From Bryobacterales bacterium (GTDB taxonomy: Bacteria; Acidobacteriota; Terriglobia; Bryobacterales; Bryobacteraceae): 64,000 nucleotides of DNA. Both the position numbers and the translations under genes were made by a program. Where the stretch lies: contig DAIDIH010000307.1 of NCBI GenBank assembly GCA_027459465.1, forward strand, positions 1 through 64,000, given 5' to 3'. Each line of letters begins with the position of its first letter. The first letter of the stretch is position 1. Positions 1 to 64,000 of the stretch are shown in pieces. The notes under the pieces were generated by a model. That model did not search any database. It worked only from the letters and a program-made list of their open reading frames with translations, and was not told where the DNA came from.

Positions 1-1311
1 GTCGTGTTCGGAGAAGTACTGGTCGATGCGGGAGTCGATTTGGTTGACGTCGTTGGAGGAGCTGCGGTTGACGTTGAAGTTGTTGTAGAGGCCGGGCTGG
101 GTGGGGGCGGGCATGAGTTGGAGGAGTTTGACGGCGTTGGGGTCGAGGCGGCTGGCGGGGATGGTGTTGCCGGGGAAGGGTTGGCGGATGTAGGCGCCGC
201 TCGAGTTGGTGGCGGTGGTGGTGGGATCGAAGATGGTGCCGATGGGGTACTGGTTGCCGTTGGCGTCGGTGAGGTGGCCGGTTTGGAGGGCCATGAGGTC
301 GGAGAAGTTGGTGTAGCCGCTCGCGGCTTCGGCCTGGGTGGGGACGGTGGCGGTTTGGGGGACGGCTTGGCGGATGCGGGTGCCTTCGTAGTCGGCGAAG
401 AAGAAGGTTTTGTTTTTGATGACGGGGCCGCCGATGGTGGCGCCGAACTGGTTTTGGCGGAAGGCACCTTTTTGGGAGCCGGTGGCGTTCTGGAAGAAGT
501 CGGCGGCGTCGAGGGCGTCGTTACGGAGGAACTCCCAGAGGCTGCCGTGGAACTCGTTGGTGCCGGATTTGAGGCTGGCGTTGAGGACGGCGCCGCCCGC
601 GCGGCCGAACTCGGCGCTGAAGGAGTTGGTTTGGAGCTTGAACTCGGCGATGGCGTCGATGGGGGGTTTGAGGACGTAGGCGGCGCCGCTCAAGAAGTCA
701 ACGGAGTTGCTGTTGTTGTCGATGCCGTCGAGGAGGTAGTTGTTCTGGTCGGCGCGAGTGCCGTTGGCTTCGAACCAGCCGTTGGCGTTGAGGCCGCGGC
801 CTTCGGGCTGGCCGGCGTTGACGCCGGTGGTGAGGCGGGCGAGGAAGGTGTAGTTGCGGCCGTTGAGGGGAAGGTCGTTGACGGACTGAGTGCCGATCAC
901 CTGGCCAACGGAGCCGGATTCGGTTTGCAGAACCGGGGCCTGGGCGCTGACGTCGACGGTGGTGGTGACTTCACCGGGCGAGAGGATGAAGTCGACGACG
1001 AGTTGCTGCTGGATGTTGAGCTGTTGGCCGGTTTTGCGTTGTTTTTTGAAGCCGGTCTGTTCGACCTCGACGGTGTAGGAGCCGATGCGGAGGGGGGTGA
1101 AGACGTAGTTGCCGGAGCTGGAGGTGGTGGTGGATTGGGTGAAGGAGGTTCCTTCGTTGAAGAGGGTGACTTTAGCGCCGGGGACGATGGCGCCGGTGGA
1201 GTCGCGGACGGTGCCGAGGATGGTACCTGTATCGACTTGCGCCTGGAGGGACGAAGCCGCAAGAATCAAAGCAAGTGTTGCCAGAGGAGCGCTGACGCGA
1301 GCACGAAGCAT
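1..1311 (-). CDS. TonB-dependent receptor (Oar-like, N-terminal carboxypeptidase-regulatory/plug part), truncated by left window edge
   Basis: Reverse-complement translation from ATG at 1311 gives MLRARVSAPLATLALILAASSLQAQVDTGTILGTVRDSTGAIVPGAKVTLFNEGTSF... and ...DLPLNGRNYTFLARLTTGVN...QNNYLLDGIDNNSNSVDFLSGAAYVLKPPIDAIAEFKLQTNSFSAEFGRAGGAVLNASLKSGTNEFHGSLWEFLRND..., typical of acidobacterial TonB receptors; signal peptide present. No stop before the window edge, so absent from the ORF track. Confidence 0.9.
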   Translation of the reverse strand, partial: MLRARVSAPLATLALILAASSLQAQVDTGTILGTVRDSTGAIVPGAKVTLFNEGTSFTQSTTTSSSGNYVFTPLRIGSYTVEVEQTGFKKQRKTGQQLNIQQQLVVDFILSPGEVTTTVDVSAQAPVLQTESGSVGQVIGTQSVNDLPLNGRNYTFLARLTTGVNAGQPEGRGLNANGWFEANGTRADQNNYLLDGIDNNSNSVDFLSGAAYVLKPPIDAIAEFKLQTNSFSAEFGRAGGAVLNASLKSGTNEFHGSLWEFLRNDALDAADFFQNATGSQKGAFRQNQFGATIGGPVIKNKTFFFADYEGTRIRQAVPQTATVPTQAEAASGYTNFSDLMALQTGHLTDANGNQYPIGTIFDPTTTATNSSGAYIRQPFPGNTIPASRLDPNAVKLLQLMPAPTQPGLYNNFNVNRSSSNDVNQIDSRIDQYFSEHD

Positions 1312-1510
1312 GGTGCAACCGACCTTCCTTTCCCCAAAGTCCGATGAAAGCGATCTGTGATGGGGATGTTGTTTGAGGAAGGCTATCATGGAAAAATACT
1401 ATTGTCAACGTACACGGCAATCGACATCGTCACTGATCGGCGAATCAGTAGCTTACACGGGATTTTTCTGATGCACTGCCGATCAACGTACACGGAACGG
1501 GGAGAAGTTC

Positions 1511-2620
1511 GTGAGAGAACCAAATAAGCCATCCGGAATCAAAGACATAGCTAAGGCATTGGGAGTTTCGATCGGGACAGTGGACCGGGCGTTGCATGGG
1601 CGGCCGGGGGTGAATCCGATTACGCGGACTCGGGTCCTGCGGATGGCCAAGGAACTGGACTATCACCCGAACGTGGCGGCGCGGAACCTGAAGTTGAAGA
1701 AGAAGATCGTGATTGCGGTTTTGCTGCCCGAGGAGATCGCGTCGTTTTACGATGTTTTGCGCGAGGGGATCCGGGAGGCGGCGCGGCCGTTTGAGTCGAC
1801 GATCGAGTTGCAGTTCCGTTCGTATCCGCGGCTGGGGGAAGGGGACGCGGCGTTGTTCGAGCAGGCGCTGGAGCAGGGGGCGAACGGGATCATTCTGGCG
1901 CCTGGGCGGCCGGATGCCCTGAAGACGCTGATCCGGAGGGCGGCGCGGAACCGGGTGCCGGTGGTGTGCGTGACCACCGATGCGCCGGGGACGGAGCGGC
2001 TGGCGACGGTTTCGAGCGACGCCTATACGAGTGGGTCGATGGTGGCGGAGTTGCTGAGCCGGTGTCTGCCGCGCGGGGGCGAAGTGCTGATTGTGACGGG
2101 GGATTTGGGCACGTACGACCATGCGGAGAAAGTGCGGGGGTTCCGGGAGATGCTGGGGCGGATGTCGAGCGGGCTGAGCGTGGCCGAGGTTATAGAGGCG
2201 CATGACGATCCGGAGCTGGCGTACCGGATGACGGCGGAGAGCCTGGCGCGGCGGCCGGAGTTGAGCGCGGTGTATGTGAGCACGGCGAACTCAATGCCGG
2301 TGGTGCGGGCGCTGGATGAGCGGGGGGTGTTGGGGCAGGTGACGGTGATGACGACGGACTTGTTTCCGACGCTGGCGCCGCTGATCCGGAGCGGGAAGGT
2401 GATGGGGACGGTGTATCAGCGGCCGCGGGCGCAGGGGCGGATGGCGTTCCAGGCGCTGTATCAGTTTCTGGTGGAGGGCAACTGCCCGCAGGTGCGGCAT
2501 CGGGTGCCGCCGCACGTGATTTTGCGGAGCAATCTGGAGTTGTTTCTGGAGATTTTGCCGGGGGATTTTGAGGAGGCGGTGGGGCCGCTGGAGGGGGTGG
2601 AGGGGGGACAGGAAGGTTGA
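1511..2620 (+). CDS. LacI-family transcriptional regulator (HTH plus periplasmic-binding-like domain)
   Basis: IKDIAKALGVSIGTVDRALHGRPGVNPITRTRVLRMAKELDYHPNVAARNL is a LacI HTH; C-terminal sugar-binding fold. Confidence 0.92.
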   Translation: MREPNKPSGIKDIAKALGVSIGTVDRALHGRPGVNPITRTRVLRMAKELDYHPNVAARNLKLKKKIVIAVLLPEEIASFYDVLREGIREAARPFESTIELQFRSYPRLGEGDAALFEQALEQGANGIILAPGRPDALKTLIRRAARNRVPVVCVTTDAPGTERLATVSSDAYTSGSMVAELLSRCLPRGGEVLIVTGDLGTYDHAEKVRGFREMLGRMSSGLSVAEVIEAHDDPELAYRMTAESLARRPELSAVYVSTANSMPVVRALDERGVLGQVTVMTTDLFPTLAPLIRSGKVMGTVYQRPRAQGRMAFQALYQFLVEGNCPQVRHRVPPHVILRSNLELFLEILPGDFEEAVGPLEGVEGGQEG

Positions 2621-2651
2621 CAGGGCGTCCGGTAACGTACACACTACTCCT

Positions 2652-4751
2652 ATGTCCTCACGCCGTAATTTTCTCGCCGGGTCGGCCGTATTGGCTGCCG
2701 GCGCTTTGGGAGTAAGTCCGGTTGAGGGCGCGCCGCGGCCGGCGAGGGCGGTGGAGACGGAGGAGTGGAGTTTGTGCGGGGACTGGCGGTTCCGCACGGA
2801 TGCGGCCGGGAGCGGGGAAGCCGACCATTGGTTTGCGGACGCGGCTCCAGCGGGGGAGTGGGACACGGTGGCGGTGCCGCATACGTGGCAGATCGATGAG
2901 CGATATGTGGAATACCGGGGCGTGGCGTGGTACCGGCGGGAGTTCGACGCTTTGCCGGGTTGGCAGGGGATGGCGGTACGGGTCGAATTCGAGGCGGTGT
3001 TTCATTCGGCGCGGGTTTGGGTGAACGGGGTGCTGGTTGGGGAGCATCTCAAGAAGGGCTACACGGCGTTTGCGTTCGACATCACGCGCCTGGTGCGGTA
3101 CGGCCGCCCGAACGTGATTGCGGTTCGGGTGGACAACGCATTTAACGAGGCCATGCTGCCACGGGGGCGGTCGAGCGACTGGGCGCACGATGGGGGGATT
3201 TTCCGGCCGGTCGAACTGCTGATTACGCCGGAGGCGTTCGTGGAAGCGGCGGACGTGGATACGGTTCCGGATTTCGCGCGAGGGAGTGCGCGGCTGGACA
3301 TTACCGTGCATGGGCGGAACGCGGGCGGACGGGGGTGGAAAGGCGCGGCCGGGGCGAGGGTGATCGAGCGGGAGACGGGGCTGATTGCGGCTTCGAAGGA
3401 GAATGCGGCGGAGATGGAGGTGGCCGCGGGCGCGGGAGGAGTTAGTAAGTTCGCGGTCGAGTTAGACCATGCTAAGTTCTGGCATTTTGACCATCCGGCG
3501 CTATATGACCTGGAAGTTACTCTGGGTGGCGAGGCGGGGCACCGGTTCCTGACGTCGTTCGGGGTGCGCAAGTTCGAGGTCCGGGGGCAGGGGCTGTATC
3601 TGAACAACGAGCGGGTGCGGCTGATGGGCGCGGAGAGGATGGCGGGGAGCAATCCGGAGTATGGGATGGCGGAGCCGGAATCCTGGATTGTGCGCGACCA
3701 TGACGATTTGAAGTATCTGAACTGCGTGTTCACGCGTGTGCACTGGCCGCAGGATAAGCGGGTGCTGGAGTACTGCGACGAACACGGCATTCTGATTCAG
3801 ACGGAGGTGCCGGCGTGGGGTCCGAACACGTTCGCCGGGATGACGGGCGAGCCGTCGCAGGACATTCTCGAAAACGGGCTGGAGCAGTTGCGCGAGATGG
3901 TGTCCCGGGACCGGAACCATCCCTCGATCGGCTCATGGGGCGTGTGCAACGAGATCAACGGGCAGAATCCGCCGGCGTACGCGTTCGCCAAGCGGATGTA
4001 TGAGGAGGCAAAGAAGATCGATCCGGGGAGGCTGGTGAGTTACGCGTCCCATTCGTTGTTCCACACGCCGGGCAAGGATGTGGCCGGGCTGATGGACTTC
4101 GTGATGATGAACGAGTATTACGGGAGCTGGCAGAAGGGCGGGCCGGAGGATCTGAGGAAGACGGTGGACGGGGTGCACGCGGCGTTCCCGGACAAGCCGA
4201 TTGTGATTAGCGAGTACGGCTACTGCGCTTGCACGGCGGACCGACCGGAGGGCGACCAGATGCGGCGCGAGGTGCTGGCGGCGCAAGATGAGGTGTTCCG
4301 CGAGCGGGATTACATGGCAGGACTGATTTTCTTCTGTTACAACGATTACCGGACGCACGTGGGCGACCGGGGATTGGGCGTGATGCGGCAGAGGGTGCAT
4401 GGCGTGGTGGACTTATACGGCGAGCCGAAGGGTTCTTATGAGCTGCTGCGGACGGAGTCGAGTCCTATCGCGGCGCTGAAGGTGGAAGGGAATCCGAAGG
4501 AATTGAAACTGACGGTGCGGACGCGGGCGCATGTGCCGAGTTACGTTTTGCGGGGGTATAAGCTGCGCGGTGTTTACTACGGCTCCGGGGAGATTCCGGT
4601 GGAGCGGAAGGAAGTCGATTTACCCGACTTATCGCCGGGACAGGCGGTGGATGTGAGCATGGCGTTCAGCGAGGCGATGCCGCTGAAGATCGAGTTTGAC
4701 ATATTGCGGCCGGAGGGCTTTTCGGCTTATTCCCAGACCTGGAAGCTGTGA
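2652..4751 (+). CDS. Glycoside hydrolase family 2 protein with Tat-type signal
   Basis: Start refined from ORF 2568: MSSRRNFLAGSAVLAAGALG (SRRxFL), then the GH2 sandwich (EWSLCGDWRFRTD) and catalytic NHPSIGSWGVCNE...VISEYGY. Confidence 0.9.
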   Translation: MSSRRNFLAGSAVLAAGALGVSPVEGAPRPARAVETEEWSLCGDWRFRTDAAGSGEADHWFADAAPAGEWDTVAVPHTWQIDERYVEYRGVAWYRREFDALPGWQGMAVRVEFEAVFHSARVWVNGVLVGEHLKKGYTAFAFDITRLVRYGRPNVIAVRVDNAFNEAMLPRGRSSDWAHDGGIFRPVELLITPEAFVEAADVDTVPDFARGSARLDITVHGRNAGGRGWKGAAGARVIERETGLIAASKENAAEMEVAAGAGGVSKFAVELDHAKFWHFDHPALYDLEVTLGGEAGHRFLTSFGVRKFEVRGQGLYLNNERVRLMGAERMAGSNPEYGMAEPESWIVRDHDDLKYLNCVFTRVHWPQDKRVLEYCDEHGILIQTEVPAWGPNTFAGMTGEPSQDILENGLEQLREMVSRDRNHPSIGSWGVCNEINGQNPPAYAFAKRMYEEAKKIDPGRLVSYASHSLFHTPGKDVAGLMDFVMMNEYYGSWQKGGPEDLRKTVDGVHAAFPDKPIVISEYGYCACTADRPEGDQMRREVLAAQDEVFRERDYMAGLIFFCYNDYRTHVGDRGLGVMRQRVHGVVDLYGEPKGSYELLRTESSPIAALKVEGNPKELKLTVRTRAHVPSYVLRGYKLRGVYYGSGEIPVERKEVDLPDLSPGQAVDVSMAFSEAMPLKIEFDILRPEGFSAYSQTWKL

Positions 4752-4755
4752 AACC

Positions 4756-7700
4756 GTGAAGCCGTTCGAGTTGCCGCGAGCGCCGCGCACGCTGGAAGGT
4801 CCGGTGAAGGCATGGGCCGAAGCGGTGTGCATACCGGCTTATGAGCCGCTGGCGCCGGACAAGAACCCGATGTTTCTGGACAAGCGGGTGTACCAGGGCT
4901 CGAGCGGGCGCGTGTATCCGCTGCCTTTCATCGACCGGATTTCGACCGAGCGGAAAGATAAGTGGTGGAACGCGGTACATATCGAGAACGAGTATCTGCG
5001 GGTGATGTTGCTGCCCGAGATCGGCGGGCGGATTCACGCCGGGCTGGACAAGACGAACGGATACGATTTTTTCTACCGGCAGAACGTGATCAAGCCGGCG
5101 CTGGTGGGGCTCGCCGGGCCGTGGATTTCGGGCGGAGTGGAGTTCAACTGGCCGCAGCATCATCGTCCAGCGACGTTCATGCCGGTGGACTATCACATAG
5201 AGGAGCACGGCGACGGGTCGCGGACGGTGTGGCTGAGCGATTACGATCCGATGCTGCGGATGAAGGGGATGCACGGGGTATGTTTGCACCCGGGCAGCGC
5301 GCTGCTGGAGTTGAAGGTCCGGCTTTACAACGGGACGCCGCTCGTGCAGACGTTTCTGTGGTGGGCGAACGCGGCGGTGCGGGTGCATGAGTTGTACCAG
5401 TCGTTTTTCCCCGAGGACGTGCACTTCGTGGCCGATCATGCCAAGCGGGCGATGAGCACGTTTCCTTTGTGCGAGGGTGTTTACTACGGCATAGATTATG
5501 GGGCTCGGGGACGAAACGGGAAGGCGGCGGCGGCGCGGGGCGAGAAGTATGTTCCGACGGGAACTTATGCGCCGAACGATCTAAGTTGGTATGCAAACAT
5601 ACCCGTGCCGACTTCTTACATGGCGCTGGGTTCGCAGGAAGATTTTTTCGGCGGATACGACCATAAGTTCGAGGCTGGGGTGGTGCATGTGGCCGAACAC
5701 CGGATCGCGCCGGGGAAGAAACAGTGGACGTGGGGCAACCATGCGTTTGGGCGGGCGTGGGACCGGAATCTGAGCGACGATGAAGGGCCGTATATCGAGC
5801 TGATGGCGGGAGTGTATACGGACAATCAGCCTGACTTTTCGTTTCTGGCGCCGGGGGAGACGAAGGCGTTTCAGCAGTATTGGTATCCGATCCAGAAGAT
5901 TGGTCCAGCGCAGAAGGCGAATACGGAGGCAGCGGTCAGTCTGAGGGTGAGGGGCGGCGTGGCCCGGGTGGGAGTTTGCGTGACGCGTGCGTTGGATGGA
6001 GCGGCGGTTCGTCTGCTCTATGGGCCGAGCGTGATCGGCGAGTGGGTGAGGGATCTCAAGCCAGGTGCGCCTTTGGTGGAGGAGTTGCGGTTGCCGGAGG
6101 GTGTGGAAGATGCCGGTCTAACGCTGGCGGTCGATGAGCGCGGGGGCGAGGAAGTGATCCGGTACGAGCGGGTGAAGCGGGAGGCGGGGAAGCCGCCGGC
6201 GCCGGCAAGCGAGCCGTTGCCGCCCGCGCAGATGGCGAGCGTGGATGAGCTTTATGTGACGGGGATGCACCTGGAGCAGTACCGGCACGCGACGCGAAGG
6301 CCGGAGGACTACTGGCGCGAGGCGTTGCGGCGGGATGCGGGGGATGGGCGGTCGAACAATGCGCTGGGACTTTGGCATCTGCGGCGGGGCGAGTTCGCGA
6401 TGGCCGAGGAATGTTTCCGCCGGGCGATTGCGAGGCTGACACAGAGGAATCCGAATCCGTATGACGGGGAGCCGTACTACAACCTGGGCTTGGCGCTTCG
6501 GTATCGCGGGAAAGACGAGGAAGCATACGACGCGTTATTCAAGGCGACATGGAACAGCGCGTGGCGGGGGCCGGCGTATTTGGCGATCGGGGAGATGGAG
6601 GCGAAGCGCGGGAGGTGGCGAGCGGCGCTGGCGCACGTTGAGGAGGCACTTCTCAACGGGGCGATGCACCTGAAGGCGCGCAACGTGGCCGTTGTGGCGA
6701 GGCGTAAGTTGGGCGACGCGGCGGGAGCGGAGAAGTTACTCGAAGAAACTCTGGCGCAAGACCCGCTGGATGCATGGGCGCTCTATTTGAGAGAGCCGTG
6801 GGCGCGGATGACGAATGCGGTGCGGATCGATTTGGCGTGCGATTACGAGCGTCTGGGTTTGTACGACGAGGCGACGGCGATTCTTACGGCGTGCGACCGG
6901 GGGGCGAAGGACGGCACGGCGCCGATGGTATTCTACGCGGCGGCGTACTGCCAGACGAAGGCGGGAAACCGGGAAGCGGCGGCGAAGTTCCGGCGGGAAG
7001 CGGAGGCGGCGCGGCCGGACTACTGTTTTCCGAGCCGGCTGGAAGAGATTCTGATGCTGGAGGCGGCGATGGAGGCGAATCCCCGGGATGGGCGCGCGGC
7101 GTATTATTTGGGCAACCTGTTCTATGACCGGCGGCGGCATGCGGAGGCGATTGCGCTGTGGGAGCGGGCGGCGGAACTCGAGCCGGGGTTTCCGACGGTG
7201 TGGCGGAACTTAGGCATTGCGTACTTCAACGTGACGGGCGATGCGGGGAAGGCGCGGGCAGCGTTTGACCGGGCGTTTGCGGCCGGAGCGGGAGACGCGC
7301 GGGTTCTCTACGAGCGGGACCAGCTTTGGAAGCGGACGGGGGAGCGGCCGGAGCGGCGGCTGGAAGAGATCGGGAGGTTTCCGGAGTTAGTGCGGCAGAG
7401 GGACGACTTATCGGTGGAGTTAGCCGCGCTGTATAACCAGACGGGTGCGCCGGAGAAAGCGTTGGCGGTGATGGAGGGGCGGCGGTTCCAGCCGTGGGAA
7501 GGCGGCGAGGGATTGGCGCTGGGGCAGTTTGTGGCGGCGCAGGTGGCGCTGGCGAGGCGTGCGGTTTCCGAGCGGGACTTCGGGGAGGCGATCCGGCGTT
7601 TGGAGCGGTCGCTCGATCCACCGGAGAGCCTGGGCGAGGCGTGGCATCCGCTGGCGAGCCGGAGTAACATCTTTTACTGGCTTGGCGCCGCCTGCCAGGG

Positions 7701-8148
7701 CGCGGGAGACGAGGCGGCGGCGCGGCAATACTGGGGCATGGCGGCGGAAGAGCGCGGGGATTTTCAGCAGATGGCGGTGCAGGAGTTTTCCCCGATGAGT
7801 TACTACAGCGGACTGTCGCTGGCTTGTCTCGGCAAGACGGAGGAAGCCCGGCGGATGTTCGAGCAGATGCTGGAGTACGCGAAAAACCTGCGGACGACGG
7901 TGCCGAAGATCGACTATTTCGCCACTTCGCTGCCCCTGATGCTGCTGTTCAACGATGATTTGCGAAAGCGCAACGAGGTGACAGCAGCGTTTCTGGCGGC
8001 GCAGGCGAAGTTGGGGCTGGGCGAAAAGGCGGAAGGGTTGGAGTTACTGCGAGGCGTGCTTTCGGCGGACCGCAATCATGCGGGGGCGGCGGACCTGATA
8101 GCGGAACTCGAACTCGAGGCGGAACCTCGCTCCGCCGCGAGGAACTGA
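4756..8148 (+). CDS. DUF5107 domain protein with C-terminal TPR repeats
   Basis: GTG start after the GH2 stop; N-terminal galactose-mutarotase-like DUF5107 (NEYLRVMLLPEIGGRIHAGLDKTNGYDFFYRQNVIKPALVGLAGPWISGGVEFNWPQHHRP) followed by many TPR units. Confidence 0.85.
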   Translation: MKPFELPRAPRTLEGPVKAWAEAVCIPAYEPLAPDKNPMFLDKRVYQGSSGRVYPLPFIDRISTERKDKWWNAVHIENEYLRVMLLPEIGGRIHAGLDKTNGYDFFYRQNVIKPALVGLAGPWISGGVEFNWPQHHRPATFMPVDYHIEEHGDGSRTVWLSDYDPMLRMKGMHGVCLHPGSALLELKVRLYNGTPLVQTFLWWANAAVRVHELYQSFFPEDVHFVADHAKRAMSTFPLCEGVYYGIDYGARGRNGKAAAARGEKYVPTGTYAPNDLSWYANIPVPTSYMALGSQEDFFGGYDHKFEAGVVHVAEHRIAPGKKQWTWGNHAFGRAWDRNLSDDEGPYIELMAGVYTDNQPDFSFLAPGETKAFQQYWYPIQKIGPAQKANTEAAVSLRVRGGVARVGVCVTRALDGAAVRLLYGPSVIGEWVRDLKPGAPLVEELRLPEGVEDAGLTLAVDERGGEEVIRYERVKREAGKPPAPASEPLPPAQMASVDELYVTGMHLEQYRHATRRPEDYWREALRRDAGDGRSNNALGLWHLRRGEFAMAEECFRRAIARLTQRNPNPYDGEPYYNLGLALRYRGKDEEAYDALFKATWNSAWRGPAYLAIGEMEAKRGRWRAALAHVEEALLNGAMHLKARNVAVVARRKLGDAAGAEKLLEETLAQDPLDAWALYLREPWARMTNAVRIDLACDYERLGLYDEATAILTACDRGAKDGTAPMVFYAAAYCQTKAGNREAAAKFRREAEAARPDYCFPSRLEEILMLEAAMEANPRDGRAAYYLGNLFYDRRRHAEAIALWERAAELEPGFPTVWRNLGIAYFNVTGDAGKARAAFDRAFAAGAGDARVLYERDQLWKRTGERPERRLEEIGRFPELVRQRDDLSVELAALYNQTGAPEKALAVMEGRRFQPWEGGEGLALGQFVAAQVALARRAVSERDFGEAIRRLERSLDPPESLGEAWHPLASRSNIFYWLGAACQGAGDEAAARQYWGMAAEERGDFQQMAVQEFSPMSYYSGLSLACLGKTEEARRMFEQMLEYAKNLRTTVPKIDYFATSLPLMLLFNDDLRKRNEVTAAFLAAQAKLGLGEKAEGLELLRGVLSADRNHAGAADLIAELELEAEPRSAARN

Positions 8149-8153
8149 GGGCC

Positions 8154-9587
8154 TTGGTGCACGACGGGCGCGCATTCGCGGGTCAGGCGGCGAGCGGCAT
8201 CGAGTACCGCACCGGGTATACCTGGATGATTGCGACCGTGGCCGCGCTGGGCGGTTTGCTGTTCGGCTACGACTGGGTGGTGATCGGCGGGGCGAAGGCG
8301 TTTTACGAAACTTACTTTCAACTGCACTCAGCGGAGCTGATCGGATGGGCGAACAGTTGCGCGCTGTTAGGTTGTCTGATCGGCTCGGTGATGTCGGGAG
8401 TGATGGCGGACCGGTTCGGACGGAAGCCGCTGCTGATTCTCTCGGCGTTTCTGTTCGCGGCGTCGTCGGTGTTGACGGGGTGGGCGCCGGAGTTTGCCTG
8501 GTTTGTGACGTGGCGGATCTGCGGGGGCGTAGCGATCGGAATCGCGTCGAACGTATCGCCGTTGTACATCGCCGAAATTAGTCCTGCGGCGTGGCGCGGG
8601 CGCCTCGTGGCGCTGAACCAATTGACCATCGTCGTGGGGATTTTGGCGGCGCAGGTGGTGAACTGGCTGATTGCGGACGCGGTGCCTGAAAACGCGACGG
8701 CGGAGATGATCCGGCTGTCGTGGAACGGGCAGGCGGGGTGGCGGTGGATGTTCACGGCGGTGGCGGCGCCGGCGCTGGTGTTCTTCGCGAGCGCGTGGAT
8801 TGTTCCGGAGAGCCCACGGTGGCTGCTGCGGCGGGGGCGGACGGAGGCGGCGCGGAAGACGCTGGAGCGGATCGGAGGGGAGACGCATGCGGCGCGGTCG
8901 CTTGCCGAGATCGAGGAGACGCTTCATGCGGGGCCAGACGGTGGAGGAGGTTGGACGCATCTGCGGACGCGGGCGATGGGCAAGATCCTTCTGGTTGGCG
9001 TGGGGCTGGCGGTTCTGCAGCAGTGGTGCGGGATCAACGTGATTTTTAACTACGCCGAGGAGATTTACCGCGGCGCGGGGTACGGGATCAGCGGGATGCT
9101 GTTCAACGTGGTGATTACGGGGGTGGTGAACCTGGTGTTCACGCTCGTGGCGCTGGGATTTGTGGACCGGACCGGGAGGCGGTCCCTGATGCTCGTGGGC
9201 TGCGGCGGGCTTGCGGTGTCGCATCTGCTGATCGGCTTTGCGTACATGGCGCAGTTGCGGGGCGCGACGGTGCTGGTGCTGACGCTCTGCACGATCGGAT
9301 GCTACGCGATGACGCTGGCGCCGGTTACGTGGGTGTTGATTTCGGAGATATTCCCGAACCGGGTTCGCGGGGCGGCGGTGTCGGTATCCGTGTCGGCGTT
9401 GTGGATTGCTTCCTTCCTTCTGACTTACACGTTCCCGCTGCTCGAGCGGAGCGTGGGGCAGGCGGGGACTTTCTGGACTTACTCAGGGTTCTGCGTGGCG
9501 GGGTTCGTGTTTGTGTACGGTTCGGTGCGGGAGACGAAGGGGAGGACGCTCGAGGAGATCGAGCGGGGATTCGATTTGCCGGCGTAG
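8154..9587 (+). CDS. MFS sugar porter
   Basis: GGLLFGYDWVVIGGAKAF...SVMSGVMADRFGRKPLL...PESPRWLLRRGR...FVDRTGRRSLM...RETKGRTLEEIE. Confidence 0.93.
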   Translation: MVHDGRAFAGQAASGIEYRTGYTWMIATVAALGGLLFGYDWVVIGGAKAFYETYFQLHSAELIGWANSCALLGCLIGSVMSGVMADRFGRKPLLILSAFLFAASSVLTGWAPEFAWFVTWRICGGVAIGIASNVSPLYIAEISPAAWRGRLVALNQLTIVVGILAAQVVNWLIADAVPENATAEMIRLSWNGQAGWRWMFTAVAAPALVFFASAWIVPESPRWLLRRGRTEAARKTLERIGGETHAARSLAEIEETLHAGPDGGGGWTHLRTRAMGKILLVGVGLAVLQQWCGINVIFNYAEEIYRGAGYGISGMLFNVVITGVVNLVFTLVALGFVDRTGRRSLMLVGCGGLAVSHLLIGFAYMAQLRGATVLVLTLCTIGCYAMTLAPVTWVLISEIFPNRVRGAAVSVSVSALWIASFLLTYTFPLLERSVGQAGTFWTYSGFCVAGFVFVYGSVRETKGRTLEEIERGFDLPA

Positions 9588-9595
9588 TGGGGCGG

Positions 9596-9627
9596 GTAGT
9601 TACTTTGGCGCGGAGGCGGGGAGGAGG
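9596..9627. repeat. 32-bp direct repeat, copy 1 (GTAGTTACTTTGGCGCGGAGGCGGGGAGGAGG)
   Basis: Exact match to 10835-10866 by eye; flanks the methyltransferase segment. Confidence 0.95.
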
Positions 9628-9688
9628 TTAATCGAGCTTCGGAATCCGGTCATGGAATTTGGTCAAATATAGAATCGGAGGAGCAATT

Positions 9689-10423
9689 ATGACCGTGCCG
9701 CACACCTCGGCGACCGATGCACAGCTCTCGCAGTCCGTCGAAAGGACGCCTGTCGAAATCCTGAGCCGCTACCGCTCCAACCGCAACTGGCGCTACTACG
9801 AGAAGGAGTGGATTTACCGTCGCATTCCAGTTCAGGGGAAGACGGTGCTCGACTTTGGCTGCGGTACCGGCGAGATCTCCACGCAATTGGCCGCCCTCGG
9901 AGCTGAGAAGGTGCTGGCCCTTGACGTGGCGCCGGGACTGCTGGATATGACCCGTCGGCGCGCGATCGCTGACGGCGTGTCCGACCGGGTGGAGACGATC
10001 TGTGGGAGTGTGGAGAACCTGGCGCCGCAGCCAGTGGACACTATCGTGAGCTTTGCGGTGCTGCACCACTGCTTCCCGCTAGATCGTAGTGTTCCAGCCA
10101 TTCTCGGTTGGCTCAAACCGGGCGGATATTTCGTGGCGAGTGAGCCGGTGACGTACAGCCGGACGCTTGACTGGCTGCGTGATCGTAGTGGGGTTCCGAC
10201 CGGGCCGCTCGATCCTGGCGAGCGGAAACTGAACGAAAAGGACGTGGCCTATTTACGGTCGCTCTTCTCCGAAGTCCGCGTTGTTCACTTCCGGCTTCTC
10301 GGCAGGCTCACAAGGCTTTTCCCGAGAGCCGACTTTGCGTTACGGGTCCTAGATCGGCTTCTGCTCAGCATCCCAGGGGCGTGGCGTTTTGCCGGTATCG
10401 CCGTGATCGTTGGGAAAAAGTAG
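9689..10423 (+). CDS. Class I SAM-dependent methyltransferase
   Basis: VLDFGCGTGEISTQLAALGAEKVLALDVAPGLLDM (motif I/II), ...VSFAVLHHCFPLDRSVPAILGWLKPGGYFVASEPV; start refined to ATG 9689 with GGAGGAG upstream. Confidence 0.9.
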   Translation: MTVPHTSATDAQLSQSVERTPVEILSRYRSNRNWRYYEKEWIYRRIPVQGKTVLDFGCGTGEISTQLAALGAEKVLALDVAPGLLDMTRRRAIADGVSDRVETICGSVENLAPQPVDTIVSFAVLHHCFPLDRSVPAILGWLKPGGYFVASEPVTYSRTLDWLRDRSGVPTGPLDPGERKLNEKDVAYLRSLFSEVRVVHFRLLGRLTRLFPRADFALRVLDRLLLSIPGAWRFAGIAVIVGKK

Positions 10424-10647
10424 ATAAGCTGCTCGGGGACGCCGATCACAATGGAATCCGCGGGCGCACGACAAAAGAGCGATTCGGACAGGCGACGGGC
10501 ATTTTGCGGTGCTTACGACGTAGCTAAAGATCCGGAGGGAGGCAGCAACGGAGAGCGATGATCGAAGGCCAAAGAGTGCGTTAGCTACGTCACTGGGGCG
10601 GTGCTTGACATGCAATCGGCCGACGATCGGAACCGCTTCCGGAGAAA

Positions 10648-10791
10648 ATGACGCAACCATGGCCGTGGCTTAGCATGCCGGCGATCCTTGCCGGAGCTAT
10701 TGCGGCTGCGAGTTTTTCCCATTGGGTTGTGGAACGTCCGGCGCTCGCGCTTCGGCAGCGATTCAGCCAGCCCCGGCGTGCCGTGGTCTGA
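10648..10791 (+). pseudogene. 3' remnant of an acyltransferase-3 (OafA-like) gene
   Basis: Frame reads MTQPWPWLSMPAILAGAIAAASFSHWVVERPALALRQRFSQPRRAVV*, like the C-terminal last TM plus (F/Y)xxxExP motif of acyltransferase-3 proteins; no upstream domain. Confidence 0.55.
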
Positions 10792-10834
10792 TAACTTCCG
10801 CGATTGTGCACTTACTCGCGTGGTGCGCTGGGAC

Positions 10835-10866
10835 GTAGTTACTTTGGCGCGGAGGCGGGGAGGAGG
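10835..10866. repeat. 32-bp direct repeat, copy 2 (overlaps the 3' end of the NrfD-cytochrome gene)
   Basis: Identical to 9596-9627; encodes the terminal LLPASAPK* on the minus strand. Confidence 0.95.
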
Positions 10867-12677
10867 ATCCCGACGCCGGTGGTTTTGGGTTGGGCGAGAG
10901 CGTCGTCCAATGGCCGGGGTTCTTTGTGGCAGGTGGTGCATTGGGCGAAGCTGGGTTTGTTGTTTTGGCGGGCGAGAGTGACGTGGCACCCGATACAGAG
11001 CGTGTGCATAGCTTCGACGTAGCCGACGGTCTGATAAGTCTTGACCTGGATGGTGGAGCCGGGCGGGATCAGATCCTTGTGGCACTGGTCGCAGGTTTTG
11101 ACGTTGGAGGCGGTGCGGGGATGAGCGGCGTCGTGGCACTGGCCGCAAGAGAGGTTGGCGCCGGAGGAGGCGGCATGCCAATCGTGCCGGAAGCCGTCGG
11201 AGGGGAGATACATATCGCGATGACATTCGTAACAACCGGAGTTTCGGTCGCGGGGTAAGTTCATGTGGTGGCATTTGACGCAGGAGGTGTCGCCGCCGAG
11301 TTTTGCTTCGATTCTGGCGTGGGGGAAGGCGACGCCATAGCCGTTCAGATTGCCGTCGATCCAGAGTATGTCGCCGCCGCGGGCCCGATGGACGGACTGC
11401 CGAGGGATGCCGCGGCTGAAGGCGGGCCTTGGTGCGAGGAGGGCGAAGCCGACGGAGGCGGCGAGAACGAAGGCGAGGGAGTAAATGGTGCGGGAGGCGA
11501 CGGCGGGAGTGCCGAGCCAGGTAGTTCCGACGGGGTCGAAGCGCGGGGGATTGAGGGGCGCAGCTTCGGGGTCAACCGGGCGCTGCTCCCAGACGTTGAA
11601 GCGCTCGATGAGGAAGAGGAAGATCAGGGTTGCGGTAGAAACGACGCCAGCGGTGATGGCGATTTCGGTCCACGCGGGGAAATAGAAGGGCGCGCCGGCG
11701 GGCAGGTGGGCGAGACCGCCGACGTCGATGCGGTTGAGAACGATGCCGGAGACGCCGAGAAACGCGGCCGCGAATTGGCCGGCGTGGGAGGAGCGGACGC
11801 GCGGGAGGGAGAAGAGAATCGCGGGGACGGCGATGAGAGTGACTTCGAGCCAGAAGAGGAAGGTGTGCCAATCCGGGGCGGCGAGATAGCGGGCGTCGCC
11901 GTGTAAGATCAGGTCGGCGAAGCGGAGGACGAGATAGCCGATGAGAATATACCGGGCGAAGTTACCTAAGGAGGCGAGGGTATCGGTTTCCGGATCGCGG
12001 CCGTAGAAGTACGACGTGCAGTGGCTCTCGAAGATGACCATCATGAGGCCGAGAGAGATGGCGGAAGTTAGAAACAGGATCGGGAGGATGGGGGAATACC
12101 AGAGCGGGTGGACCCGGTAAGGCATGATGAGGAACAGCGAACCGAGAGAAGACTGATGGAGCGTAGAGAGGCCGATGCCGAGGATGACGAGGGGCAGGCG
12201 GACTTTCAAGAGCGCGTGATAGAGATTGCGGAGTTTCGGGAAGGACTCGGCGGGGACGGGGAGGAACTCGAGTAAGAGGACGGATAAGTAGAGCATGACG
12301 CACCAGCCGACCTCGAAGAGCGGCGAGTGCGGGTTCCAGAAGACGATCATGTGCCAGATGTTCCAGGGCAGGCCGAGATCGAAGAGGAGGCCGACGGCGA
12401 CGGCGGCGTAGCCCAGGAACGCGGTGGCGACGGCGGGGCGGACGATGGAGTGGAAGCGTTCGAGATGGAAGATATAGACGGTGGCGGTGAGGATGAAGCC
12501 GCCGGCGGCGAGAGCGACGCCGCCCATGACGTCAAAGCCGATCCAGAGGCCCCAGGGGAAGGCGTCGGAGAGGTGGGTGACGGGTCCGAGGCCGAAGAGG
12601 AAGCGCGCGGTGGCGACGGCGAGGGCGAGGCCGGTGATGGACCAGAGGACGAGTTTGAGACGCCGGATTCTATTCAT
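10839..12677 (-). CDS. NrfD/HybB-type integral membrane subunit fused to C-terminal six-haem cytochrome c domain
   Basis: N-terminal ~400 aa multi-TM (PWGLWIGFDVMGGVALAAGGF) then CVKCH, CYECH, CGQCH, CDQCH, CIGCH, CTTCH (six CXXCH). Confidence 0.88.
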   Translation of the reverse strand: MNRIRRLKLVLWSITGLALAVATARFLFGLGPVTHLSDAFPWGLWIGFDVMGGVALAAGGFILTATVYIFHLERFHSIVRPAVATAFLGYAAVAVGLLFDLGLPWNIWHMIVFWNPHSPLFEVGWCVMLYLSVLLLEFLPVPAESFPKLRNLYHALLKVRLPLVILGIGLSTLHQSSLGSLFLIMPYRVHPLWYSPILPILFLTSAISLGLMMVIFESHCTSYFYGRDPETDTLASLGNFARYILIGYLVLRFADLILHGDARYLAAPDWHTFLFWLEVTLIAVPAILFSLPRVRSSHAGQFAAAFLGVSGIVLNRIDVGGLAHLPAGAPFYFPAWTEIAITAGVVSTATLIFLFLIERFNVWEQRPVDPEAAPLNPPRFDPVGTTWLGTPAVASRTIYSLAFVLAASVGFALLAPRPAFSRGIPRQSVHRARGGDILWIDGNLNGYGVAFPHARIEAKLGGDTSCVKCHHMNLPRDRNSGCYECHRDMYLPSDGFRHDWHAASSGANLSCGQCHDAAHPRTASNVKTCDQCHKDLIPPGSTIQVKTYQTVGYVEAMHTLCIGCHVTLARQNNKPSFAQCTTCHKEPRPLDDALAQPKTTGVGILLPASAPK

Positions 12678-13422
12678 CGGGGCCCTCGGACTGCCGTTTC
12701 ATGCGGCGGGTGATGATCCAGTTGACGGCGGCCATGGCGGCGACGGCGCCGGTAAAGGCGAAGGGGACGGACTCCATGGCGTGTTCGGTGGTGGTGGGGA
12801 CGGGAATGGTGGGCAGCGACTCGGCACCGGTGAGGAAGCCGAGGTCAACGTTTGAGATATAGATGACCGAGGCGCCGCCGAGTTCGGACTCCCCCCAGAC
12901 TTTTTCCTGGTAGAGACCGGGTTGGGTGGCGATGCGGCGGTGGGCTTCCTGGAGTAATTCGTCGCGGCCGCCGAAGATGGTGGCCTGAGTGGGGCAGGCT
13001 TCGGTGCAGGCGGGTTGAAGGCCCCTGGCGATGCGGTCATTACAGAGAATGCATTTGCGGACGTGAGGAACGACCTGGTCCCACTCGTAGCGGGGGATGC
13101 CGTAGGGACAAGCCATCATGCAGTAGCGGCAGCCCATGCACTTGTTGCTGTCGTAGACGACGGCGCCAGTTGGGGACTTAGTAAGTGCTCCGACGGGGCA
13201 GGCGGAGACGCAGGCGGGATCGAGACAATGGCGGCACTGTTTACGGACGAAGGAATCGGAGGGGCCCTGGACGATGGAGGTCCAGTTACGGGCGGTAAGT
13301 CCGTCGTCGCGGTCCCAGCGGCGGGGAGCATCGGGGGGAAGGTTGTTTACTTTCTTGCAGGCGATGACACATTCATTGCAGCCGATGCATTTGGTAGTGT
13401 CGGTGAGGATGGCGGCTTTCAT
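12670..13422 (-). CDS. HybA/HmcB/DsrO-like 4Fe-4S ferredoxin subunit with C-terminal TM, no N-terminal Tat signal
   Basis: Start refined to MKAAILTDTTKCIGCNECVIACKK; CRHCLDPACVSACPVGAL, CMGCRYCMMACPYGIPRYEW, CILCNDRIARGLQPACTEACP; C-terminal hydrophobic SVPFAFTGAVAAMAAVNWIITRR. Confidence 0.88.
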   Translation of the reverse strand: MKAAILTDTTKCIGCNECVIACKKVNNLPPDAPRRWDRDDGLTARNWTSIVQGPSDSFVRKQCRHCLDPACVSACPVGALTKSPTGAVVYDSNKCMGCRYCMMACPYGIPRYEWDQVVPHVRKCILCNDRIARGLQPACTEACPTQATIFGGRDELLQEAHRRIATQPGLYQEKVWGESELGGASVIYISNVDLGFLTGAESLPTIPVPTTTEHAMESVPFAFTGAVAAMAAVNWIITRRMKRQSEGPDE

Positions 13423-14189
13423 TTGGCGACGACCTCCGGCGGCGTTGGCGTTGGGGCCGATTCCGCAGCACGGGCATTTTGAATCCAGCAGGGGCGTTCG
13501 GCGTATCCGAGGGTCGCAGCGACGCGGTCCCCCGAGCCGGGCGCGAACTTCCAGGCGATCGCGGTGGTCAGCGGAGAAAAGGGCAGGAGGACGCAGTGGG
13601 CGATTTTTGTGAACGGGATGAGGAGCATGACGAGGGCGGCGGAGTAGACGTGGACGAACATCAGGCGCTGATAGCCGGCGGCACTGAGCGGGGCGTGGGA
13701 GAGCAGGTAACCGGAGAGGAAGGGGAGAACGAGAAGGAAGGGCCAGAGGTAGTCCTGGGCGCGGCTGATAGCTCGCATGCGGCGGCCGGCGATGCGAGCG
13801 ATGAGTAAGGCGAGGCCGGTGAAGATGGTGAGAAGCGTTAGCCAATCGACGGCTTTTGCAGCGATGGAGGGCCAGGCGAAGCCGACGGCGGCGCGCCAGA
13901 TTTGGATATGGGCGAGGAGGAAGGGCGGGACGATGAGAAGGCCGATGTGAAAAAGAAATGAGATGGTGCTGTAGACAGGGCGCTTACGCCAGAGGCGGCC
14001 GGCGGGCAGGAGCCAGGCGAAGGTTTCAGCGAGGATGGCTTTGGTGTTGAGCGACCGGTCGGCGAGGCGGGACCAGGCTTCGGCGATGTTTTGCAGGGTT
14101 AGCAGCACGGCCCGGAGCAGGCCGAGGAGCATCAGGGAGAAAGCAAGCCGGAACAACGGCCCGCGTCCGAACTCGACCCAGGTATCCAC
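13419..14189 (-). CDS. NarI/DsrM/HmcE-like cytochrome b membrane subunit
   Basis: Multi-TM; RPVYSTISFLFHIGLLIVPPFLLAH and FVHVYSAALVMLLIPFTKIAHCVLLPF; ATGA overlap with the downstream ferredoxin gene. Confidence 0.83.
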   Translation of the reverse strand: MDTWVEFGRGPLFRLAFSLMLLGLLRAVLLTLQNIAEAWSRLADRSLNTKAILAETFAWLLPAGRLWRKRPVYSTISFLFHIGLLIVPPFLLAHIQIWRAAVGFAWPSIAAKAVDWLTLLTIFTGLALLIARIAGRRMRAISRAQDYLWPFLLVLPFLSGYLLSHAPLSAAGYQRLMFVHVYSAALVMLLIPFTKIAHCVLLPFSPLTTAIAWKFAPGSGDRVAATLGYAERPCWIQNARAAESAPTPTPPEVVAK

Positions 14190-14218
14190 TTACAGGTCAC
14201 CTCAGCTTAGTAAACACG

Positions 14219-15628
14219 TCATTCATAGACGATGGCTTTGTACAACAGGTCATGCAGACCGACGATGCGGCAGTCGATTTTGTGTTCCTCCATGAGTTCG
14301 CGCAACTGTTTTTTGCAGTTTGCACAGGGGGCGATGCAGTATTTGGCGCCGGTGGCCCGGATTTGTTCGGCTTTGGCGCGGCCGCCGACGAGAGTCCGGA
14401 ATGGACGGATTTCATCGATAGAGACCGTGCCTCCCCCGCCGCCGCAACAGATGTTTTCTCGCCCGCTGGGGGTCATTTCGACGTAGTTGGGGCAGAAGGC
14501 GCGGATCAGTTCGCGGGGTTGATCGACAATCCAACCGGAGCGGGCGATATTGCAGGGGTCGTGGTACGTTACCGGATCGAGAATGGCCTGGGGGTTGAGT
14601 TTAAGCTTGCCGCCTTTCCATGCCTGATGGGCGTACTCGATGATGTTGACGACAGGCAGAGGTTTGGATGCAAGACAGTAGGCGGGATAGAACTGCTTGG
14701 CGCAGCGCGAGGCGTGGCCGCACTCTCCGATGAGGATTTTGCGGGCGCGGAGCCGGGTGGCTTCGGCTTCTACTTTGTGGAGTACGTGTTCGAGAATCTG
14801 GTCGTTATAGAAGAGACCGTAGTTGATGGCGTCGAAATAAGCCGACCCTATGGTCCAACTGTCGCCGGTGGCTTTAAGGAGGGCGCCGATTCCCATGATG
14901 GTTTCGGCTTCCATAATGTAGTCGGAGACCGGGGCGAGGAAAAGATATTCGGCGTCGAACTGGTCAACGGGGAAAGAGGCTTCGATTCCCTGCTCGTCGC
15001 GCAGTTCGTCGGTGAGAAATTCCAAGGTGTCCTGCAAGGCGGGGAGCGGAACGGCGGAGGTGTTGCCGGTCTGGCCGGCAAGTTGTTCCCGGACGCTTAC
15101 GGCGAGGGCGCGCGGGGCGACGCCGATTTCGGAGAGGATATAACGGCCGAGGTGGGTGAGGAGGCCGTGATCGATGCCCATGGGACATTCGAGGCTACAG
15201 CGGCGGCAGGCCGTGCAGTCGTAGAAGGTTCCGGCCATGCGCTGGATGTCAGAGTCAGTGAGGCCGGGGTCGCCGAGCAGACGGCCTTGCAGGATGCCGG
15301 CCATCGTGAAATGGCGCCGGTAGACCTTCAGAAGCAGTTCGGAGCGGTAACAGGGGATGTCGTGGGTGTTGCCGGTGGCGAGAAAGACCTGGCAGTTCGT
15401 GGTGCAGCGCGAGCAGCGGGCGGCTACTCGTAAGTATTGATCGAGGGCGACGCGATAGTTAGAGTGCTTCAGGATGGCTGCGAAGGCGTCGAGAAAGCGG
15501 CGTGGTCGGTCACTTACATCGGCGTCTTCGACGTGATAGCGGACAGGGAGACGCTGTTTTTGAACGACGTCGTCCTTTTTGGCGATGGTGAAGGCGCGTT
15601 CGCGTTCCGGTTCGGTGAGCGGGGTCAT
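14219..15628 (-). CDS. DsrK/HmcF/TmcB-like HdrD-type 4Fe-4S protein (CCG domains)
   Basis: CSRCTTNCQVFLATGN, FYDCTACRRCSLECPMGID, YHDPCNIARSG...ENICCGGGGGTVSIDE; paralogous in layout to DsrK at 38604. Start refined to MTPLTEPERERAF. Confidence 0.88.
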   Translation of the reverse strand: MTPLTEPERERAFTIAKKDDVVQKQRLPVRYHVEDADVSDRPRRFLDAFAAILKHSNYRVALDQYLRVAARCSRCTTNCQVFLATGNTHDIPCYRSELLLKVYRRHFTMAGILQGRLLGDPGLTDSDIQRMAGTFYDCTACRRCSLECPMGIDHGLLTHLGRYILSEIGVAPRALAVSVREQLAGQTGNTSAVPLPALQDTLEFLTDELRDEQGIEASFPVDQFDAEYLFLAPVSDYIMEAETIMGIGALLKATGDSWTIGSAYFDAINYGLFYNDQILEHVLHKVEAEATRLRARKILIGECGHASRCAKQFYPAYCLASKPLPVVNIIEYAHQAWKGGKLKLNPQAILDPVTYHDPCNIARSGWIVDQPRELIRAFCPNYVEMTPSGRENICCGGGGGTVSIDEIRPFRTLVGGRAKAEQIRATGAKYCIAPCANCKKQLRELMEEHKIDCRIVGLHDLLYKAIVYE

Positions 15629-15807
15629 GCGGCCTCCCGTGCGCGCCGCTGAGGAAAATACCGGCAGCGGATTCCCGTGAGCCGAGGCAGAGCTGGGCAG
15701 GTGGCCCAAAGGAATCCGCCGCCGAGTCCCGGCCCGACTGGCGCCGGGCCAGGAATGCAGAAAAGCGCCATTGCGATTGGTCCGAACATGGCGAACCGGG
15801 AATGCAT
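15625..15807 (-). CDS. Small hydrophobic protein (~60 aa) between sat and the dsrK-like gene
   Basis: MHSRFAMFGPIAMALFCIPGPAPVGPGLGGGFLWATCPALPRL...; AAAGGCGAT before ATG; stop overlaps next ATG as ATGA at 15628-15625. Confidence 0.45.
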   Translation of the reverse strand: MHSRFAMFGPIAMALFCIPGPAPVGPGLGGGFLWATCPALPRLTGIRCRYFPQRRAREAA

Positions 15808-15833
15808 ATCGCCTTTCTGCATGATGACTGGGG

Positions 15834-17105
15834 CTACTTACGATTTGGCGTGACTCCGGTGGCGTAGCCGTGGAGTTTCACGTCGACCTTTTCTTCCAAG
15901 TGGTCGTAGTAGTCCTTGAGAATCGCGATCACCTCCGGTTTTGAGAATTGCGGAGGAACAGGTTTCCCTTCGCTCATCAGTTTGCGGAGCAGAGTGCCGG
16001 AGAGCAGCAAACGCGCACCGCCCTTGTAGTTCCCGTTTTCGTCGATGACGGCCTTGGATTCGTGCGGGCAAGTCTTCATGGAGGCCATGGTTCCGCATTC
16101 GTAGCAGTAGAACGTCCAGTCCATGCAAAGCGGCCGGAGGAGCAGCGCGTCGGCTGGGATTTCCTGGAAGATCTTCTGGGCGTCGAAGGGGCCGTAGTAG
16201 TCGCCGACGCCGGCGTGGTCGCGGCCGACGATCAGATGGGTGCAGCCGTAGTTTTGGCGGAACACGGCGTGGAGCAGGGCTTCGCGGGGTCCGGCGTAGC
16301 GCATATCCATGGGGTAACCGCCCTGGATGACGCGGTCTTTGCGGAAATACTTATTGACGAGCGCGTCGATGGCTTTCACGCGAACGTCGGCGGGGATATC
16401 GCCGGCTTTGAGTTTTCCGACGAGTTGGTGGATGTAGACGCCGTCGCAGACCTCGATGGCGATCCAGGCCAGGTAGGCGTGGGAATTGTGCATCGGGTTG
16501 CGGAGCTGGAGGGCGGCGACCGTGGACCAGTCACGCTCGGCGAACGCGGCGCGGGCTTCGGCGGGCCGCTGATAGATTCCTTTGAACATCTCCGGATAGT
16601 AGGATTCGGAGATCACTTTGACGGGGCCGGCCAGATTTACCGCGCCCTGGTCGAGGACCTTGTGGACGCCGGGGTGGTTGGGGTCGGTGGTCCGGAAAAT
16701 CTGTTTACATTCGTGTTCTTTGTCGATCTTGTATTTCTCGGTGACGTGCATGGTGCCGAGGAGAGAATCGGTTTCGGTGTCCCAGAGACCGACATCTTCC
16801 CCGACGGCGATGGACTTCGAGTAATCTTCTTCGACGGAAAGGGTGATGGGGATGGGCCAGAACAGGTTTTTCATGCTTGGCAGGCTGTAAGTGTCGCAGC
16901 AAGCCAGCCAATCGTCGTGTCCCATGAAGCCTTCGAGCGGAGTGAAGGCCCCGATTCCCATCATGATGAGGTCGCCGGTTTCGCGACTAGTCATCGGCAC
17001 ATGTTTCAGGTGCGCTGCTCGCTTGGCCTCCTCAGCCCGGGCTTTGCCTTCCAAAAGCAAACACTTCAAATCTCCGCCGCCGTGCGGACGGATGAGACTC
17101 CTCAT
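15834..17105 (-). CDS. sat: Dissimilatory sulfate adenylyltransferase
   Basis: [17 protein letters not shown]...[15 protein letters not shown]...[15 protein letters not shown]...[27 protein letters not shown]...[29 protein letters not shown]. Confidence 0.95.
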
Positions 17106-17383
17106 TTCAGAACCTCCTAATTTCGATCTGGCTCAATTTGACCTGATTTAGTTTCTGCCGGCTCAGTGCGAGCCAGCGTCTGCCTCAATTTCTCGCGTCC
17201 TCAGGATAGGCCCGATCCAGATTCGTCAACAACGTTGAAAGTTTCCTGGGTGTAGGACTGCCGGAGGTCAGGGGCGAACCCATAAAATGCCCGCCGGGCG
17301 GAATTGATTCCGGATCTGCGTTGCTTGACTTCCAGCTTTTCCGGAAGAATAATGAAGCCGTTGGGGGATGAGGAGGCCGGACG

Positions 17384-18241
17384 ATGCCAGTCCGAATGCT
17401 TACGACGGGTAAGGCCGCGGAGTTATGCTCGGTCAAACCCGATACCGTCCTGAAGTGGATTAAGAAAGGCCGGCTCGAGGCGACGCGAACGGCGGGCGGC
17501 CACTATCGCGTCGACGAGCACAATCTCCAACCATTCCTGCCGAAGACGAGTGAGCCCGAGGCGGAGACGCCGAAGGCTGCGGGACCGGTGGCATTGAACA
17601 GCGCCCGTCCGTTGCGGTGCTGGGAGTACATGAGCGAAGGCTTGCGCGAGGCCTGCCGCAACTGCGTGGCTTATCAGATACATGCGGCGTGGTGTTTTGA
17701 GCTGGTGAAGGTGGTCCACGGGGCGGGGCACGCGAAGAGTTTCTGTTCGGGGCCATGCAACGAGTGCCCTTATTACCGGCGGGTTCACGGGCAGCCGACG
17801 AATGTGCTGATCGTGACGCGGGATGAGGCGTTGATTCAAGCGATTGCGTGGCATCCGGATGGGTGTCTGGCGTGCCGGTTCGCGCGGAACGGTTATGATG
17901 CGTCGGCCATTATTTCGGTGTTCCGGCCGGCGCTAGTGATTGTCGGCGAGAGGGTAGCGGCGGACGAACCGGAACTGGTGAAGGCGCTGGCTAGCGATCC
18001 GCGGGCGGCCGGCGTGCGAATTTTACTCGGGGTTCGCCAGCGGCGGAGCGTTCCCTTGCCGGCGGGGAGCGGATTCGCCGGGACTATACAGATTCCGTTC
18101 TCGTGCGACCAGATAGCGACGTTTACCGGGAGGCTGCCGGTAGAGTTCGTGCCGGAGGAAGAGGCGCCGGCGCGGCCTACGCCGCCACAGGAGCGCGACG
18201 GTGGACGACGGACAAGAAGGCCCGAGCCCATTCCGGCGTAG
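17384..18241 (+). CDS. MerR/HTH_17-type DNA-binding protein with central Cys cluster and receiver-like C-terminal domain
   Basis: MLTTGKAAELCSVKPDTVLKWIKKGRLEATRTAGGHYRV HTH; CWEYM...CRNC...WCFELV...FCSGPCNECPYY; then VLIVTRDEALIQAIAW...ALVIVGERV. Confidence 0.75.
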   Translation: MPVRMLTTGKAAELCSVKPDTVLKWIKKGRLEATRTAGGHYRVDEHNLQPFLPKTSEPEAETPKAAGPVALNSARPLRCWEYMSEGLREACRNCVAYQIHAAWCFELVKVVHGAGHAKSFCSGPCNECPYYRRVHGQPTNVLIVTRDEALIQAIAWHPDGCLACRFARNGYDASAIISVFRPALVIVGERVAADEPELVKALASDPRAAGVRILLGVRQRRSVPLPAGSGFAGTIQIPFSCDQIATFTGRLPVEFVPEEEAPARPTPPQERDGGRRTRRPEPIPA

Positions 18242-19592
18242 CGAGGGCATGTAAGTGGGTGTAACTAGCCCAGACGTTCCTGGTGACGATGCCATCGCGG
18301 TGCTGGAAACAACCTTCTCCCTTACTTAGGGTGCAAACCGTTGACGGCAGGCTATTTTCGCCGGCGAGGATCCGCGAGTAGTGAAACTCGTGGCCCAACA
18401 TCCGAAAGCCGCGGGGGAAAAAAGGATTCGCGGCGTCGACGCTGAGCTCAGTGTATCCGTGGCCCTGGGGGGAAGGGCAGACTTCGACGTCGAAGGGGAG
18501 GACGGCCGCCATTTTGGAGCGCTCCGATCGCCAGAGGAGGTTGCGGGCGAGTAACATGAGGCCGCCGCATTCGGCGTAGATGGGAAGTCCATTGCGGGCG
18601 GCGTGGCGGATGGAGGTTAGAAATCCGGAATTTGCGGCTAGAGTCGCGGCGTGAGTTTCGGGGAAACCGCCGCCGATGTAGAGGCCGTCGAGCGAGTCCG
18701 GCAGCGCGGGAGAGGAAAGAGCGGAGAGGGGAATGAGTTCGGCGCCTTCGCGCTCGAGGGCTTCGAGGTTCTCCGGGTAGTAGAACGTGAAGGCTGAGTC
18801 AGTTACGTATCCAATCCTTAGGCGGGTTCCGTAGCAGCGTTGCGTGAGTTCGAGCGGAGAAGCGTCGAGGGCTGGGGCGGAGTTCGAGATTTCGAAGAGG
18901 CGGTCCCAGGCGATGTAGGTGCGCGTCGCGTCGAGGAGAGTTTGCGCCAAGGCAGAGGCGCCGGCGTGTTCGGCGGGGGGAACGAGGCCGAGGTGGCGCG
19001 AGGGCAGGAAGGCGGCATTGAGTTTGGGGATCGCGCCGAGCACGGGTATGTCACAGACGCTTTCAATGGCGTCACGGAGAATGCCCGAGTGGCGGTCGCC
19101 CGCGGTGTGATTCAAGATCACGCCGGCGATCGGGACTTCAGGATCGAGTTTCTGGCAGCCGAGCACGAGGGCGGCGGCAGTGCGCGTCATCTTGGTTGCA
19201 TTCAGGACTAGAATGACGGGGGCGCGCAGCGACTTGGCGAGGGCCCCGGTGCTGTGTGAGCCGTGTGCGTCGACGCCATCGTAGAGGCCGCGGTTGCCTT
19301 CTATCAGATTGCAGCCGGTGGGGACGGCATGGAGGGCGAAGGAACGGGCGGGCCGCTCGAAGCCCATCAGGAAGGTGTCGAGATTCCGGGCGGGCGCGCC
19401 GCTGGCCCAGGCGAGCCAGGCGGCGTCGATGTAGTCTGGGCCTTTCTTGAAGGCGCGGACCGGCATACCGCGGCGCCCGGCCTCGAGCAGCAGCGCGACG
19501 GATACGATGGTTTTTCCCGAATCGCCCGAAAGCCCGGCGACGACCAAACGCGGAGGCCCACCGGCGGCGGCGGCCTTTCCCGCTCGGTTCAT
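18177..19592 (-). CDS. dsrN: DsrN, cobyrinic acid a,c-diamide synthase-like amidotransferase (siroheme amidation)
   Basis: LVVAGLSGDSGKTIVSVALLLEAGRRGMPVRAFKKGPDYIDAAWL...NLIEGNRGLYDGVDAHG...GGFPETHAATLAANSG...YAECGGLMLLA...LGHEFHYSRI. Confidence 0.87.
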   Translation of the reverse strand: MNRAGKAAAAGGPPRLVVAGLSGDSGKTIVSVALLLEAGRRGMPVRAFKKGPDYIDAAWLAWASGAPARNLDTFLMGFERPARSFALHAVPTGCNLIEGNRGLYDGVDAHGSHSTGALAKSLRAPVILVLNATKMTRTAAALVLGCQKLDPEVPIAGVILNHTAGDRHSGILRDAIESVCDIPVLGAIPKLNAAFLPSRHLGLVPPAEHAGASALAQTLLDATRTYIAWDRLFEISNSAPALDASPLELTQRCYGTRLRIGYVTDSAFTFYYPENLEALEREGAELIPLSALSSPALPDSLDGLYIGGGFPETHAATLAANSGFLTSIRHAARNGLPIYAECGGLMLLARNLLWRSERSKMAAVLPFDVEVCPSPQGHGYTELSVDAANPFFPRGFRMLGHEFHYSRILAGENSLPSTVCTLSKGEGCFQHRDGIVTRNVWASYTHLHALATPEWARAFLSVVHRRAPVAA

Positions 19593-19837
19593 ACGCGGGA
19601 GGTATCAGGCGACGGCGGCAACTGGATGTAGGAACCGCCGAGGTAGCTGTAGACGCAACGTCCCGAATCGATGAGAATGCGGATGGCGTGCTTGCAGTCG
19701 TCCTTGGTGCAATCCGCGCCGTGGCGGCTGATCATCTCCTTGGTCAGGTCGCCCGCTTTCAGATTCTTCTTTCCGGCGTATTGCGCGACTAACTGGAACA
19801 TTTCTTCCGCCAGCGTTTCGGCGGAGATGGCAGGCAT
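19589..19837 (-). CDS. DsrD-like small winged-helix protein
   Basis: 82 aa: AEEMFQLVAQYAGKKNLKAGDLTKEMISRHGADCTKDDCKHAIRILIDSGRCVYSYLGGSYIQLPP; size and C-terminal wing pattern resemble DsrD; ATGA overlap with dsrN. Confidence 0.6.
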   Translation of the reverse strand: MPAISAETLAEEMFQLVAQYAGKKNLKAGDLTKEMISRHGADCTKDDCKHAIRILIDSGRCVYSYLGGSYIQLPPSPDTSRV

Positions 19838-20098
19838 GATAAGACCTCCCGGCTACGAATTACTCGAGCCGCCTTTATCGTAAGGGGCGGTTGGCCGAGG
19901 GTCAAGAAGCGACGGAGAACGGGGGGGGCCGAGCGGTCGTGGTGGGCGGCGAGGAGGTTGCCGGAAGCCCCTGATGGGAACGCGGTTTTGGGCAAGGGGA
20001 GGGCGTTGGCGGGGCGGGAAGCGGTCCGCATTACGTTCGGAAATGGCCGCCGGCTGCTGTATGGGTTTTATGGGTTCGCCCGGTGCCCGGACGCGGCC

Positions 20099-20872
20099 TC
20101 ATGTACCCGATTGAGTGAGAGCACGGCACAGAGCACGGTCGGATGAGATCAAGCTTTGAAGGGATCTCTCCGAGGAGAGGGCGCGACGGTAGATCGTGCC
20201 ACCCCAGGACAGCGCCGCGAAGCTGAGGAGAATCAAGGCGGCGTCGAAAATGGTCCATCGCGAGACGCCGAAATAACGCAGGAACGTGACTCCGAGGGTA
20301 AACAAGGCGAGGCCGGTTCGAATGAGGGCGAGCGCCGTGCGTTCGCGGGCCAGTTCGGTGCGCTGCATCGAGAGACGCGTGCGCGTGACCGCGGTGGCCG
20401 TGCGTTGGTGGGCGAGTTCCGTGCGTGTTCCCGCCATGGTTGTGCGGTCGAGCGCGAGGGCGTTGCGGCGCTCGGCGAGGTGGGTGCGTTCCTCGGCCAA
20501 CATGACGCGGCGCTGGGCCATGTCGGTTCGCTGGACCGCGAGGCGCGTGCGTTCCTCAGCCTGCTCGGTGCGCTCGCGCGCCATCTCGGTGCGGATTTGC
20601 GCAAGTTCAGTGCTGCGCGTCGACAGGCGTGTCTGTTCGCGCGTGAGGGCGGTACGTTCGGCGGCGAGGCCGGTTTGAGTTTCGGCGTTCTCGGAGGTCT
20701 TCGAGGCGTAGAGCGCCAGGTTGGAGGTCGTCTGGGTGCGATCGCGGGCCAGCCTGTTTTGTTCCAGCAAGGCCGTGGTTTGGGACTCGCCCAGTTGCGC
20801 TAGGCGAGTGAGCATCGTTCTCAGCCACTCGGGATGTTTCGCGGAGGTGTTGTCCGTAGTTTGCTCTGCCAT
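20099..20872 (-). CDS. DUF202-like membrane protein with long xRTxLAx heptad-repeat coiled coil
   Basis: About 18 consecutive heptads (TELARER TALALIR TGLALFT...) leading into the DUF202-like TM pair LALFTLGVTFLRYFG...IFDAALILLSFAALSWGGTIY. Confidence 0.78.
   Translation of the reverse strand: MAEQTTDNTSAKHPEWLRTMLTRLAQLGESQTTALLEQNRLARDRTQTTSNLALYASKTSENAETQTGLAAERTALTREQTRLSTRSTELAQIRTEMARERTEQAEERTRLAVQRTDMAQRRVMLAEERTHLAERRNALALDRTTMAGTRTELAHQRTATAVTRTRLSMQRTELARERTALALIRTGLALFTLGVTFLRYFGVSRWTIFDAALILLSFAALSWGGTIYRRALSSERSLQSLISSDRALCRALTQSGT
20297..20674 (-). repeat. 21-bp-period in-frame repeats encoding the xRTxLAx heptads
   Basis: Period-7 amino-acid / 21-nt pattern (GTGCGTTCG...GCC-like units) visible across the block. 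Confidence 0.8.
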
Positions 20873-20922
20873 AATGTCATCCTCGTAGTCAATAGTTCGT
20901 GCGTTCGTAGCCGGCCGCGTAG

Positions 20923-21828
20923 TTAGGACAGCGCGGTTCGATAGCCGGGTTCATACTGCACATCCTTGACTCCGGTAACGGCGCCTGCAACGTCCTGAAC
21001 GATCCGCAGTTTGCCGGCGGGCAGGAAAGGACCAACGAGGCGGACTGCGCCGGAGGCGGCAACGGCCTGTATTTCCAACTCGAGCGTTTCCGGATTTGCG
21101 ACCAGCGCGGCGAGAACTTCGGTGGCGAGACGCTCGTTTTCCAGTTGCGCCACCGACTCCGGAGTGGGTTGAAACTCGCCCTGCTCAAAAATCCTGACGA
21201 GCAATTCGCAGGCCCCGCGCTGGGTCCATCGTTCGAGATTCACGCAGAGGTCGTAGCCGGCGGGGTCGCGCAGGTCGATGCCATACATCATGCGCGCCCA
21301 TTGGAGGCGTTCGCTGTCGGTGGAGCGGATGTGATCGCGGGCTTCGGCCTCGCCCATACCCAACACGCGGCAGGTGCGTGAGACGCGCACCTCAAGCGGC
21401 GCGATGAGGCGGACGCGGACGAGGTGGGCCATGCGGGGAAGCAGCAGGTGGCCGGAGTAACCGAAATACGCGAGCCGGCCGGCTTGGGTGTACTGGAGAA
21501 GAGCACGGCGCATGAAGATCAGATAGGGCCGGCGAAGATCGCTGAACTGCTTGTAGTCGCGGTCCGCGCGAGAGATGACGGCTGCCACACGGGTGGCCAG
21601 CCCGCCGTAGCTGTTGACTTTGGTGATGAGATCCTCGCGCGTGACGCAGCGCACGCCGCCGTGAGCGGAGATGCAGGAGGCGATATTGGCGCCACCGGAC
21701 ATGGTTCCGCGGGAGACGAGCAGCGTGGTGGTAATATCGCCATCGGTACGGGGCAACGGATCGTGCTCCTTGCCAGGTCCGACTTCGCAGACCAGCGGCG
21801 GTTCCGTTGCCATAGCCGAGGCCGACAT
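20923..21828 (-). CDS. Cytidylate kinase-like (Cytidylate_kin2-type) protein with C-terminal BON-like domain
   Basis: TTTLLVSRGTMSGGANIASCISAHGGVRCVTREDLI...VRVSRTCRVLGMGEAEARDHIRSTDSERLQWARMMYGIDLRDPAGYDLCVNLER; C-terminus SGAVRLVGPFLPAGKLRIVQDVAGAVTGVKDVQYEP is BON-like. Confidence 0.65.
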   Translation of the reverse strand: MSASAMATEPPLVCEVGPGKEHDPLPRTDGDITTTLLVSRGTMSGGANIASCISAHGGVRCVTREDLITKVNSYGGLATRVAAVISRADRDYKQFSDLRRPYLIFMRRALLQYTQAGRLAYFGYSGHLLLPRMAHLVRVRLIAPLEVRVSRTCRVLGMGEAEARDHIRSTDSERLQWARMMYGIDLRDPAGYDLCVNLERWTQRGACELLVRIFEQGEFQPTPESVAQLENERLATEVLAALVANPETLELEIQAVAASGAVRLVGPFLPAGKLRIVQDVAGAVTGVKDVQYEPGYRTALS

Positions 21829-21997
21829 AATTGACTACCTACCTTTAGGGCCGAACACGATGCACACGAGGAAACCTTCAACCTGCGACCAAGTGCGCAA
21901 TCTGCCTTCCGGGTCAGTTATAGCATGGGAGCAGAAATTCTACGAGCGGCCGGAAGCGGGCGTAGTAAGTCCATAAATTGCCGCAGGGCAAAGCCAT

Positions 21998-22023
21998 CTT
22001 TTTCCGCCCGAAGGAGGAAAAAG
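21998..22023. promoter_or_regulatory. Perfect 8-bp inverted repeat (CTTTTTCC-N10-GGAAAAAG) in the divergent intergenic region
   Basis: Read directly; lies between the kinase-BON gene and the SUMT-fusion gene. Confidence 0.5.
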
Positions 22024-22182
22024 CCGAAGGGCGAGGCTCGTGTAAGTGCCGTGGAATGAGCACGAGAGAAAAGTATTCCGGAATTGCAAAGAAAAGCAGA
22101 AAGGCATTTCGAAGACCGAAAACGCCGCCTTTGTTAGCATGGAGGGTGTAAGTCCGTCTATGTGAGCGGTACTTGTGTAGCG

Positions 22183-23919
22183 ATGGCGCCAGGTAAGGTA
22201 TACCTCGTCGGAGCCGGTCCTGGCCATCCGGAATTGTTGACTCTCAAGGCAGCCGCGTTAATTCAAAGCGGCGACGTGATTGTCTACGACCGGCTGGTAC
22301 AGGAAGAGGTGGTCGCTTTTTCCAAGCCGTCCGCCGAGCGGATCTACATGGGCAAGGCTCCGGGCCGCCACGAGTCCCGCCAGGAGGAGATCCACGAGCT
22401 ACTCGCTCGCAAGAGCCTGGAAGGAAAGGTGGTAGTTCGCCTGAAGGGCGGAGATCCGTTCCTGTTCGGGCGAGGGGGCGAAGAGGCGGAGTATCTTGCG
22501 GCGCATGGGATTCCGTTTGAAGTGGTTCCGGGCGTAAGCTCGGCGCTGGCGGCGCCCGAAAGCGCGGGAATCGCCATCACGCATCGGGATATCGCGTCGA
22601 GCGTGGCGATCGTGACGGGTCATGAATCGAAGCGCGAAACCAGCCGGATCGACTGGGCGGCCCTTTCCCGCATCGATACGGTGGTCTTCTTGATGGCGGT
22701 GAACAGCACGGGCCGGATCGCGAAGGAACTGATCGCGGGAGGACGGAGTCCGCAGACCCCGGCGGCAATGATCCAGATGGCGTATTGGCAAGGCGAACGA
22801 GTGATTTGCGGGACGCTTGCAACTATCGCCGGAGATGTAGAGCGCGCGGGGATTGAGCCTCCGGCGACGCTGGTGATCGGCCAGGCGGTGAAACTTCGCG
22901 AGAAACTGGCGGCTTCGCAGCGGGATCTTTACCGGGGCGCCGGCGCCGGGTTGCCAAGTCTGCCGGGCCCCGGGCCGGATCAGTTACTACGGCTCGCGAT
23001 CGGAGGACTGGGGACGCAGACGCTGCGACTGGGCCTTCTGGCGGGTGTGTTCGATCACTTGGAAAACTGGCAGACCGCGTCGTCGGTGGCTAAGTCGCTT
23101 AATTTGAACACACGCGCGGTGACCGAGTTGCTAGATTGCCTGAGAGCGCAGGGACTGGTCGAGGCAGGAGCGGAGGGTTACCGGAATCTTGAACTGGCCT
23201 CGCGTTACTTAGTAGACCGTTCGCCGCAGAGTTTGAAGGCGACGCTGTTGTACTACGCCTCGCTCGGAAGCGCGTCCGGCGCGCTGTGCCGGTATGCGCT
23301 GGATGGACGGCAACCGGGTAGCCCGATGCTGAATCACGGCATTTACGAGGCCTCGTGCGAGAACCTGGCGCAGTTCAACGTGCCATTTGTTATCGATCAT
23401 CTGGATTTGTCCCGAAGGAGTCCGGTATTGATCGCGGGTTGGGGGTGCCGGAAATACCATGAAGCGGTTACCGCCCGGTGGCCGCACCTGACGGTGGACG
23501 CGCGGAATCCGTTTGCCGCGGAGAGGAATGGGCATGGCGCGCCGGTTCTGCCTTCGGGACCGTTTCGTGCAATTCTACTATCCGGCGTGCTGGCCTCATG
23601 CCATCGCGGCGAGGTACAGCGACTGCTTCAATCCGCGGCGGCGGCGCTGGAGAGCGATGGAATCCTCGCGCTGCAGGACGCTTTTCTACCGGATTCCGAG
23701 CTTCCGGCGGAGGTGACGATGCTGGAGACGCTAGGCCGTCACGTGACGCGCGGAGGCTGCGCAGCGTGGCCGCTCGAACGGCTTCGGGATACGCTTTCGC
23801 CGCTCGGCCTGGGTGCCATGGAGACCCATTCGCTTCCGGCGGCGTCGCAACTGGTCATCGCGTGGCGCCGGATAGGCTCGGAAACGCACACTCCAAAACC
23901 CATAAAGTCCGGCAGCTAA
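22183..23919 (+). CDS. Uroporphyrinogen-III C-methyltransferase (SUMT/CobA) fused to O-methyltransferase-like domain
   Basis: KVYLVGAGPGHPELLTLKAAALIQSGDVIVYDRLV...VRLKGGDPFLFGRGGEEAEYLAAHGIPFEVVPGVSSA...PQTPAAMIQMAYWQGERVICGTLATI is SUMT; ~310 extra aa with a winged-helix dimerisation-like segment and a degenerate SAM motif (VLIAGWGCRKYHEAV). Confidence 0.85.
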   Translation: MAPGKVYLVGAGPGHPELLTLKAAALIQSGDVIVYDRLVQEEVVAFSKPSAERIYMGKAPGRHESRQEEIHELLARKSLEGKVVVRLKGGDPFLFGRGGEEAEYLAAHGIPFEVVPGVSSALAAPESAGIAITHRDIASSVAIVTGHESKRETSRIDWAALSRIDTVVFLMAVNSTGRIAKELIAGGRSPQTPAAMIQMAYWQGERVICGTLATIAGDVERAGIEPPATLVIGQAVKLREKLAASQRDLYRGAGAGLPSLPGPGPDQLLRLAIGGLGTQTLRLGLLAGVFDHLENWQTASSVAKSLNLNTRAVTELLDCLRAQGLVEAGAEGYRNLELASRYLVDRSPQSLKATLLYYASLGSASGALCRYALDGRQPGSPMLNHGIYEASCENLAQFNVPFVIDHLDLSRRSPVLIAGWGCRKYHEAVTARWPHLTVDARNPFAAERNGHGAPVLPSGPFRAILLSGVLASCHRGEVQRLLQSAAAALESDGILALQDAFLPDSELPAEVTMLETLGRHVTRGGCAAWPLERLRDTLSPLGLGAMETHSLPAASQLVIAWRRIGSETHTPKPIKSGS

Positions 23920-23984
23920 ATCCCTGTGCGCCCCTAAGTTCTGTAGATTCGCGCTTAGCTTGCGCAGATCGTTAAGTAAGTTTA

Positions 23985-24006
23985 AATTCGAGTTGGTTAT
24001 CGAATT
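23985..24006. promoter_or_regulatory. Candidate operator: perfect inverted repeat AATTCGA-N8-TCGAATT upstream of the marR-aprBA genes
   Basis: 7-bp arms, AT-rich, ~80 bp upstream of the MarR start codon. Confidence 0.55.
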
Positions 24007-24087
24007 GTCCTTCCTGATGCAAGCCGGCTGGATACACAGGGCTTCAGAGCAAGCCGCCCAAGTGAGCGACAGCCGGCGGAGGTCAGG

Positions 24088-24699
24088 ATGACAGAAGAAA
24101 TCACGGCCGATCTGAGCAATGAATTCCTGAGTAGTGCCAGGGTCTTTGCGTGGTCGGTGCGTGAAATCATGGAGCGGGCCGTGTTACGAGAGGTCGCCGG
24201 CGACAAGCTGACTTTCTCTCAAATGAAGCTGCTGTATCTGGTGGCCCACACGGACACGCTTCGGATCGGGGACGCAGCGGCGTTTTTGAACGTCACCTGC
24301 GCCGCGGCGAGCAAAGCGGTGGACAAACTGGTGCGGCGGAAGTTACTTCGCCGTGTGTCGCCGCAGGAGGACCGCCGGACGATCCGGCTCGCCTTGACGG
24401 AAACGAGTCGGCGTCTGATGGAAGCCTATCAAAGAGCTCGGGATATTCGCGCGCGGGCCGCATTCGACCAGTTCGCCCCGGATGAACTGAGGCGGACGTC
24501 GGAACTTCTGGACCGTCTGGCCGGGGCGTTCGTTGCCGGAAGTTCCGAGCCGGATGCGGTCTGCATGCAGTGCGAGATCTATTTTCGCGACCGGTGCCGG
24601 TTCGGGGAGTACGGCCGGCGCAACTGTTTTTACCAACGTCACAAGAGCCAGTGCCACTCGCTTATCGCGAGTGACGCTTCCGAAAGAGAGGTGGAGTAA
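24088..24699 (+). CDS. MarR-family regulator with C-terminal Cys-rich tail
   Basis: wHTH LRIGDAAAFLNVTCAAASKAVDKLVRRKLLRRVSPQEDRRTIRLALTETSRRL; C-terminal CMQCEIYFRDRCRFGEYGRRNCFYQRHKSQCH. Confidence 0.82.
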   Translation: MTEEITADLSNEFLSSARVFAWSVREIMERAVLREVAGDKLTFSQMKLLYLVAHTDTLRIGDAAAFLNVTCAAASKAVDKLVRRKLLRRVSPQEDRRTIRLALTETSRRLMEAYQRARDIRARAAFDQFAPDELRRTSELLDRLAGAFVAGSSEPDAVCMQCEIYFRDRCRFGEYGRRNCFYQRHKSQCHSLIASDASEREVE

Positions 24700-25139
24700 T
24701 GCCAAGTTATGTCAATCCGGACAAGTGCGACGGGTGCAAGGCGCTGGACAAAACCGCCTGCCAGTACATTTGTCCGAACGACTTAATGGTGCTGGATAAG
24801 AAGACGTCGAAGGCCTACAACCGGGACGTCACGATGTGCTGGGAGTGCTACAACTGCGTCAAGATCTGCCCGAATCAGGCGATCGAAGTTCGCGGTTATG
24901 CGGATTTCGTTCCACTGGGCGCGTCGGCGACGCCGTTGCGTTCCTCGGATTCGATTTTGTGGACCGTGAAGTTCCGCAACGGAACGATCAAGCGGTTCAA
25001 GTTCCCCATCCGGACCACTCCGGAAGGAACGGCGAAGCCGGACGGCGGGTACGAGACGAAGGGCAACCTCAACTCGCCCGCTCTGTATACGGAACCGGCG
25101 TCGACGGGCCTTGCGGAAGTTTTCACGTTGCGGCACTGA
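24699..25139 (+). CDS. aprB: Adenylylsulfate reductase subunit beta
   Basis: MPSYVNPDKCDGCKALDKTACQYICPNDLMVLD...MCWECYNCVKICPNQAIEVRGYADFVPLGASATPLR. Confidence 0.96.
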   Translation: MPSYVNPDKCDGCKALDKTACQYICPNDLMVLDKKTSKAYNRDVTMCWECYNCVKICPNQAIEVRGYADFVPLGASATPLRSSDSILWTVKFRNGTIKRFKFPIRTTPEGTAKPDGGYETKGNLNSPALYTEPASTGLAEVFTLRH

Positions 25140-25155
25140 CGGGAGGGTACACAAA

Positions 25156-27087
25156 ATGGCCGATTTTGAAACTGTAATTGTTGAAACCGACTTGTTGATT
25201 CTGGGCGGCGGAATGGCCGCTTGCGGCGCTGCCGTCGAGGCCGCGTACTGGGCCAAGCAGAACGGACTGAAGGTGACGCTGGTGGATAAGGCGGCGGTGG
25301 ACCGCTCCGGCGCGGTGGCGATGGGGCTGTCCGCGATCAACCAGTACGTAGGCCTGAAGGACGGCGCGAACACGGTGAAGGACTATGTCGACTATGTTCG
25401 CAACGACCTGATGGGCATCACACGGGAAGACCTGGTGGCCAACATCGCGCGCCACGTGGACTCGACGGTTCACCTGTTCGAGAAGTGGGGCCTGCCGATC
25501 TGGAAGGACGAGAAAGGCGCCTACGTGCACGAGGGCCGCTGGCAGTTGATGATCAACGGCGAATCGTACAAGGTGGTGGTGGCCGAGGCGGCTAAGAACG
25601 CGTTGCGGGAGAGCGGCGTGGGCGAGATCTACGAGCGCATCTTCATCGTGGGGCCGCTGATGGAAGGCGACCGCTGCGCGGGCGCGGTTGGGTTCTCGGT
25701 TCGCGAGAACAAATTCTACGTGTTCAAGGCGAAAGCGACGCTGGTGGCGATGGGCGGCGCAGTGCACGTGTTCAAGCCACGAAGTTCCGGCGAAGGCATG
25801 GGGCGAGCGTGGTATCCACCATGGAACTCCGGTTCGTCGGCGTACTTCACGCTGAAGGCCGGCGCAGAGATGACGTGCCAGGAAGTGCGCTTCATTCCGG
25901 TCCGTTTCAAGGACGCTTACGGTCCGGTGGGCGCGTGGTTCCTTTTGTTCAAGTCCCGCGCCACGAATTCGCAGGGCGGCAACTACATGGTCGAGCGCCA
26001 GGGCGAACTCGAGAAGTGGGGACCTTATGGGCGCGTGAAGCCGGTACCGGCGAACCTGCGTAACTATCTCGGCATGTTAGACACGATGGAAGGCAAAGGC
26101 CCGATCTACATGCGGACCGAAGAAGCCATCGGGAAGATCGCCGAAAGTTACAAAGACGACCCGAAGGCTTACAAGAAGAAGATGAAGGAACTGGAATCGG
26201 AGGCGTGGGAGGATTTCCTGGACATGACGGTGTCTCAGGCGATCCTGTGGGCCTCGACCAACCTTCAGCCGGAAGAACGCAGCTCCGAGATCGCCGCGGC
26301 CGAGCCATATTTTATCGGATCGCACTCGGGCGCGTCCGGCGCCTGGATCAGCGGGCCGGAAGATCTGCAGACCGACAAGACACGGAAAGAATACTTCTGG
26401 GGCTACGACCACATGTCGACGGTTCCAGGGCTATTCTGCGCCGGCGACGCGTCGGGAGCATCCAGCCATAAGTTCTCGTCGGGCTCGCACGCCGAGGGCC
26501 GGATCGCGGCTAAGGCTGCGGTCAAATACGTGGTGGAGCACAACGCGCCGCCGAAGGTGGAGCAGAGCACGATCGACGCGATTAAGGCTGAAATCCTGAA
26601 GCCGCTCGAAGTGTTCGCGCAGCACAACGGTGCGACCACGGATCCGGACGTCAATCCGAACTACATCAAGCCACGGATGTTCATGTTCCGTCTGCAGAAG
26701 ATCATGGACGAATACGCCGGCGGCATTACCGCGCAGTTCACCACCAACGAATCGCTGCTGAACCGGGCGATCGAGTTACTTCAGTTTTTGAAGGAAGACT
26801 CCGAGAAGCTGGCGGCTTCGGACCTTCATGAGCTGATGCGTTGCTGGGAGAACGTTCACCGCATGTGGCAGGCCGAGGCTCACGTGAGAACGATGCTGTT
26901 CCGCGAAGAGACGCGTTGGCCGGGCTACTACTTCCGCTCTGACAAACCCAAGCTCGACGACGAGAAGTGGCATGTGTTCGCGAATTGCCGCTTCGATGCG
27001 AAGAGCAACGCGTGGGAGATGAAGACCCGTCCGGTTCTGCCCGTTTTCGAGCAGAAGGCGGCGGGCCGCCCGCTGGCCGCAGCCTGA
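25156..27087 (+). CDS. aprA: Adenylylsulfate reductase subunit alpha
   Basis: MADFETVIVETDLLILGGGMAACGAAVEAAYWAK...FIPVRFKDAYGPVGAWFLLFKSRATNSQGG...GLFCAGDASGASSHKFSSGSHAEGRIAAKAAVKY. Confidence 0.97.
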   Translation: MADFETVIVETDLLILGGGMAACGAAVEAAYWAKQNGLKVTLVDKAAVDRSGAVAMGLSAINQYVGLKDGANTVKDYVDYVRNDLMGITREDLVANIARHVDSTVHLFEKWGLPIWKDEKGAYVHEGRWQLMINGESYKVVVAEAAKNALRESGVGEIYERIFIVGPLMEGDRCAGAVGFSVRENKFYVFKAKATLVAMGGAVHVFKPRSSGEGMGRAWYPPWNSGSSAYFTLKAGAEMTCQEVRFIPVRFKDAYGPVGAWFLLFKSRATNSQGGNYMVERQGELEKWGPYGRVKPVPANLRNYLGMLDTMEGKGPIYMRTEEAIGKIAESYKDDPKAYKKKMKELESEAWEDFLDMTVSQAILWASTNLQPEERSSEIAAAEPYFIGSHSGASGAWISGPEDLQTDKTRKEYFWGYDHMSTVPGLFCAGDASGASSHKFSSGSHAEGRIAAKAAVKYVVEHNAPPKVEQSTIDAIKAEILKPLEVFAQHNGATTDPDVNPNYIKPRMFMFRLQKIMDEYAGGITAQFTTNESLLNRAIELLQFLKEDSEKLAASDLHELMRCWENVHRMWQAEAHVRTMLFREETRWPGYYFRSDKPKLDDEKWHVFANCRFDAKSNAWEMKTRPVLPVFEQKAAGRPLAAA

Positions 27088-27169
27088 GAAAGGCGCTGGC
27101 CGGCGATGAGAGTACCGGGTGGGCGCTATCCCTCGCATGAGGCGCCCACCCGGGGAGAGGGTGACGGCG

Positions 27170-27460
27170 ATGAAGCACAGTCACAGTACTTGTCCACACT
27201 GCGGAGAGCCGATGGTTCGATGGGCAAATCCGCAGTTGAGTAACTGGAGCGGGGAATATCAGTTCGTCTGCTTCAATGACGACTGCCCTTATTTCGTGCG
27301 TGGGTGGCGATGGATGCAGGAGCAGTTCAACGTGACCGCATCTTACCGGCACCGGGTGGATCCGGCGACGGGCGAGACGGGACCGCTGCCGGTGTGGTCC
27401 CGCAAGGCGCTGCGCGAGAGCATCCTCAACGAGGTGGAGGAGGAGTGTCATGCCTGTTGA
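27170..27460 (+). CDS. Small ogr/Delta-like zinc-ribbon protein
   Basis: MKHSHSTCPHCGEPMVRWANPQLSNWSGEYQFVCFNDDCPYFVRGWRWM; paired CxxC-type motifs; start refined. Confidence 0.7.
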   Translation: MKHSHSTCPHCGEPMVRWANPQLSNWSGEYQFVCFNDDCPYFVRGWRWMQEQFNVTASYRHRVDPATGETGPLPVWSRKALRESILNEVEEECHAC

Positions 27461-28247
27461 AAACGAAGTAGCGGCCGGGAGCGTCTCCATGCCGTGGGAC
27501 CGCCTCGGACTGGATGACCGGTTCCACTTCCACTGCGGACGGGATCTGGATTGCTTCACGCACTGTTGCCGCGACGTGACGATTGTCCTGACACCTTACG
27601 ATATTTTGCGGCTTAAGCACGCGTTGAAGATCGGCTCAGAGGAATTCCTGGAGAAGTACACGTTATCGCCGCATTTTCCGAACCAGAAGTTTCCGATCGT
27701 CATTTTCAAAATGAACGAGGACACCAAGCAGTGTCCATTCGTTTCCGCGGAAGGGTGCGCGGTATATCGCGACCGGCCGTGGTCCTGCCGCATGTACCCG
27801 CTCGGCACGGCGGAGCCGAAGAACCTGACACCGGACGAGCAGGGCTTTCACTTCGTTGTGCTCGAAGAACTGTGTCACGGGCACAGCGCGGGACAGGAGT
27901 GGAGCGTCCGGGACTGGGTTGCCAATCAGGGCGTGGAAGAGTTCGAAATGATGGGGGCGTCGTTTAAGTACCTTACGCTCCACGACTACTGGGATAACGG
28001 GCCCGAACTTACGCCGGCGCAGGCGGAGATGTTCTACATGGCCTGTTATGACCTGGACCGGTTCCGGCGGTTTGTTTTCGAAACGCGATTCCTGGAACTG
28101 CTCGACGTGGATGAAGCGCGGATCGAGGCGATTCGCGCGCATGACGAGGAGTTACTCGAGTTCGCCATTGAGTGGCTGCGATTTGCCCTTTTCCGTGAGC
28201 CCACGATGAAGGTCAGCCGGGATGCCGTGGTGGAGGCGAAAGCGTGA
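27450..28247 (+). CDS. YkgJ-family cysteine-cluster protein (UPF0153-like)
   Basis: FHFHCGRDLDCFTHCCRDVTIVLTPYDILRLK...GCAVYRDRPWSCRMYPLG. Confidence 0.8.
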   Translation: MPVENEVAAGSVSMPWDRLGLDDRFHFHCGRDLDCFTHCCRDVTIVLTPYDILRLKHALKIGSEEFLEKYTLSPHFPNQKFPIVIFKMNEDTKQCPFVSAEGCAVYRDRPWSCRMYPLGTAEPKNLTPDEQGFHFVVLEELCHGHSAGQEWSVRDWVANQGVEEFEMMGASFKYLTLHDYWDNGPELTPAQAEMFYMACYDLDRFRRFVFETRFLELLDVDEARIEAIRAHDEELLEFAIEWLRFALFREPTMKVSRDAVVEAKA

Positions 28248-29506
28248 ACCTGGAGCCGCGCAAACCCGTGCTTGTCATCGGCGGAGGGATCGCCGGGTTG
28301 ACGGCGGCGGTGGAACTGGACGATGCCGGATGCGCTGTGATTCTTGTTGAAAAGTCTGCCAGCCTTGGCGGGCAGGTGGCGCGGCTTCACCAGTATTTCC
28401 CCAAGTTGTGCCCGCCTACGTGCGGAATTGAGATGCACTTGCGGCGCATTCGAGACAATGATGCGATCACCCTTCATACGAACGCCGAGGTGACGGAGGT
28501 CAGCGGGACGCGGGGCGATTATTGCGTGACGGTGCGTGTGGGTCCGGACTACGTTAGCGAGGCGTGCACGGCGTGCGGGGAGTGCGTGGCGGCGTGTCCG
28601 GTTGAGCGGCCCGATCCGTTTAACTATGGACTAACTAAGACGAAGGCGATGTATCTGCCGGGCGGCATACCTTATCCGGTGCGCTATGCGATCGACCGGA
28701 AGGTGTGCCCTCCGGAGTGCAGCGCGTGCGAGCGGGTGTGCCGGTATGGGGCGGTAAACCTCCGTGCCGCGGCCGATTGGCGGAAGTACCATGTTTCGGC
28801 GGTCATCGCGGCGACAGGTTGGGAGCCGTATGATGCGGGGCGGATCGAGTATCTCGGCTTCGGGCGGTGCGCCAACGTCGTCACCAACGTGATGGTGGAG
28901 CGGATGGCAGCGGCTGATGGGCCGACGGGTGGTGTGATTCGCCGGCCTTCCGACGGGCGACCGCCGCGATCGGTCGCGTTCGTACAGTGCGCCGGGTCGC
29001 GGGATGAGAATCATCTTCCTTATTGCTCGTCCGTATGCTGCGCGGCAACGATCAAACAGATCTCTTACCTTCAGGCGCAGCAGCCCGAGACGGCGATCAC
29101 AGTGTTCTATATCGACCTGCGGACTCCGGGGCGGCTGGAGGAGTTTCGAAACCGGGTGCTGCCGGGCGCCAACGTGCAACTTGTAAAGGGCAAGGTTGCG
29201 CGGGTGGAGGAGAAAGCGGAATCGGGCAATATTGCCGTGACGGCCGAGGATGTGATGTCCGGACGGAAGGCGACGTCGGAGTTTGACCTCGTAGTGTTGG
29301 CGACGGGGATGGCGCCAAGGACGCAGGGTCTGCCGGCGGTGTTTGAGGCGGATGAATATGGATTCCTTGCGAGCGGAGACGGCGACGGGTTGCTAAGCGC
29401 GGGATGCGTGCATCGGCCTGGGGAAGTTTCTTCCTCAGTGCGAAACGCCACGGCGGCGGCGCTTAAGGCCTACCAGGCCGCGAGACGGAGCGGACACCAT
29501 GCCTAA
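28244..29506 (+). CDS. qmoA: Quinone-modifying oxidoreductase subunit QmoA (HdrA-like)
   Basis: VLVIGGGIAGLTAAVELDDAGCAVILVEKSASLGGQVARLHQYFPKLCPPTCGIEMHLRRI; CTACGECVAACPVERPDPFNYGLTKTKAMYLPGGIPYPVRYAID. Confidence 0.93.
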   Translation: MNLEPRKPVLVIGGGIAGLTAAVELDDAGCAVILVEKSASLGGQVARLHQYFPKLCPPTCGIEMHLRRIRDNDAITLHTNAEVTEVSGTRGDYCVTVRVGPDYVSEACTACGECVAACPVERPDPFNYGLTKTKAMYLPGGIPYPVRYAIDRKVCPPECSACERVCRYGAVNLRAAADWRKYHVSAVIAATGWEPYDAGRIEYLGFGRCANVVTNVMVERMAAADGPTGGVIRRPSDGRPPRSVAFVQCAGSRDENHLPYCSSVCCAATIKQISYLQAQQPETAITVFYIDLRTPGRLEEFRNRVLPGANVQLVKGKVARVEEKAESGNIAVTAEDVMSGRKATSEFDLVVLATGMAPRTQGLPAVFEADEYGFLASGDGDGLLSAGCVHRPGEVSSSVRNATAAALKAYQAARRSGHHA

Positions 29507-31637
29507 GAAGGTTGGAGTCTACCTATGCACGGGCTGTTCGATCGGTGAAACCATCGATACGGACGAACTCGTCAAGGTCGCTTCGAGTGAGTACAAGGCG
29601 GCGAAGTGCCGAACGCATGGTTTTCTGTGCGGGGCCGAAGGCCGGGAACTCATTCGCGAGGATCTGGCCGCGGGCGCGGTGGACACGGTGGTGATTGGCG
29701 CGTGCTCGGCGCGGTCGAAGCCGGAGGCGTTTTCGTTCAACCACGGCACGGTGATCGAGCGGGTGAACCTGAGGGAACACGTGGCGTGGAGTCATCCGGC
29801 CAAACACGAAGACACGCAGATCCTGGCCGCGGACGTTCTTCGCATGGGCATCACGCGGGCGCTCAAGACGGAACCGCTCGAACCTCTTTCGGAGGAAATT
29901 TGCAGCACGGTGCTGGTGGTGGGCGGGGGGATTGCGGGATTGACGGCGGCGCTGCAGGCGGCGGAAGCGGGTCACGACGTGGTGCTAGTGGAAAAATCGG
30001 CGTCGCTGGGCGGATTCATGGCCGGACAGAAGAAACGGTTCCCGGCGAACGCTCCGTACACAAAGCTTGAGGAAGTCGACGGGTTCGGCGAACTGATTCG
30101 CAGGGTTACTTATCATTTACGGATCCGCATTTACACGTCGTCGCACATTGTGAAGACCGAGGGCCAGCCTGGCAACTTCAACGTGACGATTGGAACCGGC
30201 GCCGGCGAGGTTCGGGAACGGATTGGCGCGATTGTGGTGACGACGGGTTGGAAGCCGTATGACGCAGGCCGGTTGACGGAATTGGGTTACGGCCTGAGCC
30301 CCGACGTGATCACGAACGTCGAGTTCGAGCGGATGGCGCAAGGGCCGATTACCCGGCCGTCGGACGGCAAACCGGTGCATTCGGTGCTGTTCGTGCAGTG
30401 CGCGGGATCGCGGGATCCGAAGCATCTGCCGTACTGCTCGAGTGTGTGCTGTTTGGCGACGCTGAAGCATGTTGTGTACATCCATGAGCGGAACCCGGAG
30501 ACCGAGGTGTTTGTCATCTACAAGGACATGCAGACGCCGGGTCCGCAGGAGGCCTTCTACCGCACCGCGCAGGATCATCCGCTGAACTTCTTTACTAAGG
30601 GTGAAGTTACGGCGGTGGAGAAGACGGCGCAAGGGACACTGAAGGTCACGGCGCACAACACGCTGATCGGGGAGACGGCGGTTTTTGAAGTTGACCTCGT
30701 GGTGCTGGCTACCGGGATGGTTCCTCAGTCCGAGGGAGAGACGTTGAATCTGACTTACCGGCAGGGGCCCGAGTTACCGGTGCTGGTTGATGGTTTTCCG
30801 GATTCGCATTTCATCTGCTTCCCCTATGAGACGCGGCGGACGGGGATTTATGCGGCGGGCGCGGTGCGGGCGCCGATGGACTCCGAGCAGGCTCGCGAAG
30901 ACGCGATGGGAGCGGCGCTGAAGGCCATCCAGTCGATTGAACTGGCGCGGCGTGGCCGGGCCGTGCATCCGAGGGCGGGCGACGCTTCGCTGCCGAGTTT
31001 CCTGCTGCAGCGGTGCACGCAATGCAAGCGGTGCACAGAAGAATGCCCGTTCGGAGCGTTGGACGAAGACGCCAAGGGCACGCCAAAGCTCAATCCGTAC
31101 CGCTGCCGGCGGTGTGGCGTGTGCATGGGCGCGTGTCCGGAAAGAATTGTTTCTTTCAAGAACTACTCGGTGGACATGATCGCGTCGATGATTAACGCGA
31201 TCGAGATTCCCGAGGAAGACGAGGAGAAGCCGCGGATCCTGGCGTTCATGTGCGAGAACGATGCAATCCCGGCGCTGGACATCGCTGGCTTCGAGCGGCA
31301 GCAGTATGACGCGAGCGTGCGGGTGATTCCGCTGCGGTGCCTGGGCTCGCTGAATGTCGTCTGGATCGCCGATGCGTTGAGCCGGGGATTCGACGGTGTG
31401 ATGCTGATCGGCTGTAAGTACGGGGACGACTATCAGTGTCACTTCACGAAGGGCAGCGAGCTCGCCGCCCGCCGCATGGAGAACTTAAAGGAGACGCTGC
31501 AGCGCTTGCAACTTGAGCCGGAGCGCCTGCAGTTCACGCAACTTTCGCTGGACGAGTGGAAGAGCCTGCCGGCGCTGTTTGACAGCTTTGCGGAGCGGAT
31601 AAGGGAGATCGGGCCGAATCCTTACAAGGGTCTGTAA
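29499..31637 (+). CDS. qmoB: Quinone-modifying oxidoreductase subunit QmoB (HdrA plus MvhD-like)
   Basis: VGVYLCTGCSIGETIDTDELVKVA...VLVVGGGIAGLTAALQAAEAGHDVVLVEKSASLGGFMAGQKKRFP; CTQCKRCTEECPFGALDEDAKGTP; C-terminal GCKYGDDYQCHFTKGSELA. Confidence 0.94.
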   Translation: MPKKVGVYLCTGCSIGETIDTDELVKVASSEYKAAKCRTHGFLCGAEGRELIREDLAAGAVDTVVIGACSARSKPEAFSFNHGTVIERVNLREHVAWSHPAKHEDTQILAADVLRMGITRALKTEPLEPLSEEICSTVLVVGGGIAGLTAALQAAEAGHDVVLVEKSASLGGFMAGQKKRFPANAPYTKLEEVDGFGELIRRVTYHLRIRIYTSSHIVKTEGQPGNFNVTIGTGAGEVRERIGAIVVTTGWKPYDAGRLTELGYGLSPDVITNVEFERMAQGPITRPSDGKPVHSVLFVQCAGSRDPKHLPYCSSVCCLATLKHVVYIHERNPETEVFVIYKDMQTPGPQEAFYRTAQDHPLNFFTKGEVTAVEKTAQGTLKVTAHNTLIGETAVFEVDLVVLATGMVPQSEGETLNLTYRQGPELPVLVDGFPDSHFICFPYETRRTGIYAAGAVRAPMDSEQAREDAMGAALKAIQSIELARRGRAVHPRAGDASLPSFLLQRCTQCKRCTEECPFGALDEDAKGTPKLNPYRCRRCGVCMGACPERIVSFKNYSVDMIASMINAIEIPEEDEEKPRILAFMCENDAIPALDIAGFERQQYDASVRVIPLRCLGSLNVVWIADALSRGFDGVMLIGCKYGDDYQCHFTKGSELAARRMENLKETLQRLQLEPERLQFTQLSLDEWKSLPALFDSFAERIREIGPNPYKGL

Positions 31638-31639
31638 CG

Positions 31640-32785
31640 ATGACGACGGAAGCACCAATCCGGCCTGACACGGCGTTAATCGGGGACCTGATGCGGATGG
31701 GCGCCGGGGACGTGAAGAAATGCATGCAGTGCGCGACGTGCACGTCGGCATGCAACCTTTCAACAGCCGAGTATCCTTTTCCGCGCAAGCAGGTGTTGGC
31801 GGCGCAGTGGGGCCTCAAGAATGAGTTACTCGAAGACCCGTCGCCGTGGCTGTGTTTTTACTGCGGGCAGTGCTCGAAGACCTGCACGCGGGGCGCCAAG
31901 CCCGGCGAGATCATGATGGCGCTGCGGCGGTATTTGACAACCGAGTACGACTGGACAGGCCTGTCGCGACTTTTGTACCGCTCGGCCGTTGGCGAAATTG
32001 GCGTTCTCCTTCTGGTTGCACTTCTGGTGGTGGCGCTGTTCACCATACCGGCGAATTTCGGCTTTCGGCTACTGAACCAATCCGGGCCGGCGCCGCTCGC
32101 GAACGTGATGCTGGACAGGTTCGCACCGAAGCACGTCGTGCATATCGCGGACATGCTGCTGGCGGTGTTGCTCGGCTCGCTGCTGCTCGTGAATGCGGGC
32201 CGGATGTTCAAGCTACTGACGGCGCGGCATCCGATTCCGGCGCGGTTCTATTTCCGCCACGCTGCCGGCCTGCTCGCGCAGGGCGTAACTCAGATCCGCT
32301 GGAAGGGCTGCGGGGATAGCGACGCGATGCGGAACTGGGTCCGGCATCTCGCGTTGGTGACGGGATACGGAACGATATTCACTCTGGTGGTTGTGTTTCT
32401 GCCGTGGTTCCAGGTGGAGAACTCGGGGTTCCACTGGACGGCGATTCTGGGTTACTACGCTACAGCGATCCTGCTGTCGACGACGGCGTGGATGCTGTAC
32501 GACCGGATTACTAAGCGGACCGAGATGCACCGGTTGAGCCACTTATCCGACTGGATGTTTCCCGTGCTCTTGTTCCTGACGGCGGCATCGGGAATTCTGG
32601 TGCACATCCTGCGGCGCATGGACCGGCCGATGCCCACTTACGAGATGTACATGGTTCATCTGGCGATTGCGGTGCCGATGCTGGTGGTGGAAGTGCCGTT
32701 TGGAAAATGGGCGCACCTTCTGTACCGGCCGCTGGCGATTTTCATTGTCGAGGCCAGAGAAGACGCGAAGCGTTGTGGGGTTTGA
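31640..32785 (+). CDS. qmoC: Quinone-modifying oxidoreductase subunit QmoC (HdrC/HdrE-like)
   Basis: [71 protein letters not shown] plus TM cytochrome b part. Confidence 0.93.
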
Positions 32786-32807
32786 AAGAAATCGAAGGAG
32801 GCAAGAC

Positions 32808-33992
32808 GTGGACGAGAAGAAACCCAAGACGGAGCTGCTGGATGAGCTGGAAAAGGGACCGTGGCCCAGCTTCGTCACCGAAATTAAGAAAGCGACGGAA
32901 ACCGGCCCGATGGCGAGCGACCTGCTGGGGCAGCTTGAGCTTTCCTATCACGAGAAAAGAGGGCACTGGAAGCATGGCGGCATTGTGGGCGTTCTCGGAT
33001 ACGGCGGGGGCGTGATCGGCCGGTACAGCGACGTTCCCGAGCAGTTCCCCCATGTTGCGCACTTCCATACAATGCGAATCAACCATCCTTCGGGGTGGTT
33101 CTATACGTCGGAGGCACTGCGGACGCTGTGCGATATCTGGGAGCGGCATGGGTCGGGACTGACGAACATGCACGGCTCGACGGGTGACATCGTGTTTCTT
33201 GGAACCCGGACGGAAGAACTCGAGCCGGTGTTCAAGGAACTGACGGAGGCGGGGTTCGACCTGGGCGGCTCCGGGTCGGCGATGCGGACGCCTTCGTGCT
33301 GCGTCGGCGAGGCACGATGCGAGTGGGCTTGCTACGACACGATGAAGCTTTGCAACGACCTGACGCAGGCGTATCAAGATGAGTTACACCGGCCTTCGTT
33401 CCCTTATAAGTTCAAGATCAAGTGCGCGGGCTGCCCGAACGACTGCGTGGCGGCCGAGGCGCGCGCCGACCTGTCGGTGATCGGCATCTGGAAGGACGAC
33501 ATCCAGCAGGACGACGAGGCGGTGGCGAGATATGCAGCCGAGGGGCTCGACATCCAGAAAGACGTCTGCGAAAACTGTCCGACGCGCTGCATGAGCTGGA
33601 ACGGAACACTGAAGATTAACAATCGCGAGTGTGTGCGGTGCATGCATTGCATCAACGTGATGCCTAAGGCGTTGCGGCGTGGTAAAGAGAAGGGCGCGGC
33701 GCTGCTGATCGGCTCCAAGGCGCCGATCGTGCAGGGCGCGCTGCTGTCTTCGGTTCTGGTTCCATTTGTGCCGCAGGAGGAGCTGTACGACACGATCAAA
33801 GAGCTCGTTTCGCGCGTATGGGATTTCTGGGATGAGTACGGAAAGAACCGCGAGCGAGTCGGCGAACTGATCCAGCGCGTGGGCATGGCGAATTTCCTGG
33901 ATGCGATCGGACTGGATCCGGCGCCTGAGATGGTTTCCGCGCCGCGCGACAACCCTTATATCTACTTCCAGAAGAAGAGCGAGAACGAATAG
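32808..33992 (+). CDS. dsrA: Dissimilatory sulfite reductase subunit alpha
   Basis: GTG start 32808 with AAGGAG upstream; [89 protein letters not shown]. Confidence 0.97.
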
Positions 33993-34005
33993 CGGAGTTA
34001 CTACG

Positions 34006-35091
34006 ATGGCGACCACTATTACCCCCAAACGAATTACCGATATCGGACCGCCGCACTACGAGAAGTTTCTGCCTCCGGTGATCAAGAGGAACTACGGAGC
34101 GTGGAAATACCACGAGGTCTTGGAGCCGGGCGTCCTGTGCCATGTCTCGGAAACCGGCGAGAAGCTGTACAGCGTGCGCGCGGCCTCGCCGCGTCTGCTC
34201 AGCATTCAAACGATCCGTCTTTTTGCCGATCTCGCGGATAAGTACTGCGGCGGCTACCTGCGTTTCACGAGCCGGAACAATGTTGAGTTTCTTCTCGACA
34301 AACTGGACCGGGTGGTGCCCCTGAAGGCGGACCTGGCGGCGGCCGGCTTCCCGATCGGCGGGACACGGGCCACGATCAGCAACATCGTTCACACCCAGGG
34401 ATGGGTTCACTGCCATTCTTCGGCAACCGACGCCTCCGGCATCGTGAAGTCGGTGATGGACGCACTTTTTGGGTACTTCACCGAGGAGAAATTGCCGGCC
34501 AAGCTGCGTATCGCGTTGGCGTGCTGTCTGAATATGTGCGGCGCGGTGCATTGCTCGGATATCGCCATCCTGGGCGTTCACCGGCGGCCGCCGAAGATCC
34601 AGCATAACCTGATCAGCAAAGTGTGCGAGGTGCCGACGCTCATTTCGTCCTGTCCTACCGGCGCCATTCGTCCGGCCACGGTGGATGGGCGGCAATCGGT
34701 GGAGGTGATCGAGGAGCAGTGCATGTTCTGCGGGAACTGCTATACGGTGTGTCCGGCGATGCCGATGAACGATCCGGAAAACGACGGCATTTCGATCTGG
34801 GTCGGCGGGAAAGTGAGCAATGCGCGGAGCGAGCCGAAGTTTACCAAGCTGGCGATTCCGTTTCTGCCGAACAATCCGCCCCGCTGGCCGGAGGTGGTGA
34901 ATGCGGTGACGAACATCGTCGAGACTTACGCGAAGAACGCGCGGCGGTTTGAGCGGATGGGCGAGTGGATTGAGCGCATCGGCTGGCCGCGGTTCTTCGA
35001 GTTGACGGGCATCGAATTCACGCGATACCACATCGACGATTTCAAGAATGCAGGTTTGACGTTCGCCAGGTCTGCTCACTTGCGGTTCTGA
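34006..35091 (+). CDS. dsrB: Dissimilatory sulfite reductase subunit beta
   Basis: [100 protein letters not shown]. Start refined to 34006. Confidence 0.97.
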
Positions 35092-35105
35092 AGCTGAGGT
35101 CAGTT

Positions 35106-36767
35106 ATGCCTCTGTTCAAAGAAGTTAAAAAGCCCGCGATCAAGGTGGTAACGCAGGCGGGTGCTGAAGTTAGCGCTCAGCGGCCGTCGTATGTGGCGAA
35201 GACGCCGCCGTGCGCCGGCGGTTGCCCGGCGGGAAGCGACATCCGCGGTTGGCTAACGACGATCGCCCAGGCGGACAGCTACGGACGAACCAATGAGGAA
35301 GCGTTCCGGTTGGCCTGGGAGAAGATCACCGAGCGCAATCCGTTCCCGGCGGTGTGCGGGCGAGTGTGCCCGCACCCGTGCGAGGGCGGCTGCAACCGTA
35401 ACGCAAAGGATGGCGCGGTGGCGATCAACGCCCTCGAGCGGTTCGTCGGTGATTTCGGGATTGCTCATTCGCTGGGTCTGTCGCGACTGACGGATGCCAA
35501 GCGCGCTGAAAGTGTGGCTGTGATCGGCGCCGGGCCGGCGGGACTTTCGTGCGCGTATCAGTTGGCGCGGCGCGGCTACAACGTTACCGTGTTCGAGGCG
35601 TTCAGCCGTCCGGGCGGGATGTTGCGGTACGGCATTCCGAGTTACCGATTGCCGCGGACGGTGCTGGACGCTGAGATTCAGCGGATTCTCGACCTCGGAG
35701 TTGAGATGAAGTGCAACTGTGTGATCGGTGCCGACGTCACGTTCGGTGAACTGCGCACCAATTACAAAGCGGTGTTCGTGGGCATTGGCGCGCATCAGGG
35801 ACTGAAACTCGGGATACCGGGAGAAGACGCACCGAACGTTTTCACCGGAACCGGGTTCTTAAACCGTGTGAACAGCGGTGAGGCGGTGAATGTCGGCCGA
35901 GCGGTGCTGGTCATCGGCGGCGGGGATACGGCGATCGACGCGGCGCGGGTGAGCAAGCGGCTCGGCGCCGAGGTGACGATGTTGTATCGCCGGTCGCGCG
36001 AGGAGATGCCGGCGGTGAGGGAAGAAGTCGAGGGTGCGCTCGAGGAGGGCGTCAGGATCGAGTTTCTCGCAGCGCCGGTGGAGATTCTGTGGGACGGCGA
36101 GCGGGCGACTGGAGCCAAGTGCATCCGCATGACACTTGGCGAGCCCGATTCCTCCGGACGGCGAAGGCCGATCCCCTGCCCCGGCTCGGAGTTTGAGATT
36201 GAAGCCACGACGGTGATTGCGGCGATCAGCCAGGAGCCGAATTTCCAACACTTTGAAAACCTGCACGAAGGCAAGGAATGGATCAAGGTTCAGGACGGCG
36301 CGGTTGCCGGGATGGGCGGAGTGTTCGCGGGCGGCGACGACATCGGGTTGGGACTGGTGACGATCGCGATCTCGCAAGGGCGCTTTGCCGCCGAGGCGAT
36401 TGACGCGTGGGTTGAAGGGAAGCCGCTGGAAAGGCCGGTTCTCCCGCCGCCGATTCCTTCGAGCCGGGTGAAGTTGGACTGGTACGCGGGCGCGCCACGT
36501 CACGAAAGGGCCACCGTTGCGGTGGAGGAGCGTGGAGCCGACACGGAGGTTCAATTGGGCCTTTCGGAGGCGGAGGCGATCGAGGAGTCAAAGCGGTGCA
36601 TGTCGTGCGGGATGTGCATGGATTGCGAAACGTGCTGGATGTATTGCACAAACAACTGTTTCGCGAAACTTCCGAAGGGACAACATTACAAGATCAAGCT
36701 GGAACTGTGCAACGGGTGCGGTAAGTGCGCCGATGCGTGCCCCTGCGGTTATATCGAGCTTAGTTAG
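35106..36767 (+). CDS. dsrL: DsrL, GltD-like NAD(P)H:acceptor oxidoreductase with C-terminal ferredoxin domain
   Basis: PPCAGGCPAGSDIRGWLTTIAQ...CGRVCPHPCEGGCNR...VAVIGAGPAGLSCAYQLARRG; C-terminal CMSCGMCMDCETCWMYCTNNCF...CNGCGKCADACPCGYIEL; sits between dsrB and dsrC. Confidence 0.9.
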   Translation: MPLFKEVKKPAIKVVTQAGAEVSAQRPSYVAKTPPCAGGCPAGSDIRGWLTTIAQADSYGRTNEEAFRLAWEKITERNPFPAVCGRVCPHPCEGGCNRNAKDGAVAINALERFVGDFGIAHSLGLSRLTDAKRAESVAVIGAGPAGLSCAYQLARRGYNVTVFEAFSRPGGMLRYGIPSYRLPRTVLDAEIQRILDLGVEMKCNCVIGADVTFGELRTNYKAVFVGIGAHQGLKLGIPGEDAPNVFTGTGFLNRVNSGEAVNVGRAVLVIGGGDTAIDAARVSKRLGAEVTMLYRRSREEMPAVREEVEGALEEGVRIEFLAAPVEILWDGERATGAKCIRMTLGEPDSSGRRRPIPCPGSEFEIEATTVIAAISQEPNFQHFENLHEGKEWIKVQDGAVAGMGGVFAGGDDIGLGLVTIAISQGRFAAEAIDAWVEGKPLERPVLPPPIPSSRVKLDWYAGAPRHERATVAVEERGADTEVQLGLSEAEAIEESKRCMSCGMCMDCETCWMYCTNNCFAKLPKGQHYKIKLELCNGCGKCADACPCGYIELS

Positions 36768-36786
36768 CGACAAGGAGGGTAAGACA

Positions 36787-37104
36787 GTGCCGGTATTCGA
36801 AGCGCATGGCAAGACATACGAAGTGGACGAAGACGGTTTCCTGCAAGAGCCAGGAATCTGGAACGACGACGTGGCTCGGGATTTTGCTGCTACGGAAGGA
36901 ATCACGGAGCTGACCGAGAATCACTGGAAAGTAATTCACTATTTAAGGAATTACTATCTCCAGTTCGGCATCGCTCCGATGATCCGGAAGGTATGCAAGG
37001 AGACGGGATTTAAGCTGAATGAGATTTACCAACTGTTCCCGTCCGGCCCAGCCAAGGGCGCGTGCAAGTTGGCCGGGTTGCCGAAGCCGACGGGTTGCGT
37101 GTAG
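36787..37104 (+). CDS. dsrC: DsrC sulfur carrier / sulfite reductase partner
   Basis: GTG start with AAGGAGG RBS; VPVFEAHGKTYEVDEDGFLQEPGIWNDDVARDFAATEGI...; C-terminal KGACKLAGLPKPTGCV retains both redox-active Cys. Confidence 0.96.
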   Translation: MPVFEAHGKTYEVDEDGFLQEPGIWNDDVARDFAATEGITELTENHWKVIHYLRNYYLQFGIAPMIRKVCKETGFKLNEIYQLFPSGPAKGACKLAGLPKPTGCV

Positions 37105-37124
37105 CGGCCCAGGCGGAGGCCCTT

Positions 37125-37595
37125 GTGGAGACCAATCAGGCGATTGCGGAAAAGTGGCTGGTCCGGATTCTGCGCCCCTATCCGGACCAGGGGGCCCGGT
37201 TTTTCTCGGCCTCATGCGACCCGTTGCGCAATCCGGTGGGACACCTGTACCGGGAGTCGTCGCAGATCCTGGTGGACGAGTTGCTTGGGCAGATGGACGC
37301 CGAACGCCTCACGTCGGCGATCCGGTGCATTGTTGAACTTCGCGCGGTGCTCGAACTGCCGCCCAGCGTCGCCCTGGCGTTCCTGTTTGAGTTGAAGGAG
37401 ATTTTGGACGACCGCGGACTGGCTTCGCTCGACACGTACTATCGCCGGATTGATGAGATCGCGCTCATCGCCTTTGAAACCTATGTGCGGTGCCGGGAAC
37501 GGATCTGCGAGGCGCGAATCCATGAGGTGCAGCGAAGCGTGTCGGCTCTAAAGCGGGCGCTGGAGTCGCGCGATCCCTCGGTGGTTGCGGAGTGA
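37125..37595 (+). CDS. RsbRD_N-like protein, candidate DsrT
   Basis: GTG start 37125 with AGGCGGAGG upstream; AIAEKWLVRILRPYPDQGARFFSASCDPLRNPVGHLYRESSQILVDELLG; immediately upstream of dsrM. Confidence 0.6.
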   Translation: METNQAIAEKWLVRILRPYPDQGARFFSASCDPLRNPVGHLYRESSQILVDELLGQMDAERLTSAIRCIVELRAVLELPPSVALAFLFELKEILDDRGLASLDTYYRRIDEIALIAFETYVRCRERICEARIHEVQRSVSALKRALESRDPSVVAE

Positions 37596-37604
37596 GGTAG
37601 CGGA

Positions 37605-38600
37605 GTGAAACGCGCATCGTATTCGATCCTGACGGTGGCAGCGATCGCGGTGTTGGCGGGCGCGGCAGCGCGGGGCGCGGTGACCGTGCGTTGGCTTGCC
37701 CTTGTGGTCCCGTACGCGGCGTTCGCTACATTCGTGCTGGGTATGAGTTGGCGAGTCATTGTCTGGTCGCTGGCTCCGGCGCCGTTTCGCATTCCCACGG
37801 TTTGCGGGCAGCAGAAGGCGCTTCGCTGGATCAAGCCGGATCGCCTGGAGAGCCCTCCCGATACATTGGCTGTGGTGGGGAGGATGGCGCTAGAAGTTCT
37901 TCTGTTCCGAAGTTTGTTCCGCAATACCAGGATGACCCTGCGCGAGGGGCCGCGCCTTGTGTTCGGGGAAAACAAGTTTCTGTGGCTTGGCGCGATGGCG
38001 TTTCATTGGTCGCTGCTGGTGATCCTTGTGCGCCATTTACGGCTGTTTCTGGAACCGGTTCCGGCGTTCGTCCTCGCAGTGGAGAAACTCGACGGCTTCT
38101 TTCAAGTGGGGACGCCGGTGATGTATGTCACAGACGGCGTGGTGGTGGCCGCGCTGGTTTACTTATTCCAGAGGCGCTTGCGGGATCCCCTGGTGCGATA
38201 CATCTCCTTGTTCACGGACTACTTTGCGCTGGCGCTGCTTGGCGCGATTGCTCTGTCGGGCATCTGGATGCGATACGTCGGCCGCGTCGATATTACCGGG
38301 ATCAAGCAGTTCGCGCTCGGCTTGGTGGCGTTCCGGCCCGTGGCTTTGCCCGCGTCCGGCGATTCGTTCTTTGTTCATCTCATTCTCGTTTCGACGCTGG
38401 CCGCCTACTTTCCGTTCAGCAAGCTGGTGCACATGGGAGGCGTCTTTCTGAGTCCCACGAGGAATCTCGCGAACAATAACCGTTCGAAGCGGCACGTCAA
38501 TCCTTGGAATTATCCGGTGCGGGTGCATACCTACGACGAATGGGAGGAAGAGTTCCACGACAAGTTGGAGGCTGCCGGCCTGCCGATCGAGAGGAAGTAA
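37605..38600 (+). CDS. dsrM: DsrM, NarI-like membrane cytochrome b
   Basis: Multi-TM with RNTRMTLREGPRLVFGENKFLWLGAMAFHWSLLVILVRHLRLFLEPVPAFV and KLVHMGGVFLSPTRNLANNNR; precedes dsrK. Confidence 0.93.
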   Translation: MKRASYSILTVAAIAVLAGAAARGAVTVRWLALVVPYAAFATFVLGMSWRVIVWSLAPAPFRIPTVCGQQKALRWIKPDRLESPPDTLAVVGRMALEVLLFRSLFRNTRMTLREGPRLVFGENKFLWLGAMAFHWSLLVILVRHLRLFLEPVPAFVLAVEKLDGFFQVGTPVMYVTDGVVVAALVYLFQRRLRDPLVRYISLFTDYFALALLGAIALSGIWMRYVGRVDITGIKQFALGLVAFRPVALPASGDSFFVHLILVSTLAAYFPFSKLVHMGGVFLSPTRNLANNNRSKRHVNPWNYPVRVHTYDEWEEEFHDKLEAAGLPIERK

Positions 38601-38603
38601 GTT

Positions 38604-40217
38604 ATGTCATGTCCAAATCCGGAACAACTCGTCCAGATTCAATACCGGCCGCCGGCGAAGGAGTGGATGGATACGCCGGTAGAGTTTCGGAAAGGGACTT
38701 ACTGCTACAGCGCGCTTGGGAAGAACTTGCAGTATCTCGGGTTTCCCAACCCTCGCGAGTGGCAACCGACGGATGAGGACTGGAAACTTCCCGCGGACTG
38801 GAAGCGGATCATTTTGGATGGGATGAAGGACCGGCTGAAGCGATTCCGCTCGTTTCGGCTGTTTATGGATATCTGCGTGCGATGCGGGGCGTGCGCGGAT
38901 AAGTGCCATTACTTCATCGGCTCGGGCGATCCGAAGAATATGCCGGTGCTGCGGGCCGAGTTGATCCGGTCGGTGTATCGCCGCTATTTCACGCTTACGG
39001 GCCGGCTGTTCGGCCGTCTGGCCGGGGCGCGGGATCTGACGGAAGACGTGCTGAAGGAGTGGTTCTACTACTTTTATCAATGCACGGAATGCCGCCGGTG
39101 CTCGGTATTCTGCCCTTACGGCATCGACACGGCGGAAATCACGATGATGGTGCGGGAGTTGTTGAACCTGGTCGGGTGCAACATCAACTGGGTGATGGAA
39201 CCGGTGGCCAACTGCGACCGCGTTGGCAATCATCTCGGCATTCAGCCGCACGGATTTAAGGACAGCATCGACTTCGCGGCTTCCGAATTGGAGGAGTTGA
39301 CCGGGGTTCACGTAGAACCATCGATTAACCGCAAGGGCGCGGAGATCCTTTTCATTGTTCCTTCGGCGGATTACTTCGCCACGCCGCACTATTACACCTT
39401 TCTCGGCTACCTGGCGTTGCTTCATCAGATCGGACTGGACTATACATTCAGCGCTTACGCGTCCGAGGGCGGCAATTTCGGACTCTTCACGTCGCACGAG
39501 ATGATGAAGCGGCTAAACGCGAAGGTATATGCGGAGGCGCAGCGACTGAAGGTGAAGTGGATTCTGGGCGGCGAGTGCGGACACATGTGGCGGGTGATGC
39601 ATCAGTACATGGCCACGATGAACGGGCCGGCCGAGTTCCTGGAACCGCCGGTGTCGCCCGTTACCGGGACGCGGTTCGAACATGCGCGGTCGACGAAGAT
39701 GGTGCACATCTGCGAGTTTACGGCGGATTTGATTCACCACGGCAAGATCCGGCTGGACCCCTCGCGCAACGATCGGTGGAATGTGACGTACCACGACTCG
39801 TGCAACATCGCGCGGGCGGTGGGGTTGCTGGAGGAGCCGCGGTATATTCTTCGCCACGTATGCAATGAGTTCCACGAGATGCCGGAGAACACGATCCGCG
39901 AGCAGACGTTCTGCTGCGGCAGCGGCTCGGGACTCGGCACGGATGAGAATTTCGAGATGCGCATGCGCGGCGGCTTCCCTCGGGCCAACGCGGTCCGCTA
40001 TGTGCGGGAGAAGTACGGCGTGAATCTGCTGACGTGCATCTGCGCGATTGACAAGGCCACGCTGCCTCCGCTGCTGGAATACTGGACGCCGGGCGTAGAG
40101 GTGGCCGGCGTGCATGAACTTGTCGGCAATGCACTGATCCTGGATGGGGAAAAGGAGCGCGAGACGGACCTGCGCGGCGAGCCGATTTTCACAAAGGAGG
40201 TGCTCGCCCGTGCGTGA
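38604..40217 (+). CDS. dsrK: DsrK, HdrD-like catalytic subunit
   Basis: FMDICVRCGACADKCHYFIGSGDPKNMPVLRAELIRSVYRRYFT; CTECRRCSVFCPYGIDTAEITMMVREL; YHDSCNIARAVG...FCCGSGSGLGTDE. Confidence 0.96.
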   Translation: MSCPNPEQLVQIQYRPPAKEWMDTPVEFRKGTYCYSALGKNLQYLGFPNPREWQPTDEDWKLPADWKRIILDGMKDRLKRFRSFRLFMDICVRCGACADKCHYFIGSGDPKNMPVLRAELIRSVYRRYFTLTGRLFGRLAGARDLTEDVLKEWFYYFYQCTECRRCSVFCPYGIDTAEITMMVRELLNLVGCNINWVMEPVANCDRVGNHLGIQPHGFKDSIDFAASELEELTGVHVEPSINRKGAEILFIVPSADYFATPHYYTFLGYLALLHQIGLDYTFSAYASEGGNFGLFTSHEMMKRLNAKVYAEAQRLKVKWILGGECGHMWRVMHQYMATMNGPAEFLEPPVSPVTGTRFEHARSTKMVHICEFTADLIHHGKIRLDPSRNDRWNVTYHDSCNIARAVGLLEEPRYILRHVCNEFHEMPENTIREQTFCCGSGSGLGTDENFEMRMRGGFPRANAVRYVREKYGVNLLTCICAIDKATLPPLLEYWTPGVEVAGVHELVGNALILDGEKERETDLRGEPIFTKEVLARA

Positions 40218-40626
40218 CCGGCCCGTTATCTATGGCGGCCTGGTGGTCTTTCTTGCCGTGATTACTTCGCCTTTCTGGCGCGGCCTCGAATCCGGGGTTA
40301 CGACAAAAGGTCCGGAACTGGCACGGCCGGCGGCGGCGAGACAATGCGTGGCAAGCACGGAGTTTATGAGATCGTCCCACATGTTACTGCTGATCGAGAT
40401 GCGGGACCAGGCGGTGCGGCGCGGGAATCCGGTATATGTGGGGGCGGACCACAGCAGTTACACAATTAGTTTGACCGGCACATGTCTTGAGCAATGTCAT
40501 GGCAGCAAGACGGAGTTCTGCGACCGGTGCCATGACTACGCCGGCGTGTCTCCGGGTTGCTGGAGCTGCCATCTTGACGCAGGACACCGGGCGGGCCCGC
40601 TCACCGCATCGAGGAGTTCGCGATGA
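40210..40626 (+). CDS. dsrJ: DsrJ, periplasmic tri-haem cytochrome c
   Basis: N-terminal TM anchor; CLEQCH, CDRCH, CWSCH; conserved upstream C (ARQCVASTEFMRSSHM). Start refined to GTG 40210. Confidence 0.88.
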   Translation: MRDRPVIYGGLVVFLAVITSPFWRGLESGVTTKGPELARPAAARQCVASTEFMRSSHMLLLIEMRDQAVRRGNPVYVGADHSSYTISLTGTCLEQCHGSKTEFCDRCHDYAGVSPGCWSCHLDAGHRAGPLTASRSSR

Positions 40627-41360
40627 ATCTTAGCCGGAAAGCGTTTCTGCGTTTGAGCGGCTTCTCGCTGTTGGCGGCGGCGATGCGGAAGACGGCGGCC
40701 GCGTTTGGAAGCACTGTCACGAGGAAAGTTCAGTGGGGCATGGCGGTGGACATCCGGAAATGCGCCAATCGCCCAGGGTGTACGGCGTGCATCGACGCAT
40801 GCGACAACGCCCACAATGTGCCGAGACTCCCGGACAAGCGGCACGAGGTCCGGTGGATTTGGAAAGACACGCCCGAACATGCGTTCGAGGGGGAAGATTT
40901 CCGCTACTCGTCCATCGCGAATCTGCCGGTGATGCTGATGTGCAACCACTGTGACGATCCGCCGTGCGTGCGGGTTTGTCCGACACAGGCGACCTGGAAG
41001 CGCGAGGACGGAATCGTGGCGATGGACTGGCACCGATGCATCGGCTGCCGGTATTGTATGGCGGCGTGTCCGTACGAAAGCCGCAGCTTCAACTGGGTGG
41101 ATCCGCGTCCTTATATAAAGACCGCGAATCCCGAATTCCCCACGCGGACGAAGGGCGTTGTGGAGAAGTGTACGTTCTGCGTGGAACGGATCAGCCAAGG
41201 CCGGGAGCCGGCATGTGTCGAAGCGTGCCCGGAGAAGGCGCTGATCTTCGGAAATGTGATGGATGCGAACTCCGGGATCCGGCGCGTTCTTGCGTCGCGG
41301 GATCATGTGACCCGCAAACCCGAGCTTGGCACCGGGCCGAACGTCTTCTATCTTCTATAG
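40623..41360 (+). CDS. dsrO: DsrO, periplasmic ferredoxin subunit
   Basis: MNLSRKAFLRLSGFSLLAAAM leader; CTACIDACDNAHNVP, CNHCDDPPCVRVCPTQATWKREDGIVAMDWHRCIGCRYCMAACPYESRSFNW, CTFCVERISQGREPACVEACPEKAL. Confidence 0.94.
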   Translation: MNLSRKAFLRLSGFSLLAAAMRKTAAAFGSTVTRKVQWGMAVDIRKCANRPGCTACIDACDNAHNVPRLPDKRHEVRWIWKDTPEHAFEGEDFRYSSIANLPVMLMCNHCDDPPCVRVCPTQATWKREDGIVAMDWHRCIGCRYCMAACPYESRSFNWVDPRPYIKTANPEFPTRTKGVVEKCTFCVERISQGREPACVEACPEKALIFGNVMDANSGIRRVLASRDHVTRKPELGTGPNVFYLL

Positions 41361-41369
41361 GCATACGTC

Positions 41370-42542
41370 ATGTTCCTGGTTGAAAAAGCGCTGACCGGAA
41401 GCAAAGCTTACTGGCGGTGGATGCTTATGCTCGCCGCCGTCATCGCGACGGGGTTCGTGTTTTACCTTCGCCAACTGGATTACGGGTTGGGCATTACGGG
41501 GCTGAACCGGGATGTAACATGGGGCCTTTACATCGCGCAATTTACTTTCTTCGTGGGTGTGGCGGCCTCGGCGGTTATGGTGGTTCTGCCGTACTATCTG
41601 CATAATTTCAAGGTATTTGCGAAGATCACCATCCTCGGGGAGTTTCTGGCGATCGCCGCCGTGACCATGTGCATGCTGTTCATCTTTGTCGACATGGGAC
41701 AGCCGGCGCGGGTGCTCAACGTTCTTCTTTACCCGACGTTCCACTCGATGATGTTCTGGGACATGGTTTCGCTGACGGGTTATTTGCTGCTGAACGCCGT
41801 CATCGCGTGGGCCACGCTAACCGCGGAGCGCAACGGAACAGCGCCGGCGCGTTGGGTGAAGCCGGTGATTCTTGTCTCGATTCCGTGGGCGGTGAGTATT
41901 CACACAGTCACGGCGTTTCTCTATGCGGGACTTCCGGGACGGCCGTTGTGGCTGACCGCCGTGCTGGCGCCGCGGTTTCTGGCTTCGGCGTTCGCGTCCG
42001 GTCCGGCGCTGCTGATTCTTTTGTGCCTGCTGATCGCGCGCGTGACCAAAACGCAGGTGCCGTGGGAGTCCATTCAGAAGATCGCGGTGATCGTGACCTA
42101 CGCGATGGTCGCCAACGTGTTCCTCATCCTGATGGAGTTTTTCACCGCGCTTTACAGCGGCGTGCCGGAACATCGGCAGCCGTTCCAGTATATGTTCACG
42201 GGTCTCGAGGGACACGCTCGGCTGGCGCCGTGGATGTGGACGTCGGTGCTCCTCGCCGCCGTTTCCCTCGTCCTGCTTATCGTCCCACGGTATCGCACGA
42301 ATCCGCGTCTGCTCCCGATCGCGTGCGCCATTGTATTTCTTTCTTTGTGGATCGATAAGGGCATCGGACTTATCGTCGCCGGATTTGTTCCGTCCCCGCT
42401 CGGCGTTGTTCCGGACTACGTGCCGACGCTGCCCGAGGTGCTGATCGTGGCGGGGATCTGGGGGGTGGGCATGCTTACGCTGACCGTGTTCTACAAGATC
42501 GTGATCGCGATTCGACCGGAGCCCTTAGCTGGGCACGCTTGA
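41370..42542 (+). CDS. dsrP: DsrP, NrfD-family membrane subunit
   Basis: Ten-TM NrfD-like protein (YWRWMLMLAAVIATGFVFYLRQLDYGLGITGLNRDVTWGLYIAQFTFFVGVAASAVMVVLPYYLHNF) following dsrO. Confidence 0.94.
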   Translation: MFLVEKALTGSKAYWRWMLMLAAVIATGFVFYLRQLDYGLGITGLNRDVTWGLYIAQFTFFVGVAASAVMVVLPYYLHNFKVFAKITILGEFLAIAAVTMCMLFIFVDMGQPARVLNVLLYPTFHSMMFWDMVSLTGYLLLNAVIAWATLTAERNGTAPARWVKPVILVSIPWAVSIHTVTAFLYAGLPGRPLWLTAVLAPRFLASAFASGPALLILLCLLIARVTKTQVPWESIQKIAVIVTYAMVANVFLILMEFFTALYSGVPEHRQPFQYMFTGLEGHARLAPWMWTSVLLAAVSLVLLIVPRYRTNPRLLPIACAIVFLSLWIDKGIGLIVAGFVPSPLGVVPDYVPTLPEVLIVAGIWGVGMLTLTVFYKIVIAIRPEPLAGHA

Positions 42543-42562
42543 GCTTTGGCAGGGAGGCAGCG

Positions 42563-43459
42563 GTGCACTTTCCAATTTCCGGCGTGGACGGACCGGTGTG
42601 GTTGCCTGCGCTGGCCGCGTTCGCGGCGGCGACGGTCTGCGTCCCGGCGGGCCTTTCCGGCGGCATTCTCTTGCTGCCGTTTCAGATGAGCGTGCTGGGA
42701 TTCGTGACGCCGGCGGTCACGCCCACGAATCTTCTATACAACGTGTTTTCCACGCCGGGCGGCGTTCTCCGGTTCGTGCGCGAGCACCGTATGTTGTGGC
42801 CGCTGGCGGCAACGATCATGGCCGGTAGCCTGCCGGGTGTTCTGCTGGGAACCTTCGTCCGGCTCCGGTATCTTCCGGACCCGCGCACGATCCGTCTATT
42901 CTCCGGCGCGGTTCTTCTGTGGCTGGCCATCCGGCTTTTCTGGAGTCTTCGTTGGGCCGCGCGGGCGAAGACGGTGCAAGCGCCGGTAGCGCACGCGACT
43001 GCTTCGGCACTTAAAACCACGTCGGTTTCGCTCGCCAGGATCGAATACGAGTTTCAAGGGCGCTGCTACGGTTTTCGTCCGGGGCCGCTGGCCGCGGTTT
43101 CGCTCGGCGTCGGGATGCTCTTCGGGGCTTACGGGGCTGGAGGAAACGCGATTCTGGCGCCCTATCTTGTCTCCCTCCTCCGCCTTCCGCCGCACACCGT
43201 TGCGGGGGCCACGCTGGCGGGCACGTTCGTTACGTCGTTCGCGGGTGTGTGCGCGTTCGAGGGAGCGGGTTATCTCACCAACCATGCCGCCGTCCACCCG
43301 GATTGGCTGCTTGGCGCGATGTTCGGATTCGGAGGGCTGCTGGGAGCCTACGCCGGGGCGTGGCTGCAGCGCTTCCTTTCGGAGGCGTGGATTAAGTTGT
43401 CTCTGGGTTTTATGGTTTTTGTCATCGCGCTGAAATACATATCCGCGTACTTCTTATGA
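42563..43459 (+). CDS. TauE/SafE-family sulfite/anion exporter
   Basis: ATVCVPAGLSGGILLLPFQMSVLGFVTPAVTPTNLLYNVFSTPGGVLRF...GAYGAGGNAILAPYLVSLLRLPPHTVAGATLAGTFVTS; GTG start 42563 after GGGAGGC. Confidence 0.85.
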   Translation: MHFPISGVDGPVWLPALAAFAAATVCVPAGLSGGILLLPFQMSVLGFVTPAVTPTNLLYNVFSTPGGVLRFVREHRMLWPLAATIMAGSLPGVLLGTFVRLRYLPDPRTIRLFSGAVLLWLAIRLFWSLRWAARAKTVQAPVAHATASALKTTSVSLARIEYEFQGRCYGFRPGPLAAVSLGVGMLFGAYGAGGNAILAPYLVSLLRLPPHTVAGATLAGTFVTSFAGVCAFEGAGYLTNHAAVHPDWLLGAMFGFGGLLGAYAGAWLQRFLSEAWIKLSLGFMVFVIALKYISAYFL

Positions 43460-43481
43460 TGAGGACAGAGGCGCGACAACC

Positions 43482-44054
43482 ATGGGCCAAGGCTGGAATC
43501 AGGCGAGTGAACGGACGAACGGGGAGGTTCCTCTGTCGACCCTCAAGGACCTGACATACAAAGACCTGCGCTGGGTGGAATCGCATGGGCCGGAGTGGAA
43601 GTATATTCTTCGGGCGGACGATGTCGATGCCGGGTCTCTGACGTTCGATCCGGAGTCGGAAAGCCGGGCCGTGGGCGAGATCTGCGGCCAACGCTGGACC
43701 TTCACGCGCCAGGAAGACTCGCCGCCGTGCTACATCCAGGTCCATGCCGCAGGCCAGGACGAGCCTGTCGCCACTCTGACGCCGCGGTGGGGCGGGAGCG
43801 GGTCGGTGCACTTCCGGAGCGGCGCACGATATTGCTGGAACACCGTTCACTTCTGGAGCGCACGATGGTGTTTCCGCCGCGAGGACGGCCACGCCTCCGC
43901 CTGCGTTACCGGGGACCCTCCGGCGCGTGAAGGGTCGGCGGTAAAGATCTGCGCCGATGCCGCCGGCCTGCCCGAAACTCCGGTGCTCGTCCTCTTAGGC
44001 TGGTTTGTGGAAGTGCTGGTGCACGAGCAGATCTCCAAGTGTCTGGTCTGCTGA
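43482..44054 (+). CDS. Hypothetical protein
   Basis: ATG ORF downstream of the tauE-like gene; TFTRQEDSPPCYIQVHAAGQDEPVATLTPRWGGSGSVHF; no family recognised. Confidence 0.45.
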   Translation: MGQGWNQASERTNGEVPLSTLKDLTYKDLRWVESHGPEWKYILRADDVDAGSLTFDPESESRAVGEICGQRWTFTRQEDSPPCYIQVHAAGQDEPVATLTPRWGGSGSVHFRSGARYCWNTVHFWSARWCFRREDGHASACVTGDPPAREGSAVKICADAAGLPETPVLVLLGWFVEVLVHEQISKCLVC

Positions 44055-44999
44055 GAGGGATGGCTCCCAGGGACGGGAGCGCGCCACAGAGATGCCGCGG
44101 ACTTCGTGGGGCCAGCGGCGGCCGCTGACGGCGCAGGAGAAGTGGTACAGACTGCCTTCGTGAAAGACAACGCCCGGTTTGTGAGCGTAGTCTTCATCCA
44201 CGCTGCCGGGCGGGCCGGCGTCGACCATGATTGCCGGTTCCTTTTCGAGGTGCTCCGGGGTTTTGCCCGGCGCGAGCAGATCCCGGGCTTTGCCGTGCCC
44301 GTCGAGTCCGTAGTCATACGCCGCCCATGTGTCGCGGTAGAGAAGTACGCACGGGTCGCTCGAGAAGCGTTCGTCCGGACTGCCGGAGGACCGTTGGCGA
44401 TCACGGGTTTGCCCTCATACCGCTTCCGATGCTTCAGGTCGATTGAAGTAGCGAAGCCGATCTGCTCGTGCCAGTGCTTTTCGGCATTCTTGTAGAAAAG
44501 ATAGTAAGTGCCGCGGTGACTTACAAGGCAGGGCGTATAGAGACCTCCGCGCTCCCAGGTAGCCCCATCTTCGGGCCGGAGGATGACGTCGCCGATGTCC
44601 CAGTGGAGCAGGTCGTGGCTGGTGCAGAGTCCGATGACGGCCGGGCCTTGCTCATAGTCTGAGCCCGGATCCGCGGGAATAACTCCCAGAAGGCGTTCGT
44701 TCACTTTCAAGGCGCGGCCCGGCCAGGCGGCGCCAGGTAATCAAGTTTTCGGAGGCAGCGAGGCCGGTTTGGTAGCCGATGCCGTCGAAGCCGGCATAGG
44801 TCATGTAGAAGCTATGCCCGTGGTGAAAGACGCACGGGCAATCGACGTTGCGGCTGTCGAAAGACGAAAGGTCGCCGGACGCCTGCAGAATCAGCTCGCG
44901 GTACTTATACGGCGTTTTGAAGACGTTCGCGGATTCCGTTTGGGCGCGCGGGCCGGCGGCGGCCAGCAGAAGCGATGAGCGTGTGACGGAGGGGCTCAT
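43995..44999 (-). pseudogene. Frameshifted five-bladed-propeller glycosidase (GH43/GH130-like)
   Basis: Three consecutive minus frames continue one protein: ...GIGYQTGLAASENLITWRR / KVNERLLGVIPADPGSDYEQGPAVIGLCTSHDLLHWDIGDVILRPEDGATWERGGLYTPCLVSHRGTYYLFYKNAEKHWHEQIGFATS / MVDAGPPGSVDEDYAHKPGVVFHEGSLYHFSCAVSGRRWPHEVRGISVARSRPW; breaks near ~44730 and ~44385. Confidence 0.75.
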
Positions 45000-45072
45000 C
45001 GGATCCGGCTGAATCGGAAGCGGCGCGGGCGTGCTTCTGCTATAGAATCATTTTGCGAGTAAGGAGTAACGC

Positions 45073-45528
45073 TTGATCGAAACCCGATTTTTTGAGGATT
45101 ACGCCGTTGGGGACACACGGCAGACGCTGGGCCGGACGATATCGGAAGCCGATATTGTCATCCACGCCGGGCAGACCGGCGACTTTTATCCGCACCACAT
45201 GGACGCCGAGTGGTGCAAAACGCAGCCGTTCGGCCAGCGCATCGCTCACGGGACACTCATCTTCAGCGTGGCGGTCGGCCTCACGGCAGGGGCGGTGAAT
45301 CCGGAGGCGTTCTCGTATGGGTACGACCGCCTGCGCTTTCTCCGGCCCGTCTTCATCGGCGACACGATTACGGTGACGGTGACCATCAATGGCAAACGCG
45401 ACAGTCCGAAGTCTCCCTCGCACGGCATTGTGGTGGAGTTGTGCGAGGCGAAGAACCAGCGCGGGGAACTGGTTTTGGTGTGCGAGCATCTGCTTATGGC
45501 GAAGCGGCGGCAGGCAGAGCCTCGATAG
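45073..45528 (+). CDS. MaoC-like (R)-specific hydratase
   Basis: [44 protein letters not shown]...[20 protein letters not shown]. Confidence 0.88.
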
Positions 45529-45534
45529 CGGGCC

Positions 45535-46335
45535 TCACGCCGCGGCCATGCGCGAGCTTCCCTCCGGTTCCGTTTCGTGCAAGGGCTCGCCAGGGTTGAT
45601 GAAGAGAAACAGGATGGCGCTGGCGAGAACCATGACGGCGATGAGAGCGATAGGCGCGCGGTAGGAGCCGGTGCGGCCGATGTCGACGCAGGCGCTCCAG
45701 GCTGCGGGGAGCATGAGGTCAAGAACGCCGAAGCCTGCGCTCGACAACAGGATGACCCTGCGCTTGTGACTGCTGAAGGCCAGCGCGAGGATGAGGGCGG
45801 CCGATGCGGCGACACACGCGGAGCCGAGTGCGCTGCGGCCGGTTTTCGTACTGAAGCGCGCGGTGAGACGGTCGCCAATAGCGCCGCCCGCTAGGTTTCC
45901 GCAGCAGCCGGCCACGAAGGGGAGCGCCGAAACGACGGCCATTTCGCGCTCGGTGAACCCGGCGCCGCGGACCAGATAAGTGGGGAACCACGTGAAGTAG
46001 AACCACGACGCCCAGACATAGCACCAGTACATGGCGGCCAGCAGCCAGATGTGACGATGCGCAAGTAGCGCGCGCCAGGGAGCGCCGTGGCGGCTCGACG
46101 CCCAAACGGCGCCCTGCGCGCGCGCCCGTTCGCGGGACGGAAACCAACGCGCGATGACGCCGGCGGCATTGGGGTATGCGCTGGCCTCACCGGCTCCGAA
46201 CAGGAACTGGGTTGCGACGAGGGACAGGAATCCCGCTGCCGCGCCGGTGAGCGCGGTGAAACAGCTCCACCAGAGGACGATGCGCGAGAGCGCGCGGCGG
46301 GGCCCGGTGCGGTCCCCTGAGATGGGAGGGCCGCA
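45535..46335 (-). pseudogene. 5'-truncated MFS transporter remnant
   Basis: Minus frame after a stop near 46337: PCGPPISGDRTGPRRALSRIVLWWSCFTALTGAAAGFLSLVATQFLFGAGEASAYPNAAGVIARWFPSRERARAQGAVWASS...MYWCYVWASWFYFTWFPTYLV...; MFS body lacking the first two TM helices. Confidence 0.7.
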
Positions 46336-46417
46336 CGGTCACGTAAATACAATATCGCTGCCACGCTATACGCGGAACGGGCGCGGGTGGGTGGACTCGT
46401 AATTGCGTATACTCAAG

Positions 46418-46427
46418 TATTCGAATA
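46418..46427. promoter_or_regulatory. Palindrome TATTCGAATA in the ArsR promoter region
   Basis: Perfect 10-bp palindrome inside AT-rich AAGTATTCGAATATACT, 14 bp before ATG 46441. Confidence 0.5.
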
Positions 46428-46440
46428 TACTAGTTATCAT

Positions 46441-46797
46441 ATGAGCGACGAGCTGCGCCGGTTCAAAAGCGAGATTTTCCAGGCGCTGGCCCATCCGACC
46501 AGAATCGCGATCGTCGAGACGCTGCGGGATGGCGAACTATCCGCCGGGCAGATCATTGAAAAGCTCGGCCTGGAACAGGCGAATGCGTCTCAGCACCTGG
46601 CGACTCTTCGTGCCAGGCAGGTTGTGGTGAACCGGAAGGTGGGCAACCAGGTTTTCTATTCGATTCGCGATCCAGCTTTGGTCAAGGTCCTCGATATTTT
46701 GCGGCGCTATTTTTACTCGCAGCTCAGCAGCACGGTCAGCATGCTGGAGGAGGCTGCGCAGACCGCGCCCGCGAAGACCGGACACACACGGAGATGA
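46441..46797 (+). CDS. ArsR-family transcriptional regulator
   Basis: MSDELRRFKSEIFQALAHPTRIAIVETLRDGELSAGQIIEKLGLEQANASQHLATLRARQVVVNRKVGNQVFYSIRDP. Confidence 0.92.
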   Translation: MSDELRRFKSEIFQALAHPTRIAIVETLRDGELSAGQIIEKLGLEQANASQHLATLRARQVVVNRKVGNQVFYSIRDPALVKVLDILRRYFYSQLSSTVSMLEEAAQTAPAKTGHTRR

Positions 46798-46843
46798 GTT
46801 TCCGGGTGTATCAAGTTGCGCATCCGGCGGGGGATCCGGTCTC

Positions 46844-49639
46844 TTGAGCGAAAGCGGCCCCTCCGACCGGCTGCGCCGGGTTGTTGACCACGCGGCGCAT
46901 CTGCTTCCGATGCAGGGCCCGATCGGTGTGTTCGTCCATCACAACACGCTGCATGAGTTCGAGAATCTGCCCTTCGAGCAGGCTGTCCTCGATGCGTCGG
47001 CGATCTTCGGCGCCGAGCCTTACATGGCCGAAGCGGCTTACCGGGCCGAGTTGGCCCGCGGGCGCATTCGGATGGAGGATGTCGAGGCAGTGCTGGCCGG
47101 CGAACCGGACGCCCCCGTCTTTCCGGGCTTGACGCGGCGTTCGCTGCGCAAGGCGATGATGACGCCGGGCGTGCGGGAGTTCGATGCGGCTACGATCCTG
47201 TGGCGCGCCGAGCAGGGAGACCTGGCGAACGATTTCCGCGGGAAGGCGCTGCGCTCGCTCTTCGATGCGTGTCTCAAGCGCCTGGCCGCTCCCGAGGTCG
47301 AACCGCCCGCACCGCGTCCGGCGGACGAGATCATTCATCCGTGGCTGATCCGGTTGTGCTCCGTGTTTTTGGACCAAGGCATGACCTACTGGCCACTGCC
47401 GAACCGCGAGAAAGGTTTTTACAAGAGCGTACGCATGCTGCTGGCGCCGGGCGGCTGCATCTTTCCGCTGTATCTGACCGGGTTGGACAAGGAACTGGCG
47501 CGGCAGACCGATCTCGGTTTCTCGGCCAGTGACGCCGTGCTCGACTACCTCGACGCGCACAACGCCGGTGAGCACGAATGGAGCGAAGTGATCGAGGCCG
47601 AATTACTGGCGCTGCCGGGTTGGGCGGGGTTGATGCGCAGGCTGGAGCAAGAACCGCAACTGGCGCCGCATATCGCCGTCCCGTGTTCGCTGATGGACTT
47701 TCTGGCCGTGCGGATGACGATGACGCGCGTTGTTTCGCGCGAAGGCGCCGGCGAAGCCGGTCTGCAGGAGAGCCCGCTGAAGACGCAGGAGCGGAGACGG
47801 TTGAGCCTGGCAGCCCGGATTTATGACGCGGCGCGCGTGGTGTCGCTTTCCGCGGACGAAGTGGCGCGCTTATCCGATACAGAGTGGGCGGCGTTTGTAA
47901 GCGAGGTCCGGGCGTGCAACGGATTGGAGCGGAGGCGCATTTTTCAGCTCGCCTACGAACGGTGGCATGAACACGAGATTCTGTCGGGACTCTCCAGCCA
48001 CCGGGCGTACCGCGGTCTACACGAGACGAGCGGTAGGCCGGCGGCGCAGGTGTTCTTCTGCCTCGACGAGCGCGAAGAATCCATGCGGCGCGCGCTCGAA
48101 GAAGTCGATCCGGAAGTCGAAACACTCGGCGCGGCGGGATATTTCGGCGTGGCCGTGGATTACAAGGGAATCGACGACGCTCACGGCGCCGCCTACTGCC
48201 CGGTGGTGCTCCAGCCCGAGCATGCGGTGCGGGAAAGACCCAAAGCCGAGGACCGCGAATTGCATCGGAGGCGGCAGTGGCGCCGGCGCCTGATGGGACT
48301 GCTGAAGCGGAGCGCGTTGACATCGTCACGAACGTTGTTGCGGGGTTGGGTGTCGACGGCGGCGCTGGGTGTGCTGTCGGGGGTCCCGCTGATCGGGCAT
48401 CTGCTCGCTCCCAGGCGGTACGCGCAACTGAGGGAGTGGATGAACAAGGCATTCCTTCCGGAACCGCGCACGGAACTCACGCTGATGCGCAACACGATGA
48501 AATCGCATAGCGCGGTGAAAGGCTTGTTGACGGGGTTTGCGGCCGAGGAGAAAGCGGAGCGGGTGGCGAGCGTTCTGCGGCCCGCGGGACTGGCGCGCGG
48601 CTTCGCGCGGGTTGTGGTCATCCTGGGGCATGGGTCGACAAGCCTGAACAATCCGCACGAATCGGCGCATGACTGCGGCGCATGCGGCGGACGAAGGGGA
48701 GGGCCGAATGCGCGTCTGTTTGCGGCCATGGCCAACCGCGCCGAGGTCCGGGAACTCCTGCGGGACCGCGGGATCGACATCCCGGAGGACACGTGGTTCG
48801 TCGGCGGCTATCACGATACGTGCAGCGACGACGGGGAGCTTTACGATCTGGAAGATGTGCCGGCCACGCATGAGAGTGATGTCAGGCGCATCGAAGCTTC
48901 GCTCGAAGAGGCTCGGGCGCATAACGCGAAAGAACGCGCTCGGCGGTTCGAATCTTCTCCGGTCCACGCGTCTCCGACGGTCGCGCTGCGGCACGTGGAA
49001 GAACGCAGCGAACACCTGGCCCAGCCGCGGCCGGAGTATGGCCATTGCACGAATGCCGTCTGCATCGTGGGGCGGCGCAGCCTGACGCGCGGCCTGTTTT
49101 TGGACCGGCGGGCGTTTCTGACTTCCTACGACGCCTCACAAGATCCGGATGACCGGAATCTCGCGGCGGTGCTGGCGGCGGCGATTCCTGTGTGCGCCGG
49201 CATTAACCTCGAATACTACTTCTCCTTCGTCGACAACGACCGCTATGGCAGCGGCACGAAACTGCCTCACAACGTGACGGGCCTCGTCGGCGTGATGGAC
49301 GGCCACGCGAGCGACCTGCGCACCGGGTTGCCGTGGCAGATGGTGGAGATCCACGAACCCGTACGAATGCTCTTCGTCATTGAGACGGCGCCGGAGCGTC
49401 TGATGCATGTGCTGGACGCGAGCGCGCCTCTGAAGCGGCTGGTGGAGAATCGTTGGATCCGCGTGGCGACGATCGACCCGGATACGAGCCGCGTTCACGT
49501 GTGGAGGGATAGCGTCTTCGAAGAGATCGGCCAACCGCTGGAACGCCTGCCGGTGGTGTTCTCTTCCGCCGAGTGGTACGAGGGAAAGCTCGAACACTTG
49601 CCGATGGCCTGGATTCAAACCGGCGGGGGAGTGCGGTAA
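46844..49639 (+). CDS. dabA: DabA (DUF2309) inorganic-carbon accumulation subunit
   Basis: PIGVFVHHNTLHEFENLPFEQAV; VFFCLDEREESMRRALE; VVILGHGSTSLNNPHESAHDCGACGGRRGGPNARLFAAMANR; VGVMDGHASDLRTGLPWQMVEIHEPVRM. Confidence 0.93.
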   Translation: MSESGPSDRLRRVVDHAAHLLPMQGPIGVFVHHNTLHEFENLPFEQAVLDASAIFGAEPYMAEAAYRAELARGRIRMEDVEAVLAGEPDAPVFPGLTRRSLRKAMMTPGVREFDAATILWRAEQGDLANDFRGKALRSLFDACLKRLAAPEVEPPAPRPADEIIHPWLIRLCSVFLDQGMTYWPLPNREKGFYKSVRMLLAPGGCIFPLYLTGLDKELARQTDLGFSASDAVLDYLDAHNAGEHEWSEVIEAELLALPGWAGLMRRLEQEPQLAPHIAVPCSLMDFLAVRMTMTRVVSREGAGEAGLQESPLKTQERRRLSLAARIYDAARVVSLSADEVARLSDTEWAAFVSEVRACNGLERRRIFQLAYERWHEHEILSGLSSHRAYRGLHETSGRPAAQVFFCLDEREESMRRALEEVDPEVETLGAAGYFGVAVDYKGIDDAHGAAYCPVVLQPEHAVRERPKAEDRELHRRRQWRRRLMGLLKRSALTSSRTLLRGWVSTAALGVLSGVPLIGHLLAPRRYAQLREWMNKAFLPEPRTELTLMRNTMKSHSAVKGLLTGFAAEEKAERVASVLRPAGLARGFARVVVILGHGSTSLNNPHESAHDCGACGGRRGGPNARLFAAMANRAEVRELLRDRGIDIPEDTWFVGGYHDTCSDDGELYDLEDVPATHESDVRRIEASLEEARAHNAKERARRFESSPVHASPTVALRHVEERSEHLAQPRPEYGHCTNAVCIVGRRSLTRGLFLDRRAFLTSYDASQDPDDRNLAAVLAAAIPVCAGINLEYYFSFVDNDRYGSGTKLPHNVTGLVGVMDGHASDLRTGLPWQMVEIHEPVRMLFVIETAPERLMHVLDASAPLKRLVENRWIRVATIDPDTSRVHVWRDSVFEEIGQPLERLPVVFSSAEWYEGKLEHLPMAWIQTGGGVR

Positions 49640-50977
49640 ATGCACGCAGCGCAGGCCATGCTGGTGTTTGTGGTGCTGGTGCCGGGCCTCGTGTCGGCGG
49701 CGTTTGCTTTGGCATGGCTGGCCGGCTGGGTTCCGAGGGAGCGTGTTGTTTCTCTCGTCACGGGGGTGACGTTCTCGGCATCGGTGGCGGCGCTGGCGGT
49801 GGTGGTGTGGCGGCTCCTTTCGGCGCAGGCCGTGACGGTGACTTTCGGCAACTGGTTCAGCGTGCGTGATTATCACTTTCCGATGGTGCTGCTGGCGGAC
49901 CGGCTGTCGGTGGTTTTGCTGGGGATGACGGTGGTTCTGGTGGGTCTCATCGGCCGGTTCTCGGTGACGTACCTGCATCGCGAGCCGGGCTTTTTCCGTT
50001 TCTTTCTGCTGCTTCAACTGTTTGCTTTCGGATCGCTGATTGCGTTTGCGGCCGGTTCGTTCGATCTTCTGGCGGGCGGGTGGGAGATTGTAGGCATCAC
50101 GTCCGTGCTGCTGATTGCGTTCTTTCAACACCGCACGCCCCCGGTTGAAAACGCGCTCCGCGTGTTCGCGATTTACCGCGCCTGCGACATCGGCTTGCTG
50201 GTGGGTGTATTCGCCATGCATCATTGGGCCGGAACCGCGTCTTTTGCAAGCGGCCTTCCGCATCTGGAGGGAAGCCGCGCTACGACGGTTGGGCTGTTGC
50301 TGCTGCTGGCAGCGGCCGGGAAAGCGGCCCAGGTGCCCTTTTCAGGTTGGCTGCCGCGGGCGATGGAGGGGCCGACGCCATCGAGCGCGATTTTCTACGG
50401 CGCCATTTCGATTCACGCCGGCGCGTATCTGCTGCTTCGCGCGCAGCCGATGCTCGCCCAATCCGGCCTCGCTTCGGCGATGGTGGTGATGGTCGGTCTG
50501 GCGACCGCCGTTTACGGCACAATCTCCGGCCGGGCGAGCGCCGACGCCAAGACATCGCTGGCGTTCGCGTCGCTGACGCAGGTGGGTGTGGTGTTCATGG
50601 AAATCGGATTTGGCCTGAAGTGGATTGCGGTGATCCACATCCTGGGCCACGCCACGGTCCGTACGCTGCAGTTTCTGCGGTCTCCTTCGATGCTTCACGA
50701 CTATCACCAGATGCATGCGGCGATCGGCGGCGAAGAGGAGTCCGCGGGAAATTGGATCGAGGACCTGCTGCCGGCGCGGGCTCAGTTGTGGCTTTACCGC
50801 TGGGCGCTGGATCGCGGCCATCTCGACACGATCCTGGATCGATTCGTGATTCACTCGCTGATGCGGCTCTCGAGGCTTTTCGTAAGGCTCGACCGCATCG
50901 GCTTGCCACAGACGCCCGAAAGACGGGAGCAGCCGGTGGCTTCGTTCGGCGCGGCGGCGCGGGAGCGCGCCGGATGA
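49640..50977 (+). CDS. dabB: DabB, NuoL/MrpA-like proton-conducting membrane subunit
   Basis: Starts directly after dabA; FSVTYLHREPGFFRFFLLLQLFAFGSLIAFAAGSFDLLAGGWEIVGITSVLLIAFFQ...AAGKAAQVPFSGWLPRAMEGPTPSSAIFYGAISIHAGAYLLLR. Confidence 0.9.
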   Translation: MHAAQAMLVFVVLVPGLVSAAFALAWLAGWVPRERVVSLVTGVTFSASVAALAVVVWRLLSAQAVTVTFGNWFSVRDYHFPMVLLADRLSVVLLGMTVVLVGLIGRFSVTYLHREPGFFRFFLLLQLFAFGSLIAFAAGSFDLLAGGWEIVGITSVLLIAFFQHRTPPVENALRVFAIYRACDIGLLVGVFAMHHWAGTASFASGLPHLEGSRATTVGLLLLLAAAGKAAQVPFSGWLPRAMEGPTPSSAIFYGAISIHAGAYLLLRAQPMLAQSGLASAMVVMVGLATAVYGTISGRASADAKTSLAFASLTQVGVVFMEIGFGLKWIAVIHILGHATVRTLQFLRSPSMLHDYHQMHAAIGGEEESAGNWIEDLLPARAQLWLYRWALDRGHLDTILDRFVIHSLMRLSRLFVRLDRIGLPQTPERREQPVASFGAAARERAG

Positions 50978-52356
50978 CTTACCAGGCGAGTCTCACCGCG
51001 CTGGCGGTCGGCGTTCCCTGGTGCGCCGCGGTCGTGACGGTCGTGATCCGGCGGCAGTTGCGCGCCATCGCGTTTGGGGCGTCGCTCGTTTCCGTGTTGG
51101 CGAGCGTGCTGCTGCTGCGCGCCGCGCCATCCAGCCAGTCCCTGCCGGAAGCGCTGATGCTGCTTTACTCGTGCCTGACAGCGGGTGCGACGATCGCGCT
51201 TCCGCTGCGCGACTGCCGGAGCGGCACGATCAGCGGGATTCTGTTTCTGCTCGGATCGACGCTGCTGGCCTATTCGGCGGACGATCTGATGGTGCTACTC
51301 GGCGCGTGGATCGCCTCGACGATTCCTTTCCTGTTTGGGCGGTGGTTGGGTGCGCGCACGTGGCGGCCGCGTGCGGCACTGCTCGCCTCGAGCGGCGTTC
51401 TCGCGGCTGCGATCCTCCTCATCGCGTGGAGCGGCCACACGCTATCGATCGCCCGTTTAGCGCGGCAAAGCCCAGGAGGCATGGCGGTCTTCGGGCTTCT
51501 GGTCGCAGCGGTCGTGTTCCGCAAAGGCATCTGCCCGCTTCACGCGTGGGTGGGAGACGCCGCCGAGGACGGCGATGCGATTGCCACGGCTCTTTTGCTC
51601 AACGGTCATTTCGGCGCGATGCTCGTAGCTAGGCTGATTGTGCCGTTGTTTCCCGGCACGGCGCGGGATTTGTTCCCGCTGCTTTCCCATCTCGCGCTGG
51701 CGACCGCACTCTACATCGCCATCCGGGCGCTGACCGAAAACTCGCCCCGCCGGTTGCTCGCCTATCTCGCTCTCAGCCAGTCGGCGTGCATTCTGGCGGG
51801 CCTGGAAAGCCGGACGTTGGAGGGAGTCACGGGCGCACTGGTGCATTGGTGCGTTGTGACGACCTCCACGATGGGTCTGTTTGCCATCCTGCGGCTTTTG
51901 GAAGTGCGGTTCGGCGAGAACCTGACCGCCGGAGAGTACCTCGGCCTCGCGCAGCACGCGCCGAGGCTGGCGGTTTTCTTTCTTCTTCTCGGCCTGGCAT
52001 TGGCCGGTTTGCCGGGAACGCTGAGCTTTTGCTCGCAGGATCTGTTAATTCATGGGACGCTGGTTTCCCATCCGCTGACGGGACTGTTGCTTCCGGCCGC
52101 CACGGCGATGAATGCGGTGACCGTGTTCCGGTTGTTCACGCGACTCTTCCTTGGCAAGAGAAGGACGGGATTCACCATCCTGGCGGATGCGCTGCCGCGC
52201 GAGAGATGGATTCTGACTGCGGCCGTGCTGTTCGTGGTGGTGGGGGGATTGTTCCCCAACGCGATTGTCGCCCGGTGGACGGGTCCGGCTGAGGCGGTTC
52301 AGCAGGCGGTGTACGGGACAACGCACCTTGCCGCCCGGTTCAGGAATGCAAACTGA
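50974..52356 (+). CDS. Additional NuoM/NuoN/Mrp-like membrane subunit linked to dabAB
   Basis: ATG 50974 overlaps dabB stop (ATGA); FRKGICPLHAWVGDAAEDGDAIATALLLNGHFGAMLVARL...LLAYLALSQSACILAGL...LPGTLSFCSQDLLIHG. Upstream part of ORF 50224 is out-of-frame dabB. Confidence 0.8.
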   Translation: MTYQASLTALAVGVPWCAAVVTVVIRRQLRAIAFGASLVSVLASVLLLRAAPSSQSLPEALMLLYSCLTAGATIALPLRDCRSGTISGILFLLGSTLLAYSADDLMVLLGAWIASTIPFLFGRWLGARTWRPRAALLASSGVLAAAILLIAWSGHTLSIARLARQSPGGMAVFGLLVAAVVFRKGICPLHAWVGDAAEDGDAIATALLLNGHFGAMLVARLIVPLFPGTARDLFPLLSHLALATALYIAIRALTENSPRRLLAYLALSQSACILAGLESRTLEGVTGALVHWCVVTTSTMGLFAILRLLEVRFGENLTAGEYLGLAQHAPRLAVFFLLLGLALAGLPGTLSFCSQDLLIHGTLVSHPLTGLLLPAATAMNAVTVFRLFTRLFLGKRRTGFTILADALPRERWILTAAVLFVVVGGLFPNAIVARWTGPAEAVQQAVYGTTHLAARFRNAN

Positions 52357-52389
52357 GTTACTCCCCTGCGGCCGTGGATGCGGCGTGAG

Positions 52390-52998
52390 TTAGTCTTCGG
52401 CGACCGCTAGCTTTGTAAGGACCGGCTTTGGACATCCAGTCCAATTCTGGCGAGGCTCGTTTCCGAGATAGGGTAAGTCCCGCAAGCCGGCTTCACTGGT
52501 GTAGAAGCCGCTGAGCACGAGATCCCGAAAGTGGTTGAAGAAGACGACGGCATGGCAGTCTTCGGGCGCGGCTTTTGCCGGGTACGCGATACGGTCCAGG
52601 AGCGCCTTCTTCTGGGTATCCGTGCACGAGATGAAGTCACCTCCGAAGCGGCGGTTCGATTCGAGATCGAGCCACGTGAGGCCGCCGCGGATCTCATCGA
52701 GAACTGCGCCACGCTTAAGGTCGAGCCAGTCGTCAATGAATGCGGGAACGCCCGCTTCGGTGGCGCTGCCGGAGCGATCGTCGGCCGGGATAACCAGGTC
52801 GCAAAGAACCGACACAGTTTCCCACTCATGGGGGGCGAGCGCTTTGGGCTGTTCGGAAGCGGCGCCGGTGTCTGCGTTGGAGGCGTCAGGGGCGGTTTGA
52901 GCGGCCAGCACCGCGCCGGCGGGGATGGATGTGAGAATTTTCAGCAAGTTCCGGCGCCGGAGCGGCGCTTGGAGCCCGCCAGAGTTACTAAGTTCCAT
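52390..52998 (-). CDS. Gluconate 2-dehydrogenase subunit 3-family protein
   Basis: RRRNLLKILTSIPAGAVLA leader; LAPHEWETVSVLCDLVIPADDRSGSATEAGVPAFIDDWLD. Confidence 0.85.
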   Translation of the reverse strand: MELSNSGGLQAPLRRRNLLKILTSIPAGAVLAAQTAPDASNADTGAASEQPKALAPHEWETVSVLCDLVIPADDRSGSATEAGVPAFIDDWLDLKRGAVLDEIRGGLTWLDLESNRRFGGDFISCTDTQKKALLDRIAYPAKAAPEDCHAVVFFNHFRDLVLSGFYTSEAGLRDLPYLGNEPRQNWTGCPKPVLTKLAVAED

Positions 52999-53026
52999 CG
53001 TCGGTTCCTTCGGGGAGCATATTCAC

Positions 53027-54727
53027 TTAAAAATTTCGTTTGCTGACCTGGTCGGCGATATATTCCGAGGTTCGCAAGGCCAGCGCCATGATCGTGAGAG
53101 TGGGATTCTTGTCGGCGCTGCTGACAAACGGCGCTCCGTCGGCTACGAAAAGGTTCTTGCAATCCCATGCCTGGCAATACGGATTGAGGACGGAGTTTCG
53201 TGGGTCGCTCCCCATGCGGGCGCCGCCTACCTCGTGGATACATTCGCCGCCCCGAGAGATGCCCCAGCGCGATTCCGGCCCGGCGGATTGCATGACCTCG
53301 CCGTGTGCGGCCGTGACGATCTCACGGAACGTTTCTTGCATATGACGAGCCATGAGGAGTTCATCCTCGCCCCATTGAAAGTGAAACCGCAAGACCGGAA
53401 TGCCCCACTGGTCGACAAGGCCGGGATCGATTTCGCAGTAACTTTCCCGGTTCGGAATCATCTCGCCGCGGCCGTGAAATCCGAGGAACGAACCATATAA
53501 CTTACGGCAGCCTTGCTTGAGCTCGATTCCGTATCCCCCGCCAAGGACGCGTTCGGAACCATTCAGGAAGCCGGGCTCCGGCATGCCGCGCCGGCCTCCG
53601 CTGAATTCGATGTGGTAGCCGCGAGAGAACGGGAGTTCGCGGCGCGATTGTTTCTTGTAGTTCCACCACGGCATGAAAAGATGCATGCCTCCAACGCCAT
53701 CCTCGTTGTGAGCCGGCAGATCCATGAGGCTGGGCATGAAGGCGGTGACGTCGGACATCACGGAGTCCATGATGTACTTGCCCACCAGCCCGCTGGAATT
53801 CGCCAAGCCGTTAGGGAAGCGCGAACTGCGTGAATTCAACAACAGGCGCGCGGTTTCGCAGGAACTGGCGGCAAGTACGACAGCCTTCCCGCGGACCTGT
53901 ATTTCTTTGCGGGTTTTCTTGTCGATATAGGAGACGCCGGCGGCCTTGCCTTCCGATGAAACAAGAACTTCGCGCGCCATCGCGCCGCAGCGGATTTCCA
54001 GGCGTCCCGTGGCGAGGGCCGGATTCAGTAAGACGGTGGGCGAGGAGAAGTTTGACGAAAGACGGCAGGAGCGGTTGCACTGGGAGACGTAGTGGCAGGC
54101 CGGGCGGCCATTGAGGGAGCGAGTCAGGATGGCGAGCCGTGAGGGTACGCAGGGAATACCCAGTTTGCTGCAGGCTTTCCGGACGAGTAACTCATAGCAG
54201 CGCGGAGCGGGCGGAGGCAGGAAGTTACCGTCGGGATAGTTTTCAAGGTTCTCATTCGAACCGAAGACGCCGATTAGCTGCTCGACGCGGCTATAGTAAG
54301 TCGCCAGATCGCTGTAGCGGATCGGCCAGTCGAAGCCTTTTCCGTCGCGGCTGTAGGACTGAAAGTCGTAAGGACCATTGCGAAGGGCGATGCGCCCCCA
54401 CGCGTTCGTCCGCCCACCCAGCATGCGGGAACGGAACCAGCGGAAATCCGTTCCCGGGGCTGATGTATAGGGTTCCCCGTCCACGCGCCAACCACCCTCA
54501 GCGGCGGTGAAGTAACCATAGGGGTGGTCGGGCGTGCGTGCGGCGCGATGAGGCGCGTCATAGCACCACTCCAGCCAGTGGGAGTCGCGCGCCGCGTCAT
54601 ACCAGCCGCCCGCCTCCAACACCAGGCACTTGGCGCCGGCCTTGGCGAGGGTGTACGCCGCCATGCCTCCGCCGGCCCCGGAACCGACGATGATTACGTC
54701 ATAGACATTGGATGATAGATCTGGCAT
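53027..54727 (-). CDS. GMC-family oxidoreductase
   Basis: YDVIIVGSGAGGGMAAYTLAKAGAKCLVLEAGGWY...MLGGRTNAWGRIALR...GGECIHEVGGARMGSDPRNSVLNPYCQAWDCKNLFVADGAPFVSSADKNPTLTIMALALR. Confidence 0.92.
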   Translation of the reverse strand: MPDLSSNVYDVIIVGSGAGGGMAAYTLAKAGAKCLVLEAGGWYDAARDSHWLEWCYDAPHRAARTPDHPYGYFTAAEGGWRVDGEPYTSAPGTDFRWFRSRMLGGRTNAWGRIALRNGPYDFQSYSRDGKGFDWPIRYSDLATYYSRVEQLIGVFGSNENLENYPDGNFLPPPAPRCYELLVRKACSKLGIPCVPSRLAILTRSLNGRPACHYVSQCNRSCRLSSNFSSPTVLLNPALATGRLEIRCGAMAREVLVSSEGKAAGVSYIDKKTRKEIQVRGKAVVLAASSCETARLLLNSRSSRFPNGLANSSGLVGKYIMDSVMSDVTAFMPSLMDLPAHNEDGVGGMHLFMPWWNYKKQSRRELPFSRGYHIEFSGGRRGMPEPGFLNGSERVLGGGYGIELKQGCRKLYGSFLGFHGRGEMIPNRESYCEIDPGLVDQWGIPVLRFHFQWGEDELLMARHMQETFREIVTAAHGEVMQSAGPESRWGISRGGECIHEVGGARMGSDPRNSVLNPYCQAWDCKNLFVADGAPFVSSADKNPTLTIMALALRTSEYIADQVSKRNF

Positions 54728-54736
54728 GGAGACTTC

Positions 54737-55939
54737 TCATTCCCGGCTCGTGGGCAGGTCAACCGGCACGAGACGTAGGGGCTGTTGATTGTTGCCCTGG
54801 TTGTCAAAGGAAATGACACCGGAAGCGCCGGAGTAAGCGGTCACTTCAGCGAGACGGTCTCGCAGGCGAGCGCGGTTCGGGCCGGATTTTTGCAAGCCAT
54901 CGCAAATCAGACGGACAGCGTCGAAGGCTGCTAGCGCGGCCGGACCCGGGTTTGCCTTCGTTTTCGCGCGATAGACTTCCGCGAACCGGCGGGCGAGGCC
55001 GGACTCAATCCGGCGCGAGGCGACGGTCCAGGCCTGCGAACCGGAGATCTCATCGGAAGTCTGCGAGAAGTATGCGCCCGGCTCCTCGTAGCCGGCGGCG
55101 GTGGCTTGCGAGAGGTAGAGCGCAACGCCTGGGGCCGGGGAGTGCATCCGGCTTCGGAGCGCATTCGTGAGGGAGGCGCTGGTCCAAAATACGACGGCCT
55201 GGGGGGATGCTCGTTTCAAGGCAGTCGGCCATGTCTCGACGTCAGGCTTTTGAGGGTCGACAGTGAAGGTGGATGGAGCGGGCGCTCCGGCGTCGCGAAC
55301 CGCGGCCAGGAATTCCTTGGCGCCGGCGCGGCCGTCGTGGTCCCGCGCGGTAACAAGAAGAACCCGCGTGAAACGCCGCTTGGAGTAAATATCGTCGACA
55401 AAGGCGCGCGCCTGCGCGGCGTCGCTGGGAGCGAGGCGAAAAAGCCAGCGGAGATTGATCTGGGTAGTGGTGGCGTCGGTGGCCAGCGTGAGCACCGGCA
55501 CTCCGATGCGGTTTCCGACCTGCTCGCTAAGGTGAGCCACGGCGCCGTTTTCCGAGGTGATGATCGCGAGGACTTGATCGTCCATCACGAGGTGAATCAA
55601 CGCGTCGGCGGTGGGTCCCCAAGGGGAAGCGGTCTCATCGCCGATGGCGAGGGAGACGCCGCGGGCTTTTGATTCTTCCAAGGCGATGCGCGCCGCCGCC
55701 AGGATGGCTTCGCCCTCGGGCTTGCGCGGTCCGGTGAGTGGGACCAGGAGGCCGATCCGGACGTCGCCCGCGGGCAGGTCGTCCTGGTGGCCGCGGCCCG
55801 GGCCGAGATAGGTGACGTGGCCCGAAGGAATGGCGGCGTAGGGGGTGACAGTCTGCGCGCCGGCGCCGCCGGAGTTCGCGGCCAGGGACGCGAGCGAGGC
55901 GAAGAGGATGGCAAGCGATTTCGCGTAAGCGGAGGGCAT
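54737..55939 (-). CDS. Branched-chain-type ABC substrate-binding protein (Peripla_BP_6-like)
   Basis: VRIGLLVPLTGPRKPEGEAILAAARIALEESKARGVSLAIGDE...ALAAFDAVRLICDGLQKSG. Confidence 0.8.
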   Translation of the reverse strand: MPSAYAKSLAILFASLASLAANSGGAGAQTVTPYAAIPSGHVTYLGPGRGHQDDLPAGDVRIGLLVPLTGPRKPEGEAILAAARIALEESKARGVSLAIGDETASPWGPTADALIHLVMDDQVLAIITSENGAVAHLSEQVGNRIGVPVLTLATDATTTQINLRWLFRLAPSDAAQARAFVDDIYSKRRFTRVLLVTARDHDGRAGAKEFLAAVRDAGAPAPSTFTVDPQKPDVETWPTALKRASPQAVVFWTSASLTNALRSRMHSPAPGVALYLSQATAAGYEEPGAYFSQTSDEISGSQAWTVASRRIESGLARRFAEVYRAKTKANPGPAALAAFDAVRLICDGLQKSGPNRARLRDRLAEVTAYSGASGVISFDNQGNNQQPLRLVPVDLPTSRE

Positions 55940-55953
55940 GAATCGGACGTGCG

Positions 55954-57321
55954 TCAGGGTTGAAGGTGAGTGGGCGCAGGGACGAGGGCGGCGGAGGCCG
56001 GCTTATCCCAATCGGTGCGGTGTTCGGGCGAGTAAACGAAGCGGCCGCCACGCACCTCGACCATGGTGAGGGGCGCGATGTTATTCAATGTGTAGTCGAA
56101 GAACACCGGGCCGCTGACCCCCTGGTAGGCGCTCATCTGGTGAGCGCGCAGTGCGTCCATGATGCGGCCGCGATTGAGGCCGGCCGATCGAATCGCGGCG
56201 ATGAGGATGTTCATGCCGTCGTAGGCGTAGGAGGCGTAGGCGTCGGGCTCGGCGTGAAAGCGAGTGCGGAAGCGCTCGCGGAAGGTGCGCCAGCCAGAAT
56301 CCGTGCGCGTCGCATCGAGCGGGGACACCGCGGCCAAGCCTTCCGCCGCGGGCCCGGCCGAGGCGAGTAACTCGGGATAAACAACGCGGCTCGAAGCGAA
56401 CACGGGTTGCTTCATTCCGGCGTCGCGCATCTGTTTCAGGATGAGGGCGGCCTGGCGGGCATTACTCCACAGGACGAGCGCGTCGATGCCGGTGCTGTCG
56501 AGAAGGCGCAGTTGGGACGAGAAATCCATCTCAGAGGGTTCGAATTTCGCTTCGAGAAGCGGTTGCCGGCCGAGACGGCGCGCGGCCGAGAAAAAGATCT
56601 CGTCCCCTTTGCGGCCGTAGCGGTCCGTGGAGCGGAGGATCGCGACGCGGCGCAGTTTCTTCTGATTGAAGATGTAGTCGGCGAGTGCGTAACCCTGCTG
56701 GCGGTCGTCGGGGAAATTGTGCAGAAGCCACGGGATGCGCGTCTCGGTGACGGTCGGGTCGCTGGTGCCGGTATCGACAATGGGGATCTCGAGCTTAAGA
56801 GCTGCCCGGAGGGCAATGTGGGTGGACGCGGAATCGATGGAGCCGAGCATCGCCCAGACGTGTTCGTTGAAATCCATCTTCACGATTTCCATGGCGGAAG
56901 CGCCCCACAGCGGCAGGTCGTCGTGAACCTTGAGTGCGAACGGCGTGCCGTGGTAGCCTCCCGAAGCGTTGGCTTCTTCCACCGCCAATTGCGCGCCGTG
57001 GAGCATGGCGATGCCATAGAGCGACTCCGGATTGTTGCTGTCCAAAGGTCCGAGAAGACCGATGTCGACGGTGTGGAGACCTGCTGCGTCTCCGTCGGAG
57101 GCGAGACGGGCGGCGCCGTAGTAGGCGAGGGTGTCAGGGGACAGGAACCACTGTTGGTAGGGCTTCCGGAATTCACGAAACGGAACCGCATCCGGGGGCA
57201 TGTTGGCGTAACGCAGTTCCTGCGGCGACGGGGCCTGATTTCCGGCCGGCGGCGCGGACTGAGACAGCCCGCGCGTAACCAGAAGGGTCGCGGTGGCGAG
57301 CAGAGGAATCAGGATGCGCAT
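55954..57321 (-). CDS. Second branched-chain-type ABC substrate-binding protein
   Basis: MRILIPLLATATLLVTRGLSQS leader; VDIGLLGPLDSNNPESLYGIAMLHGAQLAVEEANASGGYHGTPFALKVHDD...ASYAYDGMNILIAAIRSAG; start refined. Confidence 0.83.
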   Translation of the reverse strand: MRILIPLLATATLLVTRGLSQSAPPAGNQAPSPQELRYANMPPDAVPFREFRKPYQQWFLSPDTLAYYGAARLASDGDAAGLHTVDIGLLGPLDSNNPESLYGIAMLHGAQLAVEEANASGGYHGTPFALKVHDDLPLWGASAMEIVKMDFNEHVWAMLGSIDSASTHIALRAALKLEIPIVDTGTSDPTVTETRIPWLLHNFPDDRQQGYALADYIFNQKKLRRVAILRSTDRYGRKGDEIFFSAARRLGRQPLLEAKFEPSEMDFSSQLRLLDSTGIDALVLWSNARQAALILKQMRDAGMKQPVFASSRVVYPELLASAGPAAEGLAAVSPLDATRTDSGWRTFRERFRTRFHAEPDAYASYAYDGMNILIAAIRSAGLNRGRIMDALRAHQMSAYQGVSGPVFFDYTLNNIAPLTMVEVRGGRFVYSPEHRTDWDKPASAALVPAPTHLQP

Positions 57322-57349
57322 GGCCGGCGTTCGGCGGCATCGCCGTTTG

Positions 57350-57859
57350 TCAGGCGTTTGTCGCATTCGACTCGAAAATCGCCATGGCCTCGATTTCGAC
57401 CAGTAAGTCCGGACGGCACAAGATTGCCTGTATTCCGGTTGAGGCGGGCAAGGGATCCAAGCCCATTTCGGCGAAGAATGCCGTGCGGATTTCGTTGAAC
57501 GCCGCATAGTCCCGCTCGATGTCGCGAAGATAGCAAGTGGTCCGGACGATGTCTTTCCACGTAGCACCCTCGGAGGCGAGCAAGGCGGTGATGTTCTCGT
57601 AGGTACGCCACAATTGGGCGCGGAAATCACCGGGATAGAGCGTCTCGCCCTGATCGCCGATGCTCGCGGTGCCGGAAATCAGGAGGAACGTGACGCCCTT
57701 GATGTTAAGCCGGAGTCCGCGGGAGAACGACGACGGCTTGGCGTAGTGGTAGGCCTCATTGAGGGCGGTGGGAGCGGTGATCGCCTTCTTTTCAATCGGC
57801 GTGTATCCCTCCGCCCCGGAAGCGGGCATCTGTATCTCGGTATTTAGCTGATTCATCAT
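57350..57859 (-). CDS. RidA/YjgF-family protein
   Basis: FLLISGTASIGDQGETLYPGDFRAQLWRTYENITALLASEGATWKDIVRTTCYLRDIERDYAAFNEIRTAFF. Confidence 0.85.
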   Translation of the reverse strand: MMNQLNTEIQMPASGAEGYTPIEKKAITAPTALNEAYHYAKPSSFSRGLRLNIKGVTFLLISGTASIGDQGETLYPGDFRAQLWRTYENITALLASEGATWKDIVRTTCYLRDIERDYAAFNEIRTAFFAEMGLDPLPASTGIQAILCRPDLLVEIEAMAIFESNATNA

Positions 57860-57866
57860 TGCACTC

Positions 57867-58967
57867 CTATTTCGTAAGTTGGCATATGCCGTGACTAAGT
57901 CCGTTTCCCGTGGCGACCCACACGTCGTCTCCTTGAAAATCGAGATTCAACGTGTAGCTATGGGCGAGCGCCGAAGGGGTTACTGTTTTGCTTTTGTGGC
58001 CTTCGGGTCCGGTAATCTCAATCTCTCCGCGGCCGTCCGTTCCGAGTGTCCGGTAGGTCGTCCAGACGTTCGATTTGTAGTTCAGGCAACTGAGCCCTTT
58101 GTCTGTACACGCCCATACCAGGTCGCCTCTCGACTGGACCGCGTTGATGAAGTCGGAGGCAAGGCCGCTATCCTTGGTGAGATAGTTGTGCCAGTTCCGG
58201 CCGTCGTAACCGCTCAGGCCGAAGTAAGTCGAGGCCCAGAACATGCCGGTGCTCTCGTTGTAGGCTACGCTGCTGACGATGTTATGGATTAACCCCTGGT
58301 TTCGATACAACACGATTTCCATTTCGCCGTCAGGGTCGGTGTAGGGCCGCCACGAGCGCGTGGCCGGGTTATAAACGATGACACCGCCGCCCCATACGCC
58401 CATGTAGACATTCCCGTTGCCGAAGGCGATGGAATAGGACCAGGGTTCTTCAAAAGGACCGTTCTTCTCGTTGAAGATGGACCAGGACTCCGTACGGGTA
58501 TCGAAGCGATTTACCCCGGCCGCCGTCGCTACCCATACCTCCCCGTTCTTGACGGCGACGCCGTAGACGAGGTCGTTCGCCAGGCCGCTCGACAGATTCG
58601 TGTAGGTCTTGAACTGTCCGCCGGAGTAACGGCTGAGGCCTCCGAAGGCGCCGATCCAGAGGTCGCCGGTCTGATGGTCGACGGCGATGGACATGACGGC
58701 GCGGCCCGCGAGGCCGTCGGCGGGCGTGAAAACGCGTTTGACCTGCCCGTGCTCGATCAGCACCAGACCGTGCCCGGTTCCGGCCCAGACACGGTCGCCG
58801 TCCACCTTGACGCAGTAGACTTTGCCCGGCGGGAATCCGTTTGCTCCGGTGTAGTTAGTCCACTTGGTATAGAGAGGGGACCAGGCCGGGATTGCGACCG
58901 CTCCGCCGGCCGGCAGCAATGGCCCGAGGGCGGCGGCAAGGCAGAGCCAGCATGGCAGTTTCGTCAT
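57867..58967 (-). CDS. Secreted beta-propeller (two-component-regulator-propeller-like) protein
   Basis: Repeated blades: VWAGTGHGLVLIEHG...DLWIGAFGGLSRYSGGQFKTYTNLSSGLANDLVYGVAV...VWVATAAGVNRFDTRTESWSIF. Confidence 0.8.
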   Translation of the reverse strand: MTKLPCWLCLAAALGPLLPAGGAVAIPAWSPLYTKWTNYTGANGFPPGKVYCVKVDGDRVWAGTGHGLVLIEHGQVKRVFTPADGLAGRAVMSIAVDHQTGDLWIGAFGGLSRYSGGQFKTYTNLSSGLANDLVYGVAVKNGEVWVATAAGVNRFDTRTESWSIFNEKNGPFEEPWSYSIAFGNGNVYMGVWGGGVIVYNPATRSWRPYTDPDGEMEIVLYRNQGLIHNIVSSVAYNESTGMFWASTYFGLSGYDGRNWHNYLTKDSGLASDFINAVQSRGDLVWACTDKGLSCLNYKSNVWTTYRTLGTDGRGEIEITGPEGHKSKTVTPSALAHSYTLNLDFQGDDVWVATGNGLSHGICQLTK

Positions 58968-60892
58968 AGTGTCTTCAGGAACTCGATAAGATCGTTCAAC
59001 TGGACCTTATCCATATCGGAAGTGATCCCGTGTTTGTCTTCGGGACTGTACTTCGTCCAGATTTCTTCGAGCGTCAGGGCCTCTCCGTTGTGGAGGTAGG
59101 GAGCGCGCATGTAGAGGCCTTCGAGTTGAGGAATATCGAAGGACGCATTGGTGTCATAGCGGGTCTTCGTCCCGACGTCCATGTGTACGCGGGCTGTGTA
59201 GTGCGTCTGGGGCGGATGGCAGAAGTAACAGCGGCTTTGAGGCGGAATGATTTCGCCGGTATTGGTGATTGTGCGGAAGAAGATATGCCGGCCGCGTTCC
59301 TGCGCTTCGGTGAGGTCCGCGTTCGCGTTTCGGCGGGGACTTGGCGGCAAGGTGAGCGAACGAATGAAAGCCGTGAGGTAGCGGACCTGTGAGTCACTGA
59401 AGCCCTGGGAGCGGAAAATGTACATCGCGGTTCGCGGACCGGCCTGAGTTTCCAGATCCGGGTTGTTGCCGTTCCACTTGAATGGGCCGGTCTGCGAGAT
59501 GGCGCGCAGCGTACGGTTTTCGACGACGTCCCGGCCGAGTTCGGGTGTCTCGAGGCTCCAGGCAAGTCCGTCGGAGAGGCCCTTGTGCGGATGACAGGTG
59601 GCGCAGGCCATCTGGTGTTCGAAGCAGTAAGTTGCGTCGTAGAACAACTGCTGTCCGTGACGCTCGGGTGTAACTTGTCGCGGGCCGCCGAGGTCGATGG
59701 TGGCGGTCACGGCCCGGCGGTGGAGATCAATGACGGTAATCGTGTCGTCCATGCGGTTGGCGATGTAGGCAAGGGAGTCGCCCGGAGCGATCACGGCGGA
59801 AGTCGGATTCTTGCCGGTGGCTAAGCGCGCGGTGACAAAGTGGCGGGCGGAGTCGAGGCGGTTCGCCAGCGCCTCGGGGTTGCCCGGCTCAACGGTTTGA
59901 AGAAGGCGATCGAGCTTACGGGTGTCGAGGATCGAAACCGTGTCACAGCCTGAGGCTGTCACCAGGGCGAGCGTGCCGTCGCTCGATGCCGCCGCGCCGA
60001 AACCATCGGCGAAGTAACGGTCAACGTCATCAAGCAGAACTTCGTCGACGCGGCTGGTCTGTGGATCGGCTTGACGGGAGCCGGGCGTCCGGATGACAGC
60101 AACTCCATGCGTGAGGTACCACCCTTGCTCGATTTGCACGAGCGGATTCAGGTTTTTCGGACGCAGGAACGGGACGAGCAGGTAACTTCCGTCCGTCGTT
60201 CGGACTTGAGCAATATGGCGGAGCTGGACTACCCCGGGGATTGAGACGCGTTCGGCGATTTGGTTTGACTCGGCATCGATTACCGTAATCTGCGAGACCG
60301 GGGGCTGATCGAAGCGGCCGGGCGCGGCCAGGAGGTTTGATACGTATACTCGCGCGCCATCCGGAGAGACGGCGAGGTATTCGGGAAACGTCCCGGCGGG
60401 CAGGCTTCGCAGGTTCCGGCCGGTGACCGCGTCAAGAACGGAGACGTCATTGCCCAACGTGTTTGCAACGTACAGGGTGTTCCCGCGGCGGCCTGCGGCA
60501 ACACCGGCGGGTCCCCATCCCGCGCCAATCGTCCGGCGAACTTTGAGCGAGGCGGCATCGATCTCGCTTACGGAGTTATCGAGTTCGTTCGACACGTAAA
60601 TCGTGCTTCCGTCCGGCGACAAGGCGATCGCTTTCGGTTGACGGCCCACGGCGATGCGTTCGATAACTCTGTTCGAGCGGGTGTCGACGGCGAGGACGAG
60701 ATTGGCGTCTTCACACACGACATAGAGTTGGGCTCCGTTCGGCGAGATGGCGAGATCGACGGGACTCAGATACGTGCGTCCGGGATCGCGCGTGTCTTGA
60801 AGAACGGCGGCGTGTAAGGCGAGCGGCAAAAGGAACGCAAGCAGGATGGACGGGGTCCGAAGCGGGCGGCGGATGAGCGAAGCGGCGGCCAT
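58964..60892 (-). CDS. YVTN beta-propeller / c-type cytochrome protein (cytochrome-c-peroxidase-like C-terminus)
   Basis: GAQLYVVCEDANLVLAVDTRSNRVIERIAVGRQPKAIALSPDGSTIYVSNELDNSVSEIDA; CATCHPHKG, CYFCHPPQTH; YLHNGEALTLEEIW. Confidence 0.88.
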   Translation of the reverse strand: MAAASLIRRPLRTPSILLAFLLPLALHAAVLQDTRDPGRTYLSPVDLAISPNGAQLYVVCEDANLVLAVDTRSNRVIERIAVGRQPKAIALSPDGSTIYVSNELDNSVSEIDAASLKVRRTIGAGWGPAGVAAGRRGNTLYVANTLGNDVSVLDAVTGRNLRSLPAGTFPEYLAVSPDGARVYVSNLLAAPGRFDQPPVSQITVIDAESNQIAERVSIPGVVQLRHIAQVRTTDGSYLLVPFLRPKNLNPLVQIEQGWYLTHGVAVIRTPGSRQADPQTSRVDEVLLDDVDRYFADGFGAAASSDGTLALVTASGCDTVSILDTRKLDRLLQTVEPGNPEALANRLDSARHFVTARLATGKNPTSAVIAPGDSLAYIANRMDDTITVIDLHRRAVTATIDLGGPRQVTPERHGQQLFYDATYCFEHQMACATCHPHKGLSDGLAWSLETPELGRDVVENRTLRAISQTGPFKWNGNNPDLETQAGPRTAMYIFRSQGFSDSQVRYLTAFIRSLTLPPSPRRNANADLTEAQERGRHIFFRTITNTGEIIPPQSRCYFCHPPQTHYTARVHMDVGTKTRYDTNASFDIPQLEGLYMRAPYLHNGEALTLEEIWTKYSPEDKHGITSDMDKVQLNDLIEFLKTL

Positions 60893-60893
60893 C

Positions 60894-62615
60894 TCAGTGT
60901 GCGCTGGAAGAAGCTCTGCCGCCTTGCGCGTGTGTGGCAGCGGGCTCTGTCACCGTCAGCACCTGGTCCGCCGGAACGTGATTGAGCGTCTGCATCCCTC
61001 CATCAGGCCAGTGAATGATGAGGGTGTCGACCTTCGTATGTTGCGCGAGCCCGAAGTGCGGCCGCGGATCATTCTGCGAGAGGTAGCCGCTGGCCGATGT
61101 TATTTGCACGTATTGGTGCAGGTCGCCTGCAATGGCTTCGACAGTTGCCCCGTAGGCGTCGCGGTTGCTGCGCGTACCGACAAGGCGGATCGTCAGCCAA
61201 TGATTTCGCTGCCGGGCAGGGGGATTGTTATGAAGGAGAATTCCCCGGCCACCGAGTACGACGATGAAGGCGTCGACGTAGCCGTCATTGTCGTAGTCGG
61301 CAAAGCAAGCGCCCCGGCTGACATGACGCGTTTTGAAGAAGGCGCCCGCGGCGTTCGAGACGTCGGTAAATTTGCCGTTGCCGTTGTTGTGCAGCAGAGT
61401 GTCTTCCATGGGGATCAGCCAACTGAGGCCGCCGTTGACGATGAAGAGGTCCTTCCAACCGTCGTTGTCGAAATCGAAGAACCCGTCGCCCCAGCCGACG
61501 TATTGTGCAGAGGGCGCTCCCACTCCCGCGCCATCGGTTGCGTCGGCGAAGTAGTAACCGCCGGATTTGCCGGAATTGTGAAACATGTTGTGCATCAGAC
61601 GGTGGTAACGCGCATCGGAGACGAATAGGTCCATCCAGCCGTCGTTGTCGAAATCGCCGAAGACCGGTCCCATCGCGGTGGTCGCCTCGCCATTTTGTCC
61701 GTAGGCGGCGTTAACCTCCTCCGCGATGTTGGTGAATGTGCCGTCGCGGTTGTTGTGGTAGAGGTAGCTTGCCATCGTGTCGTTGGCGACGTAGATATCG
61801 GGCCAGCCGTCGTTGTCGAAGTCGCCGGCGGCGACTCCCATGGCGCGGCCGGGCGTGGCCGCGATGCCCGAAGGGCGCGACACGTCGGTAAATGTGCCGT
61901 CGCCGTTGTTGTGAAAGAGCCGATTCAGTTGGGGACCGTAGTCCAACGGCCCGGGGTAGTGGTTGGCTGAGTAAAAGTGCCGGTAGGAAGGATCGTACTG
62001 GAGATAGTTGCCGACGAAGAGATCGAGCCGGCCGTCACGGTCGTAATCGAGGAAGGCGGCGCCGGTGCCGAAGAACGGATTCCCGACATGGGCCGCGGCG
62101 GTTACGTCGGTAAAAGTTCCGTTGCCGTTGTTGTGATAAAGAATCGATGAGTTGTAGTTAGTGACGTAGATATCTTCGTTTCCATCGTTGTCAAAGTCGC
62201 CGATGGTCAGCCCCATGGCGAAACCATTTCCTTCGAGGCCCGCCTTGGCGGTCACGTCGGTAAAGGTGCCATCGCCGTTGTTCCGGTACAGGTGATTGGT
62301 GGCGGGGGTGCGGACCGGCGACGAGATGTCGGTCAGCCCATCGACATGGCGGCCGCTTAGGACATAGAGATCGATGAGGCCGTCGTTGTTGTAGTCGAGC
62401 CAGCCGCAGCCCGAACCCGTCGCCTCGACGATGGAGCTAAGTTCCTTTTCGCCGAAGGAGTGCTGGAAGTCAATGCCGGCCTTCGCGGTGACATCTTCGA
62501 ACTGAGGCAAGGCATGGGACTGCGGTCCGCCGGGAGATTGAGCCGCAAGGCGGAAGACAGCCGGCACGCAGAAGGCGAGGATTAGACTGAGAACGAGTTT
62601 GAGTGGAATGCGCAT
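60894..62615 (-). CDS. CRTAC1-family FG-GAP/VCBS repeat plus ASPIC/UnbV protein
   Basis: Repeated GDFDNDGxxDIYVxN blades; C-terminal WLTIRLVGTRSNRDAYGATVEAIAGDLHQYVQITSASGYLSQNDPRPHFGLAQHTKVDTLIIHWPDGGMQTLNHVPADQVLTV. Confidence 0.92.
   Translation of the reverse strand: MRIPLKLVLSLILAFCVPAVFRLAAQSPGGPQSHALPQFEDVTAKAGIDFQHSFGEKELSSIVEATGSGCGWLDYNNDGLIDLYVLSGRHVDGLTDISSPVRTPATNHLYRNNGDGTFTDVTAKAGLEGNGFAMGLTIGDFDNDGNEDIYVTNYNSSILYHNNGNGTFTDVTAAAHVGNPFFGTGAAFLDYDRDGRLDLFVGNYLQYDPSYRHFYSANHYPGPLDYGPQLNRLFHNNGDGTFTDVSRPSGIAATPGRAMGVAAGDFDNDGWPDIYVANDTMASYLYHNNRDGTFTNIAEEVNAAYGQNGEATTAMGPVFGDFDNDGWMDLFVSDARYHRLMHNMFHNSGKSGGYYFADATDGAGVGAPSAQYVGWGDGFFDFDNDGWKDLFIVNGGLSWLIPMEDTLLHNNGNGKFTDVSNAAGAFFKTRHVSRGACFADYDNDGYVDAFIVVLGGRGILLHNNPPARQRNHWLTIRLVGTRSNRDAYGATVEAIAGDLHQYVQITSASGYLSQNDPRPHFGLAQHTKVDTLIIHWPDGGMQTLNHVPADQVLTVTEPAATHAQGGRASSSAH
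61450..62400 (-). repeat. Diverged intragenic repeats encoding DFDNDG(W/R) calcium-binding blades
   Basis: CCGTCGTTGTCGAAATCG-like unit recurs through the gene. Confidence 0.75.
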
Positions 62616-62625
62616 CCTGGTCCGT

Positions 62626-64000
62626 TCAGTGAAGAGTCTTTTGGGGCGGAAGCCCCATCCGGGCCGGCATCCCAGGCATGGTCAGGGCCAACGGCCAGTG
62701 GTTTTGCGGTGACTCGGCTTTGTCCTCGTGACAGCCGATGCATCCACGGTCTTCTCCCGGACGCACCCAGATCCAACTTCGCTGCGAGGCTACTAAGTTA
62801 CCGTTTGCCGCGACCAGATCGAATCGAACGGGACGGTCGGCCGGCACTGCAATGTAGAAGGATCCATCGGCGGCGACCGGGGCCTGGCCGAGTAGTTGCT
62901 CGCTGCCCTGGTCGTCTTTTTGAAGGAAGACCCGCACTTGGGCGATGGCGGCGGACAACGTGCCGCCCTTGGCGCTGCCTGCGCGGCGGGCATTGAGGCA
63001 GATGAAGCGTCCGTTATTTCGCTCAAGATGCAGAATGGACCTGTAAACAGCCTGGGCAGGGTGGGGACGCAGCGGAACTGCTTGGACAACGGAGACCGAA
63101 GGATCGCGATAGATTAGCCGGGGAGGCATGTCTCCGGATAAGTCCAGCTCATAGGCTGAGTAATGGACGGATGAGGAGGCCGAGTCCTGCCGGGAAACCA
63201 GTACGTGGCCGCCGTTCAACTCGTGGACGGATTGCACCAAGGGCTGTGGTGAGTTACAGGTTGTAACGCGAAGCGACCCGGGGCGGACGAATGCAAGCAC
63301 GCCCCCGGGTTCTGAGTTTCTTGCCGGGTCGCGTTGCGTGAAGACGACCGTTCCATCGTCAAGCTCAGAGGCAGAGTTCTGGCTCAACGGCGAAGGCTGG
63401 TCCTCGCCGAATGAAGCCAGTCCGGAACCGTCGGGACGTAGGGTGAAGAGGGCGCGAGGCTGCGGATGGCCGCCGGTTCGAGCAAGCGAGCGTTCGGCGG
63501 AAGCAAGAAGGCGTCCATCTTGAAGCACGGTTTCCAGTTCGAACCGCCCGGGGCCGAACGTGATTCGACGCGAATCCGAGCCGTCGATACGGGCGACGCA
63601 CAGGAACGACTCACCGTATGGCGCGGAGACGCGCGTGTAAACAAACTGATTTTCGGGCAGGTAGGCGGCCTTCAGACAGTTGTCCGGGCAATGCGTGAGT
63701 TGATGCTGCGCCGTGCCGTCGGAGTTCATCTCCCAGACTTGCCAGGGCGAGTCAAGAGTAGTTTTGGCGGAGAAAAGTATCTTTTCGCCGGAGGGGGAAA
63801 CGTCAGGGTCCGCGGCGGCGAAGAAACGGGGAGAGAGATTCGCCGCGGTGCTCGGCGGTTGGCCCGGTTGCCAGGATACCAGGCGGCTGCCTTTGGGAAA
63901 GCGTTGCGTGATCGGAACTGCGGTCGTGATGGGCGCTTCGACGAATAAGAGGGCCGGGGCGAGGTTGGAAGGGGGAAAGCCCGTATGGAGGTCGCCGTTT
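62626..64000 (-). CDS. HzsA-like WD40/propeller protein with single C-terminal CXXCH, 5' end beyond window
   Basis: MNSDGTAQHQLTHCPDN...YTRVSAPYGESFLCVARIDGSDSRRITFGPG...RSWIWVRPGEDRGCIGCHEDKAESPQNHWPLAL; frame stays open upstream (DVSPSGEKILFSAKTTLDSPWQVWEMNSDG). Confidence 0.75.
   Translation of the reverse strand, partial: NGDLHTGFPPSNLAPALLFVEAPITTAVPITQRFPKGSRLVSWQPGQPPSTAANLSPRFFAAADPDVSPSGEKILFSAKTTLDSPWQVWEMNSDGTAQHQLTHCPDNCLKAAYLPENQFVYTRVSAPYGESFLCVARIDGSDSRRITFGPGRFELETVLQDGRLLASAERSLARTGGHPQPRALFTLRPDGSGLASFGEDQPSPLSQNSASELDDGTVVFTQRDPARNSEPGGVLAFVRPGSLRVTTCNSPQPLVQSVHELNGGHVLVSRQDSASSSVHYSAYELDLSGDMPPRLIYRDPSVSVVQAVPLRPHPAQAVYRSILHLERNNGRFICLNARRAGSAKGGTLSAAIAQVRVFLQKDDQGSEQLLGQAPVAADGSFYIAVPADRPVRFDLVAANGNLVASQRSWIWVRPGEDRGCIGCHEDKAESPQNHWPLALTMPGMPARMGLPPQKTLH

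Follow-up and report, generated by a model that had tools for sequence, protein, structure and literature searches.

One gene of the 64,000-nucleotide stretch analysed here (the window) encodes a uroporphyrinogen-III C-methyltransferase (SUMT), the enzyme with which siroheme synthesis begins, joined in a single chain to a degenerate relative of the O-methyltransferases. Siroheme is the cofactor of sulfite reductase. The protein is best explained as a SUMT of the DsrWa type that is dedicated to the Dsr system and carries a pseudo-O-methyltransferase with a non-catalytic role, either in handling the product or as a scaffold. We favour this explanation over its rivals and give it about an even chance of being right.

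The fusion gene

The gene, its domains and its surroundings are listed in Table 1. Two starts are possible for the open reading frame, GTG at 22162 or ATG at 22183, with the stop ending at 23919; the ATG is favoured by the alignment of family members. The initial annotation had described an uninterrupted frame that joins a complete SUMT to a winged-helix dimerisation segment and a methyltransferase fold, and all of these parts are confirmed by profile matches, to TIGR01469, to PF08100 and to COMT-type structures. The C-terminal domain (CTD) spans about residues 261-563 and shows homology to O-methyltransferases of the caffeate type. Fusions of this kind make up a conserved family of proteins of ~566 amino acid residues. 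Since the identical architecture is found in 12 further genomes, it is neither a chance product nor an assembly join. A recent random read-through join is ruled out by the same architecture in four families and by purifying selection. The window genome is 94.6 % complete with 7.3 % contamination; the surveyed genomes are mostly fragmented, and some are incomplete or contaminated.

Table 1. Position of the fusion gene, its domains and the surrounding genes in the window
Feature	Position	Strand	Evidence
Hmc/Tmc-like set	10839-15709	-	
dsrN-like cobyrinate a,c-diamide synthase homologue	18177..19592	-	TIGR00379, 380 bits
Small DsrD-like protein, 82 aa, paired with dsrN	19589..19837	-	conserved cluster c17
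257-aa DUF202 protein	20099-20872	-	
Cytidylate-kinase-like protein	20923-21828	-	PF13189
SUMT/pseudo-O-methyltransferase fusion gene, 578 aa	22183..23919	+	single unbroken ORF
SUMT domain, residues 4-239	22192..22899	+	TIGR01469; alignment to CysG/1PJQ and solved SUMTs; tree
Linker LREKLAASQRDLYRG...PGP	22900..22962	+	alignment of family members
O-methyltransferase-type winged-helix dimerisation domain, residues 265-345	22975..23217	+	PF08100 above cut-off
Degenerate Rossmann methyltransferase domain, about residues 410-563	23410..23871	+	profile matches to COMT-type structures; hhalign
Former motif I VLIAGWGCRKYHEAV, residues 415-429	23425..23469	+	Asp to I417, Gly to W420, Gly to R423
N442, in place of the motif II acid	23506..23508	+	alignment, 13 fusions and 21 O-methyltransferases
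Catalytic His position, now A471	23593..23595	+	alignment, 13 fusions and 21 O-methyltransferases
aprB and aprA	24699..27087	+	TIGR02060, TIGR02061 above cut-off
qmoA-like, qmoB-like (HdrA-type) and qmoC-like	28244..32785	+	HdrA2 partial; NF038018 212 bits, below cut-off
dsrA and dsrB	32838..35091	+	TIGR02064, TIGR02066 above cut-off
DsrMKJOP redox set	37605-42542	+	

Distribution and association with dsr genes

Thirteen genomes of Acidobacteriota, from four families, carry the fusion: f1 (G000, which is the window genome, G528, G437 and G449), f2 (G073), f28 (G591) and f4 (G002, G032, G058, G018, G109, G118 and G136). The G528 locus is identical to locus L004 of the metagenome-assembled genome Acidobacteria bacterium WY3.bin84. 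From its dsr content, f4 might be the marine family FEB-10/Sulfomarinibacteraceae (PMC8528874), which is only a guess. The searches covered overlapping sets of genomes: 297 and, in a larger draw, 396 from the phylum, 299 from one class, and the 13 of a second class. The fusions are clearly separated by score, at 409-528 bits, from the next matches at 120 bits or less, which are ordinary methyltransferases.

Each of the 13 fusion genomes carries dsrA (TIGR02064), the copies of G136 and G109 being cut by contig ends. A check proposed with the initial annotation was whether the fusion is common in genomes that do not have dsr genes. Within Acidobacteriota it is not: in the phylum draw it occurs in none of the 270 genomes lacking dsrA and in 9 of the 27 that have it (Fisher 1e-10, kinship ignored). 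The corresponding values, again with kinship ignored, are 5/17 dsrA-positive genomes versus 0/282 others in the class draw (3e-7), and 7/7 versus 0/6 in the class of G002 (6e-4). Neither dsrA nor any SUMT was found in G100 and G127, two incomplete f4 genomes from the genus of G118. A single-sequence scan of the whole genome collection matched only one relative, from the same genus, and the CTD was not found in plasmids and viral contigs. The fusion is not described in the open-licence papers found by keyword search. Within Acidobacteriota there is strong support for a dedication of the SUMT fusion to the Dsr system.

The apr and dsr neighbours named in the initial annotation are real, since aprBA, qmo-like genes and dsrAB all lie in the window. 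In the window and in G528 the fusion gene, a MarR-type regulator, aprBA, two small genes and the qmo-like genes follow each other in one direction; dsrAB come after the qmo-like genes in the window, while the contig of G528 stops in qmoB. The dsrN and DsrD-like genes of the window are on the opposite strand. In many dsr-positive Acidobacteriota the DsrD-like cluster c17 lies next to dsrN or dsrB and is highly conserved, although the 82-residue protein has no match among Pfam models or PDB sequences. Pairs of dsrD and dsrN have been published for Acidobacteria (PMC6018796).

The loci of the relatives are arranged differently. A gene for a DsrV-like precorrin-2 dehydrogenase is located directly downstream of the fusion in all seven f4 genomes. 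The order in G073 is a YeiH-like gene, the fusion, a DsrD-like gene and dsrN, adjoining dsrMKJOP and dsrAB, and in G121, which belongs to the same genus, the genes follow in that order too, with the SUMT unfused. In G449 there is no recognised dsr gene within about 8 kb of the fusion, and this counts against the explanation that we favour. Precorrin-2 dehydrogenase (TIGR01470), which converts precorrin-2 to sirohydrochlorin, was not found in the f1 genomes G000, G528, G437 and G449; CbiX is present in three of these four.

Several other genes of the surroundings are worth recording. The cytidylate-kinase-like gene is divergent from the fusion gene and lies beside or near it in f1 and f4. Such a protein is also encoded in G002, G032, G058, G118, G136 and G437, and its gene is found near unfused SUMTs too (G339, G407 and G447), often with TauE/SafE sulfite-exporter-like genes alongside. 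The 257-residue protein, whose gene sits between the cytidylate-kinase-like and DsrD-like genes, combines a DUF202 membrane end with long 7-residue repeats (LAxxRT-like). The Hmc/Tmc-like set consists of DsrK-, HmcB-, HmcC- and HmcE-like proteins, of which the HmcC-like one is extended at its C-terminus by a stretch with several cytochrome c motifs of the CxxCH type.

The SUMT half

The window protein matches TIGR01469 over model positions 1-237 of 238 with 292 bits, the cut-off being 185, and its SUMT half can be aligned end to end with CysG and other solved SUMTs. Residues D36 and D91, both invariant in the fusion family, are equivalent to D248 and D303 of CysG, which together with their neighbours we take to be the catalytic and SAM-binding residues. 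An exception among the key residues of CysG is the GxGxGD Asp, D227, whose place is taken by His15. The window protein thus has VGAGPGH (residues 10-15, 22210-22227) instead of the usual VGAGPGD, as do most dsr-type SUMTs, and this His is invariant in the fusions. The match to the CysG model is confined to the SUMT part (model 217-450), and the fused dehydrogenase/chelatase TIGR01470 is absent.

The fusion is the only SUMT detected in the seven f4 genomes and G073, so that the SUMT half presumably works. A second SUMT is present in the f1 genomes. In the window genome it is a CobA-HemD fusion located in a hemA-hemC operon (L043), and presumably represents the housekeeping copy.

The C-terminal domain

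The dimerisation domain of O-methyltransferases (PF08100) is recognised in the window protein with 30-31.6 bits at a cut-off of 25.6, and in 10 of 10 family members tested at E<=0.1. No Pfam methyltransferase model is above its cut-off in the window protein, and PF00891 gives no match. When a profile of ten CTDs was compared with solved structures, the matches included RedM (4e-17), 3mcz (3e-15), HIOMT (2e-14) and DSYB (2e-14), as well as the BchU structure 1x19 with an E-value of 0.03. The CTDs were also compared with 21 canonical Acidobacteriota O-methyltransferases, chosen by similarity to the CTD, and hhalign gave a probability of 99.9 % over 307 columns. The AlphaFold model of the CTD, made from a two-sequence input, has a mean pLDDT of 39.

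The degraded SAM motif I that had been pointed out in the window protein proved to be a property of the whole family. The Asp of this motif is present in all 21 O-methyltransferases and in none of the 13 fusions. Its second Gly is found in 19/21 versus 0/13, with Trp instead in 11 of the fusions, and its last Gly in 19/21 versus 1/13. The ribose-binding Asp of motif II is likewise kept in 21/21 O-methyltransferases and lost in all fusions, 12 of which have Asn. About 20 residues of the adenine loop, with GD among them, are deleted in 13/13 fusions, and the catalytic His, present in 21/21 O-methyltransferases, occurs in none of them. A missing His need not by itself make the domain inactive, as RedM of the COMT-type family is active without it; however, active relatives of this kind retain the Gly-rich motif and the acid (PMC10784701).

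At the same time the fusions have acquired residues of their own. R432-W433, P443, P508, G524 and W529 are specific to the fusions and invariant in all 13, while N442, R519 and C526 are fusion-specific in 12; D499 is likewise strictly invariant in the Rossmann part. Several of the new invariants sit at the former cofactor cleft. In close pairs the dN/dS of the CTD is 0.104 (window/G528), 0.128 (G018/G109) and 0.169 (G002/G032), while that of the SUMT half is 0-0.07, so the CTD evolves faster; it is most diverged in G073, and both points weigh against the explanation that we favour. The low dN/dS and the new invariants argue that the CTD is not decaying. Judged from the sequences, it would bind no SAM and has most likely become a pseudo-methyltransferase without methylating activity.

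Origin of the fusion

In the SUMT tree the fused halves group with the unfused SUMTs of G121, G203, G304, G245, G007 and G447 in one clade (100/100). This dsr-type clade has 19 rows, and CobA-HemD and the other sampled SUMTs fall outside it. All CTDs also form a single clade (100/100), and on this tree the CTD arose once. The fused state requires four changes on the SUMT clade (3-5 in bootstraps; two are forced by well-supported branches), a pattern that fits one fusion followed by losses or transfers. The first part of the fusion linker, RDL, recurs near the C-terminus of the unfused SUMTs of G121 and G304, and these tails could have resulted from truncation.

No convincing remnant of the CTD was found downstream of the unfused dsr SUMTs. 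The best matches to a standalone CTD in unfused genomes (G121, G353, G369, G007 and G339) are canonical O-methyltransferases with intact motifs, encoded on contigs other than that of dsrA. Close relatives with a CTD-less SUMT are G121, compared with G073 (same genus, same locus), and G203, compared with G591 (same genus). Since such dsr-positive relatives have a SUMT of the same clade without the CTD, the domain is not essential to the pathway and siroheme as such can be made in its absence, a point against the explanation that we favour.

Comparison with known systems

It is useful to compare the fusion with DsrWa, the SUMT homologue of the dsr loci of peatland Acidobacteria, where DsrV is the dehydrogenase (Hausmann et al. 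2018, PMC6018796). The role of the gene is the same by position and homology, DsrWa being encoded together with dsrN, with dsrV for the precorrin-2 dehydrogenase and with further dsr genes. A C-terminal O-methyltransferase-like domain, as found in the fusion, is not described for DsrWa in the main text of that paper. By its position beside dsr genes and in a clade apart from the housekeeping SUMTs, the fusion SUMT is assigned to the DsrWa type.

CysG likewise combines a SUMT with a further homodimeric module on one chain, and the SUMT halves align over their whole length. However, the extra module of CysG is N-terminal, NAD-dependent and catalytic, while that of the fusion is C-terminal and a relic of an O-methyltransferase; the dehydrogenase, fused in CysG, is a separate neighbouring gene in f4. 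CobA-HemD, which occurs in the window genome, also has a C-terminal extension on a SUMT, but its HemD part is an enzyme unrelated to the CTD and its SUMTs are outside the dsr-type clade. The COMT-type O-methyltransferases (RedM, HIOMT, DSYB and BchU) have the same domain order and fold as the CTD by profile comparison, and differ from it in possessing the SAM and catalytic signatures and the adenine-loop segment and in lacking the new invariants.

Possible role of the C-terminal domain

To our knowledge, the supply of siroheme or siroheme amide to DsrAB has received little attention, and in organisms with dsr genes it is mainly from gene neighbourhood that the steps beyond precorrin-2 have been assigned. 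The initial annotation supposed that the extra domain may modify, carry or scaffold a siroheme intermediate dedicated to DsrAB. The dedication is upheld by the presence of dsrA in 13/13 genomes and by the dsr neighbours, whereas SAM-dependent modification is disfavoured by the loss of the SAM and catalytic signatures across the 13 members. A carrier or scaffold role would fit.

In the mechanism that we favour, the N-terminal half, given its family match and conserved catalytic residues, would convert uroporphyrinogen III and two SAM to precorrin-2. The CTD would have lost SAM binding and methylation, while its dimerisation domain was kept and its cleft rebuilt yet conserved. It would rigidify the SUMT dimer and may dock or hold the unstable product (precorrin-2 or sirohydrochlorin) for the DsrV dehydrogenase and the DsrN amidase, an arrangement somewhat comparable to the joining of a second module to the SUMT in CysG. 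The SUMT dimer, helped by the CTD, would thus deliver precorrin-2 into the Dsr branch of siroheme or siroheme amide synthesis. Binding of a tetrapyrrole or a partner by the CTD, and channelling, are what we infer. The further step, that the CTD is a new tetrapyrrole-handling domain whose rebuilt SAM cleft passes precorrin-2 or sirohydrochlorin from SUMT to DsrV and DsrN in a dedicated channel for the sulfite reductase cofactor of Acidobacteriota, is put forward tentatively.

Among the rivals, a purely structural CTD that stabilises the dimer and has no specificity for ligand or partner, so that any dimer clamp would do, is rather doubtful. Of the recognisable parts, the dimerisation domain is conserved best, being detected in every member tested. 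On the other hand, the Rossmann part also contains strict invariants (R432-W433, P443, D499, P508, G524 and W529) that a clamp alone would not need. SUMT itself is a dimer, as in CysG and the P. denitrificans SUMT, and the CTD can be missing from close relatives, both of which are in keeping with a clamp.

It is unlikely that the CTD is a regulatory sensor or a docking domain for a partner such as DsrN, DsrV or a Dsr maturation factor which does not touch the tetrapyrrole. The neighbours do vary by lineage, from DsrV in f4 and DsrD/DsrN in f2 to apr/qmo/dsrAB with the MarR regulator in f1, as would suit a module tied to the Dsr system and not to one enzyme.

A still active, unusual SAM-dependent methyltransferase that acts on a siroheme precursor to give a modified DsrAB cofactor is very improbable: BchU, a relative by its COMT-type fold, does methylate a chlorin carbon (PMC10784701) and RedM works without the His, but all or nearly all fusions have lost the motif I Asp and glycines, the motif II Asp and the adenine-loop segment, a Trp mostly occupies the place of a SAM-loop glycine, and the acids of both motifs are kept by every O-methyltransferase of the comparison set. 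The CTD as the missing precorrin-2 dehydrogenase or ferrochelatase is disfavoured, as a protein of its own matches TIGR01470 in f4 and in G073.

The fusion could mark its SUMT as belonging to the dissimilatory pathway. As the sole SUMT of several sulfate-reducing lineages, with a methylation-dead domain that has been maintained, it gives a direct handle on the supply of the DsrAB cofactor, and the naturally unfused versions of G121 and G203 offer a comparison with the full-length fusion.
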